This document shows positions 1-64,000 of a DNA stretch of 64,000 nucleotides, piece after piece (positions within the stretch are counted from its first letter, which is position 1; the number at the start of each line of letters is the position of its first letter). Both the position numbers and the translations under genes were made by a program. A model generated the notes under the pieces. That model was given only the letters and a program-made list of their open reading frames with translations, searched no databases and was not told the origin of the DNA. This DNA is from Canna indica (taxonomy: Eukaryota > Streptophyta > Magnoliopsida > Zingiberales > Cannaceae): contig CP136891.1 of assembly GCA_034359265.1 (NCBI GenBank), forward strand, positions 59,992,001 through 60,056,000, read 5' to 3'.

Positions 1-176
1 TCTTTTTCTCATTTTTCCTTATATAGATTACACGATGTATTGTAATCATAGCATATTTAATGGCAATAAGGTATTCCTTATTTCTTATAATAACTTACAT
101 AGATATTTAAGTAACATATAAAGTACCTAAGTGCTGAAATTTCATCTCAGTTATAATGAGATTACTCCAATCAACA
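1..176 (-). mobile_element. Gypsy LTR, partial (copy A)
   Basis: This is the outer part of the LTR described at 40697-41056, cut off by the window edge. On the minus strand it would begin TGTTGATTGG at 176 and run leftward to the edge, with a TATATAAGG-type TATA box at about 20-30. The assignment rests on copy B, where the LTR is followed by a primer-binding site. Confidence 0.6.
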
Positions 177-999
177 TCAACGCGTATAGGATCAACCTAC
201 AAATCATTAAATGAAAAATAATAATCAACATATGAATATTTGTAAAAGGCTCAATAACAATTAAAAAAATAATAGAGGACTTAGTTACTAATGATCGGCA
301 TACATTCTTTCCTTTAGCTTTAGCTCCCTAAAAATTATGAAAAAAAAGGTTATTGTCATGCCTTTGATCAAAAGCTAACAAGGGAATGGCTATCATAAAG
401 TTGAGAGGAAAATTACATTAAAAAAAAGTAAATAAGGTACCTTCTTGCTGCTTTGTGCATCGTGAAATTTGTTCTTGCGCGGACCCATCAAATCCTGGTG
501 CAAGCCAGGTTCAATCAAAAATCTCTACAAACAAGAGGAGATGGCTTTGTAATGAGAGGAGAATTCATTGAAACAACTAAAATTTGTTTGCCCCAAGAAA
601 AAGAAAAGAGGAGCTCCTACCCCTACAAATGTCACAAAACACTACAAAAAAATGACCTTTATGCCTCAATGTCACAAAGGAAATGACCTTTATGCCTCAA
701 TGCCACAAAAGAAATAACCTTTATGCCACAACGTCCCAAAGTTCCAGTATTCCACCAAAAATCAAAAACTTCAAAAACAAGTTTGTCTTTTCAGCTTCTA
801 AACTGTCAGGTTAACCTAAATAAAACAAAGAAAAAACAACGAGTTGGCAGGATTCCTTTTACTGGTATCACAATCAAATAATGTTTTCTTTTTCTTAATG
901 GTCTTAAGGTTCTTTATTTTTGTTCGTTTTACTTTATTTATTTGTTATTTCATTGAATTTTGTTGGACTTTAAGTGCTATTTGTGATTTGGACAGTTTC

Positions 1000-1224
1000 A
1001 TGGCTGAAAAGGAAACACCGAATGCACCTACTGATGATGGATTTTCTGAATATCAATCTGCAACTAAGAGGCCAAAGGTAACTTCAAATGTCTGGCAGCA
1101 TTTTGAACGCAATTTGGTTGAGGATAAAGATGTGATAAAAGCCAAATGTAACTATTGTCATACAGTATTTGTTGCTGCATCAAAAACTGGTACTTCTCAT
1201 TTGAAGCGTCATATATATAGATAA
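1000..1224 (+). pseudogene. hAT transposase, N-terminal BED zinc finger fragment (copy A)
   Basis: The ATG at 1000 opens a 74-residue frame. An acidic N-terminus is followed by a BED-type zinc finger: SNVWQHFER, then CNYC and HLKRH as Cys-Cys-His-His ligands. BED fingers bind DNA in plant hAT transposases. The frame ends just after HLKRH. An extra TATA inside CATATATATAGATAACTG shifts it; without those four bases the text continues into the family's usual I-D-N-C-P motif. The middle of the transposase is absent, and the C-terminal part appears at 2283-2502 and 9683-9840. The same shift is present in copy B, so it predates the duplication. An upstream TTG-initiated extension to 844 is not needed. 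Confidence 0.8.
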
Positions 1225-2282
1225 CTGCCCTAAATGCAGTGGCGGATCAGGGCAACCTCATATATAAATATATTTTCAAAACTTAAAGTTCAAGCTAATT
1301 TTGATAGCCGACCTCGACTAGTTTTCATGTTTACGCTTTTTAGAAAATGATGCATGAACAACAATCTATCCTCCTAACAAAATTAGATGATTATTAATAT
1401 ACTATCCTACTTGCTAAAAAAATTATCAATAAGAAAAAAATTATGTCATTATGGTTAGATTAAAATGTGCAGAACTAGAAATCAAAATATAATTGATCAG
1501 TTATGTTGGTTTACTCAAGCTATTAGCACAGAAGAATAGAAATAAATCATGTTGAAAAACATCAAAATTTATGTTTTTGGTTTCGATTACAAGCTAGATA
1601 CAAACCATCAATTGTATTGCAACAAAAGGAGTATAAAACTTCAGTACATGTTTAATCACACAACAAAGGACAAGCAAGCTTCCCCCAAGCATTTTAGTTG
1701 AAGCATCAAGCACATATATTTATTTGAAAAGAAGGTGGGAGAAAAAACTGAAGACGGTAAAAAGAAAATTGAAGGCATGAAATATGAACAGATATATGCT
1801 TGCTTGTGCATTTAGCAAAGCACATGTGATCTGATATTCTGATCGTTGCCTGTGCTGTGGATGGTGGTGGAGTTGCTTGCTTATGCATTTAGCAAAACAC
1901 ATATTTTTATCAGGAACTAAGTAAATCACATGTCCAATCCATAAGAGAAACAAGAGTCTTTTGTATTTGATTATTCATGTGTTTGGCAAGCAAATGATAC
2001 ATATTTGATGATACAAATCCCATATCAATTTGTCATAACACATTTATTAGAATAGGAAATATTTGCACTCTAATTCCATCTTAAATACAATCTATCATTA
2101 TAAGTTAGATCGATCTAATCAAGTTAAACTGATAAAGGCATGGGTGCATCAAAAATTTAGAAAGCTCAAAAGATAATATGAATCTAATCAAAACATAGGC
2201 AAATTAGAATATATTGCACAACTAAAAATTATTGTATTGTATATCACAATTGAAATAAAGAAAAAACATGTTATTTCTTTCT

Positions 2283-2502
2283 CAAAAAAGTTGAAAGAGA
2301 AGGCTGCAAGGAGAAATGGAGATGGGCATTTTTTTCCAAAGGGGGCATCAGGAAACAATTTTTTAGGGAATAAGAGTCCGTTGGAATTGTATTTAGAAGA
2401 ACCACCTCATGATTTGAATGAAGATTTGGATGTTTTAGAGTACCATAGAAGCTCAGTGAGATTTACAGAACTTTCAAGAATGGCAAGTGACATTTCATTT
2501 TG
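2283..2502 (+). pseudogene. hAT transposase C-terminal part 1 (copy A)
   Basis: The reading frame shows KSPLELYLEEP, then DVLEY.RSS and LSRMASDI. This is the beginning of the hAT C-terminal dimerisation domain, normally followed by (I/L)xSIPVTSVASESAFS. It is cut at 2502 by the nested element at 2503-9682, and its continuation is at 9683-9840. Copy A lacks a TGG codon that copy B keeps (EYWHRSS), and Trp is the usual residue there. It cannot encode a working transposase because the central catalytic region is missing. Confidence 0.8.
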
Positions 2503-2749
2503 TAGGGGGTGAGCAAAAAAAAAAGGATTTTCGGTTAATCGGAAAATGCTCCAAAACCGAGCCGGTTCTTTCGGTTTCATTTTTTATTTTTCAAAAAAAT
2601 CGGGTTTTGGTTTCGGGTTCGGTCCGAGTTGTAAAAAGTCCACCGATTTCGATTAACCAACCAGTTTAATATTTTTTAATATATATAATATAATTTATTA
2701 AATAATATATCAGGGTTTCTACTTTCTAATTACAATACAACCTGTAGCA

Positions 2750-2815
2750 AGTAAAATCCTCTTCTCTAAGCAAATAATTTCTCGTGTGTTTTATTCCTCT
2801 GTTTTATCCCCAACA
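2750..2815 (+). mobile_element. Copia 5' LTR remnant (copy A)
   Basis: This stretch matches the last part of the 3' LTR at 4672-5009 (AGCAAATAATTTCT, GTGTGTTTTATTCC, ending TATCCCCAACA). The outer part of the LTR is gone, and no tRNA-Met primer-binding site follows. Confidence 0.65.
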
Positions 2816-2929
2816 ATCCTCATCACCACAAATAAGCATGACTTCGCCCCTATCTCATGACCCACAAACAGGGACCTCAGCTGGTTCTCTCAAGGGATGT
2901 CATTTTTTATGAAATGTCTGTGTGGAAAT

Positions 2930-4664
2930 AGGAAGATAATGAAATTCAGATTACTGTTGAACCTGGTGGAGTCGCGATAATCCCTCCAGTTGGTGCCCCT
3001 CTACCGACCAATCAAACATAAGGAGAAACTTCAAGGGCCAATTCTTCAAGTGAGTATTCTAACTCTGGTTCTCCCCAGAGGTATCGCTCTTTATCTGATG
3101 TTTATGCCTCAAGTAACTTTGTTTCATTTGCTAGGAAAACACAGAATTTTGAGGAAGCTGCAAAAGAAGAAGTTTGGAGAAAAGGAATGAGGAAATCAAA
3201 AGCATCAAGAAAAATCAGACATGGGAATTAGTCGATCTACCAGTAGGGAAAGATGCAATTGGACTGAAATGGATCTTCAAGACCAAGTATAATGAAGATG
3301 GCAGTATTCAAAAGTATAAGGCCAGAGTGGTCGCAAAAGGCTACTCACAACAACCCAGGGTTGATTTTAATGAGACTTTCTCTCTGGTAGTTCGAATGGA
3401 GACGATAAGAATTGTTCTTGCTTTAGCAGCCCAATTCGAAACGAAGGTGTTCCAGCTCGATGTCAAGTCAGCGTTCCAAAATGGAGAGTTAGAAGAAAAG
3501 GTGTACGTATACCAACCTGAAGGCTATGTCGTGAAGGGAAAGGAAGACAAAGTTTGTCGGCTCCGAAAGGCTCTCTACACTTTGGTCTAACTCGAGCTTG
3601 GAATAGCAAGATTGGCTCATATTTCCAACACTTTGGTCTTCAACGAAGCCAAAGAACATATTTAAAGATGGTTGAAGATTTTAACTCAAGCCTGGAATAG
3701 TAAGATTGACTCATATTTCCAACACTTTGGTCTTCAACGAAGCCAAAGAACAAATTTAAAGATGGTTGAAGATTTCAAAAAGGCCATGATGAAAGAATTC
3801 GAGATGACTGATCTAGGCATCATGAAGTACTTTTTCGGTTTTCAAGTCAAGCAATCAAGAGGCGAGATCTTTATTTTGCAAGAGAAATATATTGAGGACC
3901 TGATAAAGAAGTTTCAGATGTCAACATCAAAATCGATGCCTGCACCAATGGCAATTAACGAGAAGCTGCAGCAAGATGATGGCGCAGAGATGGTCGATGA
4001 GAAGTTTTATCGAAGCTTGGTGGGATCTCTAATTTATCTCACTAATACAAGGCCTGATATTGTGCATCTTGTAAGTGTTGTTTCAAGATTCAAGAGCAAG
4101 CCCAGCAAGATTCATTATGCTGGAGCAAAGAGAATTCTTAGGTACTTGCAGGGAACAAAACAATCGGGGCTCAAATATACCAAAGAAGGAAACAACAAGC
4201 TGGTCGGGTTCACAGATAGTGATTGGGCAAGTTCTACGGATGATAGAAGAAGCACTTCATGATATCTTTTTTGCCTGGGTTCGAAGATAATTTCCTGGAG
4301 CTCTAGGAAGCAAAACACTGTTGCATTATCTTATGCGGAAGCATAATATGCAGCAGCTACAAGTGCAGCTTGTGAAGTTGTTTGGCTTCGGCAAATTTTG
4401 TCTGATATGCAGCAAAATGAAGAAGATCTGACTGTCATTTTCTGTGACAACATGTCAACGATAAACATGACGAAAAATCTTGTTTTTCATGCTAGAAGCA
4501 AGCATATTGAGCTCTGCCATAACTTTATTCTAGACTTGGTGAACAAAAGAGAGATTTGCTTGAAGTTCATTGGGTACAACGAGCAGCCAGCAGATGTTCT
4601 TACCAAACCAATATCTAAGGAGAAACTTGAGAAGTTCAAAGGCTTAATGAAAATCACAAATTAG
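2930..4664 (+). pseudogene. Copia pol remnant: RT and RNase H (copy A)
   Basis: Three broken frames hold a Ty1/Copia polyprotein fragment. At 2930-3190 is the linker before reverse transcriptase (RYRSLSDVYA). At 3174-3589 is the RT start (WELVDLPVGKDAIGLKWI, KARVVAKGY, FQLDVKSAFQNGE). At 3672-4262 is the rest of RT (TDLGIMKYF, LVGSLIYLTNTRPDI). At 4398-4664 is the RNase H end (QPADVLTKPISK). Gag, protease and integrase are absent. The catalytic YVDD segment is missing: the frame passes from FQHFGLQRS straight to VEDFKKAM. An 86-bp tandem duplication lies at about 3588-3760. The element is inactive. Confidence 0.9.
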
Positions 4665-4671
4665 GAGGGGG
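4661..4671 (+). other. Copia polypurine tract (copy A)
   Basis: The purine-rich run AGGAGGGGG lies immediately before the TG that opens the 3' LTR, as expected for the plus-strand primer. In copy B it reads AAGAGGGGG. Confidence 0.75.
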
Positions 4672-5009
4672 TGTTAAAAGTTAATTTGTATTTTCCATTA
4701 GAGTACTTTGTAGAAAGTTTGACTAAGTTTAAGGTCTCTTAGTTATTGAAATTGTGATAGTCTTAATGAGTCTTTGGAATTATGTCATACTTAATGAGTC
4801 TTTGAAATTATGCTAGTCTTAATTAGTCTTTGGAATTGTGGTCTTCGGAATTGTGTTTGAACCTTAATTATGAGTCTAGAATTATCATGTGAAGTAGTAT
4901 AAATAGACAAGAGTTCTGTCATTGTAATCAACCAAAAAAAGGAAGTAAAACCCTCTTCTGTGAGCAAATAATTTCTTGTGTGTTTTATTCCTCTATTTTA
5001 TCCCCAACA
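4672..5009 (+). mobile_element. Copia 3' LTR (copy A)
   Basis: This 338-bp block starts TGTTAAAAG right after the polypurine tract and ends CCCCAACA. It contains a TATAAATAGA promoter motif near 4900 and a short internal repeat family (GAGTCTTTGGAATTAT variants) at about 4767-4850. The 5' LTR remnant at 2750-2815 matches its end. About 50 bp beyond the CA end are also shared with sequence after the 5' remnant. Confidence 0.85.
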
Positions 5010-5586
5010 AGCCTCGTCACCACAAATAAGCATGACTTTGCCCCTATCTCATGACCCACAAATAGCACAGCTGAGGTCCTCGGTGTTTTCTTCTAGATTC
5101 AATGTCAAGTCTTCAGTTATCTCATCTGAGTGGCACAACAAGTTAGCAAAAGATTTTTGAGCACATGCCACTAGTCTTGCAGTTATGGAGATGAACATAT
5201 TATAATTGGAACAATAAAAGGTCCTATGTTTATGCTAATTAGTTTATTGTGTGCTAACTTTCATTAGTTGTATGCTAATTAGTTTGTCGTATGCAAAGTT
5301 TAAAAGTAGGATTTTGTTGTTAAGTTAACCCATGAAGATATAGTGCACACCCGACTTGTTCTAATTCCTAGCTAATTGAATTATAGTAGATAGTTGTATA
5401 GCTAATTGAGTTTGGGTAAATTTTGCATATACATGACTTGTTCTAATTCCTAAGCAACTGATATAAACTAATATGTTTTATGTTATATCAGGACAGAGTA
5501 GAATAAATAGTGTTACACATGATTTTTCTTGAACTAATAAGTATACTTTTGGTACTAGCATTCTCATAATCTCATTTTTATCATTA
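5010..5586 (+). other. Sequence downstream of the Copia LTR, no gene called
   Basis: The first 54 bp repeat the block after the 5' LTR remnant (2816-2868), including an ATG followed by SPLSHDPQ-like codons. A 60-residue open frame ends at 5160 and I do not recognise it. The rest is AT-rich DNA with a TATGCTAATTAGTTT repeat that is tandemly expanded in copy B. Confidence 0.5.
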
Positions 5587-5620
5587 CTAGAAAAGATCCC
5601 GCGCTACGCAGCGGGATCCA
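5587..5620 (-). mobile_element. Helitron-like 3' terminus (copy A)
   Basis: Read on the minus strand, a perfect 8-bp stem (GATCCCGC/GCGGGATC, 5595-5602 with 5611-5618, loop of 8) is followed by TTTT, then CTAG (5587-5590), then host T. Plant Helitrons end in a GC-rich hairpin, a short spacer and CTRR, inserted between A and T. The element would extend to the right of 5587; I could not identify its 5' TC end or any Rep/helicase gene. The copy B terminus has one stem mutation. Confidence 0.6.
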
Positions 5621-5819
5621 AATAATCATATAAAATATTTTTAAATTAATAATAATGATGATGAAATTGATTCTATATTATCAGATAAAATGAATAAAAC
5701 ATAATTATATATTAATATATGAAAATAATATCATTTGTTAATAGAGTTAAATATAAATATCAATCTTACGGTACCAAACTTAAATTCAATCATAATAGTT
5801 TATTTTTAATATTCTAGAT

Positions 5820-6283
5820 TAGAGCCGGCAAAATATGGCCCGGCCCGATAGCCCGAAAAAATATCGGGTTCGGGTCGGTTCTTATCGTGCTCGGGCCGTT
5901 ATCGGGCTGGCCCGATAAGGCTCGAAAAATTATTGGGCCGGACTGGGCTAGGCGGTGTAGGCCCGGCTCGGCCCAATAGCCCAATAAGGATTTGGGTATT
6001 ATCGGGCTATTGGACTCGAAACGACCCGATAGCTCGATATGGGCCCGATAACCCGATTATATTGGCACGATTTCAGTCCGATAGTACGATTTTGGCACGA
6101 TTTTAGCACGATTTTGGCACGATAAACCGTTTGGGCCTAAAATTTCATTTTTCATCTTTGTGTTTTCGGGCTAACGGGCCGTGCCGGCCCGACACGCTAT
6201 TTTTTCGTGCCGGACCGGGCCAACAACTTCGGGCCCTAAAAAAATTTCGGGCCGGCCCGGCCCGGCATGATTTGCCAGGCCTA
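5820..6283. mobile_element. hAT MITE with perfect 8-bp target duplication (copy A)
   Basis: This 464-bp element has ends TAGAGCCGGCAAAATATGG and, on the other strand, TAGGCCTGGCAAATCATGC. Identical 8-bp TTCTAGAT flanks it at 5812-5819 and 6284-6291. The interior is GC-rich in AT-rich surroundings and full of GGCCCG/CGGGCC and CACGATTTT words. It encodes no transposase. Open frames in it are artefacts of composition. Confidence 0.9.
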
Positions 6284-8960
6284 TTCTAGATAGAAAACTA
6301 ATGAAAATATAATAAAGGTGGATACAATTTTAAAAAATAAAATACAACAGTAAAACAAAATCAAAAGAAAAATATTAATAAGTGAAATAACGAATTGATA
6401 GTTAAAACATCATAGCTCGCAAAATTACAATTTCAAAAATGAAAAAAATAACTACACTTTCTAATAAAATACAAACATTATAAAATAATATTTAATCAAA
6501 ACATATATGAAATCAATTATATAGTAAAAGACATAATGAATAAAGTATAGTTAAATATTATAATATAAATATATGGTCATGTATTAATAGAAGTAAAAAT
6601 TTAATGAAAGTAATAGAAGGTAAAAGCTCAAACTAAATAATTTAATAAAAACTTAAAAATCAAATTTAATGAAGAAATAATATTTTCTTCACTTAAAAAA
6701 TAAAGAAATAACAAAAATATAAATTTTAAAAAGTAATAATATAGAAAATATAAAATATATAACAAAAATAAAATAAATATTTAAAATATATAATTATACT
6801 TAATTTATTTTAGAGTTTTGAAATAATTTTAGAAAATATGAATCATCAAACTAAATAATAAATTCTACTGAAAATTTTTAAAATCTGAATGAAATTAACT
6901 AATTAAGGACAATAAGACTATATGTCTATGTATTTTTAAATAGTAAAATAAAAATAATAATTAGTATAATATTAATCAAAATTTTGATTACGTTTACTAA
7001 AAAATGTTCTTACTTCTCATATACCATTTTTCATATACTAATTGATTAGCATATCATTTATTTTACTACAACATCCATTAGCTATATATATTAGGTATTT
7101 ATAGTTTCTTGCTTCAAATTTTTAAGCCTCTCAAAAATCTGAAAGCTTAAACTAATTTAAAAATCAGTCAAAGAACGTAACAATGAAATCAAGTTAATAG
7201 TAAATAATATTTTCTTAGTAAATAATATGTAGCAAAATAAAATATAAAATAATGATAGTAATAATAAATAATATAAGATATACAGTATATAAGAAGAAAA
7301 ATAAAAGAATAATTTAAAAAATATATAAGTATGTATATTAGACTATTTTAATATTTAAATTTTAGAAAAAATAATAATACACCAATCCAAACTAAAAAAA
7401 TTTACTCAAAAATTATAAAACTTGAATTGAATTAAGGAAAATAAAAGTAAAAGATTAGATCTTTAATAAACTATAACAATCAATAAGAATAACAGAAATA
7501 ATTAATATAATAAATAAATATTGTATATAATATATATTCAATATATAATTATATAATAAAATATATTATTAATATATATTTATTTCAATCAAATTTGCCA
7601 AGAAAATATGAAATATAAACCAAATAAAAAATTTCAACGAAGAGAATCAAAAAATCATATAATGCCATATGAGATAAGCTCAATTTTTTGGACTTAAGAA
7701 TATCAATGCTTCTACTTATTGAATATATAATTTGATATTCTGTTTATTTGAATAGATATTTAAATTTTAGAGATATTTGAAATTACATCTTTTTATTCGA
7801 GTTTGAGATTTTTAAAAAATTTGAATTAATTTAAAATTTTAATTCAATTTGAGTAAAATTTATTTAATTTTTTTGAATTGATTGAAATATATTAGTTTCC
7901 ATGTATTATATAGGTACATATTACATAAAACTAATTTATTCAAGACTAAGTTATATTAATTCGAGATTTTAAATTTTTATTATAGAAAGCAAACTTTATA
8001 ACTAAAAAATTTAATGAAAATTTATTAATCAAAGTAAGTTGAAGGGAAAAATTAAAATTTAAGTAAATAATATAATAAAAAATAAATTAATTTGATTTGA
8101 AGTATCATTTTTTTTTTAAAATACATATATGGACTTGATTAAAAAAACAAATTTAGAAAAGATAATAATAAATAAACTAAAAGATAATATGAACTAATAC
8201 TAATAAAATTTAAAAAATAAATTTAAAAAAGGGAAAATGAAATGAAATGAAATGAAATTATAGATAGTATTATAAATTTTCAACTATAAAGTAAAAAAAA
8301 GGAAAAAATGATATATAATATATAATAGGAAAATATGTATATTTATAAAATATATTTTATATAAAGAAAAATGTATATTAAAAGATGTAGAAATTTTGGA
8401 AGGATAAAATTATGTAATTATTTTTACTGACAATAGTTTGGAAAATTTTGAATCAATTTAAATTTTTGATTACATTCAAATCAAATCTAATTAAAATTGA
8501 GATTTAAATAACCTTTGGTATTTTAAAATTCAAAATTTTGAACTTTTTAATGCAATAGGTAGAATTGAATAAAAATTTGAATAAATTTATTAAATTATAA
8601 AAGTTCAAATTTTAATAGGTTTTAAATAAAATATAATAATATTATTAAATATCTATTAAAAATAATATAATTTAATACTACCAAAATAAAATAAAATTTG
8701 AAATCTTAATTTTGATATATAAAATATAATAAAAATCAAAAATATAAAAAAGTAAAATATTTTTAAAATCATAATTTTGATATATAAAATATAATAAAAA
8801 TCAAAAAGTAAAAAAAGTAAAACATTTTTTAAAAAAATATCCTCCTTTCTTAAAAAATATAAAAAAATAAAGACAGAATAAAAAATATATAAAATTAAAA
8901 AAGCAAAATAATTTCAATAAGAAAAACAAATAAAATAATTAATATTTAATAAGTAAAAGT
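6284..8960. other. Very AT-rich DNA without genes (copy A)
   Basis: This is almost pure A/T sequence with long A and T runs and short direct repeats, such as two copies of TTTTGATATATAAAATATAA near 8710 and 8773. No frame, RNA gene or terminus is supportable. Its right part (about 8000-8900) is a diverged relative of 13400-14250, so it is probably the body of a non-coding element family. Confidence 0.7.
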
Positions 8961-8970
8961 AGAAGAAGAA

Positions 8971-9082
8971 AGGGCAACCAATGCTGCCCTTCGTTTATAA
9001 ACTGCAGCGCTGAGAGCGCTGCTTTACTTTTTTTTAATAAAAAAGAAAAAAAAAAAATGGGCAGCGCTACTCAGCGCTGCCC
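8971..9082. repeat. GC-rich palindromes in AT-rich DNA (copy A)
   Basis: GGGCAGCGCT (9059-9068) and AGCGCTGCCC (9073-9082) form a perfect 10-bp stem with a 4-base loop. Just upstream lie GGGCAACCAATGCTGCCC and GCAGCGCTGAGAGCGCTGC. The same vocabulary returns at 11412-11465, 13306-13345, 14272-14430, 15130-15230, 16509-16660 and 17380-17475, and in copy B. Confidence 0.85.
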
Positions 9083-9682
9083 TTTTCTTATAAAAAAAAA
9101 TGAAAATAATGAAAATAAAAACGTGGAATGTGAAGAGAGCTATGGTTTTGATAAATAAGATACAAACTGAAATGTGAGTTTAACTATCATTTCACAGCTT
9201 ATACAACTAAATATTTCTCTTATATTTGTTTCATGTGATATCTAATAGTACTAGTAAAAGTGGGTTAACTAGAACCGAGAGGAAGTGTCTCTATCCCCAT
9301 TGTGGATTTACTTTCTTGCACTTGAAAAAAATAACAGAGGATCTGTAAAGTTGACCAAATAGGTGATACATATGTAAAATGACCTGAAATAGGAGGTGTT
9401 ATTGCTTTCACTAAATATTGGATTAATTAGCTAGGTTTACTTGTCAATTATCATGATGTTTATCTCTTTTTTGGATTCAGGTAAAGAGAGGAATAGGAAT
9501 TAGGAAGAGAAGAATAGAGAATTTAGAAATTGGTAGGTAGGTTAAAAAAATTTATTAGTTGATCAAAAATTATCGGTTAACCGAATCGAAAAAAATAAAA
9601 TCGAAATGATGATTAATCGAAGTTAATGAATCGACTAATAAAATTACCAATGGAAGGATTAACTAGTCTATGCTCACCCCTA

Positions 9683-9840
9683 ATATTTTTAGTATTCATG
9701 TAACTAGTGTTGCTTCAAAATATGCATTTAGCATGGGTGGAAAAACTATATCCATTACTAGAAATTCTCTTAAGGCGAAAACAGTCCAAGTTCTAATTTG
9801 TTTTCAAGATTGGATTCGAGAAGAAGAAGGTAATTATTAA
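9683..9840 (+). pseudogene. hAT transposase C-terminal part 2 (copy A)
   Basis: Directly after the right terminal repeat of the nested element, the frame resumes the hAT dimerisation domain: IFSIHVTSVASKYAFSMGG, then SLKAKTVQVLICFQDWIR and a TAA at 9838-9840. The family consensus has SVASESAFSxGG and a QDW near the end. It joins in sense to 2283-2502, showing that one hAT gene was split by the insertion. Confidence 0.85.
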
Positions 9841-10739
9841 ATCTTGATAAATTATTTGATTTATGCGACTATTTTTTTCTAATTTATGTTTTTTAATGTT
9901 GAAATAAAAGTTGGTTCGATGGCTTTTAGGATATGATAGATTTAAAGATGATGATTGGATAGCTCCAGTGAGGAGAATGACTGATAAAAATGATGATGAA
10001 GTTGAAATTGGATTTTATTATTTTTTTCCAATTTATTGATAGCAATTTGATATATTTATTTTATTTTATTTTTTTATGTGAAGAAAAATAGAAATAGAAT
10101 ACAGTAGTTGCTCACTTTGGATTCTTATATATACAAATTTGAAATAGTAATATATACTGAATAATTGTTGAATTATTTTAGTATAATTAAACATATTATA
10201 TGATGATAATATTTTCGGACTTGTAATGTTTTATAGTATAGTTTATATATTTGTTTTATTTTAAATTTATTGAAATGTTGATGTTATAGTAAAATATATA
10301 ATGGGGGTGAATAAATAAAATATTAAATACAAGGAAGGAAAAAAAATGGCTAAAAAACGTGGGTTGGATTGGGCCGGGCTCGGGTTTTGCTTAAATTTCA
10401 TGGGACAGACCTAGTTCGGCCAGTGTTTTTTAAAATTCAAGCTCAGACTTCATCTTATAAAATTGGGCCCGCATTGGCCCGACCGGCCCTCATTGAGCCT
10501 GGCCTGACCCGGCCCACCAGGTTTACTAACAACCAAGCAAGCACTTAAGTTGTCCTGTAAGAAGTAAATATCACAGGTTTTATCAACGAGGTAAAACTCT
10601 AAATACTATCTTGATATATAGATGGATAACACTACAAGGATCCACTTTACATATTATATTAATACTAATACTACGTACAACACTAAAACATTAAGAAAAG
10701 CAAAACTAAGAGAAGCATAAGCACAATCAAAGAGATGGA
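9841..10739. other. Possible 3' part of the outer hAT element, no gene
   Basis: After the hAT stop codon comes AT-rich DNA, then at 10369-10527 a block dense in GGCCGGGC, GGCCCG and CCGGCCC words like the subterminal zones of plant hAT elements. I could not pair it with a left terminal repeat, so the boundary of the outer hAT element is not set. Confidence 0.4.
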
Positions 10740-11380
10740 GCTCTACCTGGGATGACTTCGATCAAGTGGTCTCTAAATCTGAACTATAAGCAGTGGGGAG
10801 GGGAATGACGAGTGCGGTGGCTTGTGGGTAGGGTTTAACAGTGGAGACGGAGAGTCGGCGAATTAGATTCCGGCGAGGGGGAGTGGGGAGATCGGGAGCC
10901 ACAGAAGAGGCGGTCGACACAGTAGAGGGGATGGAGAGATCATGGTCATTATATGAAGTAACGGGGAGGGGAATGAGAAGTGCGGTGGCTTGTGGGTAGG
11001 GTTTAACAGTAGAGACGGAGAGTCGGCGAATTAGATTCCGGCGAGGGGGAGTGGGGAGATCGGGAGCCAGAGACGACGAAGAAGAGGCGGTCGACACAGT
11101 AGAGGGGATGGAGAGATCATGGTCACTAGATGAAGTAACGGAGAGGGGAATGAGGAGTGCGGCAGCTGCCTGTAAAGATAACATATCAAAAGCAGTAAAG
11201 ATAACCTGTTCGTTCACGTAAAAGTGGTTGTCTCTGCGCCTGCACCGAGGAAGACGCCTCTAGCCGCGTCGCGGAGATGTCGAGCAGAGAGAATGGAGAT
11301 GAAGGCTTGAAGATTGTGAGAAGACGTAGATGAATAGAGTGTTTGAGAGATGATTTTGCAGGGTTTAAGAGTAAGGAGAA
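10740..11380 (-). pseudogene. Host gene 5' fragment of unknown family, with internal tandem repeat
   Basis: On the minus strand, a CT-rich leader (about 11380-11220) leads into a 151-residue Ser/Pro/Thr-rich frame at 11217-10762. Short GT...AG-like steps near 11218 and 11183 suggest spliced 5' exons. The frame contains two tandem copies of about 170 bp (DLPTPPRRNLIRRLSVST occurs twice) and a third partial copy; repeat starts are at about 10801, 10969 and 11146. I do not recognise the protein. GC content is far above its neighbours, as expected of a captured gene piece. Copy B keeps only its last 90 bp or so. Confidence 0.45.
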
Positions 11381-11599
11381 GCGAACTGATTCAGGGTTTA
11401 AGGGATGATTTGCAGCTCTGCCGTTGAGCGCTGCTCGCCTGCTCTAAGCGGCAAGCGCTGCCCAACACCCTGTTTGTTTTGTTTTTTAAGGTAAAAAATG
11501 GAAGCGGGGAAGGTGTACGGACGGATTTCGTACGATTTCATTCCCTTATTTCCTTTTTCTAATAAGACAATGGCAGCGGAGGGCTGCTCTAGGACACTC

Positions 11600-13290
11600 A
11601 TCTAATTCGTGGAAGGAGTAGGCTTGGCTTATTCGAAAGATATAGTCAGAAAGACTTGCTATATGCGGAGATCCGATCTTGCTTATCTTATGAAATTGCC
11701 AATCTCCATAATGCACAGTCGACTCTCCTATCCCTAGCGTATAAGAAGGAGCCCCACTACGCGGTAATAAAGAACCAGTTTCACCAATGGATATAGCGAA
11801 AAAATCGAATGGAGAGAACGGTTCGACTGGCATGTTTGACATCTATCTAGCCTGCCCCTTCCAAACAAACCTAACGTAAAGAGGCCTGCCTCTATGGTAG
11901 CTCGTCGTATCTATGGTGGAGAAAGACCACCAGCTATTCTTCTATGTATCTTTTTGGTATGTGTAGAAGCAGTTGTAGTTATTCAAATGAGATCTATGAC
12001 CGATACTTCTAGGATTGGGTGTTGACCTTCTTTCTTTTTTGATAACCTCAGCCTAGAAGAGAAGGAAGTTTGTTTAGTGAATAGGAGAGACCAAGCCGTA
12101 GGGCAAGCAGCAAGCTTTGAGGACGAAAGTTCTGTTCAGTGCTCATCAGCCAAGTGACCTTCATGACCTTTCCCTGCTCTCTAAAACCGCCGCAATTCCA
12201 ATCTCCAGGAACATCGTAGAAAGAGAAATGCATTGAGTATTCTTTCTGATCGAGTTTAAGATACGGCTCCCCCCTGCTCTTCCTTTTAGCCAGTTTTAGG
12301 TGTTGAAAGTGCTTCCAAAAATATGCTTCACACAACCCGCCCTTCTCATGTTCGCACTCAAATCAGCTTCTATCTGCAGCATCTCCACTTTCTACTTGAC
12401 TCTTCACAGAGGCCTTATGCTTCTCCTTTATCGTGGTAACAGTTCGCAGAGGCGACGCATCCATTCCTTCATTTTGGTTGGTCAGGACTGCTTCAAGAGA
12501 TGTCTATGCACCGCTATCTTAAAAGACAGGAGATGGTATTCGCTCCACTATACAACCATGTCCTCACTGAAAGGAAGCTACCAATCATAAGCCAAGCCCA
12601 ATGAATGATATAATTGATGAAGTCGTGAAGACAAGGACGGAGTTGACTGGGCTATAGTGATCAGAAAAAGACATGGCAACTGTGAACTTTCCTGCCGTAT
12701 CTAAACCTTCCAATCCTTATTTCTGTTTCTCCTATTCTTTTAGCACGGTGAAGCCTCGGGGAGGAGTCGTGTAGGTCGGCAGCATCCCTGTGTTTTCTGC
12801 ATACCTTGCTTATGGAAAGGCAACCTACCCTATACAAACAAGAGAGTATCGACCGGCAGACGAGAAGGCAAAGTCAAAGGAAAGTGGTGCTTCAGCTACA
12901 AGAAAGTCTGTCGAACCTTTATTTGGTCAATGCAATCAAGAAATATTTTCAGTCCAGAAAGAAAGTATTTACGCCCGCTTTTGACTCATATGGGGGACAT
13001 CAAAAACGTGAAAGAAGCCTGGTTTAGCGTCCTGGAAGGTCGATTGAACCCCCTTGTGAATTACCCAACTCATGTCATGAACGAGCCAAATAGCACTTTT
13101 TTGTCTAGACGGAAACCCCCTCGCTAACGAAATGCTGTCTCACACCTCTACCTCTACCCAAGGACAGGCGCTATACGGAAACATATTCCCTCTTCTCCTA
13201 CTACCTAGTACCGGCTCCCACTCCTTTACCCGGCTCCCAAAGGAAATAGGAAAGATATTTTGATCTTCGTATCATTCCATATTTTCCTCT
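11600..13290. other. Higher-GC segment, possibly organelle (mitochondrial) derived
   Basis: About 1.7 kb has balanced composition, unlike the AT-rich DNA on both sides. It has several short open frames (11546-11842 minus, 12048-12335 minus, 12300-12590 plus, 12790-12984 plus) and no clear protein family. The texture resembles angiosperm mitochondrial intergenic sequence, but I cannot name a mitochondrial gene in it. It is bracketed by AGCGCTGCCC-type palindromes (11412-11465 and 13306-13345), as if carried as cargo. Copy B keeps about 1 kb of it (52105-53108). Confidence 0.35.
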
Positions 13291-13399
13291 TTTTCTAATA
13301 AGACAATGGGCAGCGCTGAGCGCTACTCTAAACGCTGCCCATTTGTACGTTACCGCTGAGAGAGTGGCTCTTCTCGGCGTGGCTGTTTATTAATTATTA

Positions 13400-14260
13400 T
13401 TTTTTCTTTTTCTTTTTCTTTTTTAAAAAAAATTATTTTATTTTATTCTTAATTCTTATTTTATCTACTATATTGATGATATAATTTTAGAAAATAAATC
13501 TTATAGTTGAAAGTATAAAAAATAAAGAAATATAAATGATATATAATGTTAAAAGGTGTATATTTATATAATATTTTATTTTATCTTATTTTTCTTTTCT
13601 TTATAAGTGGAACATATAAGTTTAGTTAAAAATTTAAAGTTTTCTTTGAAATGTGATAGTCAAACTTAATTTTTAATGTAGTAAGTTGAACCAGATAAAA
13701 AAATAATTCAATAAATTAATCAAATTATAAAGTCAAATTCTAATAGCTAAATAAGTAAAATATAATAATAATGTTATATATTTATATTTTTTAAAAAATT
13801 AATATTACCAAATTTTAGAATAATGTGAAATTTGAAATAAAAATTTTATAGAAAATAAAATAAAAATATGTAAAAACAAAAACAAATACAGTTTAAAAAC
13901 AAAACAAAATAAAGGAAAAAAAAAAATATAAGAAAAATTAAAATTAAAATTAAAATTAAAAAAACTAAAATGAACTATTTTTAAAACAAAGATTTTTTTT
14001 GTAAAAAATGAAATAATAATTAAAGTCTATTAAAAAGAAGAAGAAAAACAAAATTAATAACAAAACAAATAAAAAAATTAAAAAAATTAAGTAAGGATAT
14101 AAAATATATAATAAAAGAAAAAGCTAAAATAAAATATAATTTTAAAAAGTAAAAAAACAAAGAAAAAACAACCATTTAAAATAAATAAAATAAAATAAGA
14201 ATTATATATATATGAACAAAAATACAGCAAAATAATTCGAAAATCAAAGTAAGAAAACAA
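13400..14260. other. AT-rich non-coding element body, second family copy
   Basis: This is A/T-dominated DNA resembling 8270-8900 in order and wording (for example AAATTATAAAGTCAAATTCTAATAG against AAATTATAAAAGTTCAAATTTTAATAG, quoted in part). No genes are seen. Confidence 0.6.
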
Positions 14261-14271
14261 AAATGAAGAAA

Positions 14272-14302
14272 GGGCTGTGCTGACAGCATGTCAGCACTGC
14301 CC
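14272..14302. repeat. 31-base hairpin
   Basis: GGGCTGTGCTGACA and TGTCAGCACTGCCC flank a GCA loop, giving a 14-bp stem with one mismatch. The same hairpin is at 16509-16539 and, with one more change, at 53907-53937. Confidence 0.85.
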
Positions 14303-14841
14303 TTTATTTGAAAAATAAAAAAAATACGAGAGAGAGAGAAAAAAAAAGGCAGCTGCCGCAGTGCTGCCGTACTGAATTAAAAAATAAAAGTAGCGGGCAA
14401 CGCTGAGAGCATTGGCCGCAGCCCTGTTTCCAAAGAAAAATAAAAATAAAAGAAAATTCATGAACAATGTCGTACAGGATCAAAATAATTTTATAAAATT
14501 AATAATACTAATGAAATTGATTCTATATTAATATATAAAATAAATAAAACATCATTACATTAAGATATGAAAATAAATAATAAATGAAAATTCTAACAAA
14601 TATTTATTTTTTTTATAGAAAGCTAATTCGGACATGACACAAATACAAAGACTCAAATGGTCAATAATTTATGTGCTTTTACTTTAGGTTAGATTGTTGA
14701 GTTTATCTCGAATTGAGCCGAGTTTGTGGGTTCAATCGAAATTCGACTCAGATGCGAATCAAATCAAATTAAGAGGCTAGGTGAGAGGAGGGTATTCTCG
14801 AAAAAAGGAAAAATGAGAGGAGGATTATAAATTAAGAGTGA

Positions 14842-15080
14842 GCAAAAACAATTGATTTTTCGATTAATCGAAAAATCGATCTGAAATCGAACTAATTTTT
14901 TCAATTTTAAGTTATGTTTTCGAATTCAGATTCAATACACGATTTAAAAAGTCCACCGATTTTGATTAACCGATCAATTCAATATATTTATTAATTTTTA
15001 AATATATATATAATGATTCATAAATTTTAAAAAAATTAAAAAATTAATCAAATGATTTATAAATTATAAAAAATTATATA
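14842..15080. mobile_element. hAT-type left-end relative
   Basis: GAGTGAGCAAAA followed by TCGATTAATCGA and AAAGTCCACCGATTTTGATT parallels the left end of the nested hAT element at 2503. Repeats of it are at 17080 and 54474. No right end is identified. Confidence 0.5.
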
Positions 15081-15510
15081 TATACACGTCGGTACTGCCC
15101 TTTATTTGAAAAATAAAAAAATGAGAGAGAGAGAGAGAGCGCGCGCCAGAGCCTGCTGCGACAGTGCTGCCCTACGCCCCTACTGAATTAAAAAATGAAA
15201 ATTGCGGGCAACACTGAGAGCACTGGACGCTGCCCTATTTTCAAAGAAAAAAGGAAAATAAAAGAAAATTTCTGAACAATGTCGTACAGGATATATCAAA
15301 ATAATTTTATAAAATTAATAATACTAATGAAATTAATTCTATATTAATATATAAAATAAATAATCATTACAGGTTAAGATATGAAAATAAATAATACTGG
15401 GAAATTCTAACAAATATTTTGTTTTTTTTATAAAGAGCTAATCTGGGCACATGCAAGCTAAGACGAGTCTTGACCTGACACAAATATAGAGACTCAATAA
15501 GTGGTTAATA

Positions 15511-15835
15511 CACTACAAGAAAATCACCAACGGACGAAATCCATCGGTAATATTATTACCGACAGACTCTCCATTGCTAAAATGCGTCGGTATTATCAAC
15601 GAATTTTTTCGTTTGTTGGTATTACCAACACATGTTTTTCCATTCCATCGGTATTACCAACGGAAGTATTTTCGTTGGTAATTATTTCGTTGGCGTTATC
15701 AACAGAATTATTTTTGTTAGTAATACCAACAGCAGTGTTGTCGTTCGTAATTCCGTTGGTAATACCAACGGATATATTTCTGTTGATAATACCAACAAAA
15801 TATATCCGTCGGTAATACATTTTATTGGCTAATAC
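15511..15835. mobile_element. CACTA transposon terminus with subterminal repeats (copy A)
   Basis: CACTACAAGAAAATCACC opens the terminus. It is followed by many inverted copies of CGTTGGTAATACCAACGG (about 15545-15830), the typical subterminal transposase-binding array of CACTA elements. ATA precedes the terminus as a possible 3-bp target copy. No opposite TTTTCTTGTAGTG end was found. Open frames across this block are by-products of the repeats. Confidence 0.8.
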
Positions 15836-16112
15836 CTAAATCAATCCTAAACACCTAAAACATATCACATTTACACGAAATCATAAAATAAAATTTGAAA
15901 CCACATATGAACCATTATATTTCTAAATTCACACACACAGAAATTAACCATAAACAACTTAAGGAAACTATTATATACATTAAGCATAGTCACAGCTCTA
16001 AAAGAGCAAGGATTTCATTTGCATTTTTTTTTAAAAAAAGTTAGTAGTGACTAAAACATTGTTAGTATGGTCAATCCATTCACACCACAATTCAAAACAC
16101 TTGTAGATGGGT

Positions 16113-17826
16113 ACAAAATTAATAACAAAACAAATAAAAAAATAAAAAAAATTAAATAAGGATATAAAATATATAATCAAAGAAAAAGCTAAAATAAAAT
16201 ATAATTTTAAAAAGTAAAAAAACAAAGAAAAAACAACCATTTAAAATAAATAAAATAAAATAAGAATTATATATATATGAACAAAAATACAGCAAAATAA
16301 TTCGAAAATCAAAGTAAGAAAACAAAAATGAAGAAAAGGCCGTGATGACAGCACCATATATATATATTAATACAACAAAATAATTCAAAAACCAAAGTAA
16401 GAAAACAAAAATGAAGAAAGGGCTATGATGACAACACCATATATATATATATATATAAATACAGCAAAATAATTCAAAAATCAAAGTAAGAAAACAAAAA
16501 TGAAGAAAGGGCTGTGCTGACAGCATGTCAGCACTGCCCTTTATTTGAAAAATAAAAAAAATACGAGAGAGAGAGAAAAAAAAAGGCAGCTGCCGCAGTG
16601 CTGCCGTACTGAATTAAAAAATAAAAATAGCGGGCAACACTGAGAGCACTGGCCGCTGCCCTGTTTCCAAAGAAAAATAAAAATAAAAGAAAATTCATGA
16701 ACAATGTCGTACAGGATCAAAATAATTTTATAAAATTAATAATACTAATGAAATTGATTCTATATTAATATATAAAATAAATAAAACATCATTACATTAA
16801 GATATGAAAATAAATAATAACTGAAAATTCTAACAAATATTTATTTTTTTTATAGAAAGCTAATTCGGACATGACACAAATACAAAGACTCAAATGGTCA
16901 GTAATTTAAGTGCTCTTACTTTAGGTTAGATTGTTGAGTTTATCTCGAATTGAGCCGAGTTTGTGGGTTCAATCAAAATTCGACTCAGGTGCGAATCAAA
17001 TTGAATTAAGAGGCTAGGTGTGAAGAGGGTATTCTCGAGAAAAGGAAAAATGAGAGAGGAGGATTATAAATTAAGAGTGAGCAAAAACAATTGATTTTTC
17101 GATTAATCGAAAAATCGATCTGAAATCGAACTGATTTTTTCAATTTTATGTTATGTTTTCGAATTCAGATTCAATACACGATTTAAAAAATCCAACGATT
17201 TTGATTAACCGACCAATTCAATATTATTTATTAATTTTTAAATATATATGTAATGATTCATAAATTTTTAAAAAATTAAAAAATTAATCAAATGATTTAT
17301 AAATTATAAAAAATTATATATATACACGTCGGCACTGCCCTTTATTTGAAAAATAAAAATATGAGAGAGAGAGAGAGCGCGCGCGCCCGAGCCAGCTGCC
17401 ACAGTGCTGCCCTACGCCCCTACTGAATTAAAAAATGAAAATTGGGGGCAACACTGAGAGCACTGGCCGCTGCCCTATTTTCAAAGAAAAAGGAAAATAT
17501 AAGAAAATTTCTGAACAATGTCGTACAGGATATATCAAAATAATTTTATAAAATTAATAATACTAATGAAATTAATTCTATATTAATATGTAAAATAAAT
17601 AATCATTACAGGTTAAGATATGAAAATAAATAATACTGGGAAATTCTAACAAATATTTTGTTTTTTTTATAAAGAGCTAATCTGGGCACATGCAAGCTAA
17701 GACGAGTCTCGACCTGACACAAATATAGAGACTCAATAAGTGGTTAATACACTACAAGAAAATCACCAACGGACGAAATCCATTGGTAATATTATTACCG
17801 ACAGACTCTCCATTGCTAAAATGCGT
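16113..17826 (+). repeat. Local tandem duplication in copy A, second unit
   Basis: This second unit carries three tandem copies of an 80-90 bp block (AAATACAGCAAAATAATTC to CACCATATATA, 16280-16520). It is cut short inside the CACTA terminus at 17826, where ATGCGTC joins TGCAATG. In copy B the two sides of that junction lie about 965 bp apart (55227 and 56188) and share GTC, so this is a deletion with 3-bp microhomology. Confidence 0.8.
17750..17826. mobile_element. Truncated CACTA terminus
   Basis: This is the same CACTACAAGAAAATCACC terminus as at 15511, cut after 77 bp by the deletion at 17826. It belongs to the second unit of the local tandem duplication. Confidence 0.8.
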
Positions 17827-18495
17827 CTGCAATGATTTAAAACACTTATTCCTTCAAATGCCTTGCTTGAATGCCTAGCCCCTGTTACCATATGGACTAT
17901 GCATGCTATACATAAAATAATCACTGAATTGAAACAGTGATAGAACTTTAACATTAGCTCACTGTGCATATGGACCATGCATGCTTTCACTCGCTTGCAA
18001 TGAACCATATCAAATTGAAAGCCTGCCTATGAAAAAGGATGAACCCACTGAGTCTGCCTAGCATACAATTCCTTCAATAACTTCCCAACCTATTCAAAAA
18101 AGGTTACCATGCTTCTCATTTCTGACTTGTTTTCAAAAGCACATATATAATTAACTAGAGCCTTCAAGGCACCATTATTAGTTCACCATTTTTGGTTTAT
18201 TAACCTTTACCTTAATATGTGCACATCAATACCACCACTGTAGATTATTTTAACATCTAGCTGACTGGAATTCATCAACAAAAGAAAGCTAGAAAAAGGA
18301 TGTTTAATGAGCTAGAAACTAAACATGATTATAGTATTATAGGATAAATGAGCTTGAAACTAAACATTAACCACATGAAATTATCTCGGGATAAATATAT
18401 AGTTCAAAAGCTATTATATGAGTACATGGAACTCTTTAAAATCAAACTATTTTTTGTAGCATTGTCAAAAACTAGATCCTATTATATATTCTTAA

Positions 18496-19870
18496 TTTGG
18501 TTTCCTAGAATCTTATTTTCATTCCAAATTCTATATACAATGATTCAGATGTAACACTATTTATATATGGTATCATCTTCAGTCGACAGATATTTATATA
18601 TGAATGAAATTTTTGAAAAAAATAGTAGAATGATACAAAAACTAGCTAAAACTAATAGAATTATATAAACATATTGTGGTAGCTAGGTTCAAATTAATTA
18701 CTAGAAGTTAATCAAGCAAGATTATATATACAATAACGAGTTGTAAATCTCACTTAATTGAGAAATTAAGCAGATATATAGTTAGATTTCCGAAATGATA
18801 GGAATATGAGTAAGATATGAAAATGCATGCAAATACTTAAGATATATAGATGGTAATAATAAGAGAAAATCCTCAGTGGTCAACTTCTACTCTATATACT
18901 GAAAAAGGCATTCGTCAATGTTTTATACATACAATATAGGTAAACAAAAATAAATCTGAAGAAGAAAATTAACGGAAGTGTGTAGGTAAAAAACTATGAG
19001 AGACAAAATATGAAAACAATGAGCACTAAATCCCTTTTTAAATTAAGATTCAAACACTTTTATATATACGTAAAAGGAGAATTAAACTTGTATTGTAGTC
19101 ACTTAATTCATCAAACGAATTCAACATTGAAACGAGAATTATTTTATCCACGCAATTAATTTATGCAAGCTGGCACGCGTACTAGAGAACAAAGACCCTA
19201 GTGGAATTTGCTAATATATAGTTTGTGGGGAAATTTAAATTACAGTAAAATGAGATATTTCCATCAAGGTGTATGTATTGATAATTGCTTTAATAAATAA
19301 TTGATGAGTCATGAGTTAATTAACCATACAATATCCAACATTAATTCTAAAGCAACACGCATACCTTCTTCTTGTAGGTATTTGTTTGTGTAGAGATCAC
19401 ATGATACTGCAACCAAATCGAAACCATGCAAATATATATTACACTGCAGTTTAATTCTCTATTATTTTCGATCTAGAATAAGATAGAGGAATTTGTCCAA
19501 ATTATACTGCATGCATGAATATAAATGAGAGGTTTATATATGCTTTTTTTCGAAAAAAAATTATTGAGGAAATGATTGATTTCTTTTTTTTCTCAAATAA
19601 ATTAAATAGCTAAAGTGGAGAAGAACAAAGATCTAACTTGGTGAAGAGATACCACAACAGCAAAATAATACTTCCCAACTTATGAAACCTCAGGTGCTCC
19701 AAACTCCAGAAAGAGATATAAAGCAAGTATATAAGACTTCACCGGCAAATAATGATATCATAATTTCCAAACTTTTGGTTTTAATTATTCCAAAACTAAT
19801 ATATCAAAATATCTTTGGAAATGTAATGTAAGATATATATCTTTCAAGAAGAAGAAGAAGGAGCTTATGA
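18496..19870. other. Anonymous DNA between copy A and a Copia element
   Basis: This is AT-rich, low-complexity DNA with many TATATA runs. No coding, RNA or mobile-element signature is supportable. Confidence 0.6.
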
Positions 19871-20028
19871 AGGATTACAAAGTTACTCCTTTTATACAAG
19901 AGTCAAGGCACTTCTTGACTTAGCAGAAAAGCGTTTGAACTAAACTGAAAAGAACAGAAAATACAACAGAGACTCTACTTCCAAAACCACATGCGAGTTG
20001 ATGAAGATATGAGTCACAAGATTTAACA
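19871..20028 (-). repeat. 3' LTR of the minus-strand Copia (partial match)
   Basis: The sequence from GGATTACAAAGTTACTCC to GATTTAACA matches 23910-24081 closely, except for small indels such as an extra GTTTGAA in the right LTR. The outer 100 bp or so of the right LTR has no convincing counterpart here. An internal deletion near 19870 is likely. Confidence 0.8.
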
Positions 20029-20041
20029 CTCCCCTCTTGAC
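20029..20041 (-). other. Polypurine tract of the minus-strand Copia
   Basis: On the minus strand TCAAGAGGGGAG abuts the TGTTAAATC that begins the 3' LTR, the expected plus-strand priming site. It also directly follows the RNase H stop codon. Confidence 0.8.
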
Positions 20042-21947
20042 TCATATTTTCATAACACCGAATTTGAATCTAAAATTTTGAAAAGTATCAATGCTCAAAG
20101 GCTTCGTAAATATATCAGCAATGTGGTCTTTACTTCTGCATAAATTTAACTCAACCTTCTTTTCTGCAACCAGCTCTCGTATGAAATGAAGTCTAGTATC
20201 AATATGTCTAGAGTTCGAATGAAACACAGAATTTCTTATTGTTGCGAAAGGTGATTGATTGTCACAAAGCATCTCTGTAGGTCCTTGACACTTCTGATTA
20301 AGATCTTCCAAAATTCTTCTCAGCCATATGGCTTGGCAATGTAGTGAGGGCTACATACTCAGCCTCTGCAGTAGACAAGGCTGTTGATGCTTGTTTTTTA
20401 GATCCCCAGCTGATAGAACTAGTTCCACTTTTGAACACAAAACCATATGTGCTCGTTCGATCATCCACAGATCCAGCCCAATCGGAATCAGAATATCCGA
20501 CGAGATCAAACAATACTTTTCTATAATATATCAAACCATAGTCTAAAGTGCCTTTTATATACCTCAGAACCCTTTTGGCAGCTGTCAAATGTTGAGTTCT
20601 AGGTGTATGCATAAATCTGGAAAGCAAATTTACAGAGAAAATAATGTCGGGTCTTGTATGAGTTAAGTACATGAGACATCCAACAATTTTTATGTAATAA
20701 CTAGCATCAATGGTTTCTCCTTCATTCAAACCCAGTTTAACTCCAACATTCATTGGTGTAAGAACTGGTTTACACTCATCCATTCCAAACCTATGAAGGA
20801 GATCTTTAGCATATTTGAGCTGAGACAAACTCACCCAATTTTCATGCTGAGAAATTTCCAAACCGAGGAAGTATCTCAAACTTCCTAAATTAGTTATCTC
20901 AACGTTCTTAAATAACTTTTCTTTGAAGTTTGCTATCACCCTTTGATTGTCTCCTGCTAGGATTAAGTCATCAACATAAAGGCATATTATCAAGTTGTAC
21001 TTATCATCATGTTTAACATACAAAGTATGATCATGAATGCTGTGTTTTAATCCACATGAAATAAAATAACTATCAATCTTGGAGTACCAGGCTCTCGTAG
21101 CCTGTTTCAGGCCATACAAGGCCTTCTTGAGCAGATATACCTTCCCTTCCTCCTTCACGAAACCCTCAGGCTGCTGAACATAGACCTCTTCACTTAATTC
21201 CCCATTTAGAAAGGTTGATTTTACATCTAACTCAGACATTGACCACTGTTTGTAAGTAGCATAAGCCACCACTGTTCTAATTGTGTCAATTCTAGCTACT
21301 GGAGCAAAAGTCTCCAAGTAGTCAATTCCTTCCTGCTGCATAAAACCCCTAGCCACATGACGAGCCTTGTATTTAGTGATATCACCTTCGGCATTGTACT
21401 TAATTTTATAAATCCATTTCAAACCTACAGCAATTTTATCACTTGGAAGATCAACCAACTTCCAAGTATCATGCTTCTCAATAGAGTTTAACTCTTCTTT
21501 CATGGCCAAACTCCATTTATGATTACTGACTGCCTCTTGAGCAGTACTTGACTTTGTTTCCCAGTCCCATGACCTGTCTTCAAAAATCTTCACATCTCTA
21601 CTAACAAGAAGCTTCATTGTGGTAGGATTAAACAAGCGATAAGGTTTAGATTCCTGGCTATATCCAACAAGAATGCAGCACTCTGAGTTGTCATCTAATT
21701 TCTTTCTCAATTGACAAGGAACCAAAGTGTAAGCTATGCTGCCGAAAACCATAAGATGAGCAACCTTTGGTTTGCGTTTATACACAGCTTCATAAGGTGT
21801 TTGATCTCCAAGAGCAGTAGAATAACATCTATTCAACAGATAGACAGTAGTTTGAGCAGCTTCTGCCCACAGAAATTTCGGCACATGTTTCTCCTTTAAC
21901 ATGCACTTTATCATTTCTACAATGCACCTATTTCTTCTCTCTGCCAC
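20042..21947 (-). pseudogene. Copia integrase C-terminus, reverse transcriptase and RNase H
   Basis: The long frame 21947-20298 starts at VAERRNR, the integrase core end (after its Glu region), and passes FGSIAYTLVP. It enters RT at about residue 155: WKLVDLPSDK, GLKWIYK, KARHVARGF, ELDVKSTFLNGE, LYGLKQATRAW and the catalytic LYVDDL near 20970. It then shows the TRPDI.F.V.LLSRF linker and RNase H (GYSDSDWAGS, STAEAEY). A frameshift near 20310 moves the last part to another frame (20311-20042: MLCDNQSP, HIADIFTKPL). RT would copy element RNA into cDNA and RNase H would remove the RNA. Confidence 0.92.
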
Positions 21948-22643
21948 ACCATTTTACAATGGTGTGTATGCAGTAGTTAATTGCCTTTTAATTCCATTAG
22001 TATTGGAAAAATCTTCAAATGAATTTGAGGTAAACTCTCCTCCCCTATCAGTTCATAAACACTTAATTTCTTTGCCCAGTTCTTTTTCACATCTGAATTT
22101 GAACTCTTTGAATTTATCAAAAGCTTCTTTTTTGGACTTAATGAACACTATCCATGCATATCTACTAAAGTCGTCAATGAATAAGATAAAGTAGCGATTA
22201 CCACTGTAAGATGATTCTTGAAAAGGGCCATAGAGATCCGAATGTATCAGCTCCAAAGGTTCTTTGGCTCGGAAATCAGCTTTCTTTGGGAAGGCAGTCC
22301 TACTCATCTTCCCAAGAACACAACTTCCTCAAGTGTAACCCTGATTTCCTTCAACCTGGTCTAAACCAATCACCATAGAAAGATCTTCTAGTTTCTTTAT
22401 ATAGTCAAAATTAACATGACCATATATGCAATGCCAAAGTCTGTTAACATTACACATCTCAGCTTTAAGGGCGCACTTCACCTCGTGAGGATTAAAAGAG
22501 AAAAGGTTGTTCTCAGCAACTCTAACTTTGATTAATTCAGAGGTTCTTGTGTTATCAGTATAGACAACACATGTAGTACCCTCAAACAGCAGAATGAAGC
22601 CCTCCTTCATCGGTTGACCAACACTCAGAAGACTCGAATCCAA
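21948..22643 (-). pseudogene. Copia GAG-pre-integrase and integrase core, with two in-frame stops
   Basis: The frame at 22643-22329 carries the pre-integrase zinc region (HCIYGHVNFDYIKKL, with neighbouring Cys). The frame at 22307-22053 holds the start of the integrase core: LELIHSDLYGP and FIDDFSRYAW contribute catalytic Asp residues. The core continues past a TGA replacing a usual Arg codon before TDRGGEF (near 22050) and a TAA replacing a usual Gln/His position before NGVAERRNR (near 21957). Both stops look like single C-to-T changes on the coding strand. Integrase would insert the cDNA. Confidence 0.85.
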
Positions 22644-22706
22644 ATCTGGGACAAAAAGAACATTTTCGATAGTCTTCTTTTTTTGTTCATCAACACATAT
22701 GTCTAC

Positions 22707-23786
22707 TCACCCCAAAGCTTTTCGAATGTTGCCGTCACCGAATTTCACACTGGCACTATACGGTTTGTCAAGCCTTATGAACCAGACTTCTTCAGTAGTC
22801 ATGTGGTTACTACAACCACTATCAATATACCAGATTAGGGTCTTATTTTCATGAACGCTTGCCATTAAAATGACCTCATCTTCCTTCTTTTCTTCAGCTA
22901 GGTTCGCTTGATTAACATGCTTGGCTTTTAGACGGCAAAATCTCTCAATATGGCCATATTTTTTGCAATAAAAATACTTAATTTTCCTACGATATCCAGG
23001 TTTATAGTTATTAGAATCATGTAAAGACTGACCTTTTTGATCCTTCTGTTCATTCTGATCATCATCAAAAGAGTCTTCCAAAGGAGCTTTTCCTCTGGAA
23101 TTCGAAACAGTCTTGGAGTAATACTGCTTTTGCTTTCTCTTGTCATCCCTGTGACTGGTCTTGAGAGCTTGTTCCAGCCTCTTCTCTTCATGTCATTTCA
23201 TTCTCTCAAAATGGGATAGGAGAGAACCCAACAATTCATCTGAGGTAATCACTTCAATGTCATTTCCTTCCTTGATGGCAGCAACGACATGATCGAATTT
23301 CTCTGGCATACTCCTGAGAACTTTCTCTACTATGCAAAGTTCAGTAACCTCTTCTCCGTTTTTGCGCATCTGATTAGCCATTTCTATTACCTGAGCATAG
23401 TATGCATTGATGTCTTCATCCTCACGCATGAAAAGGCTCTCGAATTGACGACGCGGAGTCTGACAATTCACTTTTTTCACCTTGGTAGTGCCTTGGAAAG
23501 TATTCTTTAGAATCAGCCACGCATCGTGAGATGTTTCAGCTGATGAGATTCTCTTGAACATTTTAGAATCGATGGCTTGCTGAATATGGCTGAGAGCCTT
23601 CGCATCTCTCTTTCTTGTTACTCGCAGAGCACTAACGGTCAAGTTTTCCTCTCAAAAACCATTACTCACCAGTTCCCACAAATCTTGAGATATGAAGAAC
23701 GTCCGCATCATGATGCTCCAGTCTTCGAACTCTATCCCATCGAACCTCGGAACTAAAGGATTTACTTGATTCACTGCTGCAGCCAT
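22707..23786 (-). pseudogene. Copia gag and protease
   Basis: The likely gag ATG is at 23786-23784, just after the primer site; it opens with PRFDG.EFEDWS, as in Copia gags. A TGA at about 23654 interrupts it. The frame 23642-23193 is the UBN2-type capsid region (RRQFESLFMREDEDINAYY). A further TGA at about 23193 follows. The frame 23081-22707 has a zinc knuckle whose first Cys is Tyr (YFYCKKYGHIERFC), then the aspartic protease site WYIDSGCSNHMT. The damaged knuckle would weaken RNA packaging. Confidence 0.88.
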
Positions 23787-23800
23787 CAGGATGAAGATTG

Positions 23801-23812
23801 GCTCTAGTACCA
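23801..23812 (-). other. Primer-binding site of the minus-strand Copia
   Basis: The minus strand reads TGGTACTAGAGC, close to the initiator tRNA-Met complement TGGTATCAGAGC used by plant LTR elements. It lies between the 5' LTR and the gag start. Confidence 0.75.
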
Positions 23813-23814
23813 AT

Positions 23815-24081
23815 TGCAGGCCAAAACATAATATAGAAACAAGAGAAAGAAGAAATCAAGAAGACAAGCTTGTGTAAAGAATCAGAAGTAGTAATTCTTA
23901 TATCGAACAAAAGATTACAAAGTTACTCCTTTTATACAAGAGCCAAGGCACTTCTTGACTTAGCAGAAAAGCGTTTGAAGTTTGAACTAAACTGAAAAGA
24001 ACAGAAAATACATAGAATAAGTAGACTCTACTTCCAGAACCACATGCGAGCTGATGAAGATATGAGTCACAGGATTTAACA
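23815..24081 (-). repeat. 5' LTR of the minus-strand Copia
   Basis: This block is about 267 bp. On the minus strand it begins TGTTAAATCC at 24081 and ends ...CA near 23815, two bases from the primer site. It contains a TATAAAAGGAG promoter motif on the minus strand (plus: CTCCTTTTATA, near 23927). Confidence 0.8.
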
Positions 24082-27000
24082 ACATCAACTAGTATCATCT
24101 TTGAAAAGTGATGTTCTGATATCCATATTGCATTTAATCCAAACCTTTGGGTACATTAAATTGATGTGGCTTGCTTCATTAAATAACATTCATCCCACAC
24201 AAGTTTGTCTTTCCTATCTAATGAATAGGACAAAGTTTTTACATGCTCTTCAATTGTTCAAGACTAGTACATCTCTTCAGGTTAATGCTGACTTTATTGT
24301 GTCCTCATCATAATTTCATTATAGATACAACTTTGTGTTCTTAAGAATCAGTTTATAACTGTTCAGGATGGGTAAGATATATCTCTGGATCTATTTAGTT
24401 TATAACTATTTATATGAACACATTTTTATGAACGCATCATGGGATCAACATTTTCATATTTGATATATTCCTTCAAGGAGGGCAATTCATTTGTGGCTTC
24501 CAGTTTATTGATATTTGCAATATTTTTTTATATTTATTCTCATCACAAATAGCTTGTTTCCATTACTGTCTTTTTTAATTAAAATCTTGTGCTTGCTATT
24601 GCTTATATACTTTAGTGCTTCTTGTGGTTTCATCCCTTCCTCCCCCATTTACCTCTTCCCCTCTCAGCTTCAATGCTCCTCTTCTCTGCATTCAACTTAG
24701 AAGGCCAATACTTCAGGGACCCTTCCAAGCAAATGAAGGTGAACTACTTGGAGTACAACATCAACAAGGAAGAGACAACTATTTAGATTTTAGACGATAA
24801 CTGTGTCTCATGGCATATCCTTTAATCATATTTACAGTAACATGAACTCTACAGTCTCATGGTATCATAAATGCAGTTACCATGAACTCTACAGTCACTG
24901 AGTTATTCAAGTCTTCAGCTTAATCTTCTTAGATTTATTTTCTGTAGGTATCTTTTCATTACCTTATTAATGTTTTCTATAGGATGCATGGACTGAATTA
25001 GGTCGTCCTTGTGGAATCCATCAAAAGCAGGTCAGTAATTCTGCTGTTTGGATTATGATTTAACTATGATTAATCATTCAAAGAGTACACTATAAGGATT
25101 CTTGTGCATCTTTTATTTTTTTCAAAAATATTGCTCAAATTTCCAAAGAATGAAAATGTTGCTGAAATCTACGGTCATGAATTTTAGTGCTTCATGGATT
25201 AATGTATGCCAGGTCTGAATCAAGCTTACCAATACTTTAAAATGAAAATGGAGAGAAGAACCTATTGTAGTAATTGAATCATCATATATTACAAGTCTGA
25301 GTAGTGCTTCAATTTGCAGGAAACTAGAAAATACTACCTTAGCCAACTTCTGGTATTTGGAGGACAAACTAGTGGTTAAAGTCTATAGTTTAGAGCTAAA
25401 TTTGATGAAAGTTTTGATTCACAAATAGATATGATGGGTCATAGTTGTTTTATTCGTATCCAAACTTAGCTATCTTAAATCTTACACGTCATTGCTATAA
25501 GAATAATTAAGAACTGATTTTAACATTTTAATGAGTTAAGACTTGGTAAATTACCAAAATTGAGAATTTGGTTCGATTTTCAAAAGTTTCTTCACCTTTA
25601 TTTAGTCATGTAGAAATGTAACAGTGTATTAGATATAAATTTGAAGAAAAAACTAAGAACAATTAAGAGCTCAATTGCTTGTTATTTCAACCATTTTTTT
25701 ATCAAGTTGTTTCAGTTTGAAACACATGAAAACTTTACTCCACAAGGGTCATTTGCACTTCTTAAATTTTAACCAAGGGTTAATTATACTTTCCTAGCTA
25801 GGTAAGACAATCACCATGATGGGCACCAACACCAAAATTTGCAGACACAAAATTCTCCTCCTGGATCAAATTTTGATAATAAAAGTGTTTTGCCTAGAAA
25901 ATTCAAATTTACTTCTCTCCTAAACAAAAATGGTGAACTCAATGGTTTATTAGCTGGAGGGTTTAGGGACTCACTGCAAAACAAAAATGTTTAGGTCTGG
26001 AAAATCTAAAGGAATATTATACTACATCTATCTGAACCCATGGGCGCATTGTCTTTTTATATTTGATTATCAAATATCAACTACACATTTGGTGAGATGT
26101 GCAAGCTTTTTTACGGTACTCATAGTCCACCAAATTCTTGAATTAATTCAAAATACCAAGCTTAATTTGCATGAGATTGAAAATACTTGAAACTTAACTT
26201 TGATCCTTCTGTTGTATCATTAGTCTTAATTAGAGTCCATAGCTTTTTACGTAAGGATAGTGCTTTTATTTTGTTCTTCAACTTGGCCCTTTTTTAGTTG
26301 TTCGGTTGTTTGAAATACAGATGTGATGACCTTATTATTGTTATGGTTCTAATAGAAATTTATTAGAAGTTAAGGTTTAGTATCCATTTACATAGCTCAT
26401 GTTCTTTCTAAACTTTTTAGTCATGTTTGCAGGACATGCTAAAACTCTCAACTTTGTTGTTCTAAAGCTAGAGTAGATCAAATATGCTATATCTCCAAGT
26501 TCTATTATTATTAATATAGTAAGTTGCCTTAGTGTTAAAATTGTTTGCTTTGGCATGAACATGTTATTACTAACAGAGTTGCTTCCAACATGTGTTCTGC
26601 TTCTTTTTCAGTTATAAGCTATTATGTAAGTTGTTTCATTGTTAGGTAAAGTAGGAGAAGTTGATTTTCAAGGAATTCTGGTTACCAATGATCTTTTAAG
26701 TCATATATTAATGTCTCATGATTCTTATAGTTAGTTAATATTTTTAGGTAAATATGTCATTGGAATTGTTAAACAATTAATATTTCATTTGAATAGATAT
26801 CTCCGTCATAGAAACATTTGAATAGATATGGGAATGAAGTGGGCCATTGGTCAATAGACAAATCCTTATCTGTCGATCCTTAGAAATGCCTGTTAATGAG
26901 TGTGTTTAAGGCTTAGGCAATTAAAACTCCAGCACTTCTAATCAAGATTCCTAATACATTTGCAACTCGTTTTTATATTTTCATTACATATCATACTTAA

Positions 27001-27524
27001 TTAGTAGTAATAATTTTGGAAACTTTATCCCCTTTTTTTTATAGAAAAGAATTCTTGAATGAATAAGTACATAAGATACTGCTCATAAATAGTGAATGGT
27101 AGATCATTAACTGTTGCATTTTTATTTTGCACATTATATGTTTTTATAATAGCTTTTTATTAGCTTTTTTAGCTTCTACTTTTTAAACTAGAGACTTCAA
27201 TTTCAGAATATGTCTATCATAAATCCATTTGATGCATGTGCTTGTAATTCCAGGATACAAGCCGAAACAGTTGATGGAAAAATAGTTCTGGCACATAATG
27301 GGGAACCCTATTCTTTTATTTTTGGTAAATCTGAGGTTAGTAAAAGCTCTATCTAGTATTTTGGTTTTGTTACCTTAACTTTAGACTGCAGTGTCTAGCT
27401 GCCTGAAATTTTAAGCATCAATTATCTTAATAACCATGTTTAGTTTCTAGCTCATTTAACATCCTTTTTCTAACTTTCTCTTGTTGCTGACTTCAAATCA
27501 GCTAGATGCTAAAATAATTTGCAG
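24082..27524. other. Anonymous intergenic DNA
   Basis: About 3.4 kb of AT-rich sequence. A possible exon-like stretch at 27256-27336 (between a CAG acceptor and GTTAGT) reads IQAETVDGKIVLAHNGEPY; I do not recognise it. Open frames at 24101-24313 and 24515-24800 show no family features. Confidence 0.5.
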
Positions 27525-27890
27525 ATTTGGACATATTACCACAAGGTGCTGCCAAGGGTCAAGCTCTTGCTTAATTGCTCAAAAAGTTCAAGGCAGTGGA
27601 AAACCTCCAACTAACACTTGTTTGTGGTGATTTTGGGAATGATTCAGCATTCCAGATGTTCACGGTGTCATGGTTAGTTTCTAAAAGAGATTTTTAAATG
27701 ATTACTCTACTTTTTGTGGTAATATTCTTAATAAACATCCATAACAAATTTGTATTCTCAACCTTTTGATCAATTATTTAAAACTTAAGTCTTTAGAGAA
27801 GACATAATCCATTAACTTGTATCCCTAACACCTTTCAGGTCAGCAATGCCCAGGAGGAGTTGCTGCAATGACATGCTCAAAATGCAAAAG
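27525..27890 (+). pseudogene. SPP: Sucrose-phosphate phosphatase pseudogene fragment
   Basis: Two exons of the HAD-type sucrose-6-phosphate phosphatase are visible. The first, 27525-27672 after a CAG acceptor, reads DLDILPQGAAKGQALA, a TAA, LLKKFKA, LVCGDFGND, and after a frameshift IPDVHGVM, ending at GTTAGT. The second starts at 27839 after TTTCAG and reads VSNAQEELLQ, a TGA in place of Trp, then HAQNAK. In the intact enzyme this region supplies the Lys and Asp motifs (KGQALAYLL and GDSGND) of phosphate release in sucrose synthesis. Two stops, a frameshift and a Ser-to-Phe change in GDSGND make it non-functional. The retained intron shows it came from genomic DNA. No other exons were found. 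Confidence 0.85.
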
Positions 27891-28240
27891 TGGCCTAATT
27901 ATATTCATCTTTATTCCACTTTAAATTTTGTGGGCACTCTGTTCTGAAGTCTTCTTGGAAATTCCTACAATTTTTCTATGTTGTGTTATCTTTCTTTACA
28001 GTGTTAGCTTTACATGTTAACAACTTTAGGTGTTTGATTGGACGAAATGGAATAAATAATGAGAACACTATTTTCCAACTTCTTTTTGTTTTCCTGAGAA
28101 CAATATTTCTTGAGATCAATATTTTAATATCTATAATATAATATAACATATATTAATTCATTTTAATATATAATATTATATATATTTAAATTATATATAT
28201 TAATTTTATATTATATATTAATATTTGGGACGCAAAGACA

Positions 28241-28615
28241 TATACATCATGAATATTAGTTGGGAGACGCTTTTAGTAAAAGCATTGCGAGTTGCATTGG
28301 AGATGCATCTAAAAAGCATCTCCGCTAGAGATCACCGACGCTAGGCCTTTCTGTCTTGAATAAGCAAGTTTTATAGGAGACGCACCTAAAAAGCGTCTTC
28401 GTCGAAAATCACTAATGCGAAGCTTTTAGTAAAAACATCGTGAGTTGCATTAGAGGCGCAACTAAAAAGCGTCTTCGCCATAAATCACCGACGTTAGACC
28501 TTTGCGTCTCAAAAATTATTGGGAAGACAATGATCTGAGATGCTTGTAAGTAGCATCGGGAGATAATTAGTCACGCAAAAAAGCATCCTTAAGAGACAAA
28601 AAGATGTCTCCATTT
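28241..28615. repeat. Array of AGACGCTTTT / AAAAGCGTCT repeats
   Basis: Two diverged units of about 165 bp (from TAGTAAAAGCATTGCGAG near 28276 and TAGTAAAAACATCGTGAG near 28428) contain short inverted words such as GGAGACGC and AAAAAGCGTCTTCG. This resembles a subterminal repeat array of a CACTA- or MULE-type element. No terminal CACTA motif or target copy is identified. Confidence 0.6.
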
Positions 28616-28659
28616 GTTATATTTGTAATAATGCTTGTGTGGGATGATTATGTAGAAGC

Positions 28660-29010
28660 ATTTGATCTCTTCTTTCTCTTGTTCTTTAATTAAGAGCAAT
28701 TCTTCTTAATCCGACCCTTCTCTCGGCACAAATAGCAAATGACTTTCCTCTTTCACCCTTTTTAGTTGCTCCTTTGACTAGAAGCACTTTGGGCATCAAA
28801 ATCATAGTTAGCATTGGAGGAATGACCATTATCATCACTACTCTCAACAAATGTTGTAAGTTCTTTGGTTTTGGTGAAATCATATAACATATTTCAACTA
28901 GCCCAAACATCAAAAGCGGAGATGCAATGCATGATCTTTTCAAATATATCATTTTTTATGCAATTCTTAGCCATTGCATTTAACATAAGCAAATCATTTT
29001 TGTTCTGGAG
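28660..29010 (-). pseudogene. Copia gag remnant
   Basis: On the minus strand, MAKNCIKNDI and KIMHCISAFDVWASL resemble a UBN2-type gag. Further on, VICYLCREKGRIKKNCS is a zinc knuckle with Arg in place of His. Frames shift between the pieces and no LTR is seen nearby. Confidence 0.55.
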
Positions 29011-30794
29011 TCCATACAATCTATCTCAACCTTAGGTTCAATGTATTGAGTTTTTACACAGCAATAAACAAACATTCTTTAGCCCCTATTGAAATTGGGC
29101 TCTACGGCTTTCAGAATCTTCCATTCTTTAGCCCCACATTATCTTCTTACAACTTAGCTCTCAAGAGACCGACCCCTTTCAGCCCCACATATAAACCTTC
29201 ATGGTAAAACACAATAAAGGTATTAATCTTTTATAGTTATTTACATAATTTTCTTGGTTCTAGATTCAATTTGAGTCGAAATTGAAATTGGGTTTTTGTT
29301 TATTTGTGGAATGATTGCAACAAAAGATTGTAATCAAAGTTGTCGTGAATGGCCAAAAGTCATGCTCCAAATCCTTGAAGATTTTAGTTGGGGTTTTAGG
29401 TAATTAAACAGAGTAGAATGAATAAAATTTCATCGAAAATTGAGAAATAGAATTCAATTTTGTTGATGGGTTCGACTCAATCTCTATATCCAATGACAAC
29501 ATTGCAATAGTTCGACGTGCTATTTCGTATACACCGCCTTATTCGTACACCAAAGATATTTACGAACTTGTTGGCGATTCATTGATCTCTCAATCTTTTC
29601 TCGTCGGTGTTATGGATTAACTTCATTTCTTGTTAATAGTGTTTTATTTTGCTTTTGTTTACTTCGTTTCAATTATTTAATTAAACAATTAGAGTTTAAT
29701 TGTGTCACTTATGATGATGTTAATCAGATTCTTTCTTAGTGCTTCCAAATATCATCGACCGTTAATGGCATTTCTTTTCCTTTTTTTCTTTTTTTTTCTA
29801 ATTATTGATATTATGTTCGAATATATTGATCTAACTTTTTTAAAGTTTTAATGGGGTATTTTGTGCATTTTGTCTCACAAATGTTTTGATCTAATGAGAG
29901 AATGTTCGAATGTAGTTTGAGATGCTTCTATTTTTGCTAGAATACTCATTTATTGTTTCTGGTGGCCAGAAGTTGTAGGTCAGTGGAATAGATTCGGGTG
30001 CTAAAAGTTGTGGGTATCAAGAAGAAGAGGAAGAGAAGAGGGACTTGTTTATTTTTTTTTTATTTTTTTTTTCATGTCTACCACATCAGCAAAGTGATTT
30101 GCCACGTGTGCATTGCTTGGATCTGATGTGGCCATTTTTTATTGGTTAATTTATACTCGGTTTGCCATGTCATATTTCTATTTGCCAAAGTCACATTTTC
30201 ATCCCAGAAAAGGGTAAATGTATACACTTTTTGGTAGATTAAGGGCAAACTGGGCTAAAAAAAAGTATGAGGGTAAATCCATCCTATTTTCTATAGTTTG
30301 GGAGCAAAAATGCCCCTTAACCCTTGAGTAAATACAAGCTCTAGTTACCAAACTCTAGAGGGGAAAACAAAGTAATAAAAGAAAACCACACTGAATATGT
30401 TGGGAGAAATTATGCTCGAGTAAAAAAGAGGGAGGACTTGATTTTAGAGATCTAGAAAGCTTAATTTAGCATTATTAACAAAACAAAGTTGGAAACTGTT
30501 GGCACATCTCAATACTCAATTAGCCAAAGTGCTCAAGGGAATACTTTCATATAGGCTCTACCTTGGATGCTTCTTTATGCTTCAAACCTATTTTGATCCT
30601 CGGGTACCTTCTTCATAATTTGTCTTACCATAATCTAAAGGAAATAATATTAATCATAATACTTTTCTGGTTAAAGATCTCATAAATAAAGATGAAAAGG
30701 AAGGAATGGATGCAAGTACAGTGGAAAGTTCTTTTGATGAAAGTGATGTAACTCTCATTCTGTCTACCTCTATCTAAATCAAATATTTAGGATC
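29011..30794. other. Anonymous intergenic DNA
   Basis: No gene is supportable. The stretch 30100-30330 has wording common in plant repeats (GGGTAAATCCATCC, GCAAAAATGCCCCTTAA) but no boundaries. Confidence 0.5.
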
Positions 30795-31250
30795 TTGTTG
30801 TTTGGCATATCTGGGTATCATATATCAAGGCAACTGCTTTACTCTAAAGTCAAATTTTCTGATACCATTGAAAAGTTGAACTGCACCAAAATATGGAAAT
30901 TACATCTAAAACATAAGTTGTATATTTTTATATGGAAATTGTTGCATAACATTGTCTGTAGGACAAGTTTTCCAAAATAGATTTCCTTCAATGGTCATGG
31001 TTTGTTGCTTCTACAGAGCGCAAGGAATGGTGGAGCATTTCTATTTATTTTTTTTTGCAGTGTGGCTATGCATCTCATATGTGGTGCTTAACTAATATCA
31101 ATTAAGTGCCTGATAACTCTAAATAATTTTGTTGATGTTTGGAACTGTTTTGTGCATAACATAAGGCATGCACAGAACGGAGATGAACTAATTAATTTTC
31201 AATTTACTTGCTTTGGAATATATGGAAAACAAGGAATGAACATCTTTCAA
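30795..31250 (+). pseudogene. LINE reverse-transcriptase C-terminal remnant
   Basis: The frame at 30795-30980 has IWKLHLKHKLYIFIWKLLHN, the zinc-binding domain that follows plant LINE reverse transcriptases (zf-RVT). About 200 bp on, another frame reads LLWNIWKTRNEHL, the usual continuation. Stops and shifts separate them. There is no endonuclease or RT core nearby. Confidence 0.7.
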
Positions 31251-32564
31251 CGCAAGTATACCACTGTAACTGATCTTATACAAAAGTGTCTCTCCTAAAA
31301 AATGAGTATGAACAAGCAAACATGCAAAACAATGACTTTTTATGTAGAGAAAGAGACCAAAATAATGGAAGTAGATGTTTCAAATACTAGATCGGATGTC
31401 ATTACAATACATTTGTATCAATATCATAGGATAACTAGAAACAAGTCAGACAAAAAGTCTTGACATCTAATCATCATAATAAAAGTCTAACAACAACGAA
31501 AGACTAGATACATAGTCATTTAGGAAATATCATACATTTGAATCCAATCTAAGCAGGGATATAGTTCAGATCAAAACTCAGATATCAGTAAAGTTTTGGT
31601 CATCTGCAAATACGAGAAAACACAATTAAGTGACGGTATTCAAATCATCCATGATACAAATATATCTGAACATATATATATAACTAAGGCAAGTGGAATT
31701 AGAAGAGTGTACACAACTAAAAACTAAAATAACCAGTCCCTGAAATTGAGACATGACTAGAAAAACTTTTTTTTCCCACAAAATACAAGCAATATAACAA
31801 AACTGTGATTTTATAAAGCCAGGAGCATTCTATAGCAGAAATCCACGCAGAGATATAATTAAAGATTTTAAACAATTAGTTAACTAGGTCTGAATACCAA
31901 ATCATCCCTGTTTTTCCTGAAGAGGTAAATTGTAGTGTCACCATTGCCACGATAGCGGTATACTTTAGATTGATAAACCTGGACTTTTCTAGAAATTGTG
32001 TCTTCAGCCTCAAATGTGACTTGATACAAACTAAATCCACATGCGTTGGCTTAAATAACCTTCATATATTGCAAGTTTGTATCATTCTGTATAATTACAA
32101 AAGAGCATTTACCTAAAACCATAACATGGATAGGGGTGGCAATTGGAATCGGTTAACCGATCCGCAAAATCTAGTTTTGGGTAGGCAATTTGAGGTCCGA
32201 TTTCGATTTTGTTTAGTAAAATTCAAGAACCATTTTAAACCAGATCAGTTTCGGTTATCGGGTCATGGATAACTGGTTATAAAATTTCGGTTTCGGTTAC
32301 CGATTATCCGCGGTTCACCGGTAGCTGAAACCTCGGCAAGTCATTTTGAAGATTGTAATAGAGTCTCATTGAGACAATTCCATCTCGTCCTCGAACTGAT
32401 TGACTGCGCAATTCGTAGAAATCGCAGAGCTCGAAGAGACGATTCCATCTTTCAATGAAGGTAACTCTCATTGCTTATTCATCATTTCCTCTTTCTTAAA
32501 AGGAATCATCTCCTTGTAGTTTTTCCCTTTTTCTTCTATAGAAAAGGAGATAGGTTTCTATAGA

Positions 32565-32779
32565 TCTGCAAATGTTGCAAACTTCTCTAAGCCACCTGAA
32601 AAGCTTTCTTATCCTCAGCAAGTTGGTATGCAACCTTCTGATGATTCCTAATGAATGTTTTTTGTTTGGACTCCTACTCTACAATTTCTGGTTGAGGTAC
32701 AAGATTTGTCTTTTTTGGATCTGTAGTTGTTGCTTGCACTGGGGTCATCTGGTCTCGTTATAGTACAGTTATAAAACCT
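32565..32779 (+). pseudogene. MPC: Captured fragment of a mitochondrial pyruvate carrier gene
   Basis: Two exons flank a 101-bp GT-AG intron (32626-32726). The first reads SANVANFSKPPEKLSYPQQV. The second reads VACTGVIWSRYSTVIKP and ends at a GTAAGT donor (32780). These are signature stretches of plant MPC proteins, which form the pyruvate importer of the mitochondrial inner membrane. Only the central part is present: the FWAPTFKW segment before and the NWNLFSVN segment after are not seen. The intact intron shows capture from genomic DNA, not from mRNA. No start codon in frame belongs to it. Confidence 0.85.
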
Positions 32780-33507
32780 GTAAGTTCTTCTCTTATGCTT
32801 TGTTAAATTTCTTAATTGCCACAATCTGTAATGCACATTTATACTCGTGTAAGCTAAAACCTATAGTTAAGTAGCCTGACAAATAGCACACCTAGATGCA
32901 TTGTCAACACATGAAACGAGGGCAGAAATGAGTGTTTGGTGTAGTCTGTAGTTATGGTTGCTCATTCACTATCATATGATTGTTTTTTATGGTAACATTT
33001 GCAGCATGAGAAATGATCTCTCAAAATATTGATATCCTTGTTAAGCAGATTCATGATATCATGGCAAAGATGTGAATTCCTATTTACTATGAATTGCTAT
33101 TTTAGACTATTTATCAATCTTTAGGATTTAACAGCTTTACTCTTGTAAAACTGAAGCATCAAGTGCATTTTTGGCACACTTTGTACATTTAAAATGTTAA
33201 ATAGAAGATGCTATAATCCATTTCAAGTTGTACTGAATAAAACTATGAGCTAGTTGTGTAATTTCTTGCTGCATCCATTGTCAAACCTTTGTAGGATAAT
33301 GTTCATTGACACTAATATCACCAGTTAATCCACTGTTTGCTTTATAATCTCAAAACTACCATTTCATAACAATATATGAAGAAAATCTCGTGTTGCTATT
33401 GTTATCATTATCCTTTATCTCTGTTGCTGTAATTAATCCTACAATTAAAACTAAAACTTCCTTCATCCTACATTAATTCAGGGACGATTATTAATCCTAC
33501 AATTGAA

Positions 33508-34431
33508 ACTGATCTTAAGAAGTACATCAGAAGCTTTTGTTCGAACCATGAGAGAATACTACCCAAAACTGTCAAGGTAAGAACACCATGAGATTTTTCG
33601 TACTTGTTATGTTCTTACTCTGGAAGTCTTTCTCTTCTTGATTATTGTCTTGCTAGAGTGAATAAGAACATAATGTTGGTTATTCAAGACTGAAGCAGTA
33701 GTTTACTTAATGAAGTACCGTAACAATTCCACAAACAAATTTGTTTGGATACTCAAGTTTCTGCATTAAGATGGTCACTGCTGATATTCTTTAGTTTTTC
33801 TTAATATATTTATGCAATATCTATTATTCAACCGGCAATTATATGAATTGTTCCGCTGAGATACTCGGGGGTAAGCGATTCTTCATCCAAAGTGATCCTT
33901 TTCTTTTCTTTCCACTTTAAATGTGTTGTTTACCTATTAGATTACTGATGCAGGCTACTTGGAAATCCAAACGAAGACATTGGCTTGGAGTAGGCAAATT
34001 ATCCAATTGGCATGAGTATCCTCAGTGGAAACCAAAGAGTCTGGCATCAGCTGTTCTTGGTCTTGATGCCGATGGTTTAGATCTGCTCTCAGTGAGTAGA
34101 GATAATAGTTATCCGTCATTTGGCAATTTAACTTATTATTTCTTATACAACTTCTGTAAAATAAAGGGGTCAAATTTGAGCACACAAGTAAACTTATTAA
34201 GTGATATCATACTGACCATATATCCAAATGTATTGAGCTAAATTTGATACTAATTAGCATGAATTAGTTTGTGTTAGAATATATTCTAGTATTGGTTTCT
34301 TTGGAGCATTTTTTAATCTTTTACTTTTATGCTTGCAGAAGATGTTGCAGTACGAGCCATCAAAACGAATTTCAGCTAAGAAAGCTATGAACCACCCTTA
34401 TTTCAATGATGTAAACAAGGCCCTTTATTGA
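33508..34431 (+). pseudogene. CDKB2: Captured fragment of a B2-type cyclin-dependent kinase gene
   Basis: Three exons in order. To 33576 before GTAAGA: ETDLKKYIRSF and ILPKTVK. About 33954-34091 before GTGAGT: LLGNPNEDI, then after a 1-nt shift GVGKLSNWHEYPQWKPKSLA and LDADGLDLLS. 34339-34431 after [36 protein letters not shown] and TGA. CDKB2 drives G2/M entry. The fragment lacks the ATP-binding lobe and the exons with HRD and DFG-equivalent catalytic motifs, so it is not a kinase. NHE and FNDVNK wording is closer to the monocot type, from memory. Confidence 0.88.
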
Positions 34432-36330
34432 GTTGTCAATTTGTTGTTTTGTATTATCTTTTGAAGTTTTCATGTTCAACAACTTGCTATTTACTGGTGG
34501 TATATTTTCAACTCATGTAATTCAATTTGCATCAACATATCCAGTAGATTGATTTTTGAAACTATTGTTGTAGTATATGTTGATGAACTTTGAATATTCC
34601 AATTTTTTTAATCGATTATCCATTTACCAAACTGGTTAACTGGTTTGTAAACGGATAACCGGTTCTATTCGAACCGAATTAATTGAAATGTTTCGGTTAT
34701 CCGCGGATAACCAAAACCAAGCCGGTTTCAGTTTCGGATACAAGATTTTGAAACCGAACGGTCTCGATTTCGATTAGCGGGTGTTTAGTTCGGTTTCGGT
34801 TAACCACAAAAAATACAGTTAACCAAACTGTTGTCATCCCTAAACATGGACCTAGGAAATTCCTGGATCCATCTAGAAATTCCCAAATCCATAATTTTTT
34901 ATTCAAAAATTCCTAGACCAACTATTATATTATGGTATAAAATTTCAAAGGCAAAAAATAGCTACTAGACCTTTTGATTATGAAATTTGAGAACATTTTT
35001 GATGGCCTTCTCACAATCCCTGCAGAAGTATGATCCAAAATCGATGGCAAAGCAAGCCAAAAAAATACTTACATGGGAGATAATAGGTCTGGATGTCAAA
35101 ACCTTGAGGAAGGAGAAAGGGGCAAATTAATAACAATTAACGAAGTAGCGTGAAAAAATTAAGCAAAGGAAGTTCCTAAAGGATACCAGCTTAGTAACAT
35201 CACTTGAAAGTTCAATTCAAACTTCTTCCCAATTGTACAACCTAATGAAAATTTAATTAAAATTCAAAAATAATATTCATAAATATAAACAAATGAAATC
35301 AAATAAAAAAATTTGATAGATATCACAAACCTTTGGATACCATATTTGGACATCACAAACCTTATCAGGTGACGTAGGTCCTCTATATATATCCTAGATT
35401 TTTTGCATAAAAAATATTAGTCATTTTTTATATTTTATTTTCATACTATTTTAAACAATTGTATTTACCTTTCTCAGCATTGAAAATAGATTACAAAATT
35501 CCAAGACTCCCACAACTGGTCCTTCATCAGTTACAACTTTCATAATATCCTGATCTTTTATCTTATCATCTTTAAATTGTGGTTGAGATGCAAAAACCCT
35601 ATCTCCTGGTGGCAACTAACATGAAAGCATATAAAAAAATTATAAGATTAATTTAAATTAAATTGATTATCATTAACTATTTTATCTATATATTATTTGT
35701 TTTTACCTTTTTCCACTTTTCTAATTTCTTTCCTACATACTGACAAAGATCCGTTGTACATAACCCATCCGTGGAAAGAGACTTCTGAATTTTGTTGAAT
35801 GAACTTTGTTCATACTGTCTCTTGGAATTCGCAACAACATTGTTAATTAAATATTGTCCAGACAACGATAATAGTTTCTTAACGTCACCCACCGACATAT
35901 TATGTCATGCTTCAACGATCGCAGCAACGGCAAGAACCCAATGCACATCTAAACAAAAATAAATATATTAATGAACATCCACAAATATTATAAATATTTC
36001 AATCTAAGTTTCTTATACTTATTGTCATTAGTTTTATAATTAATTTCATGGAGTTTAAATATCACAATATTTTCAAAATAGGGTTAGAATTTGTTGAAAA
36101 GAAAAGAAAACAAATGAAAACAAAAGAAATCAATGAGAAAATTGATGATACTTTATCGAAAAAAACTTGGCTATATATTCATAACAAACTAAGCTAAAAT
36201 TAAGTTGCCAAGCTAAGGTAAAATTAAGTTACTCGAGTCCTTCTAATGACGTAAAAGACTAAATCAAACAAACAAGAATTCCTTAACAATATTGATTTAT
36301 TGACTAGGTACAAAACAAAGGTAATCTTTG

Positions 36331-36465
36331 GTTTGATAGAATAGATGGGGAATAAAATACTATTTACGTACCACTTATTCCTTTATTTGGAATACTATTC
36401 ACTATGAATTAGGAATACTTCCTTACCTCAACCCAAGGAATACTATTCCCCATCTATTCCTTATG
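36331..36465. mobile_element. Small foldback MITE
   Basis: GAATAGATGGGGAATA (about 36339) and its inverse TATTCCCCATCTATTC (ending 36459) face each other across a palindromic interior with several GGAATACTATTC words. This is typical of short plant foldback elements. Target copies are not clear. Confidence 0.6.
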
Positions 36466-36666
36466 ACTTTTTTTAATACTATCCTTCAATATTTATAATA
36501 TTACATAATAATATAAAAATTAAATCGTTGAATTAATTTCAAGCTCACAAAAGCATTGTTGCAAGCGAACGACACAAACCATTGACAAACTTGTACTTTC
36601 GTCGTTGTAGATGAACGACGTTGGGACACTTAGCAATCTTGTAATGGAGATTGTCTTGACGAAAAC

Positions 36667-37998
36667 ATGGCTCGCAAAAGAAGTGGTGAAGCGAGTGGTG
36701 TCACCCAAGTGACAACGACCATTCTGGAGGAAGCGTTGGTGGAAGACCAAATGCAAGCTCAATAAACAAAGCAGTCTCATACTCATCAAAGGTTAGATGA
36801 GATAGAAGCGGTGTTGACCACCCAACACGAGACAATTGTCGAACTCGAAACAGACATGCGCCAAATCGGCAAGCTGGCCGATGCTCAAGACTCACTCGAG
36901 TCGAAGTTGGGAGGGCTTCAAGACAACACACATGAAATTAGAAGCAGTTAAGCATCTACAAAATGAAATTGCGGGACTCAGGGCGGCATTTTCATTACTA
37001 AATCAGGAGATACTCGGGAAGCGGCAACTATCGACAACGCGAGGCGCCACACACCATGTCTAAACACCTAGACCAAAACCTCATAATAGGGCTTGTGATG
37101 TCAAGGGGGTTGTTTGAACTTCCTCTTTGACTACAATATTTCAAGGTCACAAGAATGGGTGGACGATGAAGACATGAAAGTGTCCCTTGCAACAATGTAT
37201 TTGTCTGAGGATATATGCAAAGTTTTGGTGGCGGACCCAAGTACCAAGATATTCAAAGGGGATAAATCAAGATCGATATTTGGGATGAACTAAAGCGGGA
37301 ACTAAAGGCACAATTTTTCCCCAAGAATGTGGAGCTCATTGCCTGACGAAAGCTGCGGCAACTCCGTCATAACAATTCGATTCGAGAGTATGTGAAAGAG
37401 TTCTCAACTATTATGCTAGATATCCCGAACATTGCTGAAAGTGATCAATTGTTCACCTTCCAAGAAGGCCTAAAGCCATGGGCACAACAAGAACTCTTTA
37501 GGAGGAACGTTAAGACCTTGACGGAAGAAAAGATAGTTGCATAGCGACTCACTGACTACAACTCGAAAGAAAACCGAATAAAGGTGCCGCCCTACGAGCC
37601 GATAGTCATGAGACCCAACAAAGACAAGGAGATTGGCTCCTACAAGGGTAAAGAAATCATAGGCGATACTAGAAGAAGGGAATACCCTCCAAGGGAATAT
37701 CCTCCAAGAGAGTACCCTCCAAGAGGGAACATGCCACGATTCTCACCTTCGTGCTTCTTGTGTGGAGGATCACACATGGTACGTGAGTGCCCGCAACGCC
37801 AAGTCCTGATTGTGGAGACCGTGGCAAAACCATGTCATTGTTTCTATAAAGAAGGAAAAGGCCAAGTCTTCTTCAATTCCCAACGTGGGGCCTTCGGGGA
37901 ACTACTCCGATGGAGATGAAGACACGAGAAGGTCAAACATGGGAGCAGTACGGCTGCTCAACGCACTCAAAACTCAAGTGGGGGGGGGGGGTGTGTGA
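36667..37998 (+). pseudogene. Gypsy gag, decayed
   Basis: The likely start ATG is at 36667 (MARKRSGEASGV). Stops interrupt it within 110 bases and again later. Recognisable parts: a coiled-coil-like HETIVELETDMRQ region; a capsid segment with LKRELKAQFFPKNVE and IREYVKEFSTIMLDI near 37290-37440; three repeats of YPPRE at 37681-37725; and a zinc knuckle CFLCGGSHMVREC at 37752-37790 (Cys2-His-Cys intact). A run of ten or more G at 37980 precedes the pol part. No LTR was found to the left. Confidence 0.85.
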
Positions 37999-38019
37999 TG
38001 CCCCAAGGAGAAGGGTTCC

Positions 38020-39960
38020 GAAGCGATGCACGAGCTGATGTTCATCGACATTGAGCTCATTGGTAGGAATACTCGAGCAGTGGTGGACTCGGGCACAACC
38101 CATAACAACATTGCCAATGAAGAGACAAGGCGACTGGGCTCAGGCTAGAGAAGAGCTCAAGTTAGGTGAAAGTCATGAACTTTGACGCCCAAGAAATAAA
38201 CAGTGTGGCCACAGATGTTCTGTTGAAGGTGGGGAAGTGGAAAGGGCATACCATCATGGTGGTAGTGTCCCTCAATGACTATCAAGTCATTCGAGTGATG
38301 GATTTCTTACAGACTGCAAAGGTGGTGCCAATGCTCTTCCTCGACACCCTTTGCTTAATGGGAGAGGCAAACCCCTGCATCGTCCTGGTAGTGTACTCGG
38401 CATCAAGGGATCACACAACAAGTTCCTCTCTGACATGCAAGTGAAGAAATGAACTCGGCGAGGCGAGCTCACGATGGTGGCTGCAGTCAAGTTAGAAGAC
38501 CAACTCGATGGGGCGGAGTGAGAACCCGCTGCAGTGGCTAGTGTACTCAAGGAGTTCGAGGGCGTGATGCCACCCAAACTACCCAAGACATTACCAACAA
38601 GAAGGGGGGTGTATCACAGAATCAAACTGGAACCGAGAAGACATGCAAGTGAAGAAAGGAATTCGGCGAGGCGAGCTCACGATGGTGGCTGCAGTCAAGT
38701 TAGAAGACCAACTCGATGGGGCAAAGTGAGAACACACTGCAATGGCTAGTGTACTCAAGGAGTTCGAGGGTGTGATGCCACCCGAGCTACCCAAGACATT
38801 ACCAACAAGAAGGGGGGTGGATCACGGAATCGAACTGGAACTGAGGACCAAGCCACCTTACCAACCTCCATATAGAATGCCACCGCTAAAGCTGGCAGAA
38901 CTTCGAAAGCAACTGGACAAGCTACTTAGCGGTGGATTGATTCGTAGCTCGAAAGCTCCCTTCGGAGCCCCGGTGTTGTTTCAGAAGAAGGACGGTCTTT
39001 GCCTTTGAGTGGACTATCCGGCCTTGAAGAACAACATGACGGTGAAGAACAAATACCTTATTCCTCTCATCATGGACTTGTTCGACCAACTTGGCCAAGC
39101 AAGGTACTTCTCAAATTGGACCTAAGATTAGGCTACTAGCAAGTGTGAATTGCATAGGGCGACGAAGGAAAGATCACTTGTGTAACCCACTATGGAACTT
39201 TTGAATCCTTAGTGATGCCATTCGATCTTACAAATTATCCAGCAATCTTCAGCACCATAATGAACCAATTGTTCCACAAGCACTTAGACAAGTTCAAATT
39301 CTCGAGGAGAACACCCTATTCGTGAAACGAGAAAGTGCTACTTTACCCAAGAAGAAATCAACTTTCTATGACACCGCGTTGGTGGCAGAAAAATCCTAAT
39401 GAATAACACAAAAATTCGTGTTGTGGCGGAATGACAACCACCCACAAATGTCACTGAGCTTAGGTCATTCCTAGGCTTTGTGAACTACTATCGACGGTTT
39501 ATTGCTGGGTATTCAAGGACAAGGCATGGCAGTGGTCTTAGCATTGTGTGGACGCGTTCGAGGGCCTGAAGCAGACAATGATAGAGGACCCGTGCTCAAG
39601 CTTCCAACTGTTGGAAGCCCTTCGAAGTCCACACTGATGCATCAGACTTCGCTATTGGAGGCATCCTCATGCAAGGACATCCGATCGCCTATGAGAGTCG
39701 TAAGTTGAACGACATAGAGTGACGATACCCCATACACGAAAAGGAGATGACAACAATAGTTCATTGTCTCTATGTTTGGAGGCACTATTTCCTCACATTG
39801 CGCTTTATTGTGTAGACGAACAACATAGAGCTAAGTTACTTCCAAACTTAGCTAATCTTGACATGACGTTGGAGTACAAGTCGAGTTGCTCCAACATTGT
39901 GGTGGATGGTTTGAGACACAAGGTTGAATGAGCTGCAGCCGTTCAAGGAGAAGCAGAGAG
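38020..39960 (+). pseudogene. Gypsy protease, reverse transcriptase and RNase H remnants
   Basis: AVVDSGTTHNNIA at about 38080 is the aspartic protease active site. RT begins at about 38740: EFEGVMPPELP, HGIELELRTKPPYQPPYRM, LLSGGLIRSSKAPFGAPVLF, then after a stop VDYPALKNN (about 39010). RYFSNW, THYGTFESLVMPFDLTN and HKHLDKF follow. The segment that should carry the catalytic YLDD is deleted near 39300, where HLDKF joins [21 protein letters not shown] at 39475 and RNase H-like pieces follow in shifting frames. Many stops; long dead. Confidence 0.85.
38433..38848 (+). repeat. 208-bp tandem duplication inside the Gypsy pol
   Basis: ACATGCAAGTGAAGAAA at 38433 recurs at 38641. The block up to the RT start (EFEGVMPP, RRGV) appears twice with about ten differences, which explains the duplicated short frames here. 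Confidence 0.9.
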
Positions 39961-40117
39961 CAGAATGAGTCAAGCGCAATGCAACTTCCGTAGAACGATC
40001 AACATGGGCTTACTAAAGGACACCCAAGCAGAGGCACTCTTTAAGCTGATCAAGGATGGGTAGACAAGGAGATTTTGGATCCAAGGGAATCGACTGTAGG
40101 TACCTAGGGCAAATGAC

Positions 40118-40671
40118 ATGCGCAAAGACTTACACCAAATGCGACCGGTGATGGACTATCAAAGATCCTTTCAGCGGCTTCTTGCACGCACTGGCAATTT
40201 ATCATCCGAGCAAGAAGTGGAGGAAGATGGCTTGGGAAGGACATCTCCTAACCGGTTGACTCCATGCTACTTGCTCATAGAGACGAGCGAAGCGCATAGC
40301 TTCAGTGAGGTCTATCGGATTGAGAGCTTCCACAATGACTTGAGGCAAGGTGGAGAGTGAGCAGTCCTAGTTCATTATGTGGTGGCATTCCTTGAGCGAT
40401 ACCTTGGCATCGAGGAGAATGGCCAAGAATTTCACTGCCATCGATTTGGAATCTGACCTTGATTGGGTACTTGAACAAGATCATTATTGGCACGAATGGA
40501 AATGCTGACTTAGACCATCACTGAGGTAGTACGAAGGGTTTCTACTTCTTTTGATAATGCTGCGATCTGGGGCAAAATTTATTTTGCTTCTCGATCAGCT
40601 CGATCTATCGCTTGAGAGGCTGTCCTCTCGCGCATGAATGCGAGGACCTGATCTTGGAAAGACTCCCCCAT
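40118..40671. pseudogene. Gypsy gag fragments in opposite orientations
   Basis: On the minus strand, an ATG at 40671 just after the primer site opens MGESFQDQVLAFMRERTASQ, and further on IDLTEAMRFARLYE (about 40300) resembles the end of a Gypsy capsid. On the plus strand at 40145-40225, DYQRSFQRLLARTG and SEQEVE resemble a capsid of another copy. Two degraded elements have been joined or rearranged here. Confidence 0.55.
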
Positions 40672-40675
40672 GTTT

Positions 40676-40688
40676 GGCTTTGATACCA
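40676..40688 (-). other. Gypsy primer-binding site
   Basis: The minus strand reads TGGTATCAAAGCC, a plant LTR-element primer site complementary to a tRNA-Met 3' end. It lies just before a gag-like ATG. Confidence 0.75.
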
Positions 40689-40696
40689 CTTTATTA

Positions 40697-41056
40697 TGAT
40701 CCTTGTTTTGTGCCTTGCAATAAGCATAAGTTCGAGGCCGAGATGGAGGCTCCACGATGCTAGAAGTTTGCTGAATTGAAGAGTGCTGGGTGCTGGAAAG
40801 ATTTAGTAGATCACTAGAGAAAGAGGGAGAGAAAGGGAGGGAGGAAGAGACACTATTTGAATATCAGTCATGCATGTCTTTCTTTTTCTCATTTTTCCTT
40901 ATATAGATTACACGATGTATTGTAATCATAGCATATTTAATGGCAATAAGGTATTCCTTATTTCTTATAATAACTTACATAGATATTTAAGTAACATATA
41001 AAGTACCTAAGTGCTGAAATTGTATCTCAGTTATAATGAGATTACTCCAATCAACA
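40697..41056 (-). mobile_element. Gypsy 5' LTR spanning the left edge of copy B
   Basis: On the minus strand this would run from TGTTGATTGG (41056) to ...CA (about 40697), eight bases before the primer site. It contains CTATATAAGG, a TATA box, near 40905. The part right of 40881 matches copy A at 1-176. The ends are inferred from TG...CA and the primer site; no second LTR is in the window. Confidence 0.6.
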
Positions 41057-41879
41057 TCAACGCGTATAGGATCAACCTACAAATCATTAAATGAAAAATA
41101 ATAATCAACATATGAATATTTGTAAAAGGCTCAATAACAATTAAAAAAATAATAGAGGACTTAGTTACTAATGATCGGCATACATTCTTTCCTTTAGCTT
41201 TAGCTCCCTAAAAATTATGAAAAAAAAAGTTATTGTCATGCCTTTGATCAAAAGCTAACAAGGGAATGGCTATCATAAAGTTGAGAGGAAAGTTACATTA
41301 AAAAAAAGTAAATAAGGTACCTTCTTGCTGCTTTGTGCATCGTGAAATTTGTTCTTGCGCGGACCCATCAAATCCTGGTGCAAGCCAGGTTCAATCAAAA
41401 ATCTCTGCAAACAAGAGGAGATGGCTTTGTAATGAGAGGAGAATTCATTGAAACAACTAAAATTTGTTTGCCCCAAGAAAAAGAAAAGAAGAGCTCCTAC
41501 CCCTACAAATGCCACAAAACACTACAAAAAAATGACCTTTATGCCTCGATGTCACAAAGGAAATGACCTTTATGCCTCAATGCCACAAAAGAAATAACCT
41601 TTATGCCACAACGTCCCAAACTTCCAGTATTCCACCAAAAATCAAAAACTTCAAAAACAAGTTTGTCTTTTTAGCTTCTAAACTGTCAGTGTAACATAAA
41701 TAAAACAAAGAAAAAACCACGAGTCGGCAGGATTCCTTTTACTGGTATCACAATCAAATAATGTTTTCTTTTTCTTAATGGTCTTAAGGTTCTTTATTTT
41801 TGTTCGTTTTACTTTATTTATTTGTTATTTCATTGAATTTTGTTGGACTTTGAGTGCTATTTGTCATTTGGACAGTTTC

Positions 41880-42104
41880 ATGGCTGAAAAGGAAACACCG
41901 AATGCACCTACTGATGATGGATTTTCTGAATATCAATCTGCAACTAAGAGGCCAAACGTAACTTCAAATGTCTGGCAGCATTTTGAACGCATTTTGGTTG
42001 AGGATAAAGATGTGATAAAAGCCAAATGTAACTATTGTCATACAGTATTTGTTGCTGCATCAAAAACTGGTACTTCTCATTTGAAGCGTCATATATATAG
42101 ATAA
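41880..42104 (+). pseudogene. hAT transposase, N-terminal BED zinc finger fragment (copy B)
   Basis: This is the counterpart of 1000-1224 with the same BED finger ligands (CNYC, HLKRH) and the same TATA insertion ending the frame. Differences from copy A are a few substitutions (KRPN for KRPK, ERIL for ERNL). Confidence 0.8.
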
Positions 42105-43189
42105 GTGCCCTAAATGCAGTGGCGGATCAGGGCAACCTCATATATAAATATATTTTCAAAACTTAAAGTTCAAGCTAATTTTGATAGCCGACCTCGACGA
42201 GTTTTCATGTTTATGCTTTTTAGAAAATGATGCATGAACAACAATCTAACCTCCTAACAAAATTAGACGATTATTAATATACTATCCTACTTGCTAAAAA
42301 AATTATCAATAAGAAAAAAATTATGTCATTATGGTTAGATTAAAATGTGCAAAACTAGAAATCAAAATATAATTGACCAGTTATGTTGGTTTACTCAAGC
42401 TATTAGCACAGAAGAATAGAAATAAATCATGTTGAAAAACATCAAAATTTATGTTTTCGGTTTCGATTACAAGCTAGATACAAACCATTAATTGTATTGC
42501 AACAAAAGGAGTATAAAACTTCAGTACATGTTTAATCACACAACAAAGGACAAGCAAGCTTCCCCCAAGCATTTTAGTTGAAGCAACAAGCACATATATT
42601 TATTTGAAAAGAAGGTGGGAGAAAAAACTGAAGACGGTAAAAAGAAAATTGAAGGCATGAAATATGAACAGATATATGCTTGCTTGTGCATCTAGCAAAG
42701 CACATGTGATCTGATATTCTGATCGTTGCCTGTGCTGTGTATGGTGGTGGAGTTGCTTGCTTGTGCATTTAGCAAAACACATATTTTTATCAGGAACTAA
42801 GTAAATCACATGTCCAATCCATAAGAGAAACAAGAGTCTTTTGTATTTGATTATTCATGTGTTTGGCAAGCAAATGATAGATATTTGATGATACAAATCC
42901 CATATCAATTTGTCATAACACATTTATTAGAATAGGAAATATTTGCACTCTAATTCCATCTTAAATACAATCTATCATTATAAGTTAGATCGATCTAATC
43001 AAGTTAAACTGATAAAGGCATGGGTGCATCAAAAGTTTAGAAAGCTCAAAAGATAATATGAATCTAATCAAAACATAGGCAAACTAGAATATATTGCACA
43101 ACTAAAAATTCTTGTATTGTATATCACAATTGAAATAAAGAAAAAACATGTTATTTCTTTCTCACAATTGAAATAAAGAAAAAACATTT

Positions 43190-43334
43190 TTTTAGGGAAT
43201 AAGAGTCCGTTGGAATTGTATTTAGAAGAACCACCTCATGATTTGAATGAAGATTTGGATGTTTTAGAGTACTGGCATAGAAGCTCAGTGAGATTTACAG
43301 AACTTTCAAGAATGGCAAGTGACATTTCATTTTG
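43190..43334 (+). pseudogene. hAT transposase C-terminal part 1 (copy B)
   Basis: NKSPLELYLEEPP, VLEYWHRSS and LSRMASD are present. The Trp codon missing from copy A is kept here, but about 47 net bases upstream are lost and replaced by a short repeat of AATTGAAATAAAGAAAAAAC (43130 and 43166). The nested element follows at 43335. Confidence 0.8.
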
Positions 43335-43762
43335 TAGGGGGTGAGCAAAAAAAAAATGGATTTTCGGTTAATCGGAAAACGGTCCAAAACCGAGCCGGTT
43401 CTTTCGGTTTCATTTTTTATTTTTCAAAAAAATTGGGTTTTGGTTTCGGGTTCGGTCCGAGTTGTAAAAAGTCCACCGATTTCGATTAACCAACCGGTTT
43501 AATATTTTTTAATATATATAATATAATTTATTAAATAATATATTAGGGTTTCTACTTTCTAATTACAATACAACCTGTAGCAAGTAAAATCCTCTTCTCT
43601 AAGCAAATAATTTCTTGTGTGTTTTATTCCTCTGTTTTATCCCCAAAAATCCTCATCACCACAAATAAGCATGACTTCGCCCCTATCTCGTGACCCACAA
43701 ACAGGGACCTCAGCTGGTTCTCTCAAGGGATGTCATTTTTTATGAAATGTCTGCGTGGAGAT

Positions 43763-45497
43763 AGGAAGATAATGAAATTCAGATTACTGTTGAACCTGGT
43801 GGAGTCGCGATAATCCCTCCAGTTGGTGCCCCTCTAGCGACCAATCAAACATAAGGAGAAACTTCAAGGGCCAATTCTTCAAGTGAGTATTCTAACTCTG
43901 GTTCTCCCCAAAGGTATCGCTCTTTATCTGATGTTTATGCCTCAAGTAAGTTTGTTTTATTTGCTAGAGAAACACAGAATTTTGAGGAAGCTGCAAAAGA
44001 AGAAGTTTGGAGAAAAGGAATGAGGAAATCAAAAACATCAAGAAAAATCAGACATGGGAATTAGTCGATCTACCAGAAGGGAAAGATGCAATTGGACTGA
44101 AATGGATCTTCAAGACCAAGTATAATGAAGATGGCAGTATTCAAAAGTATAAGGCCAGAGTGGTCGCAAAAGGCTACTCACAACAACCCAGGGTTGATTT
44201 TAATGAGACTTTCTCTCTGGTAGTTCGAATGGAGATGATAAGAATTGTTCTTGCTTTAGCAGCCCAATTCGAAACGAAGGTGTTCCAGCTCGATGTCAAG
44301 TCAGCGTTCCAAAATGGAGAGTTAGAAGAAAAGGTGTACGTATACCAACCTGAAGGCTATGTCGTGAAGGTAAAGGAAGACAAAGTTTGTCGGCTCCGGA
44401 AGGCTCTCTACACTTTGGTCTAACTCGATCTTGGAATAGCAAGATTGGCTCAAATTTCCAACACTTTGGTCTTCAACGAAGCCAAAGAACATATTTAAAG
44501 ATGGTTGAAGATTTTAACTCAAGCCAGGAATAGTAAGATTGACTCATATTTCCAACACTTTGGTCTTCAACGAAGCCAAAGAACAAATTTAAAGATGGTT
44601 GAAGATTTCAAAAAGGCCATGATGAAAGAATTCGAGATGACTGATCTAGGCATCATGAAGTACTTTCTCGGTTTTCAAGTCAAGCAATCAAGAGGTGAGA
44701 TCTTTATTTTGCTAGAGAAATATATTGAGGACCTGATAAAGAAGTTTCAGATGTCAACATCAAAATCGATGCCTGCACCAATGGCAATTAACGAGAAGCT
44801 ACAGCAAGATGATGGTGCAGAGATGGTCGATGAGAAGATTTATCGAAGCTTGGTGGGATCTCTAATTTATCTCACTAATACAAGGCCTGATATTGTGCAG
44901 CTTGTAAGTGTTGTTTCAAGATTCAAGAGCAAGCCCAGCAAGATTCATTATGCTGCAGCAAAGAGAATTCTTAGGTACTTGTAGGGAACAAAACAATCGG
45001 GGCTCAAATATACCGAAGAAGGAAACAACAAGCTGGTCGGGTTCACAGATAGTGATTGGGCAAGTTCTATGGATGATAGAAGAAGCACTTCAGGACATCT
45101 TTTTTGCCTGGGTTCGAAGATAATTTCCTGGAGCTCTAGGAAGCAAAATACTGTTGCATTATCTTCTGCGGAAGCATAATATGCAGCAGCTACAAGTGCA
45201 GCTTGTGAAGTTGTTTGGCTTCGGCAAATTTTGTCTGATATGCAGCAGAATGAAGAAGATCTGACTGTCATTTTCTATGACAACATGTCAACGATAACCA
45301 TGACGAAAAATCTTGTTTTCCATGCTAGAAGAAAGCATATTGAGCTCTGCCATAACTTTATTCGAGACTTGGTGAACAAAAGAGAGATTTGCTTGAAGTT
45401 CATTGGGTACAACGAGCAGCCAGCAGATGTTCTTACCAAACCAATATCTAAGGAGAAACTTGAGAAGTTCAAAGGCTTAATGAAAATCACAAATTAA
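43763..45497 (+). pseudogene. Copia pol remnant: RT and RNase H (copy B)
   Basis: This is the counterpart of 2930-4664 with the same loss of gag, protease, integrase and the YVDD segment and the same 86-bp tandem duplication. An additional stop (TAG after RILRYL, 44983) truncates the second frame. The final RNase H frame is 45231-45497. Confidence 0.9.
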
Positions 45498-45504
45498 GAG
45501 GGGG

Positions 45505-45842
45505 TGTTAAAAGTTAATTTGTAATTTCCATTAGAGTACTTTCTAGAAAGTTTGACTAAGTTTAAGGTCTCTTAGTTATTGAAATTGTGATAGTCTTAAT
45601 GAGTCTTTGGAATTATGTCATACTTAATGAGTCTTTGGAATTATGTTAGTCTTAATTAGTCTTTGGAATTGTGGTCTTTGGAATTGTGTTTGAACCTTAA
45701 TTATGAGTCTAGAATTATCATGTGAAGTAGTATAAATAGACAAGAGTTCTGTCATTATAATCAACCAAAAAAAGGAAGTAAAACCCTCTTCTGTGAGCAA
45801 ATAATTTCTTGTGTGTTTTATTCCTCTATTTTATCCCCAACA
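45505..45842 (+). mobile_element. Copia 3' LTR (copy B)
   Basis: This 338-bp LTR starts TGTTAAAAG after AAGAGGGGG and ends CCCCAACA, the same length as in copy A with scattered substitutions. Confidence 0.85.
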
Positions 45843-46449
45843 AGCCTCGTCACCACAAATAAGCATGACTTCGACCCTATCTCATGACCCACAAATAGCA
45901 CAGCTGAGGTCCTCGGTGCTTTCTTCTAGATTCAATGTCAAGTCTTCAGTTATCTCATCTGAGTGGCTCAACAAGTTAGCAAAAGATTTCTGAGCACATG
46001 CCACTAGTCTTGCGGTTATGGAGATGAACATATTATAATTGGAACAATAAAAGGTCCTATGTTTATGCTAATTAGTTTATTGTGTGCTAACTTTCATTAG
46101 TTGTATGCTAATTAGTTTATTGTGTGCTAACTTTCATTAGTTGTATGCTAATTAGTTTGTCGTATGCAAAGTTTAAAAGTAGGATTTTGTTGTTAAGTTA
46201 ACCCATGAAGATATAGTGCACACCCGACTTGTTCTAATTCCTAGCTAATTGAATTATAGTAGTAGCTAATTGAGTTTGGGTAAATTTTGCATATACATGA
46301 CTTGTTCTAATTCCTAAGCAACTGATATAACTAATATGTTTTATGTTATATCAGGACAGAGTAGAATAAATAGTATTACACATGATTTTTCTTGAACTAA
46401 TAAGTATACTTTTGGTACTAGCATTCTCATAATCTCATTTTTATCATTA

Positions 46450-46481
46450 CTAGAAAAGATCCCGCGCTACGCAGCGGCATC
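46450..46481 (-). mobile_element. Helitron-like 3' terminus (copy B)
   Basis: CTAG at 46450-46453, a spacer, and a stem GATCCCGC with GCGGCATC (one mismatch from a G-to-C change) correspond to 5587-5618 in copy A. Confidence 0.55.
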
Positions 46482-46682
46482 CAAATAATCTTATAAAATA
46501 TTTTTAAATTAATAATAATGATGATGAAATTGATTCTATATTATCAGATAAAATAAATAAAACATAATTATATATTAATATATGAAAATAATATCATTTG
46601 TTAATAGAGTTAAATATAAATATCAATCTTACGGTAGCAAACTTAAATTCAATCATAATAGTATGTTTTTAATATTCTAGAT

Positions 46683-47181
46683 TAGAGCCGGCAAAATATG
46701 GCCCGACCCAATAGCCCGAAAAAATATCGGGTTCGGGACGGTTCTTATCGTGCTCGGGCCGTTATCGGGCTGGCCAGATAAGGCTCGAAAAATTATTGGG
46801 CCAGACTGGGCTAGGCGGTGTAGGCCCGGCTCGGCCCAATAGCCCAATAAGGATTTGGGTATTATCGGGCTATTGGGCTCGAAACGACCCGATAGCTCGA
46901 TATGGGCCCGATAACCCAATTATATTGGCACGATTTCAGTCTGATAGTACGATTTTTGCACGATTTTGGTACGATAAACCGTTTGGGCCTGAAATTTCAT
47001 TTTTCATCTTTGTGTTTTCGGGCTAACGGGCCGTGCCGGCCCGACACGCTATTTTTTCATGCCGGCCTGGCACGCTATTTTTTCGTGCCGGACCGGGCCA
47101 ACAACTTCGGGCCTGAATCGCTATCGGGCCGACCTAAAAAAAATTCGGGCCGGCCCCGCCCGGCATGATTTGCCAGGCCTA
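46683..47181. mobile_element. hAT MITE with 8-bp target duplication (copy B)
   Basis: This is the same element as 5820-6283, 499 bp long, flanked by TTCTAGAT at 46675-46682 and 47182-47189. It is longer because of extra interior repeat units around 47045-47075 and 47105-47135. Confidence 0.9.
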
Positions 47182-50180
47182 TTCTAGATAGAAAACTAAT
47201 TAAAATATAATAAAGGTGGATACAATTTTAAAAAATAAAATACAACACTAAAACAAAATCAAAAGAAAAATATTAATAAGTGAAATAACGAATTGATAGT
47301 TAAAAAATCATAGCTCGCAAAATTACAATTTCAAAAATGAAAAAAATAACTACACTTTCTAATAAAGTACAAACATTATAAAATAATTTTTAATCAAAAC
47401 ATATATGAAATCAATTATATAGTAAAAGACGTAATGAATAAAGTATAGTTAAATATTATAATATAAATATATGGTCATGTATTAATAGAAGTAAAAATAA
47501 AGATGAGTTTTACAATGGTCTAATTTAAAATCAACAATAATAGTAAACTTTAATATACCTAATTAAAATTATTGGATATTTAATAAATGTATATAATTTT
47601 TAATAAAAATACAACAATAAACACACATTTATAAAAACAATAATAGCATTAAACATAAACACTCAAAATAATGTATTTGATAAATTAAAAAGGAACATAA
47701 TTTTAGTGAATTACAATTCTTATAAAGGTTTAAAAAAATAAAAATATAAGAAAAATAGACTTAACAAAATGATTAAGAGGTCTCACTTATCACGTACCAC
47801 TTGATTATATCAGTAATCTCATTATGATATCTAAAATGGAAGTAAAGGTAAAAGCTCAAACTAAATAATTTAATAAAAACTTAAAAATCAAATTTAATGA
47901 ACAAATAATATTTTCTTCACTTAAAAAATAAAGAAATAACAAAAATATAAATTTTAAAAAGTAATAATATAGAAAATATAAAATATATAACAAAAATAAA
48001 ATAAAGATTTAAAATATATAATTATACTTAATTTATTTTAGAGTTTTGAAATAATTTTAGAAAATATGAATCATCAAACTAAATAATAAATTCTGCTAAA
48101 AATTTTTAAAATCTGAATGAAATTAACTAATTAAGGACAATAAGACTAAATGCCTATGTATTTTTAAATAGTAAAATAAAAATAAAAATAAATATTATAT
48201 TAATCAAAATTTTGATTACATTTACTAAAAAATGTTCTTATTTCTCATATACCATTTTTCATATACTAATTGATTAGCATATCATTTATTTTACTACAAC
48301 ATCCATTAGCTATATATATTAGGTATTTATAGTTTTTTGCTTCAAATTTTTAAGCCTCTCAAAAATCTGAAAGCTTAAACTAATTTAAAAATCAGTCAAA
48401 GAACCTGACAATGAAATCAAGTTAATAATAAATAATATTTTCTTAGTAAATAATATATAACAAAATAAAATATAAAATAATGATAGTAATAATAAATAAT
48501 ATAAGATATACAGTATATAAGAAGAAAAATAAAAGAATAATTTTAAAAATATATAAGTATGTATATTAGACTATTTTAATATTTGAATTTTAGAAAAAAT
48601 AATAATCCAAACTAAAAAAATTTACTCAAAAATTATAAAACTTGAATTGAATTAAGGAAAATAAAAGTAAAAGATTAGATCTTTAATCAACTATAACAAT
48701 CAATAAGAATAACAGAAATAATTAATATAATAAATAAATATTGTATATAATATATATTCAATATATAATTATATAATAAAATATATTATTAATATATATT
48801 TATTTCAATCAAATTTGCCAAGAAAATATGAAATATAAACCAAATCAAAAATTTTAACGAAGAGAATCAAAAAATCATATAATGCCATATGAGATAAGCT
48901 CAATTTTTTGGACTTAAGAATATCAATGCTTCTACTTATTGAATATATAATTTGATATTCTTTTTATTTGAATAGATATTCAAATTTTAGAGATATTTGA
49001 AATTACATCTTTTTATTCGAGTTTGAGATTTTAAAAAAAATTGAATTAATTTAAAATTTTAAATCAATTTGAGTAAAATTTATTTAATTTTTATGAATTG
49101 ATTGAAATATATTAGTTTCCATGTATTATATAGGTACATATTACATAAAACTAATTTATTCAAGACTAAGTTATATTAATTCGAGATTTTAAATTTTTAT
49201 TATAGAATGCAAACTTTATAACTAAAAAATTTAATGAAAATTTATTAATCACACTAAGTTGAAGGGAAAAATTAAAATTTAAGTAAATAATATAATAAAA
49301 AATATATTGATTTGATTTGAAGTATCATTTTTTAAAAAAAATACATATATGGACTTGATTAAAAAAACAAATTTAGAAAAGATAATAATAAATATACTAA
49401 AAGATAATATGAACTAATACTAATAAAATTTAAAAAATAAATTAAAAAAAGGGAAAGGAAATTAAATTAAATTAAATTATAGATAGTATTATAAATTTTC
49501 AACTATAAAGTAAAAAAAAGGAAAAAATGATATATAATATATAATAGGAAAATATGTATATTTATAAAATATATTTTATATAAAGAAAAATGTATATTAA
49601 AAGATGTAGAAATTTTGGAAGGATAAAATTATGTAATTATTTTTACTGACAATAGTTTGGAAAATTTTGAATCAATTTAAATTTTTGATTACATTCAAAT
49701 CAAATCTAATTAAAATTGAGATTTAAATAACCTTTGGTATTTTGAAATTCAAAATTTTGAACTTTTTAATGCAATAGGTAGAATTGAATAAAAATTTGAA
49801 TAAATTAATTAAATTATAAAAGTTCATATTTTAATAGGTTTTAAATAAAATATAATAATATTATTAAATATCTATTAAAAATAATATAATTTAATACTAC
49901 CAAAATAAAATAAAATTTGAAATCTTAATTTTGATATATAAAATATAATAAAAATCAAAAATATAAAAAAGTAAAATATTTTTAAAATCATAATTTTGAT
50001 ATATAAAATATAATAAAAATCAAAAAGTAAAAAAAGTAAAACATTTTTTTAAAAAAATATCCTCCTTTCTTAAAGAATATAAAAAAATAAAGACAGAATA
50101 AAAAATATATAAAATTAAAAAAGCAAAATAATTTCAATAAGAAAAACAAATAAAATAATTAATATATAAAAAGTAAAAGT
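47182..50180. other. Very AT-rich DNA without genes (copy B)
   Basis: This is the counterpart of 6284-8960 plus about 330 bp at 47499-47847 that copy A lacks. No gene is seen. Confidence 0.7.
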
Positions 50181-50189
50181 AGAAGAAGA

Positions 50190-50305
50190 AAGGGCAGCCA
50201 ATGCTGCCCTTCGTTTATAAACTGCAGCGTTGAGAGCGCTGGTTTACTTTTTTTTTAATAAAAAAGAAAAAAGAAAAAATGGGCAGCGCTACTCAGCGCT
50301 GCCCT
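50190..50305. repeat. GC-rich palindromes in AT-rich DNA (copy B)
   Basis: GGGCAGCGCT and AGCGCTGCCC form the same stem as at 9059-9082. Upstream, GGGCAGCCAATGCTGCCC is now closer to a perfect palindrome than in copy A. Confidence 0.85.
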
Positions 50306-50904
50306 TTTCTTATAAAAAAAAAAGAAAACAATGAAAATAAAAACGTGGAATGTGAAGAGAGCTATGGTTTTGATAAATAAGATACAAACTGAAATGTGAG
50401 TTTAACTATCATTTCACAGCTTATACAACTAAATATTTCTCTTATATTTGTTTCATGTGATATCCAATAGTACTAGTAAAAGTGGGTTAACTAGAACCAA
50501 GAGGAAGTGTCTCTATCCCCATTGTGGATTTACTTTCTCGCACTTGAAAAAAATAATAGAGGATATGTAAAGTTGACCAAATAGGTGATAGATATGTAAA
50601 ATGACCTGAAATAGGAGGTGTTATTGCTTTCACTAAATATTGGATTAATTATCTAGGTTTACTTGTCAATTATCACGATGTTTATCTCTTTTTTGGATTC
50701 AAGTAAAGAGAGGAATAGGAATTAGGAAGAGAAGAATAGAGAACTTAGAAATTGGTAGGTAGGTTAAAAAAATTTATTAGTTGATCAAAAATTATCGGTT
50801 AACCGAATCGAAAAAAATAAAATCGAAATGATGATTAATCGAAGTTAATGAATCGATTAATAAAATTACCAATGGAAGGATTAACTAGTCTATGCTCACC
50901 CCTA

Positions 50905-51062
50905 ATATTTTGAGTATTCATGTAATTAGTGTTGCTTCAAAATATGCATTTAGCATGGGTGGAAAAACTATATCAATTACTAGAAATTCTCTTAAGGCAA
51001 AAACAGTCCAAGTTCTAATTTGTTTTCAAGATTGGATTCGAGAAGAAGAAGGTAATTATTAA
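50905..51062 (+). pseudogene. hAT transposase C-terminal part 2 (copy B)
   Basis: The dimerisation domain resumes with SIHVISVASKYAFSMGG, then LKAKTVQVLICFQDW, ending at TAA (51060-51062). It continues the frame interrupted at 43334. Confidence 0.85.
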
Positions 51063-52009
51063 ATCTTGATAAATTATTTGATTTATGCGACTATTTTTTT
51101 CTAATTTATGTTTTTTAATCTTGAAATAAAAGTTGGTTCGATGGCTTTTAGGATATGATAGATTTAAAGATGCTGATCGGATAGCTCGAGTGAGGAGAAT
51201 GACTGATAAAAATGATGATGAAGTTGAAATTGGATTTTATTATTTTTTTCCAATTTATTGATGGCAATTTGATATATTTATTTTGTTTTGTTTTTTTATG
51301 TGAAGAAAAATAGAAATAGAATACAGTAGTTGTTCACTTTGGATTCTTATATATACAAATTTGAAATAGTAATATATACTGAATAATTGTTGAATTAATT
51401 TAGTATAATTAAACATATTATATGATGATAATATTTTCGGACTTGTAATGTTTTATAGTACAGTTTATATATTTGTTTTATTTTAAATTTATTGAAATGT
51501 TGATGTTATAGTAAAATATATAATGGACGTGAATAAATAAAATATTAAATACAAGGAAGGAAAAAAAATGGCTAAAAAACGTGGGTTGGATTGGGCCGGG
51601 CTCGGGTTTTGCTTAAATTTCATGGGACGGACCTAGTTTGGCCAGTGTTTTTTAAAATTCAAGCTCAGACTTCATCTTATAAAATTGGGCCCGCATTGGC
51701 CCGACCGGCCCGCATTGAGCCTGGCCTGACCCGGCCCACCAGGTCTACTAACAACCAAGCAAGCACTTAAGTTGTCCTGTAAGAAGTAAATATCACAAGT
51801 TTTATCAACGAGGTAAAACTCTAAATACTATCTTGATATATAAATGGATAACACTACAAGGATCCACTTTACATATTATATTAATACTACTACTACGTAC
51901 AACACTAAAACATTAAGAAAAGCAAAACTAAGAGAAGCATAAGCACAATCAAAGAGATGGAGCTCTACCTGGGATGACTTCGATCAAGTGGTCTCTAAAT
52001 CTGAACTAT

Positions 52010-53108
52010 AAGCAGTGGGGAGGGGAATGACGAGTGCGGTGGCTTGTGGGTAGGGTTTAACAGTGGAGATGGAGAGTCGGCGAATTAGATTCCGGCGAGG
52101 TATGTGTAGAAGCAGTTGTAGTTATCCAAATGAGATCTATGACCGATACTTCTAGGATTGGGTGTTGACCTTCTTTCTTTTTTGATAACCTCAGCCTAGA
52201 AGAGAAGGAAGTTTGTTTAGTGAATAGGAGAGACCAAGCCGTAGGGTAAGCAACAAGCTTTGAGGACGAAGGTTCAGTTCAGTGCTCATCAGCCAAGTGA
52301 CCTTCATGACCTTTCCCTGCTCTCTAAAACCGCCGCAATTCCAATCTCTAGGAACATCGTAGAAAGAGAAATGCATTGAGTATTCTTTCTGATCGAGTTT
52401 AAGATACGGCTCCCGCCTGCTCTTCCTTTTAGCCAGTTTTAGGTGTTGAAAGTGCTTCCAAAAATATGCTTCACACAACCCGCCCTTCTCATGCTCGCAC
52501 TCAAATCAGCTTCTATCTGCAGGATCTCCACTTTCTACTCGACTCTTGACAGAGGCCTCATGCTTCTCCTTTATCGTGGTAACAGTTCGCAGAGGCGACA
52601 CATCCATTCCTTCATTTTGGTTGGTCAGGACTGCTTCAAGAGATGTCTATGCACCGCTATCTTAAAAGACAGGAGAAGGTATTCGCTCCACTATACAACC
52701 ATGTCCTCACTGAAAGGAAGCTACCAATCGTACGCCAAGCCCAATGAATGATATAATTGATGAAGTCGTGAAGACAAGGACGGAGTTGAATGGGCTATAG
52801 TGATCAGAAAAAGACATGGCAACTGTGAACTTTCCTGCCGTATTTGAACCTTTCAATCCTTATTTTTGTTTCTCCTATTCTTTTAGCAAGGTGAAGCCTC
52901 GGGGAGGAGTCATGTAGGTCGGCAGCATCCCTGTGTTTTCTGCATACCTTGCTTATGGAAAGGTAGCCTACCCTATACAAACAAGAGAGTATCGACCGGC
53001 AGACGAGAAGGCAAAGTCAAAGGAAAGTGGTGCTTCAGCTACAAGAAAGTCTGTCGAACCTTTATTTGGTCAATGCAATCATGAAATATTTTCAGTCCAG
53101 AAAGAAAG
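52010..53108. other. Remnant of the gene fragment and organelle-like segment (copy B)
   Basis: At 52010-52100 is the last part of the unknown gene fragment. It joins directly to the organelle-like segment (52101-53108), which ends abruptly at GAAAGTA against AT-rich DNA. Both joins lie inside copy A's longer version, with 2-3 bp of shared bases at each. Confidence 0.6.
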
Positions 53109-53489
53109 TAAGTTGAACCAGATAAAAAAGGAATTCAATAAATTAATCAAATTATAAAGTCAAATTCTAATAGCTAAATAAGTAAAATATAATAATAATG
53201 TTATATATTTATTTTTTTTTAAAAAATGAATACTACCAAATTTTAGAATAATGTGAAATTTGGAATCAAAATTTTATAGAAAATAAAATAAAAATATGTA
53301 AAAATAAAAACAAATACAATTTAAAAACAAAACAAAATAAAGAAAAAATAAAAAAATAATTAAAAAAAATATAAGAAAAATTAAAATTAAAATTAAAATT
53401 AAAAAAACTAAAATGAACTATTTTTAAAACAAAGATTTTTTTTTGTAAAAAATGAAATAATAATTAAAGTCTATTAAAAAGAAGAAGAA

Positions 53490-53820
53490 AAACAAAATTA
53501 ATAACAAAACAAATAAAAAAATAAAAAAATTAAATAAGGATATAAAATATATAATAAAAGAAAAAGCTAAAATAAAATATAATTTTAAAAAGTGAAAAAA
53601 ACAAAGAAAAAACAACCACTTAAAATAAATAAAATAAAATAAGAATTATATATATATGAAAAAAAAATACAGCAAAATAATTCGAAAATCAAAGTAAGAA
53701 AACAAAAATGAAGAAAAGGCCGTGATGACAGCACCATATATATATATATATAAATACAGGAAAATAATTAAAAAACCAAAGTAAGAAAACAAAAATGAAG
53801 AAAGGATTGTGATGACAACA

Positions 53821-53862
<42 letters not shown>

Positions 53863-55149
53863 CAAAATAATTCAAAAATCAAAGTAAGAAAACAAAAATG
53901 AAGAAAGGGCTGTGCTGACAGCATGTCAGCACTTCCCTTTATTTGAAAAATAAAAAAAATACGAGAGAGAGAGAAAAAAAAAGGCAGCTGCCGCAGTGCT
54001 GCCGTACTGAATTAAAAAATAAAAATAGTGGGCAACGCTGAGAGCACTGGCCGCTGCCCTGTTTCCAAAGAAAAAGAAAAATAAAAGAAAATTCATGAAC
54101 AATGTCGTACGGGATCAAAATAATTTTATAAAATTAATAATACTAATGAAATTGATTCTATATTAATATATAAAATAAATAAAACATCATTACATTAAGT
54201 TATGAAACTAAATAATAACTTAAAATTCTAACAAATATTTATTTTTTTTATAGAAAGCTAATTCGGACATGACAGAAATACAAAGACTCAAATGGTCAAT
54301 AATTTAAGTGCTCTTACTTTAGGTTAGATTGTTGAGTTTATCTCGAATTGAGCCGAGTTTGTGGGTTCAATCGAAATTCGACTCGGGTGCGAATCAAATC
54401 GAATTAAGAGGCTAGGTGAGAGGAGGGTATTCTCGAAAAAAGGAAAAATGAGAGTGGAGGATTATAAATTAAGAGTGAGCAAAAACAATTGATTTTTCGA
54501 TTAATCAAAAAATTGATCTGAAATCGAACTGATTTTTTCAATTTTAAGTTATGTTTTCGAATTCAGATTCAATACACGATTTAAAAAGTCCACCGATTTT
54601 GATTAACCGACCAATTCAATATTATTTATTAATTTTTAAATATATATATAATGATTCATAAATTTTCAAAAAATTAAAAAATTAATCAAATGATTTATAA
54701 ATTATAAAAAATTATATATATACACGTCGGCACTGCCCTTTATTTGAAAAATAAAAAAATGAGAGAGAGAGAGAGAGCGCGCGTGCCAGAGCCAACTGCC
54801 ACAGTGCTGCCCTACGCCCCTACTGAATTAAAAAATGAAAATTGCGGGCAACACTGAGAGCACTGGCCGCAGCCCTATTTTCAAAGAAAAAGGAAAATAA
54901 AAGAAAATTTCTGAACAATGTCGTACAGGATATATCAAAATAATTTTATAAAATTAATAATACTAATGAAATTAATTCTATATTAATATATAAAATAAAT
55001 AATCATTACATGTTAAGATATGAAAATAAATAATACTGGGAAATTCTAACAAATATTTTGTTTTTTTTATAAAGAGCTAATCTGGGCACATGCAAGCTAA
55101 GACGAGTCTCGACCTGACACAAATATAGAGACTCGATAAGTGGTTAATA
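53490..55149. repeat. Palindrome-rich non-coding repeats before the CACTA terminus (copy B)
   Basis: Contains three tandem 80-90 bp blocks (53660-53900) with a long TA run at 53823-53857, the 31-base hairpin (53907-53937), two diverged sub-units with GC palindromes (53980-54060 and 54780-54875), and a hAT-type left end at 54474. It is the single-copy counterpart of 14050-17750. Confidence 0.75.
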
Positions 55150-55475
55150 CACTACAAGAAAATCACCGACGGACGAAATCCATCGGTAATATTATTACCG
55201 ACAGACTCTCCATTGCTAAAATGCGTCGGTATTATCAACGAATTTTTTCGTTTGTTGGTATTACCAACACATGTTTTTCCATTCCATTGGTATTACCAAC
55301 GGAAGTATTTTCGTTGGTAATTATTTTGTTGGCGTTATCAACAGAATTATTTTTGTTAGTAATACCAACGGAAGTGTTGTCGTTGGTAATTCCGTTGGTA
55401 ATACCAACAGATATATTTCTGTTGATAATACCAACAAAATATATCCGTCGGTAATACATTTTATTGGCTAATACC
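55150..55475. mobile_element. CACTA transposon terminus with subterminal repeats (copy B)
   Basis: CACTACAAGAAAATCACC with the same subterminal inverted repeats as at 15511. No opposite end was found before 57242; 55476-56854 is unremarkable DNA that in copy A was partly deleted. Confidence 0.8.
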
Positions 55476-56854
55476 TAAATCAATCCTAAACACCTAAAAC
55501 TTATCACATTTACACGAAACCATAAAATAAAATTTGAAACCACATATGAACCATTATATTTCTAAATTCACACACACAGAAATTAACCATAAACAACTTA
55601 AGGAAACTATTATATACATTAAGCATAGTCACAGCTCTAAAAGAGCAATGATTTCATTTGCATTTTTTTATAAAAAAAGTTAGTAGTGACTAAAACATCG
55701 TTAGTATGGTCAATCCATTCACACCACAATTCAAAACACTTGTAGATGGATACAATGGGAAACTATTATTTAGTCATTAAAAAATGTTGAAAAGAGAAAC
55801 CATTCTTGGCGAGCATCAACATATACAACACTTTTCTCAAAAATAAAATTGCTCTCCCAAACACAAATATGTGCAAAAAAGACTAGATGAATGTAAAATA
55901 CTTAATATCAACAACAGAGCAAGAAAGAGAAAAAAGAATAACTGCAGATCGGATTAAGAAAGAAGAACTTCAGATAGGGTTAAGAATATCTAGACTGCAT
56001 ACAGTCCCACAAAGATTACTTGGAATGCAAAAAGTCCTTCCTCAGTAATGTTGCTAGGAAACACTCTAGCAAAAGAAAAAATAACAAACTACCTATTTTT
56101 TAGGACATACTTATTGGGCACCTCATACCTTGCATCAGATGAGTGTCCAAGTCCTCTAAGCATTCACTGATTGAAGCCACCTTGTCTGCAATGATTTAAA
56201 ACACTTATTCCTTCAAATGCCTTGCTTGAATGCCTAGCCCCTGTTACCATATGGACTATGCATGCTATACATAAAATAATCACTGCATTGAAACAGTGAT
56301 AGACCTTTAACATTAGCTCACTGTGCATATGGACTATGCATGCTTTCACTCGCTTGTAATGAACCATATCAAATTGAAAGCCTGCCTATGAAAAAGGATG
56401 AACCCACTGAGTCTGCCTAGCATACAATTCTTTCAATAACTTCCCAACCTATTCAAAAAAGGTTACCATGCTTCTCATTTTTGACTTGTTTTCAAAAGCA
56501 CATATATAATTAACTAGAGCCTTCAAGGCACCATTATTAGTTCATCATTTTTGGTTTATTAACCTTTACCTTAATATGTGCACATCAATACCACCACTGT
56601 AGATTATTTTAACATCTAGCTGATTGGAATTCATCAACAAAAGAAAGTTAGAAAAATGATGTTAAATGAGCTAGAAACTAAACTTGATTATAGTATTATA
56701 GGATAAATGAGCTAGAAACTAAACATTAACCACATGAAATTATCTCGGGATAAATATATAGTTCAAAAGCTATTATATGAGTACATGGAACTCTTTAAAA
56801 TCAAACTATTTTTTGTAGCATTATCAAAAACTAGATCCTATTATATATTCTTAA

Positions 56855-57242
56855 ACAACAAGAATGTAATTAAAAAATTATAAAACAAATATCCCTAAAA
56901 AAGGGGTTTCAAGCTATAAAAGAAATCACTAGATGTACAACAAATAAAGCACTAGAATATGATTGTATACCTCGTGCTTCCTCATCCCTCAATTTAGCAT
57001 CCATCACCTTGCTTGGAGGATACTTTGGCAGGCTTGAGGGTTCACATTCATATAAGACGTTTTTGTGGACACCTTGATAGCTATGGTTTGTTTTCAATAA
57101 ACGAACCTGCATATTCAAACAAAAAATCACCCCTCTACTATTTGTTTTCTCAACAACCTGGAGGCATCATGGTTTTGGCTTTTCTCTCTTGCTAAACCAA
57201 TGCATCGATTTTTTTCTAATTACACTATAGTTAGTCAACATA
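56855..57242. other. Anonymous DNA between copy B and the CACTA element
   Basis: No gene is supportable. ATA at 57240-57242 directly precedes the CACTA terminus and may be its 3-bp target copy. Confidence 0.5.
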
Positions 57243-57680
57243 CACTACAAAAAAATAGGGTATCACCAATGGACAAAATCCGTTGGTAATACTCAACAAT
57301 CCGTTGGTAATACATTACCAACGGATTATCGGTTGGTAAATACGTCGGTGATGACCATGCTAGGTATTACCAACGGATATTATTATATCCGTTGGTAACA
57401 CCAATGGTAATTAAAGTCTGTTGGTAACACCAACGAAAAATATTATCCGTTGGTAACACCAACAGAAATATACTCTGTTGGTGATACCAACGGATCACTA
57501 TTCGTTGGTGTCACCAACGGATCATACTATGTTGGTATTACCAACGGAGATAATATCCGTTGGGAATACCAACAGATATCATCCTTGTTTACGCTGACAT
57601 ATTCAACAAAGGTATCCGTTGGTATTACCAACTGACATCCGTTGGTATTACCAACAAAAACATTTGTTGCTAATACATTT
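57243..57680. repeat. CACTA terminal and subterminal repeat array
   Basis: After the terminal CACTACAA, about 20 copies of the half-site CCGTTGGTAA / TTACCAACGG alternate in both orientations up to about 57670, many as palindromes TCCGTTGGT-ACCAACGGA. In En/Spm such repeats bind the TNPA-type protein. Confidence 0.85.
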
Positions 57681-57936
57681 TAATTAAAATGCTCATACCC
57701 ATATGAATTTTCATTTTCCTGTATACAACCTATAATCACACATCAAATTTTTTATTTACCCAATCACAAATATATATACAAGTCAAGAAAAAAAATTCAT
57801 ATTTCATAACCAAAACCAAACATTTACAATCGAGTATATTGTCAAACAAATACAAACATTACTATGTCAAATTTTCCCTAACATTAACCGAATTGTGTAG
57901 TGCAAAATCATAACCAAATACAAATCTTAACCAACA

Positions 57937-60900
57937 TCATAACCCAGATGGAGGTGGAGGTGGAGGTGGAGGTGGAGTGGAAGCTGAAGGTGAATCTGTT
58001 GATTGGAAAGAGTTGATTGGAAAGCTGAGTTGTGTTAACATCAACCGAACTTGAGCTTCCACTTGTGCTTGTACTTGCGACTGCACTTGTGATTGTTGTG
58101 ATTGCATTGATGCTTCCAATTTAGTAATATACTGTCGCATGGATGTCATCTCAGTTTGCATCGCATTCCACTCATTCATTCGACCATGGCCCGATGTACT
58201 AAATTCTGCTGAGCTAGAACTCCCCATAATGGATTTAACATTCTCTCGACATCCAAAACCGTAAACTCGATTATGAGATGGATGTCCAGAGGCATTAATC
58301 CATTCTTTTGGATCTAAAATGGGTTGTGATGCTACATCTGTACCATACTTTTCTATGATCGATACCTCATAAGCCTCCTGCACAATGTTTTATAAAAATA
58401 GTTAATTACGATATTTTAAAAAGAAGCAACAAATAAAATAAATACATACCGCAACACTCTGCGATTTGTTGTCGATATAGTCACCCTCACCACTATTACG
58501 CTTATGAGTATGCTTAAACAACTCAAGATGGGTTGGGGGTCGGTTCAACTTTTCTTCCTACAAAAAATGACAAATAATATTTAAATAATAATATTTTAAA
58601 AAACATATAGGATAACAAATTCTATTAATATCATACCAATTTTCTTCGATGAGCCACAAATGAAATAGATCCACCTGTATGTCGTGTGACGTCACTATCT
58701 ACCTCTTTCTTACGATTTTGACGAGCAACTTCGGATTTTCTCCTCCACTTCTCCGTGACCCAATGCTCACTAATTAGTTGATTCCACACATCTGGAGATA
58801 TCCATGGAGGGCCAAATCCATTAGTTCGACTAATATCATCAGTATTGGTCTTTCTTTTCGCATAATTCCTTGCATCAGACATATTGTCAGAAAAGCGTCG
58901 ACAAGCTGTTCTATCCCATATTTCATGAACCTCGCTTGTCCTAGATGGATCCCAACGATAGACTGTCTGAAAAAAGACAAATATGTTAATGAAATGATAG
59001 TTGACAATATTCTAAAAAAGTACCAATTTGATGCAATTATATGATCACACAATCAATCATGGCATATGCAGGTTTGATGCAGCCAACCTTCTTTACTTCA
59101 GCTAAATCTTTTGTGTACCAATAACATGATGAGTATGGGTTTGATGCAATTATATCATCTATTACTTCAGCTAAATCTTCTATTACTTCAGCCAACCTTC
59201 TATTGGTACACAATCAATAATTTGATGCAATTATATGATCACACAATCAATCATGGCATATGCAGGTTTGATGCAGCCAACCTTCTTTACTTCAGCTAAA
59301 TCTTTTGTGTACCAATAACATGATGAGTATGGGTTTGATGCAATTATATCATCTATTACTTCAGCTAAATCTTCTATTACTTCAGCTAAATCTTCTATTA
59401 CTTCAGCCAACCTTCTATTGGTACACAATCAATAATTTGATGCAATTATATGATCACACAATCAATCATGGCATATGCAGGTTTGATGCAGCCAACCTTC
59501 TTTACTTCAGCTAAATCTTTTGTGTACCTATAACATGATGAGTATGGGTTTGATGCAATTATATCATCTATTACTTCAGCTAAATCTTCTATTACTTCAG
59601 CTAAATCTTCTATTACTTCAGCCAACCTTCTATTGGTACACAATCAATAATTTGATGCAATTATATGATCACACAATCAATCATGGCATATGCAGGTTTG
59701 ATGCAATAATATCATCATATGCAGTTATGGCTAAAACTATCATGGTATTAGAACAGCTTATGGGCAGTAGAACATTATTTCTTGGTCTAATGACTTTGTG
59801 CCAAAGAGAAAACATCTAGATAAGTAAAGCTAAAAAACACCACATACTAGTATCCTGATACTGATATTGACTGATATACTGAAAAAGGAAAAGAAGCTGC
59901 ATTTGCAGTGCAGTGAAGTGCGTTGAAGTACAGTGAAGATGGTAGGTGTTTTTACTACCCATTTGCATTAAAGAAATGCAATGATGATATATCTATATAT
60001 TTTTTTCTGAGTTACTTGACAATATGCATTTATGCCTGCTTCCCTAAGGCTGGCTTGTCTAATGAGTTGTTACCTTCCTGTGATATTATTATTTGGAGAT
60101 GGAACTGCAACAGTTAGTAGCTATTGAAGAGAGGTTCCACAAGGCTCTATCAGTTTGATCTACCATGGGATGGGGGCCAAAGTTCTTGATGCCTCTGTTT
60201 TCCCATCTGCAGAGGACAGTGAGGAAGGGGCCTGGGTGTTCTTAACTAAAAAGGCAGGATTTTTGGCAATACCAAAAAGGCTACTTGGTGGGGTGGAACC
60301 ACCGGAGCGGAGTTTGTCTAGGAAGGGGAGCTCAAACAATAGGGTAAGTCTGTTATGGATACTTTAGCTAAATACTGGGCAATAACCAGAGGAGCTGAAT
60401 TTGTGGCTTCACCTGTAGTGTCATCGTTGCTCTTGGATAAGCAGTAGAAGCATCATAAGTATCTCCAGTTTCTTGCTTTGACCAAGTGCCATGAGGAACT
60501 CTGAGTTCCAATCCTTATTTATGAGCATCTTATTAGACTTGATGCAATGTAATTGCAATCGTAACTGTGTTGTTCTATCATTTTCATGCTTGAGGCAGCT
60601 TTGTATTGCGCACAAGTAATGCAAATTTTATCATGGCACTTGGTGAGAAACTTTCTAGTATCAGTCAATATCAGTATCCTAGTTTTGTCCATGTAGATGT
60701 GGATTCTCATGTAAACAATTTGTATGAAAGTAATAAAATGGTCAATACTCATGGGCATGATGCAACAACAAACTGGATATGGAAATAACTGTATATTAAA
60801 ATTTGACTTGCTTTATAGGAAAATACCTTAAATTTGTCCCAAATGAATTCCTTCACATGTGATGGTACTTCAGACCAACATGGCCATGCACCCGTGAAAT

Positions 60901-61496
60901 TTGCCTTAATTATTGATGAAATATCTCGTACTACTTCTGTCTCGGGGAAGCTGCAAAAAAGAATGTTAACAAATATCTTGTATTTACAAATGATGGTGTT
61001 TGAATATCTGACTACATATATACCTTTTCTTATCAATAATTAGTAGGCGTCTATCATCTGGTGTCTCTGGCAGCTGTGAAGGCTGATTTGGTCCTCTTCC
61101 TCGACTTTGATGTGAAGTACCATCACTTTGTGAAGGAATAGATGTGTCATGTATAGACGTAGATGGTATAATAGGAACTGATGACGTCAAAGGCAAATTC
61201 ACTGAAGGTTGTGAGGGTAACGATGCTGCCGATGTCGACGGTGTAGGAATACTAGGAATATTAGGTGTTTCTATGGGAACAGTAATAGGTACAGGTACAG
61301 ATATAGGTATCGTGGGTGCTAAAGAGTCAATCACAGGTACAGGTTCAACTATCATGGGTGCAGAAGAAATGATCACAGGTGGTACAGGTGTATCTTCAGA
61401 TGATGAATGTATAGAAGTGGTAGAAGGGTATTTACTCAAAGGAGGACGCCCTCGTCCTCGTCCTCGACCTCGACCTCGACTTCGTGTATTCACCAT
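57937..61496 (-). CDS. Transposase_24-type CACTA protein, five exons, open throughout
   Basis: Exons on the minus strand: 61496-61024, 60950-60827, 58966-58637, 58557-58450, 58377-57937, all with GT-AG introns. The sum is 1476 nt, giving 491 residues. The N-terminus is MVNTRSRGRGRGRGRGRPP (basic, DNA-binding-like) and then a Ser/Pro/Thr-rich stretch. Exon 2 gives WSEVPSHVKEFIWDKFK. Exon 3 gives WDPSRTSEVHEIW, GFGPPWISPDVWNQLISEHW and HTGGSISF. Exon 4 gives HLELFKHTHKR. Exon 5 has a Gln-rich coiled-coil-like segment (SQQSQVQSQVQAQVEAQV) and a Pro run. This is the plant Transposase_24 (Ptta/En/Spm) pattern, an accessory protein thought to bind element ends. No stop or shift is visible. Expression is unknown. 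Confidence 0.85.
59027..59700. repeat. Minisatellite of 194-215 bp units in intron 2 of the CACTA gene
   Basis: TTTGATGCAATTATATGATC starts units at 59027, 59221, 59436 and 59651 (partial). Spacings are 194, 215 and 215; the 21-bp difference is one extra TTCTATTACTTCAGCTAAATC-like block (quoted unit is 21 bp, shown here in outline only: CTTCAGCTAAATC). The repeated open frames here come from this array. Confidence 0.9.
59701..60826. other. Remainder of intron 2 of the CACTA gene
   Basis: This is non-coding sequence on the minus-strand gene. Plus-strand frames at 59923-60367 have no family features that I recognise. Confidence 0.5.
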
Positions 61497-63379
61497 TACT
61501 TAATAAAATAAGTGAAGCATATATAAATAATTAACGATGTATAAACATATAGTGCCATCCAAATTATGATAAAATACCCTATTTTGTTAAATTCCTATGC
61601 AACTGGAGACTATAGACTTGAATATGTATCAAACTACCTAATGTCAAAACAGTGGGTGTCTGTCACTAGAAATCCTTTTCCTTAACTACATTAACTGTGT
61701 GCTCTCTTTGATTTTAATGAGCTCACACCAGGTTGCCATCATAGGAAGAAGTCTCCGGCAGCAACCACCAATCTCATTGCTGGATTTCAGCCATCTTCCT
61801 TGAGATGCAGCGACCCATGATGAGATCTCAAAGCCAAGTCCAACATAGAAATCCTTAATTGCTTACTAATGGAGTTAACTGTCACTAGAAATCCTTAATT
61901 GCTTATTAATGGAGTTAACTGTCACTAGAAATCCTTAATTGCTTACTAATGGAGTTAACTGTCACTAGAAATCCTTATCCTTAACTGCAACTCAAAGTGG
62001 TTACATGAAATTTCTACATAGCTTCTTAATAATCTTAAGGTTGGGCCAGTTTAATATTAATTATTATTACTGAACACTACATGAGCTACTTTGGTTTCAT
62101 TGGGTTAGAGTGAAATAATTATCCATGTGTAAGTTATGTACCTACTGATTATATCATGCTCTAGTCAACAATAATCTCATCACTCTACTTCAACATCCTC
62201 TATTTCCAGTACTCTCAGCAAGAAGTATCAAAACTCCGTCAGCAATAATTACAAAGCATAAATAGGTATATATCAGTTATTAATTAATTACTACATGCAA
62301 GCATAATCATGAAATAACATATAAAGCAGCTTGTGCCTCTAAAAAACTTAGTTTACCAAGAACTTGATGGGTGAGTCTCTTGACTCCATGAGCCTAAGGG
62401 ACCTTAAGTAGCTTGAGAGTAGATTGGAGAAAGGCATCAACAAAACCTAGTTACTAATTCACTATTACTGGATGCTTCAGAAGTGCTTACTGACACCATA
62501 TATTGCATCCTCAAAAGTAGAATCTCAGTTCACACATCAAATTGTATAATGTTAGTTATTCAACAGAAATTTCATAGAAAAGGTTCCAACTTCTGAAAAA
62601 CTGAGTAACATATTCACATAAAAAATAGAGTAATATGCAATAAATTTACTTAGTTGAAGAGCAAAATAAACATTTGATGACTAACATATTCACATGAAAA
62701 ACAGGAAAAAGAAAATACCTCCTCTAGACTTAAAGACATAGTTCATTCAGTCAATGACTTAAAAAAATGATATTGTGCATGATACCTTGGTTCCCTGAGT
62801 TCTTGATACAGTTAATTCAAAGTGTTGGCAAATCCTTCAGAAGAATCTGTTTAATAGAAGAATGGTTGCAGTAATTAGCAGATAATTATATTATGGATCT
62901 GTTTTATATTACTTTCAGTCAATGAAGTTTAAAGTGAATGAAATGATCCCATGGGCATATTTCTAAGTGAATGAAATGATCCCCCAGCCACATTCTCTTT
63001 AGGAAAATTATAGAACACTACTATATTAATTTGATGATTGCTTTTGGACAAGATGCAAACCTTAATTAACTTGGAATTCCTCCACTTCAGCAAGACCAAT
63101 TGGCAGCAACTTCCACTTCTTGTAGCTCTGCAAGGATTAATTTTAAGCAATTACAACCCAATAACACCACCTGAACTATATATGTACCTTTAGAGAAAGG
63201 GGAAATTATGAAGGAACTCAAACATCAAGCATAAAAATAATTCAAACATATTAGATAGTCAGTCATGTCTGCATTAGAAATAAATTATAAATAGTGACTC
63301 CTCAACTATAAGGCCTCGGGGCCCACTAAACACATATATTAGATAATTTGAGAAAAGTATAATAGAAGTTTAAAAAATT
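61497..63379. other. Spacer between the two CACTA genes, with a 40-bp tandem repeat
   Basis: There is no gene. At 61845-61975, GTCACTAGAAATCCTTAATT recurs every 40 bp (61881, 61921, 61961), about 3.3 copies. A short duplicated AGTGAATGAAATGATCCC is at 62934 and 62967. The promoter of the 61496 gene should lie here, but no clear TATA box is assigned. Confidence 0.6.
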
Positions 63380-64000
63380 TCAATCATCATTCTCCTCATT
63401 TGACAAACACTCATCAACTTCAACATCTTCAGTATCTTCATCTTCAATGTCAACAGCATTTGCTTCTTCTTCATCAACTTCAACATCTTCAATATCTTCA
63501 TCTTCAGTATCTTCATCTTCAATGTTAACAACATTTGCTTCTTCTTCATCCTCCTCAACGACATGTGTTTGAGTTCTCAAGAAAAATTCTTCATATTGAT
63601 CTACCTCATCAACTACTCCAACATTAACTAATGCATTGGATGCATCTAACTCTGTTGTAGGCATAATAGGTTGTACTGCTTCAACCTCATCCTCTTGAAA
63701 AAAATCATCGATATGTGGAGGGATATTATCATCTATTTCTTCAATGTCTTCATATCTATTTCTTGCTTTAATTTTGCATGCAACCCACCAATCACTCCTT
63801 CCTTTTTTCTTTGAGGGGTAACTCATGTAATAAACTTGTTGAGCTTGCTCGGCTAACACAAAAGGAGCATCAATATAAAGTTTTAACTTGTGATTGATTT
63901 CAACAAGTCCATGACGAGGATGTACCCTAACTCCTTTTTCGGTATCAAACCACTCACATTTAAATAACACCACCTGATTTCCTTCACCAAAGTATTCTAC
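63380..64000 (-). CDS. TNP2-type CACTA transposase, C-terminus (partial)
   Basis: The open frame runs from the window edge to a stop at 63380 (about 206 residues). VVLFKCEWFDTEKGVRV, PFVLAEQAQQVYYMSYPS and WWVACKIKARNRYE match the DUF4216 domain found at the C-terminus of TNP2-like transposases. It is followed by a strongly acidic tail with tandem repeats (EEANVVNIEDEDTEDEDI and EEANAVDIEDEDTEDVEV). The catalytic core lies beyond the edge. TNP2 cuts CACTA element ends. The frame is undamaged in this part. Confidence 0.88.
   Translation of the reverse strand, partial: VEYFGEGNQVVLFKCEWFDTEKGVRVHPRHGLVEINHKLKLYIDAPFVLAEQAQQVYYMSYPSKKKGRSDWWVACKIKARNRYEDIEEIDDNIPPHIDDFFQEDEVEAVQPIMPTTELDASNALVNVGVVDEVDQYEEFFLRTQTHVVEEDEEEANVVNIEDEDTEDEDIEDVEVDEEEANAVDIEDEDTEDVEVDECLSNEENDD

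Follow-up and report, generated by a model that had tools for sequence, protein, structure and literature searches.

A segment of 2712 bp at positions 32131-34842 of the window (the whole 64,000-bp stretch analysed, C2:59992001-60056000) is a non-autonomous hAT-type element of Canna indica that carries pieces of three host genes. We consider it probable that this is a Pack-type, non-autonomous member of the hAT family, whose three-gene cargo was captured by break repair and multiplied within an array, and which is a near-neutral passenger. The genome studied comprises 753 Mb in nine contigs; nine chromosomes are given for the published Canna indica assembly (PMC9371203).

Gene capture by hAT elements was called rare in 2011, in a report that gave examples from maize Ac/Ds, namely two Ds2 and nine Ds-l4 elements with gene fragments (PMC3260210). 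Capture in the grapevine family Hatvine-6 was reported in 2008 (PMC2528002), and Pack-hAT elements of maize and rice were surveyed in 2022 (PMC8903248). A preliminary description of the window, which saw gene capture as much less described for hAT elements with clean ends and two donors, needs correcting in view of these cases. The Canna element is a clear fresh example of a known phenomenon and no new type of element. Our literature search found no earlier report of the Canna hAT family, and the Canna genome paper does not use the word hAT in its main text (PMC9371203). How cut-and-paste elements take up pieces of unlinked genes is an unsettled question; a 2026 review presents neighbouring insertions as a means of capture and leaves room for a further route, still to be discovered, by which unlinked fragments are taken up (PMC13317346). 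With located donors, independent insertions and a scarred joint, the Canna family lets two models of capture be compared base by base. The element is otherwise an ordinary passenger, and its value lies in its readable joints.

The features of the element are as follows (array copies are those of the tandem array on C2, of which eight were read with their flanks, the window's own included).

32123-32130, no strand: left target-site duplication AACATGGA, the same in all eight flank-read array copies and in the copy at C2:65.27 Mb.
32131-32332, + strand: hAT 5' end, with the terminal inverted repeat (TIR) TAGGGGTGGCAA and a subterminal region rich in CGGTT/GGTTA, common to the dispersed copies and the ends-only elements.
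32392-32566, + strand: fragment of an eIF2-beta-type gene, 5' side, 88.6% identical to C2:968974-969145.
32567-33492, + strand: MPC fragment with the end of exon 2, exon 3, introns and the start of exon 5; donor C8:14455504-14456602.
33493-33501, + strand: scar at the MPC-CDKB2 joint, which together with flanking bases is a second copy of about 20 nt from MPC intron 4.
33502-33871, + strand: CDKB2 fragment with part of exon 2 (ETDLKKYIRSF..TVK) and the next intron; donor C7:56928022-56928388, minus strand.
33873-34434, + strand: CDKB2 fragment with the last two exons (LLGNPNE..DLLS; KMLQYEP..NKALY-stop) and their intron; donor C7:56926895-56927400, minus strand.
34435-34842, + strand: hAT 3' part, ending in the subterminal region and TIR (TTGTCATCCCTA), from which the 3'-end query was taken.
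34843-34850, no strand: right target-site duplication AACATGGA, the same in seven of the eight flank-read array copies; the remaining one has AACGTGGA.

Short TIRs of the YARNG type are the consensus of the hAT superfamily. The element starts with TAGGG, its ends (TAGGGGTGGCAA and TAGGGATGACAA) are alike at 10 of 12 bases, and the 8-bp duplication on its two sides is exact. We scanned the window for pairs of YARNG-type ends that agree at 10 or more of 12 bases, are 300-6000 bp apart and have an exact 8-bp duplication. The sole pair found was the element's own, whose ends and limits are as first proposed; in 300 versions of the window re-sampled with a first-order Markov model, three such pairs arose in total, or about 0.01 per window. 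Taken by itself and with a single mismatch tolerated, the 12-base end pattern is no rarity: it has three matches against a shuffle mean of 0.86, and 7 of 100 shuffles reached three. The motif CGGTT is found five times at each end of the element, in the first 230 bp and in the last 250 bp, and is absent from the 2232 bp that separate them; the other subterminal motifs that we counted are distributed less evenly. Ac-type hATs prefer targets of the form nTnnnnAn. The duplication AACATGGA does not match this preference, which counts against the hAT explanation. A six-frame Pfam scan detected no transposase in the element, as expected of a non-autonomous one; weak matches were to MPC (17.7 bits, cut-off 27) and to the kinase domain (13.3 bits, cut-off 31.7). 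A one-frame scan over 114 residues gave no Pfam match for the MPC part.

Comparison with the genome and with the fetched loci located three donors, an eIF2-beta-type gene on C2 (0.97 Mb), an MPC gene on C8 and a CDKB2 gene on C7, so that DNA of host genes from elsewhere lies between the TIRs. The preliminary description had named MPC and CDKB2, both of which were borne out by alignment to the parental genes, but its count of two donors was not. The C2 donor piece lies about 3.6 kb upstream of, and on the same strand as, an IF2B/IF5 Pfam domain that matches eIF2-beta chains in the PDB. Piece and domain presumably belong to one gene, and the captured part would then be a leader exon with its GT splice site and the following intron.

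The MPC part matches the C8 gene at 88-90%, from within exon 2 to the start of exon 5, and lacks 205 bp of the donor that hold exon 4 (bases 4129-4333 of the donor locus L009). Its exon pieces occupy 32567-32625 and 32727-32779, and 33482-33492 holds a few bases of exon 5. The two CDKB2 pieces match the C7 donor at 91% (33502-33871) and 83% (33873-34434), the latter value being reduced by 58 extra bases in the intron; their exon pieces are at 33502-33576, 33954-34091 and 34339-34431. Between them 621 bp of the donor, holding the catalytic core, are absent. One alignment (P0101) had suggested kinase-core remnants in 33583-33953, and these were dropped since the donor shows the 621-bp loss there. 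Each exon of the C7 gene corresponds to its part of the Canna indica protein P0088, all differences being confined to the exon edges, and protein alignments also gave the MPC and CDKB2 identity of the cargo. All MPC and CDKB2 exon pieces read in the + direction and have GT/AG splice sites where the donors have them, and the introns are kept in both parts, in agreement with the intron-bearing fragments on one strand first noticed in the window. Capture at the DNA level by a hAT-type element, proposed at that time from the retained introns, is therefore supported. An RNA route, in which the pieces were captured via reverse-transcribed transcripts, is ruled out because the introns are kept; we found no point in its favour and regard it as hardly conceivable.

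At the joint between MPC and CDKB2 the element reaches the start of MPC exon 5, goes on with a second copy of some 20 nt from MPC intron 4 and then passes into CDKB2 at a shared ACT. We read this scar in two copies, the window element and the copy at C2:65.27 Mb. In the latter, ATTAATCCTACAATTGAAAC of MPC intron 4 is repeated exactly at the joint; in the window element, the upstream copy of the scar sequence, at about 33432-33451, differs by one base. The remaining joints have 0-3 shared bases by eye. The scar suggests template switching during break repair, to judge from the sequence of the joint; an earlier local duplication within the MPC intron could also leave a second copy, and there is one clear scar. 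Capture would occur while a break in or next to the element underwent repair, and the copying strand would switch templates at 0-3 bp of shared sequence. Tentatively, and slightly on the doubtful side, we propose that one break-repair event copied serially from the C2, C8 and C7 genes, stepping back once within MPC before it reached CDKB2. If this is true, the element is a readable record of template switching as a route by which hAT elements take up unlinked genes.

In the model of neighbouring insertions, two related elements flank host DNA and lose their facing ends, and the outer ends mobilise the interior. This model has been published for Pack-CACTA and proposed for Pack-TYPE elements of all DNA superfamilies, hAT included (PMC8903248), and repeated rounds could stack several donors. 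However, the fetched stretches of the three donor loci (8.0, 7.0 and 4.5 kb) gave only gene matches and no element ends, the captured pieces start and stop inside exons and introns, and a piece is repeated at the MPC-CDKB2 joint. We therefore consider neighbouring insertions unlikely here. Past insertions at donor loci could have been lost.

A chimeric pseudogene that existed beforehand and was taken up whole by flanking ends would also give copies with the same joints, as are observed. We searched for each joint outside the elements; the searches skip very common words, and the counts cover the candidates scored, which is less than a full census. No eIF2-beta/MPC joint outside elements was found among the 26 of 26 candidates scored. 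This joint is spanned by 17 array places and by the copies at C2:65.27 Mb and on C3, C4 and C6; in the C7 copy the two sides appear as separate matches divided by an insert, and one side only is covered by the C8 donor, by the C2 donor (0.97 Mb) and, for MPC, by a match on C6 (0.75 Mb). The MPC/CDKB2 joint is spanned by 18 array places and the C2:65.27 Mb copy, and one side only by each of its two donors and by a piece of CDKB2 at C8:23.87 Mb. None of the 22 of 22 candidates scored has this joint outside elements, so MPC and CDKB2 fragments side by side independently of the ends, which would have spoken against the preliminary description, were not found among them. The internal CDKB2 joint, likewise seen only in elements among the 24 of 24 candidates scored, is spanned by 18 array places and the copies at C2:65.27 Mb and on C7, C3 and C4, and the donor gives two separate matches. 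At every joint the donors are separate loci, each covering its own side alone. These results make a pre-existing chimera quite unlikely. The genome could since have lost an ancestral chimeric locus.

Copies with the same ends, the search for which had been recommended and whose absence would have spoken against the preliminary description, exist elsewhere in the genome: a 20-base degenerate pattern of the 5' end has 335 matches, array copies included, against none for the reversed control. The last 252 bp as a query gave 1252 candidate places, of which 40 were scored. Cargo-bearing insertions on C3, C4 and C6 are independent, each with its own exact 8-bp duplication (GATATATC, ATTACACT and TATAGGTA, respectively), and they have the same cargo order and the same eIF2-beta/MPC joint. 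The cargo was therefore moved, together with the ends, by transposition. The cargo-bearing copy on C7, which carries an insert of about 5 kb, lacks a duplication of this kind, its flanking bases agreeing by eye at 5 of 8 positions. There are thus five insertion sites with cargo, four of them with exact duplications. Three elements consist of ends only (539, 486 and 533 bp), each with an exact 8-bp duplication, and seven other 3'-end loci showed no partner 5' end and no duplication within the fetched stretch. The transposase would be supplied in trans by a hAT element elsewhere in the genome; no autonomous partner came to light in the 7 kb that precede one 3'-end locus, which were scanned in three frames without a Pfam match.

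On C2 the element multiplied in a different way. From 59.93 to 60.73 Mb we count nineteen places with a complete or partial element, always on the + strand, when the rows at 60.235 and 60.243 Mb are taken as one interrupted copy; copy starts are 16 to 70 kb apart. The seven other flank-read copies, with 1.5-kb flanks, match the flanks of the window element at about 95-99% in the aligned parts, except for one short piece of L002 (82%). Within the window, 1-18495 repeats at 40881-56854, aligned piecewise with gaps at about 93-98%, and neighbouring stretches keep the same order. Because the eight copies share their flanks and the left duplication, the approximately 19 places on C2 come from tandem duplication of a large segment, not from transposition. 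The copy at C2:65.27 Mb has the same duplication AACATGGA, flanks of about 92% identity and MPC exon 4, and is for these reasons taken as an older form.

Kimura two-parameter distances were calculated over 923 ungapped columns for nine of 14 aligned sequences. They are 0.060-0.082 between donor and elements, 0.040-0.053 among dispersed copies, 0.076-0.093 between C2 and dispersed copies, and 0.016-0.021 among the three array copies compared. A single capture would have given an eIF2-beta/MPC/CDKB2 chimera. The lineage on C3, C4, C6 and C7 would have lost the stretch from the MPC intron to the CDKB2 exon at a shared ACT, as read in the C4 copy, and the C2 copies would represent the other lineage. 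In the unrooted tree the joined donor sequence stands between the C2 lineage and the dispersed one, in keeping with an early split; two captures would give the same position. We favour one capture over two because the joints are shared.

Like the maize elements Ds2-22 and Ds-l4-354, the Canna element is a non-autonomous hAT with intron-bearing gene fragments copied from a donor on another chromosome; unlike them, for each of which the report names one donor gene, it has three donors (PMC3260210). Set beside the maize Ds elements as reported there, it is also distinguished by the five insertion sites, four with exact duplications, and by the repeated piece at one joint. With the Pack-hATs as surveyed it shares TIRs, 8-bp duplications, captured coding DNA and clustered copies; the differences are that its donors and joints were followed base by base and that it was amplified within a tandem array (PMC8903248). 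Hatvine-6 members similarly have common ends, differing interiors and genic exons and introns, but are described as sharing transposase coding sequence, of which none was seen in the Canna element (PMC2528002).

Substitutions against the donor were counted in exons and introns; exon limits are approximate and the counts are raw. For the second CDKB2 piece, the exon and intron counts were 18/234 and 17/270 in the window element, 17/235 and 20/271 in the C2:65.27 Mb copy, 17/211 and 18/270 in the C4 copy, and 4/96 and 5/105 in the C6 copy. For MPC, they were 4/111 and 29/508, 12/185 and 51/904, 7/107 and 5/153, and 7/107 and 12/153 in the same order. Exons and introns diverge broadly alike, though unevenly, and the divergence looks close to neutral. 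In the first CDKB2 piece the exon has changed more than the intron, with 10/75 against 21/292 in the window element and 9/75 against 16/304 in the C2:65.27 Mb copy.

In a spliced model of the element the reading frame is interrupted on passing from MPC to CDKB2, and no in-frame ATG precedes the MPC part. A fusion protein of the two, whose frame seemed continuous by eye, was dropped when the spliced model showed this break. The lack of a transposase, the similar divergence of exons and introns and the frame break together make the element look like passenger DNA; from these features of the sequence, the cargo is most likely close to neutral and does nothing for the host. A chimeric transcript or small RNAs might instead act on MPC, CDKB2 or eIF2-beta. 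The similarity of 83-91% to the donors might let small RNAs match, the 19 tandem places raise the dosage, and, taken by themselves, the spliced CDKB2 pieces give a single open frame that lacks an ATG ahead of it. However, besides the near-neutral divergence and the defects of the spliced frame, the catalytic core and MPC exon 4 have been lost, and the longest ATG frame of the unspliced element is 106 amino acids; a functional cargo would thus seem very unlikely. For the effect on pyruvate import or the cell cycle suggested in the preliminary description, the sequence likewise offers little sign of function. In the second CDKB2 piece of the window element, third codon positions have changed most (10/79, against 4/78 and 4/77 at the other two), a pattern also to be expected if the donor gene was itself under constraint along its branch.

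Five of the fetched loci (L017, L018, L024, L025, and L027) match the 3' part of the 2712-bp hAT-type element and hold pieces of CDKB2 that differ from those in the element, covering either intron 1 and exon 2, each in part, or the last intron and exon. In some of these loci, the coverage of exon 2 extends beyond the piece carried by the element itself. These differing pieces, with their longer reach into exon 2 in some cases, indicate that CDKB2 was captured in this hAT-type family earlier, or more than once. The 3' part of the element is also present at L019, where no CDKB2 match of at least 40 bases was found. The matching 5' terminus was not found for L017, L018, L025, and L027 within the stretch fetched for each locus. 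In the cargo-bearing copy on contig C7 (L013), about 5 kb of other DNA, at about 1460-6666, splits the element exactly at the joint between the eIF2-beta and MPC fragments.

The window lies within a tandem array on contig C2 (at about 59.92-60.74 Mb) whose repeat unit is large and transposon-rich, and 19 places in this array, spread across about 0.8 Mb, bear the element. Two copies of the unit lie in the window with a spacing of 40.9 kb (1-18495 and 40881-56854), and a stretch related to the unit (about 89-93% identity) was found at 65.26-65.28 Mb on the same contig. Further features of the unit are as follows.

3588-3775 and 44421-44608: broken polyprotein, copia-like by eye, with a 94-bp tandem repeat
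9671-9682 and 50893-50904, minus strand in both: TAGGGGTGAGCA, differing at two bases from the 12-base terminal pattern searched
about 27491-27652, plus strand: part of a sucrose-phosphate phosphatase (S6PP) domain, scoring 37 bits (cut-off 20.3)

The copia-like remnant with its 94-bp repeat is common to both window copies of the duplicated segment, and TAGGGGTGAGCA likewise occurs in each. Judged from their sequence, the latter sites possibly belong to a different hAT-type family; two-mismatch matches to the searched end were at the chance level (16, versus a shuffle mean of 12.7). The S6PP piece is isolated and exon-like, and is perhaps a further captured or decayed gene fragment.
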